This document shows positions 1 through 64,000 of a DNA stretch of 64,000 nt, piece after piece; within the stretch, counting starts at the first letter, position 1; each line of letters begins with the position of its first letter. Origin of the DNA: Diprion similis (Eukaryota > Arthropoda > Insecta > Hymenoptera > Diprionidae); NCBI RefSeq assembly GCF_021155765.1, contig NC_060106.1:69501-133500 (forward strand), written 5' to 3'. Below the pieces are notes generated by a model, which saw nothing but the letters and a program-made list of their open reading frames with translations, had not been told where the DNA came from and did not search any database. A program made the translations under genes and the position numbers.

Positions 1-809
1 ACACACACACACACAGCCATACACACAACACAAGGACCGCCCCTTTTTTTGCTTTTGTTAAGAACAGTACGTAGACAAACCAAAAGACAGACCGTAGACG
101 AGACGACAGACGGGGTGAGAGAAAGAGAGCACAAGCCAGCCACCAAACGCAACAGACCACACACCGGGTGCAGCGCAACACAACAGGTCAACACAGAGAA
201 GAAACACAGACGAAGAAAACACGCAGACGCAACCCAGAAAACGCAGAGAACGACGCCACAAACCGGGGAACCAACACGAAAATTTAAGTACACATTTACG
301 TAACAATAAGTAAACAGCAAACACACAGCAAAACAAAAAGTAACAAAAATGTGATAAGACAGAAATCGAAAGTACAAAGTAAAAATAGAACAAGGGCACT
401 AAGAATAGAAAAACAAGTATTAGTAGACCTAGCAAGACACAAATTAGGATTAAGACAGGACAAATTAGATTTAAGAAAACACCAAGTAGATTTAAGGCAA
501 ACAGTAGAATCAAGAGAAAGCATAATAAGTATAGAATAAAACCAACTAGAATAAGAACACACACACACATCAAACACACACGCAAACACACCAAGTAACA
601 CACTACTCATCATCCCTTAACTCCTCCCACAGATTGGCAGAGCGACAAACAAACGGAACGGCACCCAAAAAGGCACAAGGAGAAGCAACAGACACTCACT
701 AACAACGAAACCCAACACGAAAACCAAAAAAAAAAAAAAAACACCCACACGACCACACTACCCTTTCCGCTCACCCTATAGGCCTCGCCCCGTGTGGGGA
801 GGGGGGAGT
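1..809. other. A/C-rich internal end of an LTR retrotransposon, no gene recognised
   Basis: The plus strand is strongly A- and C-rich and poor in G; it begins with an AC dinucleotide run and has a poly-A run near 727-741. Open frames on either strand have low-complexity composition (K/R/T/Q-rich or L/C/F-rich) and show no domain I recognise. A purine tract (GGGGAGGGGGGAG, about 797-809) sits directly before an LTR-like start, so this is probably the 3' end of the internal region of an LTR element that begins outside the window. No coding function is claimed. Confidence 0.4.
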
Positions 810-1412
810 TGTGACGTTGCACCCCGCGTGCACGTCACAATAAGCCCCAAACCCGCGGAGCGGGGCCGAACAATGCCGAACCGGCCCGGGCGCACCCGAA
901 GCGCGCCGGGCCGGCCGGAGAAGTCACTCTTGTGACAGCCTCAGGAAAGAAAGGAAGCACCGACGACGCCACCGCTAAGTGAACGAAAAGGTCAGCTGAT
1001 CTAGATCCATTTTACCGTGCACCAACCACGCTCCGCACCGCCACCGCCAATCACCGCATCCAACCACTGCATCTTCCTCAGATCCCCTTACACACGCCCC
1101 CCCCCCCCTCCCCCTACACACCCACACACTCACACACCCACCCTCTCACTCACACTGTCAAGTACACCTAATCATTAGTTCTAAGGCCTTAGACTTAGAA
1201 AACGCTAATCGGCTGGGGCGTGACCAGCCGCCACGTGGGATCAACCCCATTGTTAACTAGTACATAAGACCCGTCGAGACCGATCATAAAACGAATAAAT
1301 TAGAGTTTCTGCATTTCTACAATTACGGCGCGTGAATTCACTCTTTCCCGTCTCTCGTCTCCCTCCTCTCTCTCCCCGCCCCGAATAAGTGCGAGGTTCA
1401 CCTCTCGTCACA
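810..1412 (+). mobile_element. Long terminal repeat (probable 3' LTR) of a gypsy-like element
   Basis: The segment begins TGTGACG and ends CGTCACA, a perfect 7-bp terminal inverted repeat with the TG...CA ends of an LTR, and is preceded by a polypurine tract. Inside, ATAAAACGAATAAA near 1287-1300 could be a polyadenylation signal, and a pyrimidine-rich stretch follows near the 3' end. The ends resemble those of the gypsy LTRs at 49526 and 57465 (TGTAACG...CGTCACA in element sense). The partner LTR is outside the window, so no target duplication can be tested. A solo LTR is less likely because of the purine tract. Confidence 0.55.
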
Positions 1413-1592
1413 CCACTGCACCCCAAACGTCCGAAAATGCTTCACGGCACATAACTGTATGCTTGTCGGTGTGAACTAACGTCGAATGCAATCAATTTCT
1501 CGGTCATTATTCAGCCCGAAAGGTGATTTACGCACGGTTGTTTTCCCTGTAATGGGATAGTATTTCCAATGTTTGCTTATTATCATTGAGAA

Positions 1593-1925
1593 GTAATGAA
1601 AAAGTAAAAAAAATTGACCTAGGTTACAACTTGATAGTGTAAAACGTAAGTAAGTTATGATGTGGCTGGTGCAGCTTTGACCAAAGCCAAATTACAAGAC
1701 GATTACGCTGAACTAGTAAGGGTAATAAATTTAGTATTGTAGTAATAAATTAGTAATAAAAAAGTAAAAAATGTTGAAACAAGTTACAACTTGATAGTGT
1801 AGAATATAAGTAAGTTACGATATGGCTGGTGCAGCTTTGACGACAGCTAAGCCACAAGACAATTACGTTAAACCAGTAAGGGTAATAAATTTAGTATTGT
1901 GGTAATAAATTAGTAATAAAAGAGT
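1593..1925. repeat. Tandem repeat, two units with a period of about 160 bp
   Basis: GTTACAACTTGATAGTGT occurs at 1623 and again at 1783, 160 bp apart. The sequence between (GGCTGGTGCAGCTTTGAC, then GTAAGGGTAATAAATTTAGTATTGT) is repeated with a few differences. The GGCTGGTGCAGCT core recurs a third time at about 1969, exactly where LINE copy A breaks off. The 180 bp before this repeat (1413-1592) show nothing recognisable. Confidence 0.8.
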
Positions 1926-1959
1926 ATGAAAATCTTTAGTTGGTTTTTTGTTAGTGCGC

Positions 1960-2516
1960 TCATTTGGCTGGTGCAGCTACCAGGACGTGTGTGTATTTTA
2001 AATTTGCTCCTATGTCATTAATATATAAAGAAAATAAAAGAGGGCCAAGTACAGATCCTTGAGGTACTCCAGTTGTTGTATGTAACCAAGTCGAGCAGTT
2101 TCCATTATTGTCCTTGACAGCTTGAATTCTGCTAGTTAGATATGAAAATATCCAGGTGAGAGCACCATCGGAAAATCGAAGTTTAATAAGTAGATTGATA
2201 TGTGGCACCGTGTCAAAAGCTTGACTAAAATCGAATAACACTAAAATCGTGAGGCACCTTTCATCAACCGCTCTCCTGACATCATGACAAATTCGCAGTA
2301 ACGCTGTCTGTGTGCTAAAGCCACCTCTATTATATCCGGATTGACGCGGATTAAGTTTATCGTTTTTATTTAAGAAACTTATAATCTGCTTATGGACTAT
2401 CCGTTCAAGAATCTTCGAAAGCTCACATAAATTTGCAATCGATCGCGTATCAGACGGGGATCGCGGAGAACTCAGTTTTAAGAGCGGTCTTATATAAGCT
2501 CGCTTCCAAGATTGAG
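1960..2516 (-). pseudogene. LINE copy A: reverse transcriptase fragment (CR1-like family 1)
   Basis: A fragment of non-LTR reverse transcriptase, open from its truncated 5' edge at about 2516. Visible are the fingers motif SWKRAYIRPL, the block DTRSIANLCELSKILERIVH, palm motif A (VLFDFSQAFDTVPH) and GVPQGSVLGPLLF. It stops just before the YADD/FADD motif, where the sequence switches to GGCTGGTGCAGCT, a core shared with the tandem repeat at 1593-1925. It lacks endonuclease, ORF1 and the 3' end, so it is a dead fragment truncated at both ends. It is related to copies B and D. Confidence 0.85.
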
Positions 2517-2547
2517 GAAAGAGAGGGAGAGAGAGAGATAGAGAGAG
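2517..2547. repeat. GA-rich junction microsatellite between LINE copies A and B
   Basis: A purine-rich simple repeat (GAGAGGGAGAGAGAGAGATAGAGAGA), followed by (GAT)n which is the 3' tail of copy B. In LINE sense it reads as a TC-rich tract lying between the 3' end of copy B and the truncated 5' edge of copy A. Confidence 0.9.
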
Positions 2548-2983
2548 ATGATGATGATGATGATAAGTTTATTATGCCCAAGTTTAAAAACTGTAGGGCA
2601 AATGAAGAAAATACAATTTCTCACAAGTGTGGTAATAGTTGGGTCCGAAAACCCCTTATTTCGATATTACATAGTTTGCTCTCTTAATGAATATAATATT
2701 ATGAATACGTTTATTAGATTAGGTTTAGGTTCAAGATTTAGTTTAAGTTTAAGTGAATTCTACCGTTAGATAAAGGTGAGTTATTCAATAGATACTTTTG
2801 AGTGTACGCGGTATAATATGGTTATTGATTCAGGTTCGAGCTTAAGTTTAAGTTTTTGTTTGGGTAAGTATTATACTGTAAATGCGATGCTACTAGCTAC
2901 AGAGGAGATACTAGAGAATCATTACTAATTTAATAATGAAGCGATGCAATACAATATAATCCAATTTTATTTTGAATATCTGA

Positions 2984-5856
2984 TCACAGCTCCATACTAA
3001 ATAAATGCTCAAAAAATCTCACTTTGAAAACTTCTAAAGAAGGAGCTGAAGTGACATTTGCAGGTAGTGAGTGCCATAAATAAATCGATGTTAAGCTGAA
3101 CGCATTTTTGTAGGTCATTGTGCGATGATTCGGGATATGGAAAACATTCGGAAGGTATCTTTGCGTCCTTTGAAGGTTTACATTAGGCCTTGTGAATAAT
3201 TTTTTAATATACAAAGAAACACGCATGTGTAATATTTTAAAAGTTTCGCAGGCTAGGTAATAACGACGTCTATTTTTCACCGAGAGCCATCTCAATTTGT
3301 GCCTGTACAGCGTTATGTGCTCATCTCTCCTTAGATTGAAGATAAATCTTACACATTTGTTGACCAACCTTTGAAGTTTGATATACAATGTTACTGTTAA
3401 ATCATCATAAACTAGGCAACAGTAGTCTATGAGGGGAAAAATAAGTGTCGTTATTAATTTAATTCTGAGCTTTGTGTCTAGTGAGGCTCTGTGAAATTTC
3501 AGCTTGTGAAGAACACCATTAACCCTACTAGAAAGACCAGATATATGTTTGTTCCATGTGAGATTTGCCTCTAAATGCACTCCTAGATTACACGCGTATT
3601 GTACGTACGGAAGAGGAATATTATTGAGTGAAATGCATGGAAGCATTCCGAGATTGATGTTAATAATACGAGAATTACTGCCCAGAATCAGAATTTTTGA
3701 TTTGGATATATTGAGAGTTAACTTATTCTCTGTGGCAAAGTCAAAGATTGCACTTACATCATTGCTGATCAGATTCAAGGCATGTTGCAACTTAGAGGGA
3801 GGGCAGCTCAAATATATCTGAGTATCGTCAGCAAATACCATGTGGCTTGAATGACTCAGTCTGTAACCAATATCGTTAATGAATAGCGTAAATAAGAGCG
3901 GGCCAAGGACTGATCCTTGTGGAACCCCCATCGTTGTCAAACTCCAATTCGAACATACATAATTGTTTTCCACCACGGCTTGAGATCTTCCCGTAAGATA
4001 CGAATAGAACCAATAGATAACCGACTCAGAGAATCCCAACAATTTCAATTTGATCAGCAATAATAAATGCGAGACAGTATCAAAGGCTTTACTGAAATCG
4101 AACAATACTAGTATTGTTAAATTTCCTTTATCGATGTTTCTTTTAATGCCATCGCATATTCTCAGTAACGCAGTTTGCGTGCTAAATCCACTTCTGTAGC
4201 CTGATTGTCTGGTATCAAAGATGTTGTTAGTTTCTACAAATCTTTTGATTTGTTTGTGAATGATTCGCTCGAAAATTTTTGAGATTTCGCAAAGATTCGC
4301 AATGTGACGTGCATCGGACGATGCAACTGGTGTTTTTATTTTGGATAGCGGTCGTATGTACGCTTTTCTCCAGCCAGAAGGGACGCGACACTGAGAAATT
4401 GATAAATCGAAAAGGAAAGCAAGATGTTCAGCAATACTCGGTAAAGCTTTGTATAAACTGAATAGAAATGTCCCATCTGGTCCAGAACTAAGCGAAGTGG
4501 ATGATAGAGCCTTGATAGTCGAGATAACATCTGTTGAAGCTATAATTGAAAAAGAAAAACTAGGCTCGACTGCTGGTATACTCTGTATCGCGTCCAATAA
4601 CACATTCATACTCAGTGCATCGTCCGTGCTAGAGATTGAGACAAACTGCTGATTTAATTGATCAGCTGAGAAAAAATGTAAAGGTGATACAAAACTAGGC
4701 TTTGCTAAACCCAAACTCGCAAGCTCTCTCCACATAATTTTAGGATCTTCAATCGTATTTAGTCTATTATATTGATACTCACTCTTAGCTTTTTTTAGAT
4801 CGATAGTAGGCTTGTTTCTAAATTCTCGATAAATCGCCATGCCTATAAGACTATTTGCTCGTTTTGCTCGTTTGTATAGGATATTACGTAACTTCATTCG
4901 CATTCTTAACTCGTTATTTAGCCACGGAGAAGGTGGTTTTTTGACACAAAAAGTGCGTAGTGGCGCATGAATATCCATGGCTGAATTCAAAGATTCGGAG
5001 TACACTTTGGCGAGATCATCAATATCTATCGACGGTATATTCGAACAATCGGCTTGTATGTCAATATGAGAAAATAGCGAATTAATTGTGACATTGTAAT
5101 CATGGTCATTAAAATTTCTGAGACTACGTCGTGTAATAGTTTCAGGTTCTATCGCTGGTAATTTTAGAGTATAACAGAGTTCCAACAAGTCGTGACCATT
5201 TATGAACGGGGCATCTGATTTTCTGAACGAGATGATGCTGTCTATACTCTCAATTATGAAAATATCCAGCCACGATTCACTTGTGGCTGTGTGAAAGGTG
5301 GCGCTTGAATCAATTAAGTGCAATGATTGCGATGATATAAATTCTTTTAAGTACTCAGCTTCGAAATTTGAAGATAATAAATTGCAATTGAGATCACCTG
5401 CAATAATAATGTGTTTGTACGCATGAGAAAATTTATTAAATTCGACACTGAAATCATGAAAAAGCTGGGCTTTTGGTCTTCTGTACATCGCCGTGAGTAA
5501 CGTTTTTTCCGATACCTCGTGATAGACCTCGATAATTATGAACTCTGGTTTATTTGAAAAGACACTGGGCGATAGCGCCAGAACTGTGACTTTTAGCGAA
5601 GTGTGCACATAACACGCCACGCCTCCCCCCAGCTTACCCTCCCTGTCATTCCTGATCAGGAAATAATTGTCTATTTTTACAAGAGAATCGTGTATGTTGG
5701 AATTCAGCCATGTCTCACAGATTACTATAATGTGAAAAAATGTGAAGCAAAATATAATCGAGTTTGCTCGATATGGGCTAGTAGAGAGTTTGCGTTAAGC
5801 TGAGCAATCTTAAGGTTAGTAAATGATGTAGGCGACTTAACTCTTTTATGCGCTAG
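2984..5856 (-). pseudogene. LINE copy B ORF2: endonuclease-reverse transcriptase, one frameshift
   Basis: ORF2 encodes an apurinic-like endonuclease, then a linker, then reverse transcriptase. The endonuclease shows IAQLNANSLL, VICETWL, REGKLGGGVACY, MYRRPK, AGDLNCNLL and INGHDLLEL. The RT shows DARHIANLCEISKIFERIIHKQI, LVLFDFSKAFDTVSH, TMGVPQGSVLGPLLF and the catalytic VFADDTQIYL. The C-terminal block ends in YLWHSLPANVTSAPSL. About 880 codons from 5620 to the stop are open. A one-base change in the homopolymer at 5735-5740 shifts the frame inside the endonuclease. The reading frame begins directly after the ORF1 stop at 5857-5859, in phase with ORF1 up to the frameshift, and no ATG precedes the endonuclease motifs. 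Confidence 0.85.
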
Positions 5857-5859
5857 TCA
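5854..5859 (-). other. Candidate readthrough stop, LINE copy B (TGA CTA)
   Basis: ORF1 ends TGA at 5859-5857, followed by CTA GCG. The downstream codons stay open in the ORF1 frame through the linker into the endonuclease motif IAQLNANSLL. UGA followed by CUA is an established leaky context in eukaryotes. Readthrough in this element is an inference. Confidence 0.55.
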
Positions 5860-6066
5860 AACGATGTTATCAAGATCGTCAGAGTTATTCATAGTCAATC
5901 GCGGTTCCCCGTCGTCTTTTCTTGCAAAGATGTTCGCGTTCCTAACCCACACATACTTCCAGCCCATTCCCTTGAGCTTAGTATTCGTTTTCTTAAAGAG
6001 CTCATATTTTGCAGTTGGCAGCATCTCATTTAGGAAAATATTAAGGTTGCCGGTCTCGCAATCGTG
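5857..6066 (-). pseudogene. LINE copy B ORF1, C-terminal fragment
   Basis: Reading leftward from about 6066, the frame encodes NIFLNEMLPTAKYELFK, then GWKYVWVRNANIFARKD, then a terminal DLDNIV before TGA. This matches the conserved ORF1 C-terminal module of copies D (FVNELLPSDLFNLL...YIWSNFGQILVRRD), L and N. That module probably belongs to the RNA-binding part of ORF1p. The N-terminal PHD finger and coiled coil are missing because of 5' truncation. Confidence 0.75.
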
Positions 6067-6554
6067 GTGATAAGTTACCGACTGGTGGTGAGTCGCCTCG
6101 AAGCAATATAGCCAAAGGAGTATAAATTCTAATTCTCACGATAACGAATCTCAGGCACAATAAGTGGACCAATCGCAGATCAATTTGAAGCAGAAAAGCG
6201 CATGCGTTAAGTATAGTTATCAGTTCAGAGTCACCATGTGAGACGCAAGCGCAGTAGATCTCACATTCAGTATATAGAGTCTTTCATGCACAGATAACAG
6301 TGTACCTAATTGGTCAATCTCGCGTTGAGGGTCACTGGTAGCGAAAGTTTGCCGTATCAGATAGTCAGATGAAGTGAAGATGCGCATGCGTACAGCAAGT
6401 GAGAGTAAGCGAAGAAGAGTGTTCAAGGCCACGAATTTCCAGAAAACCTCGTTTCTAGGTTAGAATTTTAGGCACTTTTTCTCACTATTTTTGTCAAAAT
6501 CCTTGCACTATGGACTTAGGCCGTATGTTGGGTGGCAGAAAGCAACAAAGTGCA
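6067..6554. other. No gene recognised between LINE copies B and D
   Basis: About 490 bp of unique-looking sequence with no convincing reading frame. The palindromic core GCGCATGCG occurs twice (near 6197 and 6384), but the flanks do not pair as inverted repeats. It separates the broken 5' edge of B from the broken 3' edge of D, and no TC-rich tract lies here, unlike at most other junctions. Confidence 0.4.
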
Positions 6555-8436
6555 TACCGTTCAAAAAAAAATCCGAAAATCCAAAAGCCTTGAGTTTAGC
6601 TAGAAGACGCTTATGGCAGACAGTATCGAAAGCTTTACTAAAATCGAATAGTATCAAGATTGTTATCATTCGCTTGTCTATTCCACGTCGAACATCATCT
6701 CCTGCTATAAGTAGAGATGACTGAGTGCTGTGATACGGACGATACCCCGATTGCCTTGGATCGAGTAAATTGAATTCGTTCAGGTATAATCTAATTTGCT
6801 CGTGTACAACTTTCTCAAAAACCTTAGAAAGCCCTGAGAGATTTGCAATTGGTCGCGTGTCAGTGGGGGAAAGTGGAGTTCTGATCTTTGACAATGGTCT
6901 TATGAACGCTCGACGCCACGCAGTGGGAAAGTAGCCTAGCCGAATTGACTCGTTAAATTGGGAAGTGAGAAGGGGGGATATGATAGGAAAATCAGAACTG
7001 ACGCAGAAGAGCGAGATGCCATCGGTACCAGAGGAGCGACAAAGAGGTAAGGAGCCATTGATGATTTCGAGGATTTTTTCTGGAGTGGTTCGAGATAATG
7101 AAAATCGGAATTGAGATTCAGGGATCATAGAAATAGTAGTTTTGAATTCTTCATAAGTACAGGCGGTAGCAGAGTTAGAGATGGACGAATAAAAATTATT
7201 AAGTTCATCAGTTGTGAAAAAATGCAGTGGCGAGGATAAGGACGATTTTACTAGGCCCAATCAAGTTAGAGCTTTCCACATTTTCGAAGGATCATCAATT
7301 TCAGCTAAACAGTTATATTCGTGAGCACTCTTTGCAGTCTTAATATCGACAGATAATACGTTGCGGGTATGCCTGTAAATTTCAAAGCCAAGCAGGCTAT
7401 TAGCTCTCTTAGCCTGCTTGTAGTGCACGTTGCGATCTCGAATGCGTCTCTTAAGGTCATCAGATAGCCATGGTGCAGGTGGCTTTCTGACTATGAAGAA
7501 AGTAATAGGAGCATGAATGTTAAGCGCATCCAAGAGAAAAGAGGAGACAACTTCAGTAAGATGGCCAATGTCCAGCACTGACGTAGATGATGCATAAGAG
7601 ATGCCATCGCGCTCAACCAATGTATTTTGAAGAGTGGTAAGAAAATCCTTTATAACAAATCTTTTATAGTTTCGTCGGGTAATTCGCTGATGTTGGACGG
7701 GAGAAACATCAAATGAATAAGACAACTCTAAAAGATCATGACCAGCAATAAACGGGCAATCAGTTTTCCTAAAGGTGAGCATTTTATCTGGGTCATCAAT
7801 AATAAAGACATCAAGCCAAGAGTCAGTGGTGGATGTGTGATGAGTTGCATCAGATTGAACGATATGCAGTGACTGAGATTGGACAATATCCTGTAAATAA
7901 TTAGACTCAAAATGATCACGTAACAAATTACAGTTCAAGTCCCCTGCGATAACTATGTTTCTATAAGAGTGTGCGAAACGGTTGAACTCAGCCAAGAAAT
8001 CATCAAAAAGGCGACCTTTTGGCCTTCTGTACATTGAGGTAAATAAGAGAGACTGAGATTGGTGAAACCGTACATCGGCGATTAAGAATTCTGGCGAGTT
8101 ACAAAATTGGCTTGGGGATGTAGCAAGTACGTTAGCTTTGAGCGATTTATGAATATGGCAGGCTACACCCCCTCCGTCTTTACCTTCACGATCGTTACGA
8201 ATTATAAAGTAATCTTTAATTTGTACAAGGTCATCGGAAATATGAGAGTGAAGCCAAGTTTCTGAAACAGATATTACATGAAACTTCCGGGTTTCAAAGT
8301 AGATACGAATAAAATCGATGTGACCAAGAAGCGAGTTTGCATTGAACTGAGCCACCTTCAGGCAATCTGACATAGCTCGACGAGTAACAGATGAAGCGAT
8401 GGTAGGAGACTCGGTGGTTGAACAGTCGTCAGCTAG
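6555..8436 (-). pseudogene. LINE copy D ORF2: endonuclease-RT with an in-frame stop and 3' truncation
   Basis: The frame opens directly after the ORF1 stop and reaches an ATG at 8371-8373 after 21 linker codons; this is the only copy with an ATG before the endonuclease. Endonuclease motifs are AQFNANSLLGHI, VSETWLHS, MYRRPKGR, AGDLNCNLL and IAGHDLLEL. A TGA at 7261-7263 interrupts the frame between MWKALT and LGLVKSS, where copy B is open (MWRELASLGLAKPS), so it is a point mutation. The RT then runs through DTRPIANLSGLSKVFEKVVH and LFDFSKAFDTVCH and is cut off before the catalytic ADD. It cannot give an active enzyme. Confidence 0.85.
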
Positions 8437-8439
8437 TCA
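8434..8439 (-). other. Candidate readthrough stop, LINE copy D (TGA CTA G)
   Basis: ORF1 ends TGA at 8439-8437, followed by CTA GCT. From here the same frame is open for 21 codons to an ATG and on into the ORF2 endonuclease. The stop matches the strongest known eukaryotic readthrough context, UGA-CUA-G. Because this copy does have an ATG just before the endonuclease, reinitiation remains an alternative here. Confidence 0.55.
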
Positions 8440-9552
8440 GTTCAATTTAGACAGATCTTCTTCAGTGTTGATTTCGATAATAGGCTGGCCATAATCGCGA
8501 CGGACTAGTATCTGTCCGAAGTTCGACCAAATGTACTTATACGACGCTGCTTTTGCTTTGGCTTTGGTCTTCAGCAGGAGATTAAATAAGTCAGATGGGA
8601 GTAATTCGTTGACAAATATAAATCCAGGTGAGTCGATCGCGAAAACGTCACTGACCGATAGACTCTTCTTCTCTCTTTTTTTTTTAATAATAAAGTCTCT
8701 TACACGGGCAGATTTGAGTGACACCACGAATGACTGCTTGGTGGCATGATTTCGATCTGGTAGATTGCTCGGACCAGCGACGGCAGATTTGCGTGCCATT
8801 TTACGCACACTGAGAATATCAATAACAAGTTCACTTACGCCCAAAGCGTCAAAAACTGTTGTAGCAATAGCTAGAGGAGACTCAGCAACACACAAATGGA
8901 CACCCGAGATAATAACATCCGTGCAACACTCAGAGAACTGAGCTGACTGTCTAAGACCAGATGTCGGATGAGTATTATCGCCTCGGGATATACGATTTGA
9001 GATATCAGCAATTTGAGCTTTCAATTGGATATTATCCCTCTTCATTTCAGCAGTCTCGATCTTCGCATTCTCGGAATGCTGTTCAAGATACGATATTCTG
9101 TTGGCCAAGGCTTCTTGTGTAGATGCCAGATGGGAAATGTGACTTCTGAGTTCAACGATATCATGTTTTACTCCAACTAGCGTGCCTTGGATGAGCTCAA
9201 GTTTGGAATTGGCAGCTGCACTCGTCGATTGTAACTGGTTTTTAATGTCGTTAGTTGAAGCAGTTGACAATTGAAGTTGACGCATGATATCGTCAAGGGT
9301 AATATTTGATGTACATTGCTGGTCAGCGGCTAACGAGTCATATGCATGAGGAGGTGATCGAGGTGTGATTGATGAGCGATGCATGGCGCATGGGTCACAG
9401 CGAAATTCTCGAATACTGTCAGGTCGTGTCAAATCATATATGAATCTTTCAGCTGCGCATGCAGTATGGAAAGACTGTCCACAATCGCCCGTGCATTTGA
9501 TAGCTTCACCCACGCGTATTAGTCGGGCGCATGTCGCACAGCGGTGGGCCAT
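8437..9552 (-). CDS. LINE copy D ORF1 protein with PHD-type zinc finger and coiled coil
   Basis: 371 residues, open throughout. The first ~60 residues carry a cysteine/histidine finger (CATC, then CTGDC, then FHTAC, then FRCDPC), fitting the PHD fingers known in ORF1 of CR1-like elements. Residues of about 100-200 form a heptad-rich segment (LEQHSENAKIETAEMKRD) likely to be a coiled coil for multimerisation. A conserved C-terminal module follows (VIISGVHLCVAE, then FIFVNELLPSDLFNLL, then YIWSNFGQILVRRD). ORF1p is expected to bind element RNA and form ribonucleoprotein particles. The start is the first ATG after the 5' UTR. The stop is TGA followed by CTA, in frame with ORF2. Confidence 0.85.
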   Translation of the reverse strand: MAHRCATCARLIRVGEAIKCTGDCGQSFHTACAAERFIYDLTRPDSIREFRCDPCAMHRSSITPRSPPHAYDSLAADQQCTSNITLDDIMRQLQLSTASTNDIKNQLQSTSAAANSKLELIQGTLVGVKHDIVELRSHISHLASTQEALANRISYLEQHSENAKIETAEMKRDNIQLKAQIADISNRISRGDNTHPTSGLRQSAQFSECCTDVIISGVHLCVAESPLAIATTVFDALGVSELVIDILSVRKMARKSAVAGPSNLPDRNHATKQSFVVSLKSARVRDFIIKKKREKKSLSVSDVFAIDSPGFIFVNELLPSDLFNLLLKTKAKAKAASYKYIWSNFGQILVRRDYGQPIIEINTEEDLSKLN

Positions 9553-10148
9553 TATTGTAGAAATTCAGTAAACTTTAGCGAAAAGATGGTATTACTATAG
9601 AGTTATATCTAGTCAGCTGGCGAGTGTTCTATGGTGGGAGAGCGAGACAGCGCAAGAGAGTGTACACAATACACACCAGCACCACACACTTGTATAGTCC
9701 AAAGTCCAAATTTGACCATCTAGTAATTTCAAGAGAGTATGCAAGGTATACAGCAGATAGACGGTTGATGCCCACACTACGAACACATTACACGCAGGTT
9801 GGCGAAGACCGTTTAAATCACAGTTTAAATCACAGTTCCGTAGATTACACAACACGGGTGAGACACATTGCCCACGTATATAACGCACACAGGTCTGCGT
9901 TGCGCAGATAAGAGTCGCAGTAGCTTTCACTATAACTGTCAATTGAGACAAAGCGCGATAGCTAAAACGCTATTAACACAGACACTGTACAGTTCAGCAC
10001 AAAAGATCGCAGTTACTGGAACATCGAGTTTTACCTAACTAATGATTGAACTACGTTCCAATACTTTTGCTATAAACTGAACCGCAGGAATATGTGATAA
10101 GAACAGAGCACGAAACGAGCACAACTTTTCCTTTCCTGTCTGCCTCCT

Positions 10149-10522
10149 GAGAGGGAGAGGGAGAGGGAGAGGGAGAGGGAGAGGGAGAGGGAGAGGGAGA
10201 GGGAGAGGGAGAGGGAGAGGGAGAGGGAGAGGGAGAGGGAGAGGGAGAGGGAGAGGGAGAGGGAGAGGGAGAGGGAGAGGGAGAGGGAGAGGGAGAGGGA
10301 GAGGGAGAGGGAGAGGGAGAGGGAGAGGGAGAGGGAGAGGGAGAGGGAGAGGGAGAGGGAGAGGGAGAGGGAGAGGGAGAGGGAGAGGGAGAGGGAGAGG
10401 GAGAGGGAGAGGGAGAGGGAGAGGGAGAGGGAGAGGGAGAGGGAGAGGGAGAGGGAGAGGGAGAGGGAGAGGGAGAGGGAGAGGGAGAGGGAGAGGGAGA
10501 GGGAGAGGGAGAGGGAGAGGGA
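10149..10522. repeat. (GAGGGA)n array, about 62 copies
   Basis: An almost perfect hexamer array of about 370 bp. It lies between the 5' end of copy D (left) and the 3' end of copy C (right). Read in LINE sense it is (CCCTCT)n placed directly after the AATCAATC tail of copy C. Long Leu-Ser frames across it are artefacts of the repeat. Its exact length may be collapsed or variable. Confidence 0.95.
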
Positions 10523-11602
10523 TTGATTTAAGAGAGATTTACTAGCTTTCGCTGCTTTGATTTTTACATACATTATTTCTACTTTACATCATCTAATCTT
10601 ACATTAACGCTTGTTCTTATTCTAGTTTTACATAAATTTATATATTGTTACGCAACTCTCCTTATTTCTACTTTCAATAATCTTTTAAATTCTAATATGT
10701 TTCGTGCGGCTTTTGTCTCTTCACTAAGTTTATTGTACATTTCAAATCCTTTGTACGTCAAGCTCTTTTGCCCTTCACTCGTTCTGCTAAATTTTACATT
10801 TATATTGCCTTTCTGTCTCGTATTGTACTTATGTCTTTTCTCTATAAATTTTATTTACTACTTTAAAAACAAATAAACACACATTATATTCCATCCTCTG
10901 TCGTACATTCATAAAACCTAGTGCTTCCAGCATATCGTCTATTCTTGTATATCTGTCACATTTTAAAATGGCTCTCATGGCCCTGTTTTGAGTTTTTTGT
11001 AAAATGTCCATCCAGTATTTATTGACATTCAGTAACAATGTATTACAATATTCGAAATGTGGTGCAACAATACTTTTATATATTGTAACTAGTGTATTCG
11101 AACTTACATATCTACTTACTCTATACATAAAATTTATTTTCTTCGCAATTTTTTTAACCATATATGCCGCCAAATTACTAAATCTCATATTCTCGTCTAA
11201 TATTATACCAAGGTACTTCATTTCCGTAACCTCATTTATTTTATCACCTTTTACTCTTATATCACAGCTATTTTGTATATATTTTTTCCTCTCATCCCGT
11301 ATCATCATGAACTTTGTTTTTGTCGTATTTAGTGTGAGTGCATTTACTTGTAACCACTTCGCTATTCTTTCCAAGTCTTTGTTTAACTTATTTTCTATAA
11401 TACTGCTATCTTTGTCACTTACGTATATTATTGTATCATCCGCAAAACACTTACATGACGCGAACTCTAATTTCTTTATAATGTCATTTATATATATTAC
11501 AAATAGTAAAGGGCCAAGGACCGATCCCTGTGGAACCCCATGTCTCGTATTTTTTTTCTCAGATTTACTATGCCCAAATTTTACCTCTTGCTTTCGATGG
11601 AT
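10523..11602 (-). pseudogene. LINE copy C: 5'-truncated RT fragment (family 2)
   Basis: The minus strand is open from the 5' edge near 11570 down to 10829 and encodes the back half of a reverse transcriptase. It shows HGVPQGSVLGPLLFVIYI, the catalytic CFADDTIIYV, LNTTKTKFMMI, EMKYLGIILDENMRF, the thumb/C-terminal block VAPHFEYCNTLL, and LQKTQNRAMRAIL. A 3' UTR of about 300 bp follows and ends in AATCAATC against the hexamer array. It matches the C-terminal part of copies F and K, so it belongs to the second LINE family, not the family of B, D and E. Confidence 0.85.
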
Positions 11603-11632
11603 GAGGGAGAGGGAGAGGGAGAGGGAGAGGGA
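11603..11632. repeat. Short (GAGGGA)n array between LINE copies C and E
   Basis: About five hexamer copies. It separates the truncated 5' edge of copy C from the 3' end of copy E, which ends AATAAACATATCTATATCTATC in LINE sense. It has the same placement and strand as the long arrays at 10149 and 16240. Confidence 0.9.
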
Positions 11633-11788
11633 TAGATATAGATATGTTTATTAATATCCATGGCAATGTTGGATAATATTACAGCACTTTACACAGGTGT
11701 TACAATGCAGTAATCAGAGCAAGCATAGGAAATTAAGATAAATATATAAACAAAAAGAGAAAATACAAAAAGAGTAACTTATACTAAC

Positions 11789-14644
11789 TTAAGAGGTAGA
11801 CGCTCGAGAAAACTCAGTTTCGAAGAGATACTGTCGGAGAGCTAACCTAAAACTAGGGTACGTACGAGCCGAGCGAATAGAGCACGGAAGGGAGTCCCAC
11901 AGGTAAAGAGAGGATACCGCAAAAGACTTACGGTACGCTTCGGTGTTACACTGTGGAATAACGAAATCGCCCCGTTCCCGGCGAGATGGACGAGTTAAGC
12001 AATCGGATCGGCGAACGATCGGCTTACCAGATCGGATGACGGAGTAGAAGAGCGAGCACTGGAAGAAAATCCTGCGGTCCCGTACACACAGCCATCCTAA
12101 TCCACGGCGGTGCGGGGTGACGTGTTCGTCCCTAGCTATCCCGCACACAAAACGCACACACGAGTTCTGGAGTCGCTGCAGACGGGTGTTAAGTACTCCC
12201 GGGATGTCACTGAAGACAGTTGAACAATAGTCAAACAGAGGGAAGACGAGAGCCGTGACCAGGTGTATACGTAACTGGCGTGAGAGTAGACGGCGTAAGG
12301 CAGAAAGTTGGCGGAGAGCACAGTGTACGCGATTTGAAATCACATCTACTTGCGGGCCCCAGCACAGCGAGCAGTCAATGAGCAGTCCCAGATTGCGAAC
12401 GGACTGGGAGAAACTGACGGGAACGCCATTGAGGATCACTCGAGGAATTGACTCGAGGTCAAGCCTAGAGACATACGGTAGACTGCCTAGGATGATGGAT
12501 TGAGTCTTCAGAGGATTAAGGCTCAGTGAGTTGGCGCACGACCAGCGCTGGACAGCCGCCACATCACGGTTCAAAAGTTCTATGGCATCGTGAATATCAT
12601 CGAAGGGACACTGGAGATATATCTGGAGATCATCGGCGTATAGTAGGTGCCGAGTGTGAGACAGAGTAAGGTGCAGATCATTAATAAATATGATGAAGAG
12701 CAGAGGGCCGAGGACAGAGCCCTGCGGCACCTCTTGGTCAAGGGTAACCCATGAAGATAGTTCACCAGAGGACCCAACCACCGCCTGTGACCGGCCCTGG
12801 AGGTAGCTGGCGATCCAGGAGAGAGCGTGCTGTGAGAAGCCGAGTGCGTGCAGTTTAGTCAGCAAAGTAGCGTGAGGAATCGAATCGAAGGCCTTAGAAA
12901 AATCAAACAAGACGAGAATGGTGACTAGGCGATTATCAATGCCGCGACGAACATCCTCCGTGAGAAGCAACAGGGCAGTTTGCGTATTGTGGCTCCAGCG
13001 GAAACCTGATTTCCGGGGATCGAGTAGGGCGCGATCTTCGAGAAAAGACAGGATCTGAGTTAGCACAACGCGTTCAAGTACCTTGGATAGCAGGCAAAGG
13101 TTGGCGATGGGACGCATCTGCTGGAGAGATATTGGTGACTTGACTTTAGCTAGAGGGATAACTCTGGCCATTTTCCAGGTGTCAGGGAAAACCGCTGAGC
13201 TGAGCGATCGATTGAATAGCTGAAGCAGGTACGGAAAGATAGCCGGAAGAGCGTCTTTGAGGTTACGAAGAGAGATGTCGTCGACGCCACGCGACTGTGA
13301 TGAAAAGTGCGAGATGGCGTGAGATAAAGCCGTGGGTGAGATGTCAGAGAAATAAAAAAGAGAGTCGTCAAACAGTGGAGGTGGAAGGACAGCAAAGAAT
13401 TGTGCGACCTCAAGAGAACCGCCAGGGCGGCGAGAGACAGCAGCGAAGTGCGTATTGAGCTCCTCAGGCGAAAAGCCAGCACAGTCGACCCTTTGCGTGG
13501 AGGCAAGGCCGAGGGACCTGAGCTCGTTCCAAAGTCCACGAGCATGGGTGATTCCAGCAAGCCGATCGGCATAAAATCGGGAGCGGGCGTCGGAGATTAG
13601 CTTGTGCAGCGCATCCCGGGCGTTGCGGAAGGATAATAGATCAGCACTAGATCTCGACCGTTTGTAACGACGGTAGAGTGCATCACGCGCATGCAGCTGA
13701 ACCTGCAGGTTTGGAAAGATCCAGGGCGGCGCAGATCGCCTAGGAATGAACGAGCGAAGTGGGGCTAATGCATTCAGCGCTTGGGTGATGTTGAGTTGCG
13801 TGCAGTGAAGTAAATCGTTAACCGAGGCCGTAGACGAGAGGGAAAAACACTCCCAGTCAGAGGAATCGAGAAAGCCAATGAAGTCATCAGTTGTGAAGCT
13901 GCGGTAGGAGCGTGCAGTAATGAGCCTGGGCTCAGATGGAGGTGGCCAGCATAGACTGACGAAGATTAAATCGTGGCCAGCGATAAATGGAATCTCAGAT
14001 TGCCCATAGCTCTTTACGAAATCGGAGTTGCTCACGAGACAAAGGTCGAGTAAGGAGTCGGCTGTGTGCGAATGGTGAGTTGGCCGATAGGGCACCATGT
14101 ACAGAGCTCGAGTAAGGCAGAAAGAGCGGACGTTTTCAGCTTCGTAGGTGCTGGAGAGCTGATTGGCATTAAAATCGCCCAATATGATAGAAAATGAGTA
14201 GTTGCAGGACAGGCGATCAAAATCACAGCCAAAAGACGCTAAGTTTGTTGTTTTTGGCGGGCGGTAGACTACGCAGACGAGAAACGGCGGAATAGAAGTC
14301 GACTTGATTTCCACGAGAAGGTACTCAGGAGCCCCAGAGTAGAGAGAAGGGGAGCTCGCAAGGATTCTACCACGCAGAGGATTGCAGTAGTATAAAGCTA
14401 TCCCACCGCCTAGCTTACCAAGACGATCGTTTCGAAGTAAAGAGAAACCTGGTAGAGATACGGCAGCGTCCGTGATTTCCGAGTGAAGCCAGGACTCACT
14501 GACAGCAATGACGTGGTGAGAAGAGGCAACGAAGTGAAATCGCAGGTAATCTAAGTGGCCACGGATGGAGTTCGCATTTACGTGGCATATATTTAGCGTT
14601 GCGCGTGTTGGTCCTATAGCGATCGGTGGTTCCGGAGGAGTGAG
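11789..14644 (-). CDS. LINE copy E ORF2: intact endonuclease-reverse transcriptase, no AUG start
   Basis: About 950 residues counted from the codon after the ORF1 stop. Endonuclease motifs in order are CHVNANSIRGHL, AVSESWLHSE, RLGKLGGGIALYY, VYRPPK, LGDFNANQL and FIAGHDLIFV. The RT shows QMRPIANLCLLSKVLERVV, LVLFDFSKAFDSIPH, VPQGSVLGPLLFIIFIND and the catalytic LLYADDLQIYL. The end carries SLYLWDSLPCSIRSA. The enzyme would nick target DNA and reverse transcribe element RNA from the nick. The frame is the ORF1 frame. The first in-frame ATG is at 14098, after the catalytic GDFN motif, so AUG initiation cannot give a whole endonuclease. Expression as an ORF1-ORF2 readthrough fusion fits best; non-AUG initiation or reinitiation is the alternative. 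Confidence 0.9.
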   Translation of the reverse strand, partial: LTPPEPPIAIGPTRATLNICHVNANSIRGHLDYLRFHFVASSHHVIAVSESWLHSEITDAAVSLPGFSLLRNDRLGKLGGGIALYYCNPLRGRILASSPSLYSGAPEYLLVEIKSTSIPPFLVCVVYRPPKTTNLASFGCDFDRLSCNYSFSIILGDFNANQLSSTYEAENVRSFCLTRALYMVPYRPTHHSHTADSLLDLCLVSNSDFVKSYGQSEIPFIAGHDLIFVSLCWPPPSEPRLITARSYRSFTTDDFIGFLDSSDWECFSLSSTASVNDLLHCTQLNITQALNALAPLRSFIPRRSAPPWIFPNLQVQLHARDALYRRYKRSRSSADLLSFRNARDALHKLISDARSRFYADRLAGITHARGLWNELRSLGLASTQRVDCAGFSPEELNTHFAAVSRRPGGSLEVAQFFAVLPPPLFDDSLFYFSDISPTALSHAISHFSSQSRGVDDISLRNLKDALPAIFPYLLQLFNRSLSSAVFPDTWKMARVIPLAKVKSPISLQQMRPIANLCLLSKVLERVVLTQILSFLEDRALLDPRKSGFRWSHNTQTALLLLTEDVRRGIDNRLVTILVLFDFSKAFDSIPHATLLTKLHALGFSQHALSWIASYLQGRSQAVVGSSGELSSWVTLDQEVPQGSVLGPLLFIIFINDLHLTLSHTRHLLYADDLQIYLQCPFDDIHDAIELLNRDVAAVQRWSCANSLSLNPLKTQSIILGSLPYVSRLDLESIPRVILNGVPVSFSQSVRNLGLLIDCSLCWGPQVDVISNRVHCALRQLSALRRLLSRQLRIHLVTALVFPLFDYCSTVFSDIPGVLNTRLQRLQNSCVRFVCGIARDEHVTPHRRGLGWLCVRDRRIFFQCSLFYSVIRSGKPIVRRSDCLTRPSRRERGDFVIPQCNTEAYRKSFAVSSLYLWDSLPCSIRSARTYPSFRLALRQYLFETEFSRASTS

Positions 14645-14647
14645 TCA
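14642..14647 (-). other. Candidate readthrough stop, LINE copy E (TGA CTC)
   Basis: ORF1 ends TGA at 14647-14645, followed by CTC ACT. The same frame is then open for the entire ORF2. With 183 codons between this stop and the first downstream ATG, this copy is the clearest case for decoding through the stop. Confidence 0.6.
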
Positions 14648-15850
14648 TTGCTGAGTATGATGTGAAGCGGATGTTGACAGTTGCGAGACAGAGGAAACTC
14701 TCGAATTATCTTGCAGGCCTGCCCGAGTGAAACTGGCTGGAGCACCACGACCGCGGCCGCGCCCGCGGGCAGAGACTGGTGCGAATCCAGAAGCACCACG
14801 ATCTTGAGAGGAGCCCGATTGTGTCGCACGAGGAGAAGAAGGTGGAGTCTCGGCTTCAAATGCCTCAAGGTCGGCTATGGAGCGGATGCGACGGGTACGC
14901 TCACCGTCCCCAAGTTTGAGTAATATGACGCCGTCAGAATGCCAGACGTACCTGTAGCCCCTGGCCCTAGCTGCGGTCCTGGTTGCAACAAGAAGTTTGT
15001 GGACATTGCTAGGGAGAGCCTCGTTGACACGGATGGTCGTGACCGGTCCGGGAGGCTGAGGGTCAAGGTCTGACGAACGAAGAACACCCTTGGACTTTCT
15101 ACCAGCGATGAGGCGCTGACAAAGATTGGATGAGCGAAGCCGGGCAATGATTGGCAGCGGAGCGTCCTTCACATCTCTGCGGGCTCGGGAACGAGATATA
15201 AGGAGGCGAGCTGACAATATATCGTCCGCCACCAGAGTAACTTCGAGGGCAGCGGCGACTTGCAGGACGACGGCAGAGGCGACCTCGGACGAGGCGCATG
15301 GGGCGCCAGAGATAATCAGCTCGGACTCACTGAAATGAGCCGAAGTACGTCGCATTTCAAGATCGCAGGCATCCTGGGAGCGTTCAAGCTCAGCAACCGT
15401 AGACTGGAGCTTCTTAAGTCCCTCAGAGAGAGCATGATTTTGGCCCTCTAGGTCTGCAATACGGGCAGTGAGTTCGTCAATTTGCGTCTGTAAGGCAAGC
15501 AGCCCACTGAGACTAGTTTCGACATCATTGAAACGAGTTCCAACCTCGTCAAATCTGCGGTCGATCCGACGCATCATGCTCTCAAAGAACTCACGATCAG
15601 CAGGGGGAACATCAGCAGTGCTTGTTGAAGTTCCGGTGGGCTGTGATGCCGAAGAGGGCGGGTGCCCGATAGACAGGGGCAGAGAGCCAGCGTGCTGATA
15701 TTGCGAGGCGGTGTTACGACAGCATCGCGAGGAGCCCGTGGAGGCGACTTTTTTCTTCAGGCAGCTAGGATGATAGTGACAGCTGCATTCGACACAAAGT
15801 ACGGCGTCAACAACCAACTTGCCACAGCCGGCACAGAGTCGAGTAGGCAT
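14645..15850 (-). CDS. LINE copy E ORF1 protein with PHD-type finger and coiled coil
   Basis: 401 residues, open. The N-terminus carries a zinc finger ([17 protein letters not shown], then YHPSC, then RCC). Residues of about 85-165 are heptad-rich ([18 protein letters not shown], then [11 protein letters not shown]), likely a trimer or multimer coiled coil. A globular C-terminal module ([12 protein letters not shown], then [14 protein letters not shown], then [14 protein letters not shown]) aligns in layout with copies B, D, L and N. The last 50 residues are Gly/Arg/Ser-rich ([11 protein letters not shown]), which may add RNA binding. Expected role is RNA chaperone and ribonucleoprotein formation. 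Confidence 0.85.
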
Positions 15851-16239
15851 GTTGATCGATCCGAGTAGGATGAATTACCGACAGAGCCAGGCTGGGTAGG
15901 TAAGCGCGCGTCCGAGAGATGGCAGCACGTGCCGATCGATGGATCGAGGACAGGTGGTCGAAGACGGCGGTCACGTGACGTAGAGAGAGATGCGCATATG
16001 AGAGCCGGTGACAGGTGCAGGTTATTGTGTCGAAAACATCCCAGAAGTACCAAAGAAAAGACCCGTAGAGGCAGAATAGATAAGCCGCAGGTAAAGAAAG
16101 CACAAGCCAGGTGGAGGCTTGCGATAAGGCGCATGCAAGAGTCTGCAAATAAAGAAGCCCGAGGGCAAAAGGCGGCAGTAAAAGCTCTTAGAAAGGAGAG
16201 ACGGAGGAAGGACGTGTGAACACAACTTACTTGCAGAAA

Positions 16240-16640
16240 GAGAGAGGGAGAGGGAGAGGGAGAGGGAGAGGGAGAGGGAGAGGGAGAGGGAGAGGGAGAG
16301 GGAGAGGGAGAGGGAGAGGGAGAGGGAGAGGGAGAGGGAGAGGGAGAGGGAGAGGGAGAGGGAGAGGGAGAGGGAGAGGGAGAGGGAGAGGGAGAGGGAG
16401 AGGGAGAGGGAGAGGGAGAGGGAGAGGGAGAGGGAGAGGGAGAGGGAGAGGGAGAGGGAGAGGGAGAGGGAGAGGGAGAGGGAGAGGGAGAGGGAGAGGG
16501 AGAGGGAGAGGGAGAGGGAGAGGGAGAGGGAGAGGGAGAGGGAGAGGGAGAGGGAGAGGGAGAGGGAGAGGGAGAGGGAGAGGGAGAGGGAGAGGGAGAG
16601 GGAGAGGGAGAGGGAGAGGGAGAGGGAGAGGGAGAGGGAT
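16240..16640. repeat. (GAGGGA)n array, about 66 copies
   Basis: An almost perfect hexamer array of about 400 bp between the 5' end of copy E and the 3' end of copy F (AATAAATCACTATCAATCAATC in LINE sense). Gly-Arg and Leu-Ser frames across it are artefacts. Confidence 0.95.
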
Positions 16641-17234
16641 TTTTGATTGATTGATAGTGATTTATTTAGCATTTGCTACTTGTTACAATTTTGAATCTTA
16701 ACTTACTCCTACTGTAACTTACATTCTTAACTTACTTGCTTACAATCTATGTGCTTCATTACATATTATACTCTTTCCTTCACATATTCTTTCATCTGTC
16801 TCTTAAATTCTTCAACTGTTTTGAATGTTCTAATTTCCGCCGGCAGCTTATTAAACATTTCAAAACCGGAATATGTTATGCAGCGCTGGGCTGTTTTCGT
16901 TCTACATGATTTTATATTTATGTTTGTTCGCTGTCTTGTATCATAATTGTGCCTTTCCCCTACTAGTTCTATTTCCTCTATCAGGTGATTTGGCATCATT
17001 TTATTTTCTACTCTGTATACAAACACACACACACATTTAACACCATCCTTTGTCTGATACTGAGAAAGCACAATGCATCTAACATGTCAGTAATTCTTGT
17101 GTACCTATCGCATCTTAGTATAGCCCGCATCGCTCTATTTTGCGTTTTTTGTAGAATGTCCATCCAGTACCGATTCACGCTCAACAACAGCGTGTTGCAA
17201 TATTCGAAATGCGGCGCTACTATGGCTTTGTATA
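16641..17234 (-). pseudogene. LINE copy F: short 5'-truncated RT C-terminal fragment (family 2)
   Basis: The minus strand encodes VYKAIVAPHFEYCNTLLL, then LQKTQNRAMRAILRCDRYT, and after a frameshift near 17040 continues with NKMMPNHLIEEIE and FEMFNKLPAEIRTFKTV before its stop at 16766. It matches the end of ORF2 in copies C and K. The 3' UTR ends in AATAAATC and (AATC)n. The 5' edge coincides with the left tip of the inverted-repeat element that follows. Confidence 0.8.
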
Positions 17235-19922
17235 CCGGGACCATCTCTATAAACTAAACAGGAACTGCGCATGCGCGAATTTAAATCCGCCGTCCGTGCA
17301 GTCTGGCCACCCCGAGACGCTGTCAAACTCTGTTTCTGTCGGCGATGTAGTTCACATGCATTTTTGAGGTTAGAATCTCAAGTCATTCAGATAGTCACTC
17401 GGAAAGGCTTGGGAAGCATTTGTTATTGAAAATTGATTGTTCAAAGAACGGTCGGAATTTAATGCTGATGCTCTTTGAAAATTCGTCCTATTCGATTGAA
17501 ACAAGAAATCTGTTCAAATGTTGGGTGCTTGGAAGAAACGAAGCAGGTAGGTGGGGACAAGTTATTCAATCATTTTTATTACTTCATACATTGAGAATAA
17601 CAATGAAATTTTTTTCTTTCAACAGAAAATACAGCCAAAATAATAGCATCTCTGCTGTTCGCTGATGTCTTCTCTTTCCATTCAATTCATGACACATGCA
17701 GAGATCATCGGCCACTTCTGTTGGTTGGAAAAGGAAGTTGTAGATCTTACGGTTTCTTTCAATTTCAAATCTAATCTAAAGAAATCTAATCCGAAGAGTA
17801 AAACTCAGAAACATTCTGTGACACAAGTTAAAAATCAACATTCTCAAAATGTGCCTCAGTAATTAACTTTAAGGATAATCATGTTTTAGAGTGATGTTCA
17901 GAACATTCATATGAAAATATTGACTTATCGGATTCAACATTGTACCCCTTGTTCCTTTGAAACGAATAAATATCTAATTTTCACGGAAGTTTATGAAAAT
18001 ATTTACTTAAACCTAAATCCAATACAATATCTTGTTCACAGTGCTCCGAACATCATCCAGTAACATGAATATCCGGAAGGAATCCCTCTGTCGCAGAAAC
18101 CGTTATAAGGTTCTTTGTTTTTAACTTGTGCCACTAGATAACTTTTGCATTGCAGATTCCATTTCCAATCTCAGGATGAGATTTTTTGTTTCGAACAGTG
18201 TTAACATGGGATGCAGAATTAATTGTAATAAATGGAGATTCACAAACTCTCAGTTTCAATGAGAGACCATTGTAAGAGTATGAAATTGAATCTGGTTTCA
18301 AGCTTTCAATAAGTTACCGGATGACTCCCTGATAAAGATTCATCATAAAAAAGTTAGCCAGCAAGTAAGTCCTATTGTAGACAAAGTGATCATTTGTAAT
18401 GTGTACTAGTAAGTGAATGCATTCCTTAGACCTTGCTGGGGTTGAACGAGGCTCAAGCACGGATGATAGCTGCAACTAGCTAGTCAGATGATACTGTCGA
18501 TTCATATTGACTTTGAAGACATTTCCAACTGAAGTTATCCAACATTTTTAGATTGAGATTGGTTCAGTTCACACATCAAAATTCATCCTTGGAATCTGAT
18601 TTAACACTTGAAACACTATTCATCTGAATTGAATACCAAGAGAGTGAAAAATAAAATATCAAAACTGCCAAAAATAAAATTTGAAAAATAATTCGGGCCA
18701 ATAATACTGCTTGGATTACAATGGTGCACGGAATGATTGCTCTGTAAAATTAGTTAGCAGCAATTGTTGAATAACAAACTTATTACTATTGGCTCGATAG
18801 ATCTAAAATGATGGAATATTCAAACACCATGATCTGTAGCGTGTCGTGCTCATCAATTTTGCCACGACTGATGTTCAGAAGGTGGCGATAACCAGAAGAA
18901 ATGCCTTCGGATGCCTGTTGTCTGATGGAACAACGGAACAACCAGGTTCGATGGTTGGAACGGTGGCACCAATCGAGAAACTGGGGTCCTAGCCACCAAA
19001 ACGTTTTGACCATCAGGTAAGGTATGATTTTCATCCTATTATCCAAACTTGAAACTTCAAGTCTGTCAGAGCAAACGAATTTTATCATTGAATACATGTG
19101 AAAATATTGTAATATGCAAATATCATAGTATCAGAAATTTACTTACACGCTTCAACGCCTGACAACTTTAGTCTCGCTTCGATGATGGTTGTTTCCCACC
19201 TGAAAATATTAAAAGATATTATAATCAGACAAGAGCTTCTCATTGTTCTAAATACCACTAATTATCAATAAATTGCGACAGAAAAACGAATTGCTACTTT
19301 TTGCACTCCTAAGCTTTGTGTTTCAAGATACACTATTTCTTTTATTCCTTGTTACTGATTTTATTTTAATATTTCATGTTCATCGGCACTGATTACTGGC
19401 TTCCGGAGCACTGCACTGTGACAAATCTACTCTGGAGCAACCTTCTACTGGGTTTCAACAATCCATTTATTTTTAATTTCATGTAAATAAAGAATCTGTT
19501 TAAAATAAACAATATTTTTACTTACCTGCCTCAGTTTGCCTAGACTCCCACTCGTTGATGACGTTCCACATTCAATTTCAGATTTCTTCTTGCAATAAAT
19601 AACTGATCCAATTTCTGTAGCTTTTGATATTTGTTTCTCCATTGACGCCTTTATTGTGTCGATTAAATATCTTTTAATGTCAACTACGGTATTGCTGAAT
19701 GAAACTTTTCTTAGAAAATTCACGATAAGTAGGAATAAATATCAACATAACCTCAATACGCTACTTTACGCGCGAGATATTCAGAGCCTTGTCAAATTTC
19801 GTGTACGTTGGTCGCCTTGGTTAGCTGACGAAAATTACTCCGCGGGGCAATTTTACTGTCCAATGAAATTGAATCATTTGGCGCATGCGCCGTTCCTGTT
19901 TAGTTTCTACAGATGGTCCCGG
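17235..19922. mobile_element. Unclassified DNA transposon with about 45-bp terminal inverted repeats
   Basis: The left end (CCGGGACCATCT, then AAACTAAACAGGAAC, then GCGCATGCGC, from 17235) is repeated inverted at the right end (up to 19922), with 3 mismatches over about 45 bp. TA or AT lies outside both tips, so the duplication may be 2 bp, but this is too short to be sure. The 2.7-kb interior has short open pieces with plausible splice sites (donors near 17540, 19017 and, on the minus strand, 19525), but nothing I recognise as a transposase. It may be a degraded or non-autonomous element. Confidence 0.55.
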
Positions 19923-19925
19923 TAT

Positions 19926-20127
19926 GTCGGTCAAATAGTCTTCAAAGACTATCTTCCTCAAGAATACTTGTTTCATTTGAATTATTCGCATGTTGCCATA
20001 AGATTTTATGCAATGAAACTGATTGTATAAAAAAACAATGATTGTGCCAAAAGTTTATTGCAGTACTTCGTCAGTGAATCGATTAAACTGTATGGAAAAC
20101 ATTTTGTGGTTTATAACATACATAATT
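19926..20127 (+). pseudogene. DUF4218-like transposon protein, left part (split by the Polinton)
   Basis: The plus strand encodes GQIVFKDYLPQEYLFHLN, then SHVAIRFYAMKLI, an in-frame TAA at 20028, then SLLQYFVSESIKLYGKH and VVYNIHN up to the Polinton. This resembles the DUF4218 region found beside transposase domains in CACTA-like elements of animals and plants. The frame resumes in phase at 34102 (LVHLPDNVLKFG), so both pieces are one old reading frame. It begins abruptly at the inverted-repeat element on its left. It is dead because of the stop and the insertion. Confidence 0.55.
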
Positions 20128-20820
20128 AGTAGTAATACAATGCCGGTTCTGCGTACAGATTCCTGTTACCGACACTTAACGACATTTTCCCCAGACTCAA
20201 ACCCTTCTCCGCGATGAAGTCACAGTCCACTGTACCGACCGTAGATCAAAATGGTGCTACATATTCATCAACCGAAGGTTCAACCTTACCAACAGTGTTA
20301 TCGGCCGAGGGTCAAAATCTTGCTGCTTTACCGACCGTTCCATCGACCGAAGGTCAAAATCACGTGGCTTTACCATCGGTCTCGCTGTTATTCCCCCCTA
20401 CCGACGGTCGAGGTGTAGCGGAGACGCAAGCCATTCTGTTCCCAACGTTCCCATCTCAGGAATGTTCCGGTTAACTTTGAGCGGCTTGCGATGTGATATT
20501 TGACACCCGACATTCCGCAATTAACAGTTCCGAGAATTGTTTTCGTCAACCCGATATCAATTACGTGACATTCTTTTTTCGAAAACTGCTTGTGTGGTCC
20601 AAAGACCAGTATGATATCAACCACGTAACATTCGACAATTAATAGTTCCGAGAATGGCTGGGGTGAACCACGTGACATTCCGTTCCCACGATATCGAACC
20701 ACGTGACGTTTTGTTCGAGTCCAAGGTCCGGTGCGTTATCAACCGCGTGACATTCTTATGAAAAGTCCAAAGTCCGAAGTGATATCAACCACCTGACGTT
20801 CTTTTTCCCCCCACCAAATA
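20128..20820 (+). repeat. Polinton left terminal inverted repeat with internal repeats
   Basis: It matches the right end (about 33490-34101) in inverse orientation. The outer half has repeated CGACCGAAGGTCAAAAT-type units (near 20236, 20267, 20304 and 20347). The inner half has repeated units built on ATATCAACCACGTGACATTC, with the palindrome CACGTG or close variants about six times. The left copy has one more inner unit than the right. Such subterminal arrays are plausible integrase or terminal-protein binding sites; that role is inferred. Confidence 0.85.
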
Positions 20821-20949
20821 CCACTCCAGGACTTTCATGTAAGAAACCCTTGTGTTTATGTTTTGCAAACGGAAAAATGTGATATCGTATGGTGGCTCCC
20901 ATGTTCACCGAATGACACGAAACCATGCGTAATAGACACACGTATAGCT

Positions 20950-21000
20950 TGCTCTATAAAAAGGATTACCATCACAGCAAACGATCATTCATGTTCAAAC
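20950..21000 (+). promoter_or_regulatory. TATA promoter upstream of the Polinton polymerase gene
   Basis: CTATAAAAAGG at about 20952-20962 lies about 130 bp before the polymerase start, and CATCACAGC follows about 10 bp downstream. Similar TATA boxes precede other genes of this Polinton. Function is inferred from sequence only. Confidence 0.45.
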
Positions 21001-21083
21001 TTGTCAAGAGCACGTGAGAAGTAAGAAAGATGGAATCCGCGAAATGTTTGAAATTGATCAACATTATGGAATCTGCGTACTAA

Positions 21084-24000
21084 ATGTTGAACGAATCGTC
21101 GCCAACGGAGATTCAGAAATGGAATAAATTTGGGATGCAAAATATCCGGCTTCTAAACAAAATTCTGCGAAACGCTCTAACGATGGGTGAGAAAACGAAA
21201 ATTATCACAACGATCGGACTCTTGAAGTCGCTGGGGGAAAAATTCAAACGGCTTCGAAAAACGGGTGACGGTACGCGAAAACAAAGACGAAGCGATCGCG
21301 TACACTGGGAAGAATTGGTGTCTGCTTTCGAGGGAAGAATACGAACAGGATCCATCACCAATTTGAAGCATAAAGACGTGGAGAGGTTTCTAGAAGACGC
21401 AAAGTTACTTTCTGTGACAAGACTGAAAAACGCTTTGCGGAAAACGGGGAGCCTGAAAGTAAACGCCTTCCTGGCTTGTAATTCGAAGTAAAAAAGGATG
21501 ATCACACAGTAGAAGAGAACAAATTCTTCAATACGAAAAACGAAATCATCCTCCAGACAACGGATATTAACGAATGGTTCATCGAAAATGTAACAAACCG
21601 TTTGTTAACAAAGGTGGAAGATTTCCAGGAAAAGGATTCAGGCTGGTCGTTACTTGAAATTATCAATCTTGCCGTCAACATTAACAAGTATACGCCACTT
21701 CGAGGCGGTCTCTATACCTACACCCCGTTACCGAAGCACATCAGAGATACGAAGGCTGTGGTGAACATCCGAAACAACGACTCGTATTGCTTTCTTTGGT
21801 CGGTCACCGCAGCTCTGTTCCCAGCTAACGACAGAAATCCCAACATGACCAGCTCGTATCCACATTTCAGCTCAGTGCTACGGTATGACAGTATAAACTT
21901 TCCTATGTCTCTAGATAAAAATACTATTTCGAAATTTGAAAAACTCAACGGACTTTCCATCAATGTTTATGGTATAGACCAAGATGGTGGGAAAAAAAGT
22001 GAAATAGTACCAATTCACTTGAGTCAGAATTAGTCTGATAAACCCGTAATTCATCTCTTGGCAGTGGAAACCGAAATTACAGACGACGATGATGATGATG
22101 GTGATGATGTTGATTTAGAATATTGTGAAAAACATAGAATCTATCTTTTTGCTTGGATTCGGAATTTGTCGTGATTGACAAGCTCTCAAATTCCGAAACG
22201 TGCACATCATATTTGGTTATGTGATAGATGTCTAACGCATTTTGACTCTGAAAGGTGTTTAACAAAGCACAGAATCGATTGCTTCAAGTTAAACGAGACC
22301 AAAGTTGTTTTACCCGAGGAAGAGGAAAAGATTCTGAAATTCAAAAATTTCAAGCACAAAGAAACCGTTCCGTTCTGTATTTACGCGGATCGAGAATGCT
22401 TGTTGCAAGCTACTAACATTCAAGTGTCAGAAAATAGAACAATTTACCAAAATCCTATTCCTTACAGTATAGGATATTACCTGCATTGCAACTTTAACGA
22501 TTCCATTTCAATGTTCAAAATTAACCGCGGGGAGACTTGCATTGAATGGTTTAAGAACGAGTTGGAGCAATTGGCACACTCGTTAGAAACGCATTTTAAA
22601 ACTATTGTACCTATGGAGTCGCTGAACTTCAATCAAATTACCGAATTCAATTTATCAAAGGTATGTCATATTTGTGAAAAACCGTTCACGCGCGAAGACG
22701 TCAAACACCGTGATCACTGTCATTTCACAGGAAAGTACCGTGGTCCTGCGCATCAAAGCTGTAATCTTAATTATCAAAACTCGCATACCATCCCAGTGAT
22801 ATTTCATAATCTGTCGGGATACGATTCGCATTTTTTGATTAAACATTGGCCACAACGGCCACAACTTTTCAGGGTACTATTCAGCTTTTACCCGTGAACA
22901 AAGAAAAGTACATTACATTCACAAAACATGTCAAGGGGACAGATATAAAGTTTAGATTTCTCAGATTCGTTCCGTTTTATGCCCAGCAGTCTCGAAAAAT
23001 TGGCAACATTTTTGAATGACAATCAAAAAGCAATTACACGTGAATTTTGCACAAGCTCTGAAAAATTCGAGTTATTAACCAGGAAGGGTGTTTTTCCGTA
23101 CGATTACATGGATGGTTGGGAGAAGCTCGAGGACGTAAAGTTACCACCTAAAGGAAGATTTTATTCAAAATTGAACATCCAAGATATTTCGGATAACGAT
23201 TACGCACACGCGTGTAAAGTTTGGCAAGCTTTTAACTTTAAAACGTTGGGGGAATATTCAGACTTATATTTGCAAACTGATGTTTTTCTGTTGGCTGACG
23301 TTTTTGAAAACTTCCGACAAAATTGTTATGCAACGTACAACCTGGACCCGTTACATTATTTTACAGCGCCCGGTCTCTCGTTTGACGCAATGTTGAAATG
23401 TACCGGTATCGAACTCGAGCTTCTCACTGATATTGATATGCTTATGTTTATAGAAAAAGGTATTCGAGGTGGTGTGTCTCAATGCTCTAATCGATATGCA
23501 AAGGCTAACAATAGATACATGAGAGATGCTTTCAATCCAACGCTCGAAGAGTCTCATCTCATGTACTTCGACGTTAACAACTTGTACGGTGCGGCTATGA
23601 GCTTTGCTCTGCCATGCAGTTCTTTCGAATGGATAATAGATTTCAGACAATTTGATGTTTTTGCCATCACAGACAAAGCGGAGTTTGGCTACATATTAGA
23701 GGTAGATTTGGAATATTCCGAGGAACTGCATGGAATGCATAAAGATTAACCACTGTGTCCGGAACACTACATACCTCCCATCTCACAAAGTAAGCAACCA
23801 AAATTGACGACCACGCTACTTTCCAAGCAAAACTACGTTGTTCACTACCGCGTCTTGAAACAATGCTTAGAATGAGGTTTGAAACTAGCTAAAATTCGTA
23901 GAGTTCTAAAGTTTAGACAAACACCGTGGCTCAAAAAGTACATAGATTCAAATACAGACTTACGCACAAAATCAAACAATGAATTCGAAAAAAACTTCTA

Positions 24001-24783
24001 TAAACCGATGAACAACGCAGTTTTTGGTAAGACAATGGAAAATGTTAGGAAGTATAGAGATGTCAGGCTGATCACGAAATGGGATGGAAGATACGGTGCT
24101 AGAGCTACTATAGCCAAACCAAATTTCCACAGTTGTACAATCTTTGATAAAGATATGATAATAGTTGAATTGCGTAAAACGACAGTCAAACTCAACAAAC
24201 CATTGTATGCAGGCTTCTCCATTTTAGATTTCGCGAAGACCTTTATCTACGATTTCCACTACAAGTATATTAGAACGAAATTTGGGCATCAGGCGTAATT
24301 AATGTACACTGACACGGATAGTTTGATATATCACTTCACCGTCCCCAACATTTATGAATGCATCAGACAGGACTTGGATAAATTTGATACCTCCGATTAT
24401 CCACCTGACAACGTCTACGGAATGCCGTTGGTTAGCAAAAAGTTCTGCGTTTGATGAAAGATGAGTGTAACGGAAAAATAATGGCGGAATTTATTGGCTT
24501 AAGAGCGAAGTTGTACTCATTCAGAGTGATGGGGGAGGATAAAGATGAAAAACGAGCCAAGGGTGTCAAAGGATCCCTGTTAAAAACTATAACCTTCAAT
24601 GATTACTTAAAGTGTGCTTTGGAACACGAAGATTTAGTCGAACGTCAGAGTCTGATACAGAGTCAGAAGCATCACGTCTATACCATTGAACGGAAAAGAG
24701 TAGCACTGAGCTGGAACGACGATACGCGTATCGTATTTCGGAACACAACCGATACGCTGCCGTGGGGCTACAAGACCTGCAGT
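21084..24783 (+). pseudogene. Polinton protein-primed DNA polymerase B, broken
   Basis: Pieces in different frames line up as one long family B polymerase. The first ~135 codons are open (from 21084), then there is a break near 21489. Further stops or shifts lie near 22031, 22173, 22890, 23746, 24296 and 24452. Recognisable parts are CIYADRECLLQ (exonuclease I region), a treble-clef zinc module of the recombination endonuclease VII type (CHICEKPF, then DHCHFTGKYRGPAHQ), YDSHFLIK, palm motif A ([12 protein letters not shown]), motif B ([17 protein letters not shown]) and motif C (YTDTDSLIY). It would replicate the element from a protein primer, but it cannot now give a working enzyme. No repaired sequence is offered. 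Confidence 0.9.
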
Positions 24784-24866
24784 TGAACTGAACATCCGTA
24801 TGAATTGTATCTCTGGGATGTAAAAATGAAGACAAATACTTGAAAAATAATTTCGTTTATTTAACA

Positions 24867-25793
24867 TTACATATCAGATTCATTTATCTAACTGTTGTGT
24901 GTAGTATCAAAACCTAGCCACTTGACGTATAATTTTTTTCTCCGCTTCTGAAGCACCTTCTCCACCAGATAGATGTCCGGATGTTCCACCTTAAGGAGCT
25001 CCTGTTCGTAGAAACCACCAGCGATGGGTTGACCTTGGTAGTCTTTGAGCTTGTACGTCACAGGATTGGTATTTTCTACTTGGCTTATTGTGAATATTTC
25101 AGTCGTCCAATTGGGAGTGTAACCTTTTTCAAAGACGTTTTCGAACTTGCTGGTTCGAACTTTGTCACCTGTTTTGAACTTTGCCGGTTTGGAAGGTTCC
25201 GCTCGAAGCCCTCCTTACGACTGACGTAATACCAGCCTTTCGTTCGCAACGGTGACATCCGATGGTTTCATTCTTATGGTTCGGTGTTTCGTGTTGTTGT
25301 AAGCCGATACTAAATCAGATAAGATGTCGAGCCACTTGTAGCTTTCTTGCATACTGAACCGTTTCCACATTTTATTCCTCAACGTACGATCAAACCGTTC
25401 ACAGATCGAAGCCTTAAAATTACTGTACGTGGAGTGGAGTTTAATTCCATAGCGTGACATAAGAAATTCAAATTTTGAGTTGTAGAATTCCGTTCCTCTA
25501 TCGACGTGTAATTTTTTTGGTACACGTCCTTGAGTTAGCACAGATTCCATGGCCTTTGTAACATCATCCCCGGACTTGCTCCTTATCGGTACAGCCCACG
25601 CTTACTTTGAAAAGATATCAATGACTGTGAGCATATACTTGTAGCCTTTGTTTTGTCCTGCGTATGACATCATATCAACAAGATCCGCCTGCCAGGTCTC
25701 GTCGATGCCGCGCACGTCTACACGGCGACGCGGGTAATTCCGGCGTGCAGATTTATGCAGTTCCGTCACCAGCGTTAGCTTTTTCTCGTTCAT
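24867..25793 (-). pseudogene. Polinton retrovirus-type integrase with chromodomain, broken
   Basis: On the minus strand the catalytic core shows WQADLVDMMSYAG (first Asp), HVDRGTEFYNSKFEF (second Asp) and FKASICERFDRTLRNKMW (Glu), the D,D,E triad of Polinton integrases. The C-terminal part contains YKLKDYQGQPIAGGFYEQ and a chromodomain-like LYVKWLGF. Breaks occur near 25600 (stop), 25215 (stop), in the A-rich run near 24945, and at a TAG near 24885. The expected N-terminal zinc-binding region is not visible. It would have cut and joined element ends, giving the 6-bp duplication seen. Confidence 0.85.
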
Positions 25794-26117
25794 ATTCCAA
25801 TGCTCTTAGTCTGGTGTCCAATTTGGAAATGATTTCAGCGTTTCAAATCGACAAGTCTCTGCCTGTTCTAAAATCTGCGTAAAAGGTATTCAAAGCTTTC
25901 CCCGTGGTGATCTCCAAAGCTTTGATCATTTAATCGAGATTGTCGTTTTGTTTTTGCAGCACGTTGAATTTTCGTCGTAAGATTTTCAATGTTACAGCGT
26001 TGTTTTGCTCAACAGGTTCTGCGACATTGCACAGTCTTTTATTCTGTACATCGTAATGACCGTCCGCAGTGATTTGAAATCCGACACCGGGAGGACCGCT
26101 GTTGCGACGTATACATT
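25794..26117 (-). pseudogene. Conserved Polinton protein of unknown role, fragment
   Basis: The minus strand shows GVGFQITADGHYDVQNKRLC, then NVAEPVEQNNAVTLKILRR and a helical tail with two in-frame stops (after QNDNLD and GRDLSI). The motif in which residual terms of the form 'NV.EP...NDAV' recur is common in virion-associated proteins of Polintons and related viruses, so a fibre or minor virion role is possible. I cannot assign it more closely. It reads directly towards the integrase with no gap. Confidence 0.5.
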
Positions 26118-27052
26118 TTATAGCAAAAATGCTGTAGAGTCATTAGATTTTAAGTACGGACATGCCGAACCCGGTATATGGCCTCAGCCAGGTCAGTCCG
26201 TGCCGCGCTGTCCGGCAGCTGTAACTATCCCACATCTGGCAAACAATATACTTATTCGGGACCTTCAAATCAAGTAATAAATACCTTTTTGGCGAGTCAA
26301 ATCATAGCACGAATTTCACCCACATGGGTTTTTCCCATTTTTTACGACACTCAGTTGGTCAACAGATGTGTACGGGAACCAGCCTGGACAACGCGGCTGC
26401 GACACGGTCGCCTATTGTTTAACTTTTACACTCTTACCTGGTCCTCTCCCCACTTTCTACGCCATTCCTTTTCATTTTCTCAACCAATCCGAAAATTTGT
26501 TATATTCCTACCAATCAGAAATCAGGACCAAGAATTTTTCTGACTTCCGTCTCCTACCCTTAAACCAAAACTCCCACTCCTATTATCATCTACCTCAGAA
26601 ATATTTCGAAACTAAAACCTCAGTCTAAAACGATCCTCACGGTGGTACACACTAGTACCATCGCCCCGAAACTGAACTAAAGATCATTGGCTCCGGGAAT
26701 ATCTAACTTATATTCTCGTTATTAAACTATCGAAAACAAACGAAACTCATTCAACAAACTAACTTCTAACCAATTTTCTAACTACAACTGTAAACTTCTC
26801 ACCATATTGATTCGTACTTAAATATATTCAAATATAAATATTATACTCCGAGTCAATCAATATCTTATCCAGAAGTACCTACAATCCTTTAATTAGAATT
26901 GTAGGAGTTCACGTCGTGCGAGACGCGATTCCAATAATTGTGCCGCGGACGCGTGAACAACCGCGATTACCCGCAGCTGTGTTTTTATCCAGATGCCGTC
27001 CGAACACATCGACGCTCATCTCGGATATGAATGCAAAAGCGATAAGAGCTGC
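26118..27052. other. 935-bp non-coding stretch inside the Polinton, possible old insertion
   Basis: No plausible gene is visible. The composition differs from the neighbours (long C/T- and A-rich runs, 26440-26880). A TGTAG at 26131 and CTACA ending at 26883 could be LTR tips, but no matching flanking duplication is seen. CCTACAAT...ATTGTAGG at about 26877-26905 forms an 8-bp-stem hairpin. Two minus-strand genes end or begin on either side. Confidence 0.35.
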
Positions 27053-27951
27053 TTAATTAATGATTTCTGCTTCGCGTAGTTCTTCGATAATGGACATTAT
27101 TTCGTTGTTGTGACTCGGATTACCCGCCGCCTGGGATGCAAGGAGTAGACGAAGACGCTCCACTAACTCGTTTGGATCATCTCAGAAAACGTATTCCGTT
27201 TGAACGCCCTGTCGTGTAATCATAGCTTGCGGAAGTAGACCTTTACCCTTTCGCTGAGGTGATGGTGAATAATCCAACAATTCGGCAATGACATTTCTCA
27301 ATTTGTAACTGTTATCGCTTCGAACAGCTCCGTGAGACGAGTAATACTTTTTATGTGCGTTCGTTTTGAGGATTATGTTTCTATTATTCTCCCGATCTCT
27401 GTCACTCAAATAGGACCTGTCCGGCTTCTTTTTGAACAAAAGTTCCAGCAACCCCTTCGTTTTTGGGTAAAGCATATCCCTGATACGGATCTGGTCACTC
27501 TCAAAACTCATTAACGAATCACCACTCATTAGTCCGGTTGAGAGGTTGCGTACACCTACACGTTGTCCAATTCACTTTTTCTCGTCTCATCTCTCATCAT
27601 TTCGAAATACTCATTCTCGGTTTCATCAACAGGTGTTTTTACAATTGTTTTATCTCCTGCCGAAGCAAAGGAATCATCCAATTCCGAGACTGTTTCATTG
27701 TTCGTTTCATTTTTCATCTGCTTTATTTCTTGTTTAATTTCTGCCACTTCTTGTTTCAAAGATTTCGTCTCTTTTGTAATATTCACCAGTTCTCGCAACG
27801 GAGCCACTACTGGTTTGAAAACGTCGCTCAATTTCCGAGCAGTGGATTCCTTGCCCGACTTAAGCAATCTGTGTTTTCGACGGATCGCAGCACTCGCTCG
27901 AGCGATCTGATGTAGGTCTTCTTTTTGCTCAGCAATTTTGGAGCTCTGCAT
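27053..27951 (-). pseudogene. Conserved Polinton protein of unknown function, broken
   Basis: The N-terminal half (27951 down to 27556) is helical and charged (KSLKQEVAEIKQEIKQMK, a likely coiled coil). After a frameshift near 27545 it continues with GDSLMSFESDQIRIRDMLY, TKGLLELLFKKKPDR, NAHKKYYSSHG and, after a TGA at 27182-27184, DDPNELVERLRLLLASQAA up to a stop at 27053. Proteins with this C-terminal DDPNEL...NNEI block are common in insect Polintons. Role is unknown; position beside the ATPase suggests a virion or packaging job. Confidence 0.65.
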
Positions 27952-28011
27952 GTTGACGCAACTGAGTCTGCAACGCTACTGTGTCTCTCGCTTGGAAACG
28001 CAAGATTTTTA

Positions 28012-28722
28012 TTACTTTTCCAAGCTAATGAGAGAATCGAATCCCTTCCTACAACGTCCTTGGTTGGGCTCGCTGTCTTTGTCGATCACAAGAAACCCGT
28101 ACTTATCACCGTTTCAGTATGCGGAGCACACATCTTTGAACTGTATGTGAGACATATCGGTGTTCACATGGTCGTTGTATACGTGTCTCAGGTTCATATC
28201 GTCTTGTTTGAATAACACGAGTAAGTTTACGTTGTCGCGCACGAGATGTTTGGGAATACGCGCGTACGTCTGACAGAGATAGAAACAATCAACATCGTGA
28301 TGCCTGCCCATGCAGAAGTAGGCTCTCATATTGTCCTGCTTCTCGCACGCTACATCATCAAAAACGATTATCGAGTTGGGTCGTGCTTCGTCCGGTGTAA
28401 TCACTTGCTCACGCTTGGTATAAGAAAAATACTCCATATTCTCAATGTTGTCCAACAATTGCTTCAACGATTGGTACTTCGCTTGGTTAAGCGATTTTGA
28501 GTAGATATAGATATTTTCAAATCTAAGTCCATTGGAATAGGTTATAAGTGTGAGCAACGCATTTGTTTTACCAGAATTAGACGGTCCGCAGAATATTGCA
28601 CGCACACTGTTCGGAAGTAATTCCCCATGCCGTTTTTGTCTTTTCACATTTTGCTCTGAAAGTTTGTCGAAATTTATCACGGGAAGCTGAGTAGGTTGTG
28701 CCTCAAACCGCATGTAGGACAT
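28012..28722 (-). pseudogene. Polinton genome-packaging ATPase (FtsK/HerA type), late nonsense mutation
   Basis: 203 codons are open from the ATG at 28722. Walker A is GPSNSGKT (residues 46-53) and Walker B is IIVFDD (about 118-123). A TGA at 28114-28116 ends the frame after DVCSAY, but the same frame continues with NGDKYGFLVIDKDSEPNQG to a TAA at 28012-28014, so about 33 residues are lost. This class of ATPase drives DNA into capsids in adeno-like and Polinton elements. The catalytic core is whole, so residual activity cannot be excluded from sequence. Confidence 0.85.
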
Positions 28723-28790
28723 GACTGACCAGATTTGCTATAAATACCCCGGTTTTAAACCTTTCCCGTCAGTCAGAGCCTGAAGATGAT
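28722..28790. promoter_or_regulatory. Bidirectional Polinton promoter
   Basis: Sixty-four bases separate the ATPase ATG (minus) and the PLA2-gene ATG (plus). One AT-rich core reads GCTATAAATACC on the plus strand (near 28737-28748) and GGTATTTATAGC on the minus strand, so it can serve as a TATA box both ways. TCAGTCAGAGCC follows on the plus side and GGTCAGTCATG on the minus side; TCAGT is the arthropod initiator consensus. Confidence 0.6.
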
Positions 28791-29573
28791 CGTGCACAGA
28801 AGTAAACGAAGCAGCAAACGGCAACATCGCGGTAAAGGTCTGTTGAATAAAATCAATCTGTTGTTATTACTATAGTATATAATAAGAGTTATCAATACTG
28901 TAGACCTGGTACATAGTTGACAAAGAGACTCGCGCGAGGTGATCCGGGAATCAATCCTATCGACGCAGCTTGCAAGAACCATGACATGGCTTACTCGCAA
29001 AATCGTAAAAATCTTGAAGTCAGGAACGCGGCTGATAGGGTATAGGCTAAAAAAGCGTGGAAATGGGTCTTCGCACCGGACGCCAATTCAAGCGAGAAAG
29101 CAGCGGCTTGGGCGGTAGCTAATACAATGAAAGTGAAATCAAAACTAGGAATGGGAATTCGAAAACCGAAAAACGTGACATTACGAAAAATTATAAGTGC
29201 TGCGAAACGATCCATGATTCCGAGCAACGATGCAAAAGTAGCTATCAAGTCTGCGCTTAAGGGAGCTGAAAACGCTGTTCAAAAAGCGGGTGGTAAATGT
29301 AAAGTGCGAACACCGCGCGTACTACCGGTACCTTCAAAAGTTGGTGAATTTCTACCATTCTTGATGCCCATTTTCGCTGGACTTAGTGCTAAAGGCGCGA
29401 TAGCTGGTGGTGCGGCAGGTATAGCAAAAGCTTTGAACGATGCGACCGCTGCTGAACGAGAACTGGAGGAGAGCAAACGGCACAACAAAACCATAGAAGC
29501 TATCGCGTTGGGTAAAGGACTTCATTTGAAACCGTATAAAACGGGTCTCGGTCTCCATCTTCCAAAAAACTAG
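28787..29573 (+). pseudogene. Polinton phospholipase A2-like virion protein, broken
   Basis: It starts with a basic stretch (MIVHRSKRSSKRQHRGKG). After a frameshift near 28880 it reads YQYCRPGT, then a TAG, then RLARGDPGINPIDAACKNHD, the PLA2-like calcium loop and His-Asp site of the type seen in parvovirus VP1. A second TAG lies near 29038. From 29127 the frame is open for 148 codons: GIRKPKNVTLRKIISAAK, then VRTPRVLPVPSK, then a hydrophobic stretch FLPFLMPIFAGL, then KPYKTGLGLHLP at the end. Such PLA2-basic tail proteins in Polintons are thought to help membrane passage. This copy is dead. Confidence 0.8.
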
Positions 29574-29611
29574 ATGCGAAGCTACCACGTCGAGCGTTGA
29601 CCGATTGAGAC

Positions 29612-30007
29612 ATGTTGAAATATGCAAAAATCTTCAAGATTCCCTATTTCCGCGGTGTTTTCATGCGAAACGAAATGCCCAAAAACGGTCCACGAAAAAA
29701 CGAGTCAGCTGTAGTCAAGCTCGACGACAAAGACGGTCCAGGAGCACACTGGGTTGCGTACAAGAAACGTGACAATAACATCGATTACTTTGACGGTTTC
29801 GGTAATCTTTAACCACCCTCGGACCTCATAAAATATCTCGGTATTGGTAGCGTTGCATACAATCATGAAAGGTACCAGGATTACGATACCTTTAAATGCG
29901 GACATTTGTGTTTGAAATTTTTGAGCGATGAGCTATATATAAATATGGTTCATAATTCAGCACAGCCAGTCTATTACTCGCAACCATGGATGATTCACCA
30001 ACGTTAA
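29612..30007 (+). pseudogene. Polinton adenain-like cysteine protease, in-frame stop
   Basis: The frame starts at 29612 and shows a catalytic His in PGAHWVAYKKRD and YFDGFGNL. A TAA at 29810-29812 follows, then the same frame continues with YLGIGSVAYNHERYQ and the catalytic Cys region FKCGHLCLKFL. The frame stays open to 30005-30007 and overlaps the next gene; the true end may be a little earlier. This Ulp1/adenovirus-type maturation protease would process capsid proteins. The stop removes the nucleophile half, so it is inactive. Confidence 0.8.
29930..29985 (+). promoter_or_regulatory. TATA promoter before the minor capsid gene
   Basis: CTATATATAAATATGG at about 29932-29947 is followed by GCCAGTCTATT about 20 bp downstream and then by the ATG at 29986. 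The TATA plus CAGT spacing resembles the other promoters of this element. Confidence 0.5.
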
Positions 30008-30672
30008 CAATTTCGGGAACCTCTTCGATTCTCCAAGCGCAATATTTCCCACCGATTGAACTTGCTCGTGATAAAAGTTATGCTCTTGGTTTGGTAGAAT
30101 CGTTAACCTTTAATTCGATCCCCAACGTTGATGTTGGTCACAATAAAATTTACGTGGCTGATAGAGTGATCACCATACCTACTGACAGCTACGAGATTGA
30201 AGGCATAGAGAAGTACCTCCAAAACGTGCTAAGAAATACAAACATCAGGCTCGACATTAAGCCCAACAACAACACATTACGCAGCGAAATCACATGCAAC
30301 CACATTCTAAACTTTGAACCGGACGATTCCATTGCTCAACTTTTGGGATTCACGCATCGTGTATTGGAGGCTGATAGAACTCACGAATCAGACGTGCCTG
30401 TAACTATACTCAAGGTCAACGCGTTGCGAGTTGAGTGCAGCAATACCACAGGTGCCTACATCAACGGACGTAGAGTACACACTATTCACGAATTTTTTCC
30501 AACTGTCCCACCAGGATATAAGATCGTGGAAGTGCCGTCGCACGTCATTTACCTTCCGATCACCGTCAGGACCACAAATCACGTTCAGCTTCGGTTAGTA
30601 GATCAAGACGGAGACTTGGTTAATTTTCAGGGTAAAGTTATAACTACGAGACTACACATCAAATCTCAATGA
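29986..30672 (+). CDS. Polinton minor capsid (penton-like) protein
   Basis: 228 residues, fully open. Family blocks include QYFPPIELARDKSYALGLVE, FNSIPNVD, TIPTDSYEI, SIAQLLGFTHRVLEA, HTIHEFFPTVPPGYKIVEVP and VIYLPI. Known as the single jelly-roll minor capsid protein of Polintons, it would sit at capsid vertices. It lies between the protease and the major capsid gene, as usual for these elements. No internal stop or frameshift is seen, unlike the enzymatic genes nearby. Confidence 0.85.
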   Translation: MDDSPTLTISGTSSILQAQYFPPIELARDKSYALGLVESLTFNSIPNVDVGHNKIYVADRVITIPTDSYEIEGIEKYLQNVLRNTNIRLDIKPNNNTLRSEITCNHILNFEPDDSIAQLLGFTHRVLEADRTHESDVPVTILKVNALRVECSNTTGAYINGRRVHTIHEFFPTVPPGYKIVEVPSHVIYLPITVRTTNHVQLRLVDQDGDLVNFQGKVITTRLHIKSQ

Positions 30673-30675
30673 ACG

Positions 30676-30849
30676 ATGGGTATCGTTTATAACAGACAGC
30701 CAAAGAGTAGGTATATCAGTCAGTCGACATGTCCCTATCAAGTCAGTCATCGATCGATTCACGAACCGTTAACAGCTCGGAACGTGGAGTTCCTGATAGC
30801 TCTGGGCTTGAAACTGACACCTTTTGGGAGAGGATATTCCGGCAAATAA
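30676..30849 (+). CDS. Small Polinton protein of unknown function, 57 residues
   Basis: It starts four bases after the minor capsid stop (ATG at 30676) and ends TAA at 30847-30849. The end, LTARNVEFLIALGLKLTPFG, is a pattern seen in short Polinton proteins located before the major capsid gene. Role unknown. The tight spacing suggests translation from the same transcript as its neighbours. Confidence 0.55.
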   Translation: MGIVYNRQPKSRYISQSTCPYQVSHRSIHEPLTARNVEFLIALGLKLTPFGRGYSGK

Positions 30850-30886
30850 GAATCCGATTTAGCTGTTTCGTCGTCTGCTACGTACC

Positions 30887-32104
30887 ATGGAAGAAGCAAT
30901 CTTAAACATTCAAACACCGGTCATCTTTGACGAATTCATTGCGCATTACGAAATTGACGCTCACAAACCTTACGCCTCGTCAACTTTCTACAACAGCGAT
31001 GAAATTCGAATCACCGATCAGCATCAGGATTTATGCATATTACCCGGCAAAAGTTTGGTCCATATCCACGGACGACTGTTAAAAGCTGATGGAACAGCGA
31101 CTGTGAACACGCAGCTCGTAAACAATGCCATCTGTCATTCATTTGAAGAAATTCGCTACGAAATTAATGCGGTTGAGATCGACAGAAGCAAGAATGTTGG
31201 CTTGACAAGTCTAATTGAGGGTTACGCTTCTCTGAACAATGGTCAGAGTTGGCTGATGGAGAACGCAGGATGGCTTGACGTGGAAGAGAAGGAAAAATTA
31301 ACGGATGCCGAGAGTAATTTTGACGTATTGATACCGCTCAGCACGATACTGGGTTTCGCTGAAGACTACCGCAAGATCGTTGTCAATGCCAAACACAAGT
31401 TGATTTTAACGAGATCCAAAACTGATGTAAACGCGATTGTGCAGAGTCAAGAGGAGGAATACAAAATCGTGATCAATACAGTGGAATGGCTCGTGCCCTA
31501 TTTGAAACTTGCGGATCAGAAAAAAGTTGACCTGCTGAATTTCGTTGAGAAAGACCCGCCTATTTTAATGAGCTTCCGCAGTTGGGAATTGTACGAATAT
31601 CCTTCACTTCCCACTACATCGAAACACGTTTGGACTGTGAAAACTTCCACTCAGCTTGAAAAACCTCGATATGTAATTTTGGCTTTCCAAACAAGTCGAA
31701 AGAACAAGATCGGCAAGAACGCAAGTCATTTCGATCACTGCAATGTCACGGACGTCAAGCTGTTTTTAAACTCACAATCTTGTCCGTACACTAACCTGAA
31801 CCTAAACATGAGTCGTAATCTGTACGCACTCTTGTACAAGATGTTCGCAAACTTCCAAGCTACCTACTACGACAAGAACCCCGAGCCGTTGCTGACAAGG
31901 AGTGAATTTCTTCAGAAGGCTCCCTTATTCGTTATTGACTGTTCAAAACAAAACGAATCCTTGAAGTATGGACCCGTTGACATCTGCCTTGAATTCGAAG
32001 CTAAAGCCAACTTTCCCGCTGAAACATCGGCATACTGCTTGATTGTTCACGATCGAATCGTTGAATACAACCCACTCAGTGGTGGGGTGAAAAAGTTGGT
32101 ATAA
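30887..32104 (+). CDS. Polinton major capsid protein (double jelly roll)
   Basis: 405 residues, fully open. It has the family's profile: an N-terminal EAILNIQTPVIFDEFIAHYE, the central FEEIRYEINAVEIDRSKNVG and SLIEGYASLNNGQSWLMENA, LIPLSTILGFAEDYRKIV, and ASHFDHCNVTDVKLFLNS before the C-terminal IVEYNPLSGGVKKLV. Polinton major capsid proteins are double jelly-roll proteins that form trimers on the capsid faces. It is one of the few large genes of the element without damage. The call rests on sequence resemblance and gene order; no structure prediction was done. Confidence 0.88.
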   Translation: MEEAILNIQTPVIFDEFIAHYEIDAHKPYASSTFYNSDEIRITDQHQDLCILPGKSLVHIHGRLLKADGTATVNTQLVNNAICHSFEEIRYEINAVEIDRSKNVGLTSLIEGYASLNNGQSWLMENAGWLDVEEKEKLTDAESNFDVLIPLSTILGFAEDYRKIVVNAKHKLILTRSKTDVNAIVQSQEEEYKIVINTVEWLVPYLKLADQKKVDLLNFVEKDPPILMSFRSWELYEYPSLPTTSKHVWTVKTSTQLEKPRYVILAFQTSRKNKIGKNASHFDHCNVTDVKLFLNSQSCPYTNLNLNMSRNLYALLYKMFANFQATYYDKNPEPLLTRSEFLQKAPLFVIDCSKQNESLKYGPVDICLEFEAKANFPAETSAYCLIVHDRIVEYNPLSGGVKKLV

Positions 32105-32141
32105 AAGCTGACCAATTCCCACCACCTTTCACAGTTGAAAC
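32098..32141 (+). promoter_or_regulatory. TATA promoter overlapping the end of the major capsid gene
   Basis: GGTATAAAAGC at 32098-32108 overlaps the capsid stop codon. CACAGTTGAAAC lies about 25 bp downstream, just before the ATG at 32142. It probably drives the DIQGF gene. Confidence 0.5.
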
Positions 32142-32713
32142 ATGGAGCTCATCGTTGATATACAAGGCTTCCGTAGACCTTGCGACAACACCTTCACGTT
32201 GAAAGAATTGGCTGTAATTTTTCGTTTCTTTTCAAACCACCTGACGAATGGGAGTATCTAGACGTCAAATACAAAAGCCAAAATTCATGGTTGCAACGCA
32301 ATTTTCACGGTCTACCTTTGAGCTGTGGAAATATACTGTTCGAAAAAGTGGAATGTACAATTGAATACGAGCTGTGCAAAGCTCGCAGGGTGTGGGTGGA
32401 GGGAGAAAAAAAACGAGATTGGCTGCTCAAAATTGTCCCCAAAGTTCAAATCATCGATTTGCTGGACTTGGGCTGTCCATCGCTTCAAACCATTCAAAAA
32501 ACTTCGGCTGTACATGCACGATGTGACGAGCACACAATACCCAACGCAAACAGTGCAGCTCGAAACGTCATGTTACTCCAAAATTGGTTACTGAATCACC
32601 ATGTTGTACGGATGGCGACGGTGAGCGATTTGTGGTACTGCGCAGAAGCATCTACAAGAACGATCCCGCATTCCTGGCGAAAATATCATCCTGGTTACGA
32701 TACTTTTGAATAA
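32142..32713 (+). pseudogene. Polinton 'DIQGF' protein, possible nuclease, one frameshift
   Basis: ATG at 32142 begins MELIVDIQGFRRP and TLKELAVIF. A frameshift near 32218-32230 moves to another frame: LFKPPDEWEYLDVKYKSQN, WLQRNFHGLPL, LDLGCPSLQTIQ, then a stop at 32711-32713. Proteins with the acidic DIQGF start and the WL.RN.HG block are common in insect genomes next to Polinton genes. The start recalls the acidic first motif of RNase H-fold exonucleases, but I cannot prove that. The frame is broken only once. Confidence 0.55.
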
Positions 32714-32948
32714 AATTATTGCACTAACGTTATAAAGTAATTTCAATAAAGCTTTTTTTTAAATATTTATGCATTAATTTGATACCTCACCTTTCGCTGT
32801 TAAGAGTAGAATTTCTCCCATACTAATATCATTATCAGAAGGAGAAAGGTTTTACGCTATATGACAAACGCATAATAATTTCATTCATTTTTTATTGTTT
32901 TTATGGAACGCATGACTTCTACAAGGTAGTGGATACGTGATGTTCACA

Positions 32949-33257
32949 TCATACATAAAAAAATTCAAGTTGGCCATACGGTCCACCAAGGTAGCGTATG
33001 CGCAATCGTGCATCCTTACTGGCTGTGGTCACCTTCTGGAACAGCTCTTCGTCTTCTTGGAGGGCTTTATTCAACTGGTTTGGAAGAAAAATGGTAAAGG
33101 AATCCTTCAAGTCTGCAACCACTTTGTCGCCGAACTTCGTATTCACTTGACGAACACTGCTTACTCTGTACTCGTAGCATTCGTCAAGGTCTGCCAGTTT
33201 TTTCAATGGCAAGAAAGTCTCCAAGCGTGCGATTTCATTTAATTTTGTAAAGTCCAT
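32949..33257 (-). CDS. Small Polinton protein, possible OB-fold ssDNA-binding protein
   Basis: 102 residues from the ATG at 33257 (MDFTKLNEIARLETFLPLKK). The middle VNTKFGDKVVADLKDSFTIF and the end RIRYLGGPYGQLEF have the alternating strand pattern and 'TKFG..VV' motif of small OB-like proteins that recur with Polintons in insects. A role in binding single-stranded DNA during replication is a guess. The gene is open and overlaps the upstream small gene by 23 bp. Confidence 0.6.
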   Translation of the reverse strand: MDFTKLNEIARLETFLPLKKLADLDECYEYRVSSVRQVNTKFGDKVVADLKDSFTIFLPNQLNKALQEDEELFQKVTTASKDARLRIRYLGGPYGQLEFFYV

Positions 33258-33417
33258 GATGATGGTTACTGTTGAGTCGTATTTCCTCAAATCTTCTTGT
33301 GAGTTGATACAGTTCGGATCTGATTTTTAGGAGTTGTTTTACTTCTTCGATATTCTTGATTAAAAGTTGTAGACGCTTCTTGAATTCAAGTTGTTGTTGA
33401 TGCGGAGTACTTTCCAT
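33235..33417 (-). CDS. Small helical Polinton protein, 60 residues
   Basis: ATG at 33417 (MESTPHQQQLEFKKRLQLL), followed by a charged helix (IKNIEEVKQLLKIRSELYQL). It is the first gene on the minus strand from the right end and overlaps the OB-like gene. No family is recognised. A TATA box (TTATAAAAG on the minus strand, about 33460-33468) lies about 45 bp upstream, with GTCAGT between, which supports a real transcript start. Confidence 0.5.
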   Translation of the reverse strand: MESTPHQQQLEFKKRLQLLIKNIEEVKQLLKIRSELYQLTRRFEEIRLNSNHHHGLYKIK

Positions 33418-33489
33418 GGAGAACAGCTTCAAACTGACGCTGACCTTTGCAGTTCCAACTTTTATAACACTGCTCCCCCACTCGCGTTT

Positions 33490-34101
33490 TGAAATTTGGT
33501 GGGAAGGGGAAAAGAATGTCACATGGTTAAAATCACTTCAGACTTTGGACTTTTGATAAGAATGACACGTGGTTCGATATCGTGGGAACGGAATGTCACG
33601 TGGTTTACCCCAGCCATTCTCGGAATTATTAATTGTTGAATGTTACGTGGTTGATATCATACTGGTCTTTGAACCACACAAGCAGTTTTTGAAAAAAGAA
33701 TGTCACGTAATTGATATCGTGTTGACGAAAACAATTCTCGGAACTGTTAATTGCGGAATGTCAGGTGTCAACAGATGGGTACGTTGGGAACAGAAGGGCT
33801 TGCGTCTCCGCTATACCTCGACCGTCGGTAGGGGGGAATAACAGCAAGACCGATGGTAAAGCCACGTGATTTTGACCTTCGGTCGATGGAACGGTCGGTG
33901 AAGCAGCAATATTTTGACCCTCGGTCGATAACACTGTTGGTAAGGTTGAACCTTCGGTCGATAAATAGGTAGCACCATTTTGATCTACGGTCGGTACAGT
34001 GGACTGTGACGTCCTCGCGGAGAAGGGTTTGAGTCTGAGGAAAATGTCGGTAAGTGTCGGTCACAGGAATCTATACGCAGAACCGGAATTGTATTACTAC
34101 T
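33490..34101 (-). repeat. Polinton right terminal inverted repeat
   Basis: The inverse of the left repeat, at high but imperfect identity (for example GTACAGATTCCTGTTACCG on the left versus the GTATAGATTCCTGTGACCG counterpart). It is shorter than the left repeat because one inner CACGTG-type unit is absent. It ends ...TATTACTACT at 34101, followed by the ATAATT duplication. Confidence 0.85.
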
Positions 34102-34643
34102 ATAATTTAGTGCATTTACCTGACAATGTGTTGAAATTTGGTCATTTGGATACAATTAGTGCCTTCTCATTTGAAAGCTGTTTATATTTTCCTTCAAAAA
34201 TTATAAAAAAGGTGAAAAACCATTACAGTAGCTTCACAACCGTCTTGAAGAACGTGCAAACTGTGGTTACCAGCAAGAAATTATTAAAAACGTTTCACGA
34301 AACACCCGAAGTATCTAATTTCAATCGTGAAATGACCAAATTTAGCAAATTTCGTTCACATGATAAATTTAATTACGGTAGATTTATTTTAACCGCTCCA
34401 CAAACTTGTTATTAATTTTGTTATCTTAAAAATAAAAATATTTTTTGCGTGAGTAATATTTTTAAAAACAACGGAAAATTTTTTTTGAAAGGCAAGACTT
34501 CAAGTAATTTGAAAAATTTAAACAATTACCCTATCAATTCAAGACTTTTTATAGTTACTGGAAATACGTGGTCCAATTTTGGATATATTAAAGCAAATGA
34601 TGTTACAAGAAAAGCTGTTTGCATACCCGAAAATGGTAAATAA
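34102..34643 (+). pseudogene. DUF4218-like transposon protein, right part
   Basis: Starting in the 6-bp duplication the frame reads LVHLPDNVLKFGHLDTISAF, then FESCLYFPSKIIKKVKNH, and stops at 34411-34413. A second open piece (34449-34643, KFFLKGKTSSNLKNLNNYP, then GNTWSNFGYI) looks like the distal part of the same type of protein. LPDNV..FG.LD..SAF..E is the signature that led to the DUF4218 call. It continues the piece at 19926-20127 and shows that the Polinton landed inside another transposon's gene. Confidence 0.55.
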
Positions 34644-35227
34644 TTTACTTTTTTCCATTGATTCATTCTTTGAATTAAATATGCGAATTGTTAAATTTGA
34701 AAAATATACTTACGCTTAATCATTTATTATTCATGTATATGTAGCGTATAAAAATATAAGTGATTATGATGGAAAGGAACAAATAATTGTATTATTATCA
34801 AGTCCGTCATTCGTTATAATTGGAATTTTGCGCGCTGTTAGCAACGCGCCATCTTATGTCGGAGTGCATTAAGTATTTAGTATTGAAAACACGTGCGTTT
34901 CACTTAAAAGTTTGGTGCAATTACTTGTAGGCATTTTTATATGCATTAAAGGTGTTGTGAATCGAAATTCGTAAAAAATGAAAATAAATCCTGGTCATCA
35001 AATAGTGTTAGCGTTGTCGAGAGCTAGACCTTTATATTTGCTCAATTTCAATTTGGGATTTCGGAAGGGAAGGAGCCAATACAACTTTATCGCTTGATTT
35101 AGAAGAACTGAACACCTTATTATTATAATTAAACACGGTATAAAAGAGGCGCCCGAGGACTCGCTGTAGCCCACGCCAACTTCTCGCGACACACACCTCA
35201 ACCCCCTGCAGCGCACGCAGCCACATC
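34644..35227. other. AT-rich spacer, no gene recognised
   Basis: No convincing coding frame. A short hairpin GCGCGCTGTTAGCAACGCGC lies near 34828-34848. A TATA-like GGTATAAAAGAGGCGCCC at about 35139-35156 precedes a C-rich stretch that runs into the TC tract at 35228. It could be the end or promoter of an unrecognised element. Confidence 0.4.
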
Positions 35228-35259
35228 CATTCTCTCTCTCTCTTTCTCTCTCTCTCTCT
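35228..35259. repeat. TC-rich tract before LINE copy J
   Basis: TCTCTCTCTCTTTCTCTCTC-type simple repeat on the plus strand, immediately followed by the truncated 5' edge of LINE copy J. Confidence 0.9.
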
Positions 35260-35690
35260 GCGCTTGTTGTACCGAAACACCGCACGAAGGCCTATAGGCA
35301 TTCATTTGCAGTGACGACGGCGTATGTTTGGAATGCACTTCCCCCGAGCGTCACTGATGCGCCGTCGCTCTCTGCGTTCAAAACCGCGCTTAAACTGTGG
35401 TACCTGGCTCGGACTGATCTACGTCCGTGATGGCTCCTTACCCTCGACAAATGACTCGTATACGGGTGTGCAGGCACTCATACCCTCCAAGAGAGAGGAA
35501 ATATTAATATTAATATACTCTACTTTAAACTCTCGTCAAAAAAAAAAAAAAAAAAACCTATCTTGTATCTCATGATACAAAACTCTGTATTCTCGCATGT
35601 TATCATTCAATGAATTGTACTAGCCTATCTGGTGGTTTGGCCACAAACCGCAATATTTGTTCAACTTTGGGCAATAAATCTTATTATCAA
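35260..35690 (+). mobile_element. LINE copy J: short 5'-truncated family 1 copy
   Basis: Only the last ~45 codons of ORF2 remain (RHSFAVTTAYVWNALPPSVT, then SLSAFKTALKLWYLARTD), matching the final block of copies B and E (SLYLWDSLPCS). A 3' UTR with a poly-A run follows (35538-35555) and the copy ends GGCAATAAATCTTATTATCAATCAATC. It is the first clear member of the plus-strand chain. Confidence 0.75.
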
Positions 35691-35720
35691 TCAATCTCTC
35701 TTTCTCTCTCTCTCGTTTGA
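35691..35720. repeat. TC-rich tract between LINE copies J and K
   Basis: TCTCTCTTTCTCTCTCTCTC between the AATCAATC tail of J and the 5' UTR of K. It has the same order and strand polarity as at 47727 and 59801. Confidence 0.9.
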
Positions 35721-36285
35721 GACGTTTGAGACGCGGCCCGTATCAGGGTCCGCCTACATTGCACAATTATACGCCTTCAAAGTAAAATAAAAAAGAAAAA
35801 AAAAAAAAAAAAATGAACGCAGTGGTAGCAGTGTGTCTAAGCGTGCGGTGACTGCTCGAACTGGACTCGTGGGTGCATCGCAGCGACAGTTTAGTGTATT
35901 TTATTTTCGCCCCATCAGATTATAGATCTTGGTGACGGTTTTCTCGTTTAACGCGCCGATCGTTTGCGCATCGTTCATCTGTATAGATCTGACATAGGTG
36001 ATATAGGTGTCATATATGTGCGAGTGGGACACAGTATACATGGTCGATTAGACTGTGTGTCTACTGTGTATATAAACATTTTTCAGGTGTATTCCTGAAC
36101 ACTCTGACTTTATTATCGTGACATTATTACCGTGAGTCGTGTTGTTAGTATTGACGTGAGAGATAGCCATCTGGCTATTTGGAATCATATTTAAAGGCAT
36201 TTAAAGGCTCGACTGTTGACACACACATACACACACGTATATATATGTGTGCGCCGTTGAAACTTTTAATGTACAGTTGCAATAG

Positions 36286-37560
36286 GTGACAGCGAGAATG
36301 GAGAAAGGGAAATGGGAATGCGATGCATGTAAAAAGGAAATAAAAACCGAAGTTATCAAATGTCGACCGTGTGGGAAAATATTTCACCGAGGATGTGTAC
36401 AATTCCATAAAAAACAAAATAAGGATAAAGAATTAGTAACATGCAAAGGAGAGAAGGACAAGGTGAGTCGCATTAGAGAAAAAAGTAGAATAGGACAAAT
36501 AGATAGAGGCAGCAACGTCAGTGGTAACACAGAGATAATGAAGACAGATCCAATAGAGATAACACTCCAAAAGATCCTTGAAATTGTAAAAAAAATGAAA
36601 ACAGAGAAACAAGGAAAGGAAGAGATTAAAAACATAGTCAAGGAAGGAATAAAGGAAATAGTAAATGAAGAAATGCGAGGAATACGAGAGGAGATGGAAA
36701 AAATCAAGAAGTTATGGAGTAAGGTCAGCAACACAGCAGCAAGTCAAACAGTGGAAAACTATGCAGCTGTTGTAAGAAGAAATGAAGGAGATAACCTACT
36801 TGTCATAAAATCAAAAACGATACAAGAAAGTGTGGAAACATCGAAGGACGTGCGAGAGAAAGTAAATACAAAAGCAATACCTGTCGGAGTCTCAAGAATC
36901 AGAAATGGGAATAATGGATCGTTAATAATCGGATGCGACACAAAAAAAGAATTGGCCGAATTGAAAACGACGGTCGAAACAACAATGAGTGATGAGGTAA
37001 CAGTGACAGAGGTGAAACAGAAGAATCCGAAAATGAAGATAGTAGGTATACAAGATGAAGATATGGAAGACGATGACGATACAATACGAGATGCAATAAC
37101 GACCCAAAATAACATTGATACAGAAAACGAAAAATTTTATTTCAATATTGTCAAGAAGCAGATGAAAGAAGACAGAGAATGAGAAAGAAATGGTGCGATT
37201 ATAGCAAAAGTAGATGCTGAGACACATAAGGAAATAATGAGAACTGGAAGAGTAAGCATCGGCTGGATGAGATGTATGGCGTATAACTTCGAAAGTGTCA
37301 TGAGATGCTTTAAATGCTGGGGCTATAACCACATGGGTAAATACTGTAAGAAGGAAGAGGTATGCAAGCGATGTGCTGGAAATCATAACAGTGAAGAGTG
37401 CCAAGAAACAAAACAACAATGTATCAATTGTAAGAACAGAAGACAAATATATAAAGATAAAACGCTGAAAGATGACCACGACGCGATGCACCGAAATTGC
37501 CCGAGTTATTTAAGAAAAATAGAAGAGGAACGAAGACGAATAAAAAAACCGGAGCAATAG
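36286..37560 (+). pseudogene. LINE copy K ORF1: PHD-type finger plus two zinc knuckles, one in-frame stop
   Basis: From ATG 36286 (or the ATG four codons later) the N-terminus carries a PHD-like finger (CDACKKEIKTEVIKCRPC, then FHRGC, then LVTC). A long Lys/Glu-rich coiled-coil segment follows (EIVKKMKTEKQGKEEIKN). A TGA at 37180-37182 interrupts the frame. Beyond it the same frame carries two CCHC knuckles (RCFKCWGYNHMGKYC and CKRCAGNHNSEEC) and ends TAG at 37558-37560. It would bind element RNA and form particles. The finger-plus-knuckle layout is shared with copy H, where the TGA is absent. Confidence 0.85.
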
Positions 37561-37563
37561 CAA
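37558..37563 (+). other. Candidate readthrough stop, LINE copy K (TAG CAA)
   Basis: ORF1 ends TAG followed by CAA CGA. The same frame continues into ORF2 (LFLCSNARSVTAHKEELE) and the first in-frame ATG comes only at 37642, after the endonuclease's first conserved Asn. UAG-CAR is part of the tobamovirus-type readthrough context; the YYA part of that motif is not present here. Confidence 0.5.
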
Positions 37564-38808
37564 CGAAAGCACAGAATAACAGAGAAAAAGGATCTCTTTC
37601 TCTGTTCCAATGCCAGAAGTGTAACGGCGCATAAAGAAGAATTGGAGATGCAAATATTCAAGAAGATGAGCCCAGCAGTAGTAGCGTTAACGGAGACGCG
37701 TTTAACACATAGCATAGGGGATGGAGAAATTAACATAGAAGGATACATGGCAGTAAGATGTGACGCAGAAGCAAGGGAAACAGGCGGCGTAATGTTATAT
37801 ATGAAAGACTCAATTAGATTTAAAGTGATTTCATGCACACAAAAACCCAAAAATTATTGGTGTTTAGCGATTTGGATGAAAGATGAGCAGTAAACCGGGG
37901 CAATAGCTGTGGTATATCGCTCACCGAGCGCAGCAGAAAAAGATTTTATTAGCTTTATCAAAGAATTCGGTGAAGAATTAAGTAATAAAGGAGAGTATGG
38001 TATAATGGGCGATTTTAATATAAATATGATAGAAGAAACGTATTATTCGAGAAAACTACGTAGGATAATGCTAGAATTAGGGTTAAAGCAGCAAGTAAAC
38101 AACTGTACAAGAGTGACAGAAACTAGTCAAACAATGATAGATTTAGTCTTTGCAAATACAGAGATAATAACGAACGTGCAATATACGCCAGCAATTACAG
38201 ATCACGCGTGGATAAAAATAGAAATGAATGAAAGAAAAGAGAAAACACAAGGATATAAAGAATTTATAGCTAGGGATATGAAATATTTCTCATCAAATCG
38301 ATTTGAAATTGCATGGAGGGAAATCGAAAGAGAACCTAGGGCGGAAAAAGGGTTAAGAAGAATAGACGTGAAAGGTAAGGATCTAATAGATAATATTGTA
38401 AATACACTGGATAGAGTAGCTCCATACAGAAAAGTAAGAATCCCAGTAAAGTGGATTGATAAAAAATGGTATACGGAAGAAATTAAAGATTCAACAAGAA
38501 GTAGAGATAAAGCATACAAAATAGCTAAAATAACGAATAATAGATTAAACTGGAAGGTATTTAAAAGAAATAAAAACCAGGTAGTGAAAATAATCAAAAA
38601 AAAAAAAAGAAAAAAGAATACTATGAGAAAATGATAGATGACAAAAAGAAGAATATGTCAGAAATGTGGAAAACACTGAAGGAAATTATAAAAGGGAAGA
38701 ATGAGAGTAAAATGCAGGAAGATATAAATTTTGAAGGGATAGAACCTAGGGAAAGAGGACAAGACAATAGAGTAAATGAATTTAATAAATATTTTACTTA
38801 AATGCCAG

Positions 38809-41800
38809 TTTTCTGTCTCTTCTCGAATTAATCATTCGAGAAAGAGTTTTTCGTCGGTCAATTCGACGTGACGAGTGTTGAGCCGCGAGTCGTTTCCCCA
38901 AAAATCTCTTCGAAGTCATTGAGCCCCTTTTTTTTGAGAATTGCCCCCTTGTTTTGGAGCTGATAAGTTATCGAGCCATTAGATCATAGTTTCAACCCCT
39001 TTCTTAGTGTTTTTGTTGAGCCCTGTCGTCAATTAACAGCACTGTGTCTCTTTCCATATCGAATTTGCCCCGGTTTTTGTGTGTTTTGCGATGCCGGCGA
39101 GCGAGAACTTTGTTTCGTTCGATCAATCGGGTCTCACCGGGGAAACCCGATTCGAACGTCCGCGTGGTTCGCTCGGCCGCGAGGCTTGCTCACCAAGTGT
39201 TCCCTCTTTGTCATCACGTATTAAATTATAGCTGTTAAATTCTTTATTGTTGTTTTCTTTGATCTTTTACGTCCATTTTGAAACGGTTGCTGGACCGTCT
39301 GATCGTGGGATTTCCATAATTACTATTTTTTCGATTTTTGAAAATGATTTTTTTTTTTCTATAAATCATTATGAATCATTTTTGTTACTGTATAGTATTT
39401 TTGCCGATACTCAGATTTTATTTTGACACTTTTTGCTTCCTCATAGGGGGAAGCTATGTGACGGTGAAAATTGTTTTTTCCAGTTTTCAACGCCAACGTG
39501 CTTAAAATGTCCTAAAACGTCGAAAAATCATATCTAAAAATGTGTCCGGATGTGTGTGCGTGCGCGTGTGTGTGCGCGTGTGCGTGCGTGTGTGCGTGCG
39601 TGTGTGTGCGCCTGTGTGTGTTCTGGCACTGCAAAATTCAAACGTTTATAACTCGAGAACGGTTTGAGCTACAGGGCTCCCGTTTTGCACAGATGTTAAT
39701 CTATACCAGTTCTTCGTTTTTCTTATTATTGCTAACAGGTTTTTAAAATTAACGATCATCATTATAGATCTGACTATCAAGTGGTGAACTCTCGTGGAAA
39801 ATGAAGCGTTCCAACATAGTGGAGATTTCTAGCCACGGCAAAAAGAAAAACAAACGCCAACACGCTTCAATCAGATCCGATGAAAGTGAAGAAGATGATT
39901 TGACGACCGGTGAACTTGAAAAAAATTCCGGTGACGTCAGGCAGCTGGAAATCATGGTGACGCAAAATTTACCGTCTACTTCATCGAATAAAGATGATTG
40001 TATTGTACATACAACGTCCAAAACACAGCAAAAATACTCTGCATTTTTTGAAGTGTGCTCGGTCGATGAAGAAAAATATGGAAAGTGCTTACTGTGTCTC
40101 AAGTCCGGAATTGATTGTCGAATTAAAATGAAGGATTCGAATACTTCGGGGCTTCAAAGACATTTGCGAAATGCACATGGTGGCGATTCATCAGTGAAAA
40201 ACTTTGTTAATCCCAGCACACCATCTGCTACTCGGCAAAAAGATACAAGGACATTCGAGCTAAGAATTGTCGAATGGATGGCGATTAAGTATTTACCGTT
40301 TTCGTTTTTCGATGACGATGCCACTCAAGACTTTTTCACTTTCCTTAATGGAAACTTTGCATATCCGAAACGGACGAGTTTACGAGAAAAAGTCATGAAT
40401 CACTTCGTGATCATGAGAGGAGCTGTTTTTAAAAAAGTGAAGAAAGTTGATTCAAAATTTTCTTTGACAGTCGATGGATGGACATCGATTGCTAATCGAT
40501 CGTATTACGGCATAACGATGCATTACATCGATAATGATTGGAAATTGCAATCTCTACCGCTGGATCTTATTCCATCGAATGGAGCTCACACAGGCAGGGA
40601 TATGGCTAATCTCGTGCTCGATGTGTTAGAGGAGTTCGAGATTAAATCAAAAATTCAAGGCATCACTCTCGACAATGCGGCTGCAAATACATCGTTCATA
40701 GCCGAACTCTCCGATCCATTATGTGGGGAAGGCATCGAATTCGACGCGAGTGATTCACACTTCCGTTGTTTCGCTCACATTTTGAATTTGGGAGTACAAG
40801 ATACATTGAACGCTCTGAATCCGGAACACCCAAATTTCGAGTTGTCTACCGATATTGGCAGCTCTGACGAAGAGACCGTATTATCTGTATGGGAACAATC
40901 GAAAGAAACGAATGTCATTAATAAATTGAGAAAACTTCTTGCAAAACTGAAAAGGTCCGAGCAGTGGATGAGTAAATTGCACGTATATTGTGACGCCGTC
41001 AACGAAAAAAAAGTAGCGATAACGATGGACGTGTCAACTCGATGGAATTCGACTTACGTAATGTTGCGAACAGCACTGAGTCTCAAGTCGGCTCTTAACG
41101 CACTGATGCACAGCTATGGAGAACTTCGCGAGATGATAATCAACCCTGAAGAATGGGAAATCATCGAGGCTGTGTGCGCGTATTCAAAATCATTCGATCA
41201 TCTGTCGACGGTTCTCGGTGGTCAAACGTACATTACGTTGCCGTCGGTAATTGTGGGGTTCAATATGCTTCTCGACAAAATCGAGACGGTAACTCACCAA
41301 CTTGATGCGAAGCCATCGCGAAGTTGCGTCGACGAGAAATTTATCGAAGCTTTCCAAGCTGGAAGAGATAAGATGCTCAAACACTACAAGAAAACGAATT
41401 GGATATATGGAATTGTTCTCATCCTCGATCCTCGGCACAAAGTTGAAACGTTTCAACTCACATCTTGGAGTCGTGACATAGAGAAGGCATCTATGGCTAA
41501 GTTTCAAAAAAAATTTCGCGCACAATATTGCGCAAATTCCACCGTCGAGATGATACCATCTCAGGGTAAAAGTTTATCGGATCAAGGAAGCCAGGGATCC
41601 TTCTATTTATATGAACTTGATGAGGCCTCCACGCAGATTTTTCACGAAGACTGTAGTGAACCACAGCGAGAATTCGAGCGCTATTGCAAACTCAAACGGG
41701 CGAGCCGGAACGAAAATATTTTGGAGTGGTGGCGAAACAATTCGAATTCATTTCCGAATTTGGCAAAAATGGCGCGAGATTTCTTAAGCATCCCGGCGAC

Positions 41801-42151
41801 AAGCGTCCCGGCTAAACGTTTGTTTTCGAAGGCCGGTTTGATCCTAAGGAAACACCGAAATAGGATGTCCAATGAATCAGCGAGAAGTCTGCTGTGTTTA
41901 AACGGATGGCTGACGTGCAGCCTCGAATCAGCGATTCAAAAAAATCTTAACCCGTCCGAATAATAAAAGTGCATTTGAAAGCGTTTTATTTGTATTTGAA
42001 TTATTCCAGCCCAGTCCATACCCAAGCCCAAGGGCGCCGAGATTATTAAAAATTTCGAGAGTCTCGAAATTCGAAATGAGAAATTTTTCTCGAAATTTTT
42101 TCGAGACGAGAAATCCGAAATTCTCGTCTCGTCTCGCTCGACGGCATCACT
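38809..42151 (+). mobile_element. hAT DNA transposon nested in LINE copy K
   Basis: Flanked by AATGCCAG (38801-38808) and AATACCAG (42152-42159), an 8-bp duplication with one mismatch, the size expected for hAT. Ignoring the insert and one duplication restores the LINE frame. The right end reads ...CGACGGCATCACT, matching typical hAT tips (AGTGATGCC inverted). The left end (TTTTCTGTCTC) does not match it; a similar string, GCGATGCCGGCGAGCGAGAA, occurs at 39089-39108, so the left end may be rearranged. A GT/GC-rich microsatellite lies at 39541-39620. No gene is seen in 38809-39800. Confidence 0.75.
39801..41963 (+). CDS. hAT family transposase with BED zinc finger, intact
   Basis: 720 residues, fully open. 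A BED finger occupies about residues 80-127 (C96, C99, H120, H125; KCLLCLKSG, then LQRHLRNAHG). The RNase H-like core has the first Asp in SLTVDGWTS (225) and the second in ITLDNAAANTSF (about 291). The C-terminal hAT dimerisation domain lies at about 635-705 (EWWRNNSNSFPNLAKMARDF, then PATSVPAKRLFSKAGLILRK). It would cut and paste elements with hAT ends. The start is the first ATG, followed by a basic, nuclear-signal-like HGKKKNKR. The gene looks functional even though one element end looks unusual. Confidence 0.92.
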   Translation: MKRSNIVEISSHGKKKNKRQHASIRSDESEEDDLTTGELEKNSGDVRQLEIMVTQNLPSTSSNKDDCIVHTTSKTQQKYSAFFEVCSVDEEKYGKCLLCLKSGIDCRIKMKDSNTSGLQRHLRNAHGGDSSVKNFVNPSTPSATRQKDTRTFELRIVEWMAIKYLPFSFFDDDATQDFFTFLNGNFAYPKRTSLREKVMNHFVIMRGAVFKKVKKVDSKFSLTVDGWTSIANRSYYGITMHYIDNDWKLQSLPLDLIPSNGAHTGRDMANLVLDVLEEFEIKSKIQGITLDNAAANTSFIAELSDPLCGEGIEFDASDSHFRCFAHILNLGVQDTLNALNPEHPNFELSTDIGSSDEETVLSVWEQSKETNVINKLRKLLAKLKRSEQWMSKLHVYCDAVNEKKVAITMDVSTRWNSTYVMLRTALSLKSALNALMHSYGELREMIINPEEWEIIEAVCAYSKSFDHLSTVLGGQTYITLPSVIVGFNMLLDKIETVTHQLDAKPSRSCVDEKFIEAFQAGRDKMLKHYKKTNWIYGIVLILDPRHKVETFQLTSWSRDIEKASMAKFQKKFRAQYCANSTVEMIPSQGKSLSDQGSQGSFYLYELDEASTQIFHEDCSEPQREFERYCKLKRASRNENILEWWRNNSNSFPNLAKMARDFLSIPATSVPAKRLFSKAGLILRKHRNRMSNESARSLLCLNGWLTCSLESAIQKNLNPSE

Positions 42152-43978
42152 AATACCAGCAGAAGAACAAGTAGGTAGAGCGACTATTGATAGAACAGCA
42201 CAAAGAGGTATAAAATGGGATAGCTTTAGAAAAATCAAAGTAGGGGAGCTGAAGAAAATAGTTTTTAATCTACCAAATAAGCGCGGCACACAAGAAGGAA
42301 TATCAACTGAGATATTGAAGAAGATGTTTGATAGTATTCAAAATGTATTCTTAGACACAATAAATACGTCGTTAGAGGAAGGTAAATGTCCAGGTACATG
42401 GAAAACCTCGACGATTATACCAATACCAAAGGTACCGAAAACAAGAAAAGCCAGTGAATTCAGACCGATAAATAAATTGCCTATATACGAAAAAGTATTG
42501 GAAATAGTAGTTAAGAATCAACTAGAGAAGTATTTAGAAGAAAACAGAATAATTATCGAAAACCAGTCAGGATTCAGGAAAAACTATTCTTGCGAAACAG
42601 CGCTCCAAACGGTCATAGATGAATGGAAATTAATTGAAAGTAAAAGAAAGATAGTGGGAATTATTTTTATGGATTTAAAAAGAGCTTTTGAAACGGTAGA
42701 TAGGGGAAGACTGATAGAAAAACTTGAAAAATACGGAATAGGGGGCAAGGTATTAAAGTGGTTTAAATCGTATCTTGAAAATCGTGAACAAATCGTAATA
42801 TACGGAAAAGAGGTGTCTCAACCGTACAAAACAGTATTTGGAGTGCCACAAGGCTCAGTTTTAGGACCGATCTTATTCATACTATACATCAACGATATAT
42901 TAAAGGCACAAACACAAGAGACGGAGATAAAACTATTTGCGGACGATACAATTATATATGCGGCAGGAGAGTGTTGAGGAAGTGGAAAAAAAGTTAAACG
43001 AGGCATTACAGAAAATGGAGGAATGGCTCAATGAAAATAGCTTAAAAATGAATGCAGGAAAAACCAAATGTATGATCGTTAGAGGGATGAGAAAGATAGT
43101 ACCTATAGAAATAGAAATACAGACGAGAGATGGCACAAGACTGGAGGAAGTCAACATAATAAAATATCTTGGAGTCATGATTGACAATAAATTATTATTT
43201 AAGAAACATTGTGATTACATATTAAAGAACATAGGGAAAAAAACGAGCTTTCTAAATAGAATAGGACATTATATATCAGGATATGCGAGGTGTACGGTAT
43301 ACAAATCCATAGTTGGGCAGCACTTCGAATACTGTTCAACGGTAATGATAAATATGGGAGAAACAGAAATTGATAGATTACAGAAGGCACAAAATAGAGC
43401 AATGCGGACTATTCTCCAAGTAAGCCGGTACACTAGCGTAATACGTATGCTAGAAGCGCTGCAGTTTATGTCAATACGACAGAGGCTGCAATATAATGTG
43501 ATATTATTTACATACAAAATGGTAACGAGGCAGCGGTCCGAAGGTGATAGGGCAGCAATAACGGAGGACGAAGTAAACACACGGCGAAGAACGAGACAAG
43601 CTGAAAATATTAGTACGGAACTTAGAAGAACGACAGTAGCGCAAAAAAGCATTATGTATAGAGGAGTCCAAATTTATAATGCGGTTCCGCGTAGAATAAG
43701 AGAAATTGAAAATATGGAATGCTTTAAAACAGAGGTGAAAAATTATGTGTTAAAAAGGTAACTGTAATAGGTTTCAAGACAAAAGGAAAAGGAAAGATAG
43801 GAAATATTCAACTTAAATCTAAATTTAAATTCAAGTTAAACTCTATTTAGATTAAGGAAAAAGAAATCAGGATAGAAATAGAAAGAAGAAAGAAATGTAA
43901 AACGATATGTAAATAACGAATGAATGAATGGGAAATAGCCGAGAAGGCTAATATTAAATCAATAAACCAATCAATCTT

Positions 43979-44656
43979 ATGACTGAGCTGCGAGGCGATG
44001 TCACGAAGTTGACTGCATCTCAGAAAGCGATGGTGGGTCGTATCGAGTCTCTTGAAAGGAGCTCTGAATGTGCTTGGCGCGACATATCTGCCGTGAGAGA
44101 GGAAAATCTCGCACTAAAAAGCCAAATCAGCGAACTCTCTAGCCGGCTGAACACGGTTGAGGCGCACGAAAAATCAAACGAGCTTACCATTGCTGGAGTG
44201 CCTTATGCTGAGGGGGAGTCAGCTTACGATCTCGTTGAGAGTATATGCACTGCTGCCCGAGCTGACATTTCCTCAAACAGCATACTCAGTGCCTTTCGAC
44301 TCGAGACTTCTCGGCCTCAAAATCCAGCTAAGATTCTGGTCCAGCGCGCAAACAGTCATCTGTGCGACCGACTAATGGCGTGCGCTCGCCAGAATAAACC
44401 GACACTCGTCGCCTCGGACGTAGATAGTGCTTTCGGTGGTGCCAGAGTTTTCTTAAATCGTAATTTGCCGAGCGCCGTATATGCTCTGCAAAAAGCTGCT
44501 CGCTCTTGGGCTCGATCTCGGCCGGACATCTTGTCGGTTCGATTTCGGAGTAACGTAGTATACCTGAGAAACTCTGAGCAAATTGTCCTTCGAACCATGA
44601 GTGACCTCGACAACCTCAAGGCCGACTTCGCAGATGAAACCGCGTCTAGCAGCTGA
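43979..44656 (+). pseudogene. LINE copy L ORF1, N-terminally truncated
   Basis: 225 open codons covering the coiled coil (RIESLERSSECAW, then VREENLALKSQISELSSRL) and the C-terminal module (ELTIAGVPYAEGE, then RVFLNRNLPSAVYALQ, then LSVRFRSNVVYLRN). The PHD finger is lost through 5' truncation. It ends TGA at 44654-44656, followed by CTC in frame with ORF2. Confidence 0.8.
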
Positions 44657-44659
44657 CTC
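44654..44659 (+). other. Candidate readthrough stop, LINE copy L (TGA CTC)
   Basis: ORF1 stop TGA is followed by CTC TAC. The same frame is open for 41 codons, including the endonuclease start CAHVNAQSLLGHL, before the first ATG at 44777. Confidence 0.5.
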
Positions 44660-45115
44660 TACCCGATCCCCACGCCGTCCTCACCACTACTGGCACGACC
44701 TACCCATCGTACACTCAAATGCGCCCACGTTAACGCTCAGTCACTGCTCGGCCATCTCGCAGATTTCTGCATCAACATGGAAAACGATAGTTTCGACATC
44801 ATCGCTGTATCTGAATCCTGGTTAAAACCAGATCACCCCGACGCTCTGACGTGCTCGGTGCTACAAAGTTCCGTCCCGTCTCATCTTCGAGAATCACTGT
44901 TGTTCCGCAATGAGGTGGTAAACCGACCCATTCGCGGCACAGGCCTTGACCTCTCTTTGCCATACTATCGAACAGTCATAGGCCAAGGCTCCTTCGATTA
45001 CAGAGCTGTCTCGCTCTGGAACAGTCTCCCCCTATCTGTGCGCTCAGCAACGTCCCTAAATATGTTTAAAAATCGGCTCCTTGCTCACTTACTAAGAAGC
45101 GAAATGAATATATAA
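44657..45115 (+). pseudogene. LINE copy L ORF2 with a large in-frame internal deletion
   Basis: The endonuclease start (NAQSLLGHLADF, then IIAVSESWLKPDHPDAL) passes without a frame break, near 44860-44870, into the far C-terminus (GSFDYRAVSLWNSLPLSVRS, then MFKNRLLAHLL). The rest of the endonuclease and the whole RT are missing. The remaining frame would give a short protein without catalytic activity. Confidence 0.8.
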
Positions 45116-45438
45116 CTATAGGAAACGAAAATATAAATGTATAACATACTACCACTTAACCCTGTTATCTACTTTGTTATCTACTCTGTACCCACTGTCA
45201 TATCTCGAACATCAAAAAACTGTATCTAAATTAATACATCTAGCCACCTAAGTCAGCAGTCAGTCAGTGGTATGTAAGAAATATGATCTATATAGTCACA
45301 CTCTCAGCTCAATCAAAACATCGTAGCACCTAAGTAAATAGTATGTAAGTAAAATTATAATCGCCAATGTTGATTTCACATCTCATCTGCTCCATGGGCT
45401 AACACCCAGAGCGAAATATATTCAATCAATCAATCAAT

Positions 45439-47719
45439 CTTATGTATAGCACTGAAGCTCGTGGAATTGACCTAATGCCTACCAGTTACCTGCGACTCGT
45501 CATGCCTGTCATATTCCCCTTCCTGCTTGAAGTGCTTAACACTTCCTTGGCTAACTCCATCTTTCCAACTACCTGGAAAAAGGCATTAGTCCAACCAGTG
45601 AGCAAAGTCAAACACCCCGAAGAGCTTTCTGACTTTCGTCCTATTTCTATTCGATGCGCAGTATCAAAGGTCCTCGAAAGGATCGTTCATCACCAGCTCA
45701 CAGGCTACCTTGAGGAAAATAATCTACTTGATGAAATGCAGTCCGGTTTCCGCAAAGGTTATAGCACCCAAACAGCTATGCTTAAGCTTACTGACGATAT
45801 CAGGTTCGCTATTGATGCTCGCATGGTGACTGTTGTCGTATTGTTCGACTTTTCGAAGGCCTTCGACCTGGTGCGTCACGATATTTTGCTGGTTAAATTG
45901 CAGACTCTTGGTTGCTCTGCTTCTGTCTTGAACTGGTTCCGTTCCTACCTTTCGGATCGACAGCAGGCGGTTCGAGGTCCAAATTGCTCGCTTTTTTCGT
46001 GGGGAAAATTGACCACTGGAGTACCTCAGGGATCTGTGCTCGGCCCCCTTCTTTTCTCAATCTTTGTTAATGACCTCCCACTGTCGTTCCGAAACTGTAA
46101 GCACATTTACTATGCTGATGACCTCCAGATATATCTGTCCTGTGAGGCTTTCCTCTTGGCTGATGGTATCAGGCGTATAAATGAAGATGTCAGGGCAATC
46201 ACCGACTGGATTAAGGCCAACTCGTTATTACTAAATAGTAGCAAAACGAAGGCCACAATTTTGGTAATGCTAGGGTGATGAATCAGCTGGAGTTGATATC
46301 TTCACCGTCCTTTGAGGTTGAGGGGGTAGCCGTTCCCTTTGTAACTACTGTACGTAATCTCGGTATCCTTTTGAACTGCAAGCTCAACTGGAATGAGCAC
46401 ATTACAGCTATTTCTAGAAAAGTTAACATGACACTTCACCATCTGAAAGTTAACAGGGACCTGCTATCACCTCAGCTCCGTAAGAGTCTCGTCACATCAC
46501 TTGTATTCCCACATATCGATTATAGCTCTGGTGTGTATAATGACCTCACAGGTACTCTTGACCTGAGGCTCCAACGCCTTGTAAATTCTTGTGTACGTTT
46601 TGTAACTGGTGCTGGGTGCAGGGAGCACACCACGCCGTATCGTCTCAAATTAGGCTGGCTTACACTTAAGAATCGCCGCCTTTACCTTTTAGGCTGCCTC
46701 CTCTATTGCATACTCAATAGTGGTAGGCCAAGTTACTTGTCACGATCCTTTCAATCACCTCAGCATGAGCGTGATCATAGTACACGATCCTCGATGCGGA
46801 TAAACCAGCTTGTTGTTCCCCATTGCCAGACCTCAGTTTACCAGAACTCTTTCGCGTAACTGCGATTTACCTCTGGAACTCTCTTCCTCCAGATATTACC
46901 TCATGTAAATCATTGCCAACCTTCAGATCCAAACTGTACTCACACCTGATTTGATTTGATTCGTTTGTTATGCCTTGGTTAAACCTTGAGGCAAAGATTA
47001 AAATACAGAATTACAGTTTTTGAATACGAGAGAAGAGTAAGACTTAGCAGGAATAGTTTTGGTAATAATTGGAATAAATTCGAATGAAAATAAAATTAAA
47101 ATAAAAATAAAAATAAAACAATATAATAGTAACACTACTAAAATAAGAATATAGATAAGCTGGAATTAGAAGTAAAGATAACAAAGAGTATTAATGCGTA
47201 TAGAGATAGGATAAAATAATATTTAACTTAAACTCGAATAATGCTTAAGGTAGAGTATGAGTAATAAAAGAAATACAATACAATCAGAACATCAAAATAT
47301 AAGAATAAAAATAAAATAAAATATAATAGAATATATGATTGACCGAAATCGAAGGTGATGAGAAAGAGATGATGATTGCGCAAGAACGTCGCATTATTGG
47401 CCAACTATGTTAATTTATTTATGTAATCATAATTCATGATGATTAATCGTATCTCCTACAAACACTATATTAATTGATTAGCTGTACTTCTACGATAAGA
47501 CATTCCCGCTGTAGGTGATCATTATCTCTATATACTACAGTTGGGTACATCTGTACGTCCAATTTATCCTATCTATTACGCGTTGATTATTTTTGTGATA
47601 TTCTTTGGTCAATAATTTCTGTATTGTAATTATTTCCTCATTTTCGATGTTTCTGTACTGACCTAAGTTACGCCTCCTAGTGGACATGTCCCATGGAAAT
47701 AAATTCTATTCTATTCTAT

Positions 47720-47726
<7 letters not shown>
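45439..47726 (+). mobile_element. LINE copy M: family 1, 5'-truncated RT copy with long 3' region
   Basis: It begins TTATGTATAGC straight after the (AATC)n tail of copy L. It contains the RT and C-terminal domain, then about 750 bp of A-rich sequence (46960-47700) without a gene, and ends GGAAATAAA followed by (TTCTA)n at the TC tract. Confidence 0.75.
45442..46957 (+). pseudogene. LINE copy M ORF2: reverse transcriptase, two frameshifts
   Basis: RT motifs: TTWKKALVQPVSKVKHPE, DFRPISIRCAVSKVLERIV, VLFDFSKAFDLVRH, TTGVPQGSVLGPLLF and the catalytic YYADDLQIYL. A shift near 46270 precedes VTTVRNLGILLNCKLNWNEH, SLVFPHIDYSSGVYNDLTG and LRLQRLVNSCVRFVTG. Another shift near 46857 precedes the final AIYLWNSLPPDITSCKSLP. 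There is no endonuclease because of 5' truncation. Catalytic residues are present but the gene is broken. Confidence 0.85.

Positions 47727-47757
<31 letters not shown>
47727..47757. repeat. (TC)n tract between LINE copies M and N
   Basis: About 15 TC units, immediately after the (TTCTA)n tail of copy M and immediately before the 5' UTR of copy N. Confidence 0.95.
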
Positions 47758-47759
<2 letters not shown>

Positions 47760-48289
47760 AGCATGCACAAATCTGCTTTTCATCTTCCTTGATAATTAGA
47801 ACGGCTCTATCCAACTGTTTTTACCGAGGTATCGATTGAAAAGCACAACAACAATTTCTACTTTTCTACGGTCTCAGTCTGTCATCAACGGTGTTCTTCC
47901 GCTTTCATCGTGATGCGCATGGGCAAGTTCCACCTCTTTTCTTATCACGTCACTACACTCTCTCCTATTCCGCAACTGTGATCTATGGTGTGATCAGACG
48001 TCGATTGCTCACTTCCACACAAGCTGCGCACGCGCTCTTCGCCCAAGTGACGTATACTACTCTCTCTCTCACGCACGTCTATGACAAAATTTACATATCG
48101 CCGATCAATCATCCTACTACTGCCATCTACCGTTACCGTCTGTCTTCGCTATAATCACATATCACCGCTACCGCTCTTATCGATCTATTATCGAGCCTAC
48201 TTTATCTCCGTATTCAGTTATCCATCGTATACTGCAATTACGATCTATTGATTATCACCTGAGATCTGACTTAGTGATTAAGCGAAAAG

Positions 48290-49350
48290 ATGTCGTCACG
48301 TTGCGCTTCGTGTGGTCGACTCGCAGATCGAGGAGGCGAGACCGTTCGTTGTACAGGGGATTGTCGCGGTGTTTTCCATACAGACTGTGCAATCAAAAAA
48401 TTTTCCTTCGACCCTAGTGATATTAACACGAGCTTTCGTTGCGATCCTTGCGCCACGCACCGCTCAGGCATTACTCCTCGTACACCACCGCTAGATAATT
48501 TTTCACCCCCCTCCTTGTCCAACTCTCATGACCCTCCCCCCTCAAATCAACATGATTCTCAGTCAGCGCGTCAACCTTCCCTCTCCCTTTCCTCCGACCG
48601 TGAGCTTCTCTTATCGATGAGTTATAATCTCTCATCTTTTATCGCTCAGCAAACCGTGGTAAACGAAGACCTCACGAATAAATTGAATAACATTGAAAAT
48701 CACACACGGCTCCTTCAAGTTCACGACGAAAGAATCACGCGTCTTGAAGTCAGTAATGCGAAATTAATCGAACAAAATACCGAATTGACTCGCGAGATAC
48801 GATCTTTGAAAGCCGGCGCTCCGGCTGTGTCGGTTACCCCGCCACTCTCCGCTGAAATCACCATCTCCGGAGTGCCGTTGTCTGTTGTCGACTCACCTCA
48901 AGTGATAGTCGACAAAGTCTTCCATGCTCTCGGAATACCCGATTTAGTTACATTCTCGAAATTCGTAGTCTTGATAAGAAATCTAATACAGCAAATGCAC
49001 CAGTCAACGCCTCGCATCCCTCGTCTAGCACTAGCAATAACAATAAAAAGAAATCTTTTATTATCACTTCAAAATCTCATCAGGTCAGAGATTATATCAT
49101 AAGCAAAAAGAGAGCCATAAAAGATCTATCATCGAGAGAGATTTTTGGTACTATCGAACGCGTTAATATTTTCGTTAACGAATTTTTACCGGCTCCGCTT
49201 TACAATCTACTGCGTCTTACTAAAGCTCGAGCGAGTAGCAACGGATACAAATCCGCCTGGTATCGATCTGGTACCATTTTTGCACGGAAAAACGACAGCC
49301 AAACTCCTATCATCATACATTCTGAGGCTGACCTCGATAAATTAGTTTGA
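48290..49350 (+). pseudogene. LINE copy N ORF1: PHD-type finger and coiled coil, one frameshift
   Basis: It starts at ATG 48290 with a finger like that of copy D (CASCGRLADRGGETVRCTGDC, then FHTDC, then FRCDPC). A Ser/Pro-rich linker and a coiled coil follow (NNIENHTRLLQVHDERITRL). Near 48965 the frame shifts. The second frame runs through SFIITSKSHQVRDYIISKKR, IFVNEFLPAPLYNLL and KSAWYRSGTIFARKND to DLDKLV and TGA at 49348-49350. It is one small change away from the layout of copy D. Confidence 0.85.
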
Positions 49351-49353
49351 CTA
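49348..49353 (+). other. Candidate readthrough stop, LINE copy N (TGA CTA)
   Basis: ORF1 stop TGA is followed by CTA CCA. The same frame is open into FIKIAQFNANSIRSHI and LSETWLHSYV with no ATG at all up to the gypsy insertion, and none in the piece beyond it. Confidence 0.55.
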
Positions 49354-49525
49354 CCACCTGCTCGTTGTAACGATTTACGCCCCACCCCCTCGTTGCCTTT
49401 CATAAAAATCGCTCAATTCAATGCCAATTCTATCCGTAGTCATATTGAGATCGTGCAATCGACCTTGCTCGATTGTAATTTTCATATTATTTCCTTATCA
49501 GAAACTTGGCTTCATTCCTATGTCT

Positions 49526-51383
49526 TGTGACGAGGTTTTTTGCCGCTCTTGTTCACCCGGAGAAGTTCCCAAGAGTTAACCTGGTGCACAATGATTCGGC
49601 AACCCGCGATGCACTCTGCAGCTTACCAAAGCTATCGCGAAATTTTGTTGGGCGCCTGGCGTGATAAACACGCCTCGAATCTTTACCTTCGCAATTCCTC
49701 GGCTATCCTTCTCTATGCCAGGTAGCTCAGTACCGCGGAGAGGGGGGTGGGTAGTTTTGCGGAGAGAAAGAACGGACACTCGACACGATACAGAATTTAA
49801 CAAAATAGAATAAAATAATATATCAAAAAAAAATTCGAAGCGATACAAAACAAAAGGAAAAAGAAACAGATACTCAATTCGCCTCCCGCGATTCCACAAA
49901 CAAAATAGAAAGAAAATCAAATCTTAACTAAACCTTAAATCTACGTGCGCTAGTCGCGTTCCTCGTCTCAACGGGATCAACAAAACAAAAATCAAAATAC
50001 AGAAAATCGACAACAATACGAACACGCTACTCGTGATCGTCCTTCCTTTAATTATAACTATCGGCGCTATTCGCCAAACCCTAACAGAGTTATCGCGCTA
50101 ATCGCAAAACATACCCTACAAGTACTCGACAGTAATTCTTACTTAACAACTTAAATTGAGGCGATTAATCGTGACGCGACCGAAACTTCACTATCTTCCG
50201 AAACAAATCAAACAAGGAAACTAAAAATAATAACCCAGCCAAACAGAGCGCTCACACTTAGCGATACGCGACCTACACGAGAGGTGACACTTTCTGAACA
50301 CGCGAACGTGACTTGACCCTGTGCAGCGGAATTTGGGCTGCTCGCAAATAACGAAACGAATGACTCTACTCAACATGTACAATAGCCAAAATTGACTCGA
50401 TACGTTATCGCAAAACAAAACAAAATCAAGATCAAGCTCCGGCCACCAACAAGGAAGTCGGCAAACGAATTTCGAGTAATTTCGCAATCCAGTCTTACAA
50501 TGGCCAACCGTTACTCGGTGCGCCGTTCTAACTCGTTTTCGAAATTAGTCCGCAGAAAAGCGATAGCGCTTACCGCAATGAATCCAGACCAGAAAAATCT
50601 CCGTCACGATAATTGGACAATGGTTCCGTCTTCCGCGAATCCCAAAATTTTAACACCAATCGCTCGACTCTCTCAATAACCCAAAAAAAACTATCTTTAC
50701 AAAATTTTCGCAGCCTTCGCTAGATTCAGCACCAGGACGCAAGTGTCCTGCTCCGTCACACCGAGCCAAGAATTCAAACCGAGGCGTTGTCGTTTCCGAA
50801 ATTTGACGAATCTTATTGGGTATCGAATTACGCGTCTCTTAAATTCTAGCCTATCGCTAACGTCGGTTTCCGCTGTCACGGCTCGCAGATTGGTCGTTGG
50901 ACTCTCCGGTGTTCAGTCCTCGTCAGTGGCGTAGAGGCAGCACGATCGTTGGCATGATGGTGTATCGCGAGGAAGGCAGGCTACGGTTCGCTGGCCAACA
51001 GCGGGAATCTCGTCCGCCTTGGTTTCCCTCGCGGCAGAGCTCGGCGTTGGCGCTCCCTCCGTAGCCTCGTGTGGGACCCTTCGCTCGCGGTGTATCCTTC
51101 GTTGAGGTCTCTCTTTACGGCCGGTTCCACACTCTCGAATTCGTCGTCTATCTCCCTGGTTGGTGTCGCAAATACTCAAAACAAAATCAAACAAAAAGAC
51201 CCTGTAATACTCTATTTGCTAGCCTGTAAAGGGTCCCCTCTCAGTGTTTCGGATGCGTGACCCTTGTCCTGGCGCTCTTTAGGAATTAGATAATCATTCT
51301 TGTCGCGAAATCCCTTGTTAGAGTCCCTCCTAAGGTTCGGGGAGCCACTTGTAACGAGCATCAAAAAAAAATGCCACGTTACA
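49526..51383 (-). repeat. Gypsy 3' LTR (1,858 bp)
   Basis: In element sense it starts TGTAACGTGGCA and ends CCTCGTCACA. It matches the other LTR base for base except for a few substitutions (for example near 49793, 50017, 50137, 51006 and 51052). Short frames inside it (up to 114 codons, duplicated in both LTRs) have no recognised family and are probably chance. Confidence 0.95.
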
Positions 51384-51398
51384 ACTCCCCCCCCCCTA
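51384..51398 (-). other. Gypsy polypurine tract
   Basis: In element sense TAGGGGGGGGGGAGT runs directly into the LTR start TGTAACG. This is the expected primer site for plus-strand DNA synthesis. The stretch 51399-51688 between here and the gag-pol stop holds no other gene. Confidence 0.85.
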
Positions 51399-51688
51399 GA
51401 CGGAACGTGGGGTGACAGAGCGCCAGCGCTACATCCCGCGGGCCGAACTCCTCGAGGTGACCGCTAGCTTATAGTCATTGACGGCCATGCGTCATACGGC
51501 AATTCAGAATATTAACAAACAAAACAAAAAAATTAAACTTCTATACCAAACCAAGAATCTACTAAAACTTTTCTCAACCTATGACTCCGGGTCATGTCTC
51601 GTAGAGTACTGGTCCCTTTTCCAGCGGCATCTGCGCCGTTGTGAACGCTCTTGTTGTCTGGTGGACCTGAAATCGTACGACAACTACG

Positions 51689-54600
51689 CTACTCTTCGTC
51701 GCCACTCGATGCTTCGTCCGACTCCATATACGGCTTCAAATCTTTGACGTGATGTCTACCAAGATCCTTCCCGTCGCTATTCTCGATCTCGTAGACGACA
51801 TCTGAAAGTACTCTTGTGACGCGAAACGGGCCCGCGAATTTAGGGGCCAATTTCGCCGCAACGTTTTGAGCCGCTGACGACAGAACCCGATTCCTCTTCC
51901 ATACCAAATCATCCACTTCGAAGCGAACGTCCCGATGCCCGCGATTATAATATCGCGCCTGCCTGTCGTGAGCTTCCTCTAGGTGTTTCGTCACTAAATC
52001 TCGCAATTCCTCTAACTTCCTCATTCTTTCGGTCCAGGCCTCTGGACGCGGCACCGGAATCTCCGCTGGACCCTCCGTTTGCCGACGCAACTGCATTCGC
52101 GGTTTCGGATCGCGCCCGAGATTCAGAAACGCGGGGCTTACCTTTAACGAACTATGCCGAGCGGTATTATGCGCAAAACGAAACTCGTGGACATGGACGT
52201 CCCAGTCACGGTGATCTGTCTCGATATACGCCACGATCATAGTCTTGAGAACGCGATTAACCCTTTCCACTGGGTTCGCCTGTGCGTGATACGGCGGTAC
52301 GTGAGTGTGGACGATATTATACGCTGCGCATAAGTCGTTGACTGCTCGATTAGCAAATTCAGTCCCATTATCCGTCAAAAGTACTTCCGGGGTACCCCAC
52401 CGCGAAAGTACGAGATCTTCAAACGCCACCAGAATATTTTTCGCGTTCGATTTTCGCATCGGAGCTATCTCTATCCATCGCGTAAACAAGTCCTCGAAAA
52501 CCAATAAGTATTCGTAACCGGCGCGACTCCTAGGAAAGGGACCCATAACATCAGCTGCAACCACCGCCCATGGCCTGTCGACAACTCGTCGACCCATTAG
52601 ACCGGCTGGCTGCACTTGCTGCACTTTGCCTTCCTGACAACGTTCACAAGCTCGAACCATCAAAACGATATCGCGATACATGCCCGGCCAATAGTACTCG
52701 GCTCTTGCCCGTGCGTAAGTTTTCTCTACTCCAAGATGCCCCGCCTGTGGGTTTTCGTGAATTTCCGCAAAGATACGCGACCGTTGCTCTGCGGGAAGCA
52801 CTAGTTTCCATGGCGATAATTCGCCAAGTATTGGCTCAACTAGCGGGTCGGTTCTCCGGAAATACAGACGCCCCTCGACTATTGACCAATCGCGAAACTT
52901 TTGCGGGTAGTTTTCGACGTCTTGCACGCGACGCCGGTACCACGGATCGTCGACGACTTCACAGGCGGCCTTACGCTCAGTCCCTGGTCCGTCATCTCCA
53001 GCGACGTCAAGGGCGGCTAGCTGCTCAGTCCCCTCTTCCTCGCCTTCGTACATCCGCGATAATGCATCCGGCACGTGATGCATCGCCCCCTTTCGATGTA
53101 GAATTTCGCAATCATACTCGAGTAAATCGAGCGCCCACCTGGCTAACCGACCCGTTGGATTCCGCAATTCTTTCAACCATTTCAAGCTCGCGTGGTCGGT
53201 TATCACCGTGAAGTGATAGCCTTCCAGGTAAGCTCGAAATTTCTTTACTGCCCAAATTACCGCGAGACATTCCTGTTCGGTCGTAGAATATTTCCTCTCC
53301 GCGTCCGACATGGTTCGACTCGCGTACGCGACCACACGCTCTACTTCGTCAATCGTCTGTGTCAAGACAGCTCCGATACCAAAACTGCTTGCATCAGTCT
53401 GCACCACAAATTCATATTCAAAATCGGGACACGCTAAGATTGGAGCCGACATTAACGCGGTCTTAATCAGTTCGAACGACTCCTCCTGTTCATCCCGCCA
53501 TTCCCACTTCTTACCTTTCCTTGATAACCGCGTCAAGGGCTCGGCTACACTCGCGAAACTCGGAATGAACCGCCGATACCACGAGGCCATACCTAAAAAC
53601 CTTCTCAACTGCTTCAAGTTCCTGGGCGCGGGATATTTCAGGATCGGTTCGATCTTGTCCGCATCGACCTGTAATCCGTCCCGATTGACTTTAAATCCCA
53701 AATATCGAACCTCATCGCGACAAAATTCACACTTTTCCGGGTTGATGGTTAGCCCGGCGAGTACGATTCGTTCCAGAACGCGAGAAAGCCATAATAAATG
53801 TGATTTAAAATCGGTGGTTACGACGATAATATCGTCCAGATACGCGAAGGCATGCGGTTCCATTTCAGGGGTGATTAATTTATCAATTAATCGCTGAAAT
53901 GTGGCCGGGGCTCCGGTAAGTCCGTATGGCATTCGCACGAATTGGAATAATCCGCGACCCGGCACCGTAAAGGCTGTGATTTCGCGACTCTCTGGCGTTA
54001 GCGGAATCTGATGGTAAGCCTGACTCAAATCAATAGTCGATATATATTTCGCGGATCGCAACTTATCGAGAATGCCATTCATAAATGGAATAGGATACGC
54101 GTCCTTCTTTGAAACGCTATTCACTTTCCGAAAATCCAAACAAAATCGATACTTCCCGTTTGGCTTTTTCACCATTACTATGGGAGTTGACCACGAACTC
54201 TGTGACGGCTCAATGACCTTGTCCGCAAGCATACGATCCACCTCTTCGTGGATAGCCTCCTGTACCTTCGGAGAGACGAGATAGTATCGCTGTTTAATTG
54301 GCGTATGCCCCTGTACTTCAATTGCGTGTTCCGCGAGGTGCGTAAGACCCAATTTCCCTGAAACTTTCGGTAATTCTTTCGCTAAAAATTCCTGCAACTC
54401 GCGAGTCTCAAAATCCGCTAATTCTGCGATACCGCAACACCCTGCACCCTCCTCAACAAACATTTCCCGATGATCGTCAAAAGTTTGTTCATACTCGGGA
54501 AGTTCAGTTAACCTCCATGACCCGCGCGCACCGTCAATCACCAAACCGAAGGCTCGAATGAAATCCATGCCGAGGACGCAATCTCCGATTAAGGTGGGAA

Positions 54601-56677
54601 TAATCCGCATCGAAAAATCGTGCGCGATGCCCAGTAAAGTTATCGGAAGCTCTACTTCCCCGATTACCGTCTCGACTGATCCATTCGCCAAAACTACGCC
54701 TGAACAACGCGGTGGTTTAACTTGCCGCCCAAATTCTAAAGCTAATTTCGTTCCGACTGCCCCGAGAAATGTTCGCGACGAGCCGGTGTCCAATAGCGCG
54801 CTAACCCATTTATTCCCAATACAAACTCCCAAAAACCATCTCTTACCCAACTCTATAGTCTGCAACGGAAAACATGACTCTAAATCATCGCGAACGCTAC
54901 CTAATTTGGTGTCTGTAGAGCGGGGCGCCGCGTCGACACTTAGCGAGGCTGCCCGCCCTAGTTTCCCGAGCACCGCGGACAATCGGTTGAGTAGACGTCG
55001 TCCAAACCGCAAACGAAACAGAATACACGCAAAGGATCGGGACAGCTGTTGAATTTGTGTCCCGGGCGGTGACAACAGACAATTCATGCATAGCCGCTCA
55101 TCCCACACGGGATCTCCGCGAAACTGTACCGCGCGCGGTACGCTCGATGCCGGTCGGCCAGCTGATGCTGCCGCTACTCCCCCCGTACCGCTGGCGGGTT
55201 GTCGCCGCGCGACTGGCCTCGCTTGAGCCGGAGCTCCGCTACCTTGCGGCGCACTGCCGCTTCCCCCCGCCAGACTCGCTGCCGCTACTGTCTTCATCAA
55301 CTTTTCCTCTAACGCTTTAACCTGCTCCAACAACATCTTCTCTAAATTCTTCGTCACCGACTTTTCTAGATTTCCGGCTCCACTTTCCGCAATCGCAGCT
55401 AATCCGGGCGCTCCGCGAGCGGGTGTCGGCGCCTTATTCTTGCACGCTAATTCTGAAATGAAGGAGTCCTTTGGCGCGGGCGGAGGGCGATATTCCCTCG
55501 ACAACGCGAGGTCTCGTTCCCGCTCGGTCGCGAGACTCACCAGTTCACTCCAAGTTCGAAACTCTCGCCTTCTCAACATTTCCCGAATATCTGGACGCAA
55601 ATTTCTAAACGCGACATCTAATTGATGGTCTAGGGCATACGGCCGTGACATGCGTCGCAACAGTCCGCGAATACACGATAGGTATTCCGTTACCGGTTCC
55701 CCTGGTCCCTGTGTACGCGACTTCGCCTGATCCTCCACTCTACTTCCCACCGTCACATCCCCAAACCATTGTCGCAACGCCGCCTGAAACTCCCCGTACG
55801 AGGACCAGCTGTCTCTCTCGCACCGCAACCATTCGAGAGCCACACCCGAAAAAACCATAGTTAGAGCGCTTAAAACCTCCGCCTCACTTAAATCCGCTAA
55901 TTCACGCCACTCTTCTAGACGCGTCAAAAAATCTTCAGCGCTGGGCTCCCCGCTACCTGAAAACTTTAAATTCCACCCACGCAATGCCTTCGGAATGTCC
56001 CTAACCCTCGATCGCGAGTCCAACCCCGAGTCCCGGTGCCACACAGACGTCGCGGTGGGTGCTAGACCACGTGGCTCCAGGGGAGGGTCGACCGGCAATG
56101 ACTGAGGTTCAAAACGCGGCCTTGAAATTCCGCCGACCAATCGTGTGGAGTCGACTATCGGCGGCCCTGTCCCTGGTCGCCGACTCAAAATTGGGGAGGC
56201 TTCCCCCCAATGTTCCTGAATTCGCTGCGCCTCTATTACGGGGACGGGGTACAGCTGCGCTTGTGTGGGCACCTGACGCGCCGTCGGCCGCACGGTGCTT
56301 CCGTAAATCGCGGAGGTAGTCGTCGTCACTGTCGATACCGCCACGCTCGTTCTTGTACTCGTCGTCGCTGCGGTTATCAGCCGCGTCGAGATCGCAATAT
56401 TCCTCGGCTCCAGGAGCTGAGAGTCACTAGCTCTACGCGGCGCGCCTCCCGTTGGTCTCGATGCCGCTGTCAAATCCGCAAAACCCGCGAAAACATCCTC
56501 ATCTTCTGGTTCCCAAGTCACTGTCAAGTCCCCGCGATCCCGCAGGAGGTGTCGTAGGTAACGATCGCGACGTACCAGCAAGGTACCCGTGGAGTTTACC
56601 CTCACATTAACTAATGCCGCCTCTAATTCGTCATTTGTCATCTCATACAACCATGCTCCGACAGTTACCTCTGCCAT
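51689..56677 (-). CDS. Gypsy gag-pol polyprotein, single intact frame of 1,662 residues
   Basis: Gag occupies about residues 1-560, with a retrotransposon-gag core near 235-395 (KFSGSGEPSAEDFLTRLEEW). Instead of a classic CCHC knuckle only CMNC near 530 is visible. The protease has LLDTGSSRTF (Asp about 630). The RT has FCLDFRKVNSVSKKDAYPIP, MPYGLTGAPATFQRL and YLDD (about 946-949). RNase H shows QTDASSFGIGAVL and TTEQECLAVIWAVKKFRAYL. The integrase has an HHCC finger (HENPQAGHLGV, then CERCQEG) and Asp/Asp/Glu at about 1376, 1436 and 1471 (AADVMG, TDNGTEF, VERVNR). All catalytic motifs are present, so the element may be able to transpose. Gag and pol are fused without a frameshift. Confidence 0.95.
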   Translation of the reverse strand: MAEVTVGAWLYEMTNDELEAALVNVRVNSTGTLLVRRDRYLRHLLRDRGDLTVTWEPEDEDVFAGFADLTAASRPTGGAPRRASDSQLLEPRNIAISTRLITAATTSTRTSVAVSTVTTTTSAIYGSTVRPTARQVPTQAQLYPVPVIEAQRIQEHWGEASPILSRRPGTGPPIVDSTRLVGGISRPRFEPQSLPVDPPLEPRGLAPTATSVWHRDSGLDSRSRVRDIPKALRGWNLKFSGSGEPSAEDFLTRLEEWRELADLSEAEVLSALTMVFSGVALEWLRCERDSWSSYGEFQAALRQWFGDVTVGSRVEDQAKSRTQGPGEPVTEYLSCIRGLLRRMSRPYALDHQLDVAFRNLRPDIREMLRRREFRTWSELVSLATERERDLALSREYRPPPAPKDSFISELACKNKAPTPARGAPGLAAIAESGAGNLEKSVTKNLEKMLLEQVKALEEKLMKTVAAASLAGGSGSAPQGSGAPAQARPVARRQPASGTGGVAAASAGRPASSVPRAVQFRGDPVWDERLCMNCLLSPPGTQIQQLSRSFACILFRLRFGRRLLNRLSAVLGKLGRAASLSVDAAPRSTDTKLGSVRDDLESCFPLQTIELGKRWFLGVCIGNKWVSALLDTGSSRTFLGAVGTKLALEFGRQVKPPRCSGVVLANGSVETVIGEVELPITLLGIAHDFSMRIIPTLIGDCVLGMDFIRAFGLVIDGARGSWRLTELPEYEQTFDDHREMFVEEGAGCCGIAELADFETRELQEFLAKELPKVSGKLGLTHLAEHAIEVQGHTPIKQRYYLVSPKVQEAIHEEVDRMLADKVIEPSQSSWSTPIVMVKKPNGKYRFCLDFRKVNSVSKKDAYPIPFMNGILDKLRSAKYISTIDLSQAYHQIPLTPESREITAFTVPGRGLFQFVRMPYGLTGAPATFQRLIDKLITPEMEPHAFAYLDDIIVVTTDFKSHLLWLSRVLERIVLAGLTINPEKCEFCRDEVRYLGFKVNRDGLQVDADKIEPILKYPAPRNLKQLRRFLGMASWYRRFIPSFASVAEPLTRLSRKGKKWEWRDEQEESFELIKTALMSAPILACPDFEYEFVVQTDASSFGIGAVLTQTIDEVERVVAYASRTMSDAERKYSTTEQECLAVIWAVKKFRAYLEGYHFTVITDHASLKWLKELRNPTGRLARWALDLLEYDCEILHRKGAMHHVPDALSRMYEGEEEGTEQLAALDVAGDDGPGTERKAACEVVDDPWYRRRVQDVENYPQKFRDWSIVEGRLYFRRTDPLVEPILGELSPWKLVLPAEQRSRIFAEIHENPQAGHLGVEKTYARARAEYYWPGMYRDIVLMVRACERCQEGKVQQVQPAGLMGRRVVDRPWAVVAADVMGPFPRSRAGYEYLLVFEDLFTRWIEIAPMRKSNAKNILVAFEDLVLSRWGTPEVLLTDNGTEFANRAVNDLCAAYNIVHTHVPPYHAQANPVERVNRVLKTMIVAYIETDHRDWDVHVHEFRFAHNTARHSSLKVSPAFLNLGRDPKPRMQLRRQTEGPAEIPVPRPEAWTERMRKLEELRDLVTKHLEEAHDRQARYYNRGHRDVRFEVDDLVWKRNRVLSSAAQNVAAKLAPKFAGPFRVTRVLSDVVYEIENSDGKDLGRHHVKDLKPYMESDEASSGDEE

Positions 56678-57444
56678 CTTTTATTTATCGCAACGATATG
56701 TCAACTTACAAAGCGGTATCAGTTCACGCAGGCGCGATGATGATAGAATGAAGTTTTATTTTATTAGTCTCCACCCCAGAGCAGCAGTAGAGAGTGAGGG
56801 AGGTGTTCCCTCGCATAAGCCAATAGGCAGAAATTGTCGCCGACAACGCGGCTACTCGAACAGGATACAAAGCACAATAACAGAAAATAATCGGATAAGC
56901 AAAACACAAATAACGTAAAAGACTCGGGCTGAAAAAAAAATGTTTGTTGCACCCGCAACAAAAAAAAATCAACCGCACTCCTGAAATAAATGAACCACAA
57001 CCAAACAAAACCCAAAAAAAAAATTTTGCAAAACAAAAAAAGAAAGATCCAAATTCAAAACCTCATTCAAAGGCAAAAATAATAGTGATAATACTGGTGC
57101 GCCAAGCTTGATCTATCGCAAGCAGATAGTGGATGCGTGAATGTACGCGGTGTACTTAAATACCACCCGGTACATTCGCGACCTCGCAGCTTGATTTTTA
57201 AATTCGCAATATTCCGTATTATTCGTCAACCTTTGTATACGGTCTTATTTCTTGCCAAGCATACGAAACATTACAGCTGTATCCCAAACATCAACAACTT
57301 GACCGAGGCGTGTCGCGACCTCTCTCTCCTAATCTCCGGCCGCCGCTGTCTCTACCTCTACGCTCGACGTTACCAACTCGAAATTTCCGAAGCGCACAAC
57401 GCTACTATCTAACTCGAAAATTTACCGCGGAAATTTCTCGAAGG
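56678..57444 (-). other. Gypsy 5' leader, no gene
   Basis: About 770 bp between the primer binding site and the gag start. It contains A- and T-rich runs (56930-57080) and short chance frames. Long leaders can carry packaging signals; none is identified here. Confidence 0.6.
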
Positions 57445-57461
57445 CCCCACGTTGGGCGCCA
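57445..57461 (-). other. Gypsy primer binding site
   Basis: In element sense TGGCGCCCAACGTGGGG begins three bases after the 5' LTR end (CGTCACA). TGG at its start pairs with the CCA end of a tRNA; the rest resembles lysine-tRNA-type sites of other retroelements, but the exact tRNA cannot be checked here. Confidence 0.8.
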
Positions 57462-57464
57462 ATT

Positions 57465-59322
57465 TGTGACGAGGTTTTTTGCCGCTCTTGTTCACCCGGA
57501 GAAGTTCCCAAGAGTTAACCTGGTGCACAATGATTCGGCAACCCGCGATGCACTCTGCAGCTTACCAAAGCTATCGCGAAATTTTGTTGGGCGCCTGGCG
57601 TGATAAACACGCCTCGAATCTTTACCTTCGCAATTCCTCGGCTATCCTTCTCTATGCCAGGTAGCTCAGTACCGCGGAGAGGGGGGTGGGTAGTTTTGCG
57701 GAGAGAAAGAACGGACACTCGACACGATACAGAATTTAACAAAATAGAATAAAATAATATATTAAAAAAAAATTCGAAGCGACACAAAACAAAAGGAAAA
57801 AGAAACAGATACTCAATTCGCCTCCCGCGATTCCACAAACAAAATAGAAAGAAAATCAAATCTTAACTAAACCTTAAATCTACGTGCGCTAGTCGCGTTC
57901 CTCGTCTCAACGGGATCAACAAAACAAAAATCAAAATACAGAAAATCGACAACAATACGAACACGCTACTCGTGATCGTCCTTCCTTTAATTATAAATAT
58001 CGGCGCTATTCGCCAAACCCTAACAGAGTTATCGCGCTAATCGCAAAACATACCCTACAAGTACTCGACAGTAATTCTTACTTAACAACTTAAATTGAGG
58101 CGATTAATCGTGACGCATCCGAAACTTCACTATCTTCCGAAACAAATCAAACAAGGAAACTAAAAATAAGAACCCAGCCAAACAGAGCGCTCACACTTAG
58201 CGATACGCGACCTACACGAGAGGTGACACTTTCTGAACACGCGAACGTGACTTGACCCTGTGCAGCGGAATTTGGGCTGCTCGCAAATAACGAAACGAAT
58301 GACTCTACTCAACATGTACAATAGCCAAAATTGACTCGATACGTTATCGCAAAACAAAACAAAATCAAGATCAAGCTCCGGCCACCAACAAGGAAGTCGG
58401 CAAACGAATTTCGAGTAATTTCGCAATCCAGTCTTACAATGGCCAACCGTTACTCGGTGCGCCGTTCTAACTCGTTTTCGAAATTAGTCCGCAGAAAAGC
58501 GATAGCGCTTACCGCAATGAATCCAGACCAGAAAAATCTCCGTCACGATAATTGGACAATGGTTCCGTCTTCCGCGAATCCCAAAATTTTAACACCAATC
58601 GCTCGACTCTCTCAATAACCCAAAAAAAACTATCTTTACAAAATTTTCGCAGCCTTCGCTAGATTCAGCACCAGGACGCAAGTGTCCTGCTCCGTCACAC
58701 CGAGCCAAGAATTCAAACCGAGGCGTTGTCGTTTCCGAAATTTGACGAATCTTATTGGGTATCGAATTACGCGTCTCTTAAATTCTAGCCTATCGCTAAC
58801 GTCGGTTTCCGCTGTCACGGCTCGCAGATTGGTCGTTGGACTCTCCGGTGTTCAGTCCTCGTCAGTGGCGTAGAGGCAGCACGATCGTTGGCATGATGGT
58901 GTATCGCGAGGAAGGCAGGCTACGGTTCGCTGGCCAACAGCGGGATTCTCGTCCGCCTTGGTTTCCCTCGTGGCAGAGCTCGGCGTTGGCGCTCCCTCCG
59001 TAGCCTCGTGTGGGACCCTTCGCTCGCGGTGTATCCTTCGTTGAGGTCTCTCTTTACGGCCGGTTCCACACTCTCGAATTCGTCGTCTATCTCCCTGGTT
59101 GGTGTCGCAAATACTCAAAACAAAATCAAACAAAAAGACCCTGTAATACTCTATTCGCTAGCCTGTAAAGGGTCCCCTCTCAGTGTTTCGGATGCGTGAC
59201 CCTTGTCCTGGCGCTCTTTAGGAATTAGATAATCATTCTTGTCGCGAAATCCCTTGTTAGAGTCCCTCCTAAGGTTCGGGGAGCCACTTGTAACGAGCAT
59301 CAAAAAAAAATGCCACGTTACA
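57465..59322 (-). repeat. Gypsy 5' LTR (1,858 bp)
   Basis: The near-identical partner of the 3' LTR. It differs, for example, near 57763, 57782, 57997, 58117, 58169, 58946, 58971 and 59155. It ends CCTCGTCACA in element sense, next to the primer binding site. Confidence 0.95.
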
Positions 59323-59800
59323 GTCTCAGATGACTTAGTTCGGTTGAATAATTATTTCCTTATACGTAACGATCGGGAAGGCAAGGAAGGGGCTGGGGTG
59401 GCCTGCTATATTCACAAGTCTCTAAATGCGAAAATATTAGCTAAGTCACCCAGTCAATATTCCAACGCACCGGAATTTCTCATTATCGAGGTTTCATGCT
59501 CTAATTCTAAGAAACTGCTATTTGCATCTAATTTATAATTTTTAATCTTAATTTTAGTTTCTTATTTAAATTGTAATTTTCGTGCTAATCAACCATTTAC
59601 TGTTTCATGCAACCGTGAGAGAATATCTAACAGCTCTAAACTTCTCTTTATAGTATTAGTTTCTAGTATAGTATTAGTTTCTAGTATAAGTAATCATATT
59701 CTATGTTCTATCTATCTTTATACATTTTTTTTTCTCTTGTTATCTTATTTTTTGCCAAAGGCTTGCCATGGCATAAGTAATAAATCAATCAATCAATCAA

Positions 59801-60053
59801 TCTCTCCCTCTCCCTCTCCCTCTCCCTCTCCCTCTCCCTCTCCCTCTCCCTCTCCCTCTCCCTCTCCCTCTCCCTCTCCCTCTCCCTCTCCCTCTCCCTC
59901 TCCCTCTCCCTCTCCCTCTCCCTCTCCCTCTCCCTCTCCCTCTCCCTCTCCCTCTCCCTCTCCCTCTCCCTCTCCCTCTCCCTCTCCCTCTCCCTCTCCC
60001 TCTCCCTCTCCCTCTCCCTCTCCCTCTCCCTCTCCCTCTCCCTCTCTCTCTCT
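59801..60053. repeat. (TCTCCC)n array, about 41 copies
   Basis: An almost perfect hexamer array on the plus strand, the reverse complement of the arrays in the left chain. It lies between the (AATC)n tail of copy N and the start of copy H. Pro-Ser and Glu-Gly frames across it are artefacts. Confidence 0.95.
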
Positions 60054-60610
60054 AGAAGTGAGTAGACGCGAGTTGGATGGAGCTCCGTAAATTGTCAAAT
60101 TATATGTGTCAAAACATCACAAAAAATTAAGCTAAGTAGCCACAAGGATGGTTGTGGATCTGGTGTGCACTGACTGTGAAAAATGTGAACATAGTGCAAC
60201 TACAAAGCCGGTTATATTGCAATTCTGACTGAATTCGGAACAGAAAAACCCAGTGACGGTTTCTCGGTTAACGCGCAGAATCATTGCGCATCATCGTTAA
60301 TATTATACACGTTTAAACGAGTATGTATTCCGATGAGCCGTGAGAGTTATCGCGCCGCACCATTGCGCAACCTGTACAAGTGTTTGTGCACACCTGTGTG
60401 AACAATATGTTACTCGGTGTGTGCGTATAAACTTTGTTTACTATTCGCCTATGTAATCGAAAGTATAAATCACAGTGAAAACAGACGACTATCTTGTGAT
60501 CATAATAACAACGATATAAGATTGATACGCAGACGATACACAAATCAGCTGTATATTGTCTTCTCGGTCGACGAGCAAAAACATCGTATGTATGATAGGC
60601 ATAGCTGGAG

Positions 60611-62849
60611 ATGGCGGGGGTAAATCAACCTAAGTGCCCGTGTGGGAAAATAATAAAGACGATATACCACGAGTGTAAAAGGTGCCTAAAATATTATCAC
60701 CCGTCATGCGCGGCAATACATAAAGCGTACAATAGCAAAAATGAATTAGTAAAATGTGATGGAGAAATAGAAATATATCAAGAAAATCAACGAAAAGATG
60801 CACCAAACAGCGGCGAGGAGAGGGGAGTGAAGAAAAGAAGAGATGACAGGAGAGAGGAAGACGAAAGAGAGCAAGAGTGGAGTATGGAAGAAAAAATTGA
60901 TGTAATATTGAAAACTGTTCAGAATGTAAAGGTAGAGGTATATGAAGCAAATAAAATCAAGAAGAAACTAGAAGTAATTGTTAGAGAAGAAATACAAAAA
61001 GCGGTAGCGATATTTAAAGAAGAAATTATAAAAGTGAAAACAGATATGGAAATAACGATCAAAAAAATTGTAACGAGTGAAGTGCAAGTACAAATAGAAA
61101 AATATAAAAGGGAAACAGGAAGGGGGGATAAAAGAGATGAAAATATAAGGTGGGAAAATACACGGGAACAAGGCAAAGAAACGTATGCAGTGAAAGCAGG
61201 GAAAAATCGGAAGGAAAAGGTAGTAGTTGAACCGGCCAGGGCACAGACGAGTGATGAAACTGAAGGGGAAATAGAAAACCGAATCGACATTATGGAATTG
61301 GGGATAGGAGTAGAAAGAATAGCTAAAGGACCTGGAGGGAGAATTATCCTTGACTGCCAACGAAAAGAGGATAGAGAAACACTGTAACGGTTTGAATAAG
61401 CCCGCCTAATATAAATGACTAGTATAGTAGATTTTAAGCCAAATTTGATCACTGTCGTCAGGTGTTCACGAGTTCCGTCGTGACCGTTCCTCGTTCTCAC
61501 TCTCTCGTCGACGCCTGATATAATAACATGTGAAACCATCCATATTAAGTGAGCTCGTCGAAAACGAAAAGTACATAACATATCTTAATAATTTATTTGA
61601 AAGTTAACGAAAAATATTCAAAACCTTTTATAAAAGTGCTATATAAATATATCAAAACGAACGAGGATAATAAAACGACGCAAAATTGAACGATTTACGA
61701 AAACGAAAACGAGAGAACATAATGGAAATTAAACGAATATTAATGGACGATAACGAGGCGCAAATCTGCTAGGCATATCAACGATAAGTTTTATTTCTAC
61801 ATTTATATACTATATTTTCACCGACATTTATTCTTTATTATACATTTTTAAAACATTTACACCCATATACACCAATCTACATACAAACCTAGCTTATATA
61901 CATTCATATACACGTTTCTATATACAACCTTGTTAATTTACACTTATACACACATCTATATACATAAACCTGTCTTATTTACACTCATATACACATATCT
62001 CTATACATATTTTCGCCAATTTACACCATATTTAACACAATATAAAACCGACTTATTTATTAATATTATTAATACTGTGTTTTCTTTTCTGATTTATTGA
62101 GCTTTTTTCATCTTGAAACCAAACATAAAAAAAATAAAGAAAGAGTAATCATAAATGGAAAAATTAAAATAAAATTATATATGGTATACATGTTATTTAT
62201 ACTTTTCTTATTTCTTTTATCATATTTCATTAGTGTTGTAATAGAAACAAAAAAATCTGTTACAACACTCAGCGAAGAATTAAGAAAGAATTTAGGAGAA
62301 AAATATAAAATACATGTACCAAAGCGGAATTTCCCAAAGGTAAAGATAGTGGGGATTGGGGATAAACTAAATGAAATAAATGAGGAGGAATTGATAAAAA
62401 AGATTGGGATACAAAACAGACTAGAAACGGACAGATCTGACTACAAGATAAAAATAATAAAATATCTACAGGCAGAAGGAAGGCAGGGAACGATGATTAT
62501 GGAAATGGATCCGTGTACGCACAAGCAAGTGATTGAAGCGGGTAGAATAAAGATTGGGTGGGAAAACTGTAGAGTGTACGACCATGTAAGCGTATTGAGA
62601 TGCTACAAGTGCTGTGGCTTTAACCACAAGTACAAAGATTGTCGGAATGAAACTAACTGTCGGAAATGCGCGGGAAACCATAATGGAAGAGAATGTAGAG
62701 AAATATATAAAATGTGCATAAATTGTTTGAAAATGGTGTAAAAATATAATTTAAGTGACATAGCGACTGACCATGAAGCTTACGATGTAAATTGTGAAAC
62801 GTACAAAAGAATGAGGGAAAGAGCGCAAAGAAATACACAGTACGAATAG
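60611..62849 (+). pseudogene. LINE copy H ORF1, split by a solo LTR, one in-frame stop
   Basis: From ATG 60611 it carries a finger (CPCGKIIKTIYHECKRC, then YHPSC, then LVKC), then a Lys/Glu-rich coiled coil (EIIKVKTDMEITIKKIV). The frame meets the solo LTR at 61383 (after RKEDRETL) and resumes in phase at 62269 (SEELRKNLGEKYKIHVP). Two zinc knuckles follow (RCYKCCGFNHKYKDC and CRKCAGNHNGREC). A TAA at 62739-62741 interrupts it, and the family's natural TAG is at 62847-62849. It would bind element RNA. Confidence 0.85.
61383..62264 (-). mobile_element. Solo LTR (882 bp) inside LINE copy H ORF1
   Basis: It starts TGTAACGG and ends CTGTTACA (6-bp inverted tips TGTAAC/GTTACA) and is flanked by ACAC on both sides (61379-61382 and 62265-62268). 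Ignoring it and one duplication restores the ORF1 frame. On the minus strand TATATAAATG and AATAAA lie close together (near 61800), so minus orientation is likely. The A/T-rich half (about 61850-62040) is made of degenerate TTTACAC...TATATACA repeats. No coding capacity. Confidence 0.8.
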
Positions 62850-62852
62850 CAA
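62847..62852 (+). other. Candidate readthrough stop, LINE copy H (TAG CAA)
   Basis: ORF1 ends TAG followed by CAA AGA, the same TAG-CAA as in copy K. The frame continues without interruption into ORF2, and the first in-frame ATG (62942) lies after the endonuclease start LLLNAQGFLKH. Confidence 0.55.
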
Positions 62853-64000
62853 AGAAGGAATTCTTCGGTAAGAAACAAAAAATCATTCTTGTTACTATTA
62901 AATGCGCAAGGCTTCTTAAAACATAAGGATGAAATAGAAAATATGGTAATCACAAACAAACCAGACGTATTATGCCTAACAGAAACACATATAACATGTG
63001 AAATTAATGATAATGAACTAGCTATAGAAAATTATAATGTAATACGATGCGACACTAACAACAGTAGAACGGGAGGGGTTTTAACGTACATAAAAATAGA
63101 CATAAAATATGAAATAATGACGACCAAAAATATTGAACAAAATACTTGGATATGCACGACTAAAGTATTATATAATGAGCAGAAGGTAATAGTGTGTAAT
63201 ACATACCATTCACCAAGCACCGACGATGGAAAGTTTATTGATTTAATTACGGAGGAAAGTGATAATAATGTGGATGAAGGATGGGTAATCTTAGTGGGGG
63301 ATTTTAACATTGACATGACAACAGTAACAGGATACGCAAAAAGGCTAGAACGAAACCTCGCACGCTTAGGAATGAAACAATTTGTAAAAAAACCGACAAG
63401 AATAACTGAAAACTCAAACACGATAATTGACTTAGCATACTCAAATTTTTATATCAAGACGGAGGTATTACAGACACCAAAAATTACTGACCACCAAATT
63501 GTACAAATTGACATGCCCTATGAAAATGTAAATGACGAAATTGAAATGGAGGTTTTAAAACGTGACTATACAAAAATGACAAAAGAACTATTTGAAATAA
63601 CATTAAAAAGACACCTAGAAAGAGTAGGAATGGACAATAATGACGATACGAATGACCTTGCTGACAAATACATTGACTCAGTAAAAAATACAATAAACGA
63701 GATAGCTCCATTGTCCAAAAAAATGGTCAAAGCGAAATGGAAAAATAAACCATGGATCAATGAATCTGTTAGAAATAGTAGTAAAAATAGGGATAAAGCA
63801 TACAATAAAGCAATACGGACAAATAACCGCAATGATTGGGAACAGTATAAAGTTAATAGAAATAAGGTAGTACAAGAAATAAGAAAAAGTAAAAAACAAT
63901 ATTATGAGGACAACATTGATAAATATAAGTCGAACTCAAAAAAGATGTGGAAGACAATGAAAGAAATAATCGGCAACAACAAACAAATAAAACAGGACGG
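62850..64000 (+). CDS. LINE copy H ORF2: endonuclease and linker, open to the window edge
   Basis: About 383 codons open, running off the window. Endonuclease motifs in order are LLLNAQGFLKHKDEI (Asn), CLTETHITCE (Glu), RTGGVLTYIK, TYHSPSTDDG, VGDFNIDMTT (Asp/Asn), IDLAYSNF and ITDHQIVQI (Asp-His). A linker follows with NKPWINESVRNSSKNRDKAY and KKMWKTMKEIIGNN, matching the region before RT in copy K. The RT lies beyond the window. The frame is in phase with ORF1 and has no ATG before the endonuclease start. Unlike copy K it shows no stop or shift in this part. Confidence 0.85.

Follow-up and report, generated by a model that had tools for sequence, protein, structure and literature searches.

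The window, which is the whole stretch of 64,000 nucleotides of Diprion similis DNA analysed here, has copies of two families of LINEs, termed families 1 and 2. Judged by their predicted proteins, the family 1 elements are LINEs, i.e., non-LTR retrotransposons with an APE-type endonuclease, and we take them to belong to the CR1/L2/jockey group. ORF1 of copy E matches the Baculo_FP_2nd domain profile (PF25298) above its cut-off, and has zinc-finger and coiled-coil matches that fall below theirs. The N terminus of copy E ORF2 matches an endonuclease profile (PF14529) above cut-off, and ORF2 also matches a reverse transcriptase profile (PF00078) with an E-value of 4e-29. Among hits with a species name, the best is to Neodiprion fabricii (60%), which fits a hymenopteran host. 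The family 1 features in the window are as follows.

14648..15850, minus strand: ORF1 of copy E, 401 codons from the first ATG, stop excluded
14645..14647, minus strand: candidate leaky ORF1 stop of copy E, UGA, then CUC
14579..14644, minus strand: in-frame linker of copy E, 22 codons, free of AUG in the ORF frame
11789..14644, minus strand: ORF2 of copy E, encoding endonuclease and reverse transcriptase; 951 codons and a stop, with an open frame that begins right after the ORF1 stop
8437..8439, minus strand: ORF1 stop of copy D, UGA-CUA, in frame, with an in-frame AUG within the linker
5857..5859, minus strand: ORF1 stop of copy B, UGA-CUA, in frame, with a frame shift later
44654..44656, plus strand: ORF1 stop of copy L, UGA-CUC, in frame
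49348..49350, plus strand: ORF1 stop of copy N, UGA-CUA, in frame, with ORF1 broken further upstream

An earlier sequence-only reading of this DNA had proposed that ORF1 of family 1 ends in a leaky UGA and that its frame continues into ORF2 with no usable AUG. On re-reading, the stop, the next codon and the phase of all five window junctions (B, D, E, L and N) are as it described, and the ORF1 frame is open into the endonuclease start in each of them. Also borne out are the position of the first in-frame AUG of copy E ORF2, at codon 183 and past the GDFN motif, the presence of an in-frame AUG ahead of the endonuclease motif in copy D only, and the frame shift of copy B downstream of its open junction.

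Long arrays of the hexamer GGGAGA/TCTCCC are found at 16240-16640, at about 10100-10540 and at 59800-60060. Two of these sit 5′ of copies D and E, and perhaps represent a preferred insertion site. Other stretches of the window resemble, by eye, a Polinton/adintovirus-like element at 21482-32713 (DNA polymerase, packaging ATPase and capsid-like proteins), an open hAT-like transposase frame at 39774-41963 and a long Gypsy-like polyprotein frame at 51689-56680.

Family 1 junctions across the genome

The 269 Mb assembly that holds the window, at C2:69501-133500, was searched with endonuclease sequences, which gave at least 90 and at least 97 matches. Junctions were read at 43 loci, in 18 further stretches and in window copies B, L and N, and 15 stretches, chosen among 69 matches to PF25298, were added. 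Near-duplicates (blastn identity of at least 80%) were dropped, as were loci whose retrieved sequence did not show, or did not extend to, an ORF1 in frame with the junction (L008, L013, L019, L020, L028, L031, L032, L034, L040, L050, L053, L068, L070, L071, L072, L075, L076 and L078–L082). This left 36 junctions, no two of which are 80% or more identical over 150 or more bases. Among the dropped loci, L068, L071, L072, L075, L078, L079 and L081 have a first in-frame stop upstream of ORF2 that is not followed by C. L080 (UGA-CUU) and L082 (UAA-CUU, with an in-frame linker AUG) proved to be in frame on reading and were kept outside the 36. A subset of 29 junctions was picked for evidence of an in-frame ORF1 and is uninformative on phase; the 36 also take in B, L009, L015, L016 and L029, which had initially seemed not to be in frame or to be disrupted, along with L157 and L159, recovered through ORF1. 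Within the 15 ORF1-based stretches, UGA-C precedes an in-frame ORF2 in L157, L159 and L160, L147–L152 represent families with an AUG, and L153–L156, L158 and L161 lack an apparent endonuclease after ORF1.

The ORF1 stop is UGA in 33 of the 36 junctions, UAA in two and UAG in one. The base that follows, +4, is C in 35; the sole exception is L027, a diverged copy with UGA-AUA. The codons at +4 to +6 are CUA (11), CUC (6), CUG (4), CUU (2), CGU (4), CGC (3), CGG (1), CAC (3), CAU (1) and AUA (1), such that CU is present at +4/+5 in 23 of 36 and a strict CUA or CGG in 12. Thus the proposal of a CUA or CUC after the stop describes the five window copies, but the range of codons is wider in the genome at large. 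ORF2 is in the ORF1 frame in 34 of 36 junctions (P = 1.7e-14 against one third) and +4 is C in 28 of the subset of 29 (P = 2e-12 against the C content of the linker at codon position 1), although both P values assume independence of copies that are in fact related, and their strength is therefore overstated. L009 and L029, in which ORF2 is out of frame, nonetheless retain UGA-C. No AUG precedes the endonuclease motif in 32 of the 34 in-frame junctions, D and L016 being the exceptions. The stop, the phase and the missing AUG are accordingly conserved in diverged copies, as the sequence-only reading had expected, and none of the consensus patterns it had set against itself (an ORF2 in another frame, a conserved ORF2 AUG, or a sense codon or random stop at this site) characterizes the family.

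These features might have been passively inherited from an old in-frame arrangement, without function; copies of one family are related and hence non-independent. This explanation appears extremely unlikely. Stop, C and phase are all retained, although the endonucleases of 20 copies have only 34 to 66% identity to that of copy E and the linkers vary from 12 to 33 codons. At the other extreme of divergence, L099, on C5, is a 99% identical sister of copy E. The two share UGA-CUC while their ORF2 stops differ (UAA at 11789-11791 in copy E, UGA in its sister), and thus the design belongs to recently active elements.

The linkers of the 29 junctions total 756 codons and have no in-frame stops, compared with 28 and 23 stops in the other two frames. 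From composition, 27 in-frame stops would be expected (P = 8e-13, with copies treated as independent). A dN/dS comparison had been suggested for the linker. In 20 pairs, some with broken frames, pN/pS is 0.58 for the linker, 0.44 for the endonuclease and 0.72 for the ORF1 end. The linker value is only weakly below 1, lies above that of the endonuclease and constitutes weak support, because pairs with broken frames are included.

The stop itself is retained. All 42 loci that have ORF1 and ORF2 homology in one frame have a stop between the two, and no stop-free ORF1-ORF2 fusion was found among them. The stop was detected by script in 38 loci; it is present according to the junction listing in L022, L027, L039 and L077 as well, where the script missed it, the ORF1 alignment having extended across it. 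A search for a naturally fused protein with the read-through product of copy E gave four proteins, none with more than 69% query coverage. The ends of ORF2 provide a control within the same elements. In 11 non-redundant ends out of 14, +4 is C in one and the stop is UGA in two or three, and the difference from the ORF1 stop has Fisher P values of 2e-8 (+4 C) and 7e-5 (UGA), again with copies treated as independent.

The sequence-only reading had also raised the possibility of a downstream stem-loop. Downstream RNA structure is not enriched in family 1 (mean z of +0.42 over 32 loci) and none was found at family 2 junctions, so that this possibility was not supported.

Two other readings of the junction were rejected. 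A reassigned genetic code does not fit, as UAA, UAG and UGA all serve as terminal stops of ORF2 in these elements. A stop-start overlap, in which CAA-UGA provides AUGA in some copies, places the AUG out of the ORF2 frame and is absent from most copies.

Family 2 and LINEs of other records

Family 2 has a different stop. By eye, its ORF1 displays a CCHC-type motif, and two copies are in the window.

37558..37560, plus strand: ORF1 stop of a family 2 copy, UAG-CAA-CGA, in frame with ORF2
62847..62849, plus strand: ORF1 stop of a family 2 copy, UAG-CAA-AGA, in frame with ORF2

The start of family 2 ORF2, used as a query, yielded 41 matches, including some to family 1; 11 stretches were fetched and eight have a readable junction. 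Together with five junctions read earlier, and with duplicates counted once, these provide a set of 12, i.e., 11 junctions of this genome and L130 from a record of another species. All 12 have UAG, then CAA or CAG, an A at +9 and ORF2 in frame. The consensus UAG-CAR-YYA fits four (L083, L103, L106 and L130) and CARNBA fits 11. The family 2 linkers have no in-frame stops in 188 codons, compared with 12 and nine in the other frames, and an in-frame linker AUG is found in three of the 12 (L100, L104 and L107/L108).

A-to-I editing can turn both UGA and UAG into UGG. Editing of this type, or splicing, might remove the stop from some transcripts, with ordinary decoding of the fusion, and would likewise preserve phase and stop. 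We consider this very unlikely, since it leaves the +4 C, the CAR, the CUA and the rare UAA copies unexplained, and no conserved local structure was found at junctions of either family.

In genome contigs of bacteria and archaea, a single scan detected 35 related loci, most of which are probably eukaryotic DNA within bacterial or archaeal records. Five are in records titled Poribacteria (L125, L132, L135, L136 and L138), three of them in one bin, and these LINEs are probably sponge DNA. They have an in-frame UGA-CUA in four cases and UGA-CUC in the fifth. Their ORF1 frames are 362 to 491 codons long and the first AUG is 67 to 341 codons past the stop. Within the phylum of the L132 record, 84 genomes were searched and only the three already known gave matches; scans of viral contigs yielded one relative, which is uninformative. 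Passive inheritance also does not readily explain why the pattern is seen again in family 2, as well as in the Poribacteria-bin LINEs, which are elsewhere in the ORF2 tree, although the deep nodes of that tree are weak.

ORF1 of L125 (L125:2-1474) contains the sequence GDVEVNPGP, which resembles a 2A StopGo peptide, and ORF2 of this element is also preceded by UGA-CUA. It would be unusual for a single LINE to carry two recoding devices.

A third type of stop is found in L113 (UAG-GAU, at L113:416-418), L114 (UAG-GGG, at L114:292-294) and L143 (UAG-GAA, at L143:1459-1461), reminiscent of the UAG-G of gammaretroviruses. All three have an in-frame ORF2 whose first AUG comes only after the endonuclease has begun, and no downstream structure stands out. 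L140/L141 has UGA-CAA in frame and is ambiguous, with a methionine at the endonuclease start, and ORF2 begins with an AUG in L126, L127, L142 and L145.

Families with an AUG-started ORF2 are also present in this genome. In L086 (UAA, then C) and L087/L152 (UAG, then G), ORF2 is in another frame. In L147–L151, the stop is UAA-UAU and ORF2 is in the same frame with an AUG, which is preceded by a second in-frame stop in four of the five. AUG families can therefore have an in-frame ORF2 or a +4 C as single features, whereas families 1 and 2 combine both with a missing AUG. In a tree of ORF2 proteins, the lineages without an AUG are interspersed among those with one, which suggests repeated gain or loss of the strategy, although several deep nodes have support below 0.5.

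The main rival to readthrough is reinitiation adjoining the stop, or internal entry, in which ribosomes restart at the next or a nearby near-cognate codon and provide free ORF2 protein. Such a route is accepted or proposed for SART1 and L1, and a caliciviral case of reinitiation tolerates altered start codons, as described in parts of one review (PMC5972666). A CUG, moreover, immediately follows the stop in four of the 36 family 1 junctions. Yet a zero phase, a +4 C or UAG-CAR would be dispensable for reinitiation, and the in-frame openness extends back to the stop itself. The codon after the stop is mostly CUA, CUC, CUU, CGN or CAY, none of which is a usual start codon, and an ORF2 AUG at or near the ORF1 stop, a feature of SART1 and L1 reinitiation, is what those 32 of 34 in-frame family 1 junctions are missing. 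The AUG-ORF2 families L086 and L087, as noted, use another frame. Reinitiation is therefore considered improbable here.

Proposed readthrough of the ORF1 stop

We consider it highly probable that families 1 and 2 use programmed readthrough of the ORF1 stop to produce an ORF1-ORF2 fusion. For family 1, the sequence-only reading had already proposed this, and the phase, the missing AUG, the retained stop, family 2 and the Poribacteria-bin LINEs all argue for it at the level of sequence. Most ribosomes would terminate at the ORF1 stop and release free ORF1 protein, and a small share would insert an amino acid at a weak stop, i.e., UGA-CUN or another UGA-CNN in family 1 and UAG-CAR-NNA in family 2. 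These ribosomes would continue in frame via the short linker into ORF2, such that the endonuclease-reverse transcriptase would be a C-terminal extension of the ORF1 protein. The fusion would be made at a low, fixed ratio to ORF1, as in the gag-pol readthrough of some retroviruses. The stop, context, phase, open linker and missing AUG persist across diverged copies and in records of other species; ribosomal readthrough, its rate and the role of the fusion as the active enzyme are inferred from these.

According to portions of a study of stop contexts, any stop followed by C is weak, UGA-CUA alone provides about 1.5% readthrough, and both CARYYA and the yeast motif CARNBA stimulate readthrough (PMC4132726). 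Many family 1 contexts, among them CUC, CGU, CAC and CGC, would probably be weaker than CUA, which counts against readthrough. Further points against it are the downstream RNA structure that was looked for and not found, the linker pN/pS only weakly below 1, the UGA-AUA of L027, the UAA of two copies and the UAG of one, and the linker AUG in D, L016, L082 and three of the 12 family 2 junctions.

The low output of ORF2 from two-ORF LINE RNA is an old open question, and the usual answers are reinitiation and internal entry. If readthrough operates here, the ORF1:ORF2 ratio would be set by a few bases, the reverse transcriptase would be tethered to an RNA-binding protein, as in gag-pol, and LINE activity would be tied to tRNAs and release factors. 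Such short signals suit a standard dual reporter, and the AUG-start families close by in the tree leave the gain and loss of the strategy open to study. On balance we lean towards a broader reading, in which readthrough would be a widespread and repeatedly evolved route to ORF1-ORF2 fusion in animal LINEs. Lineages would have settled on the leaky signals of RNA viruses, with UGA-CUA-like signals in one insect family and the Poribacteria-bin LINEs, UAG-CAR-NBA in a second family and possibly UAG-G in L113, L114 and L143, and the strategy would have been gained and lost among AUG-start relatives.

Comparison with known systems

Readthrough is known from viruses and retroviruses and would be unusual for LINEs. 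No report of readthrough between LINE ORFs was found in the open-access literature; subscription papers and Repbase reports are mostly outside this scope and may describe single elements. Sections of a recoding review that cover HeT-A, TART and L1 do so without readthrough between ORFs (PMC5009743), and it is unmentioned in the corresponding portions of a paper on chicken CR1 (PMC2734521).

Family 1 most resembles Type II viral readthrough, e.g., that of alphaviruses and the ilarvirus CP-RT, in having UGA, a +4 C, often CUA, and an in-frame open extension without a conserved AUG. Ilarvirus leaky stops, as far as listed in part of one report, are spread over UGA-CUA, UGA-CGG and other UGA-CNN, similar to family 1 (PMC11166343). 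Family 1 differs in being a LINE and not a virus, in having a strict CUA or CGG in only a third of its junctions, and in the downstream stem-loop, which is present in many, albeit not all, Type II cases and was not found here. Family 2 resembles Type I (UAG-CAR-YYA, tobacco mosaic virus), with UAG-CAR throughout and YYA in four junctions, and it shares NBA of the yeast CARNBA motif in 11 of the 12. It differs from Type I in having mostly CGA instead of YYA and in being a LINE.

In gammaretrovirus gag-pol (MuLV, UAG), there is also a structural RNA-binding protein, a stop, and a polymerase in the same frame. The stop context is different, no pseudoknot was found in these LINEs, and they are unrelated to gammaretroviruses and without LTRs as far as examined. 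SART1 and L1 similarly have two adjacent ORFs in one LINE. Their ORF2, according to parts of two reviews, has an AUG or an unknown mode of initiation (PMC5972666; PMC5009743), whereas ORF2 here has no AUG and is in zero phase. The 2A StopGo peptides of non-LTR retrotransposons, described in part of the former review, are also a recoding device in LINEs (PMC5972666). These peptides separate proteins without a stop codon; in the elements described here, a stop codon would be passed.
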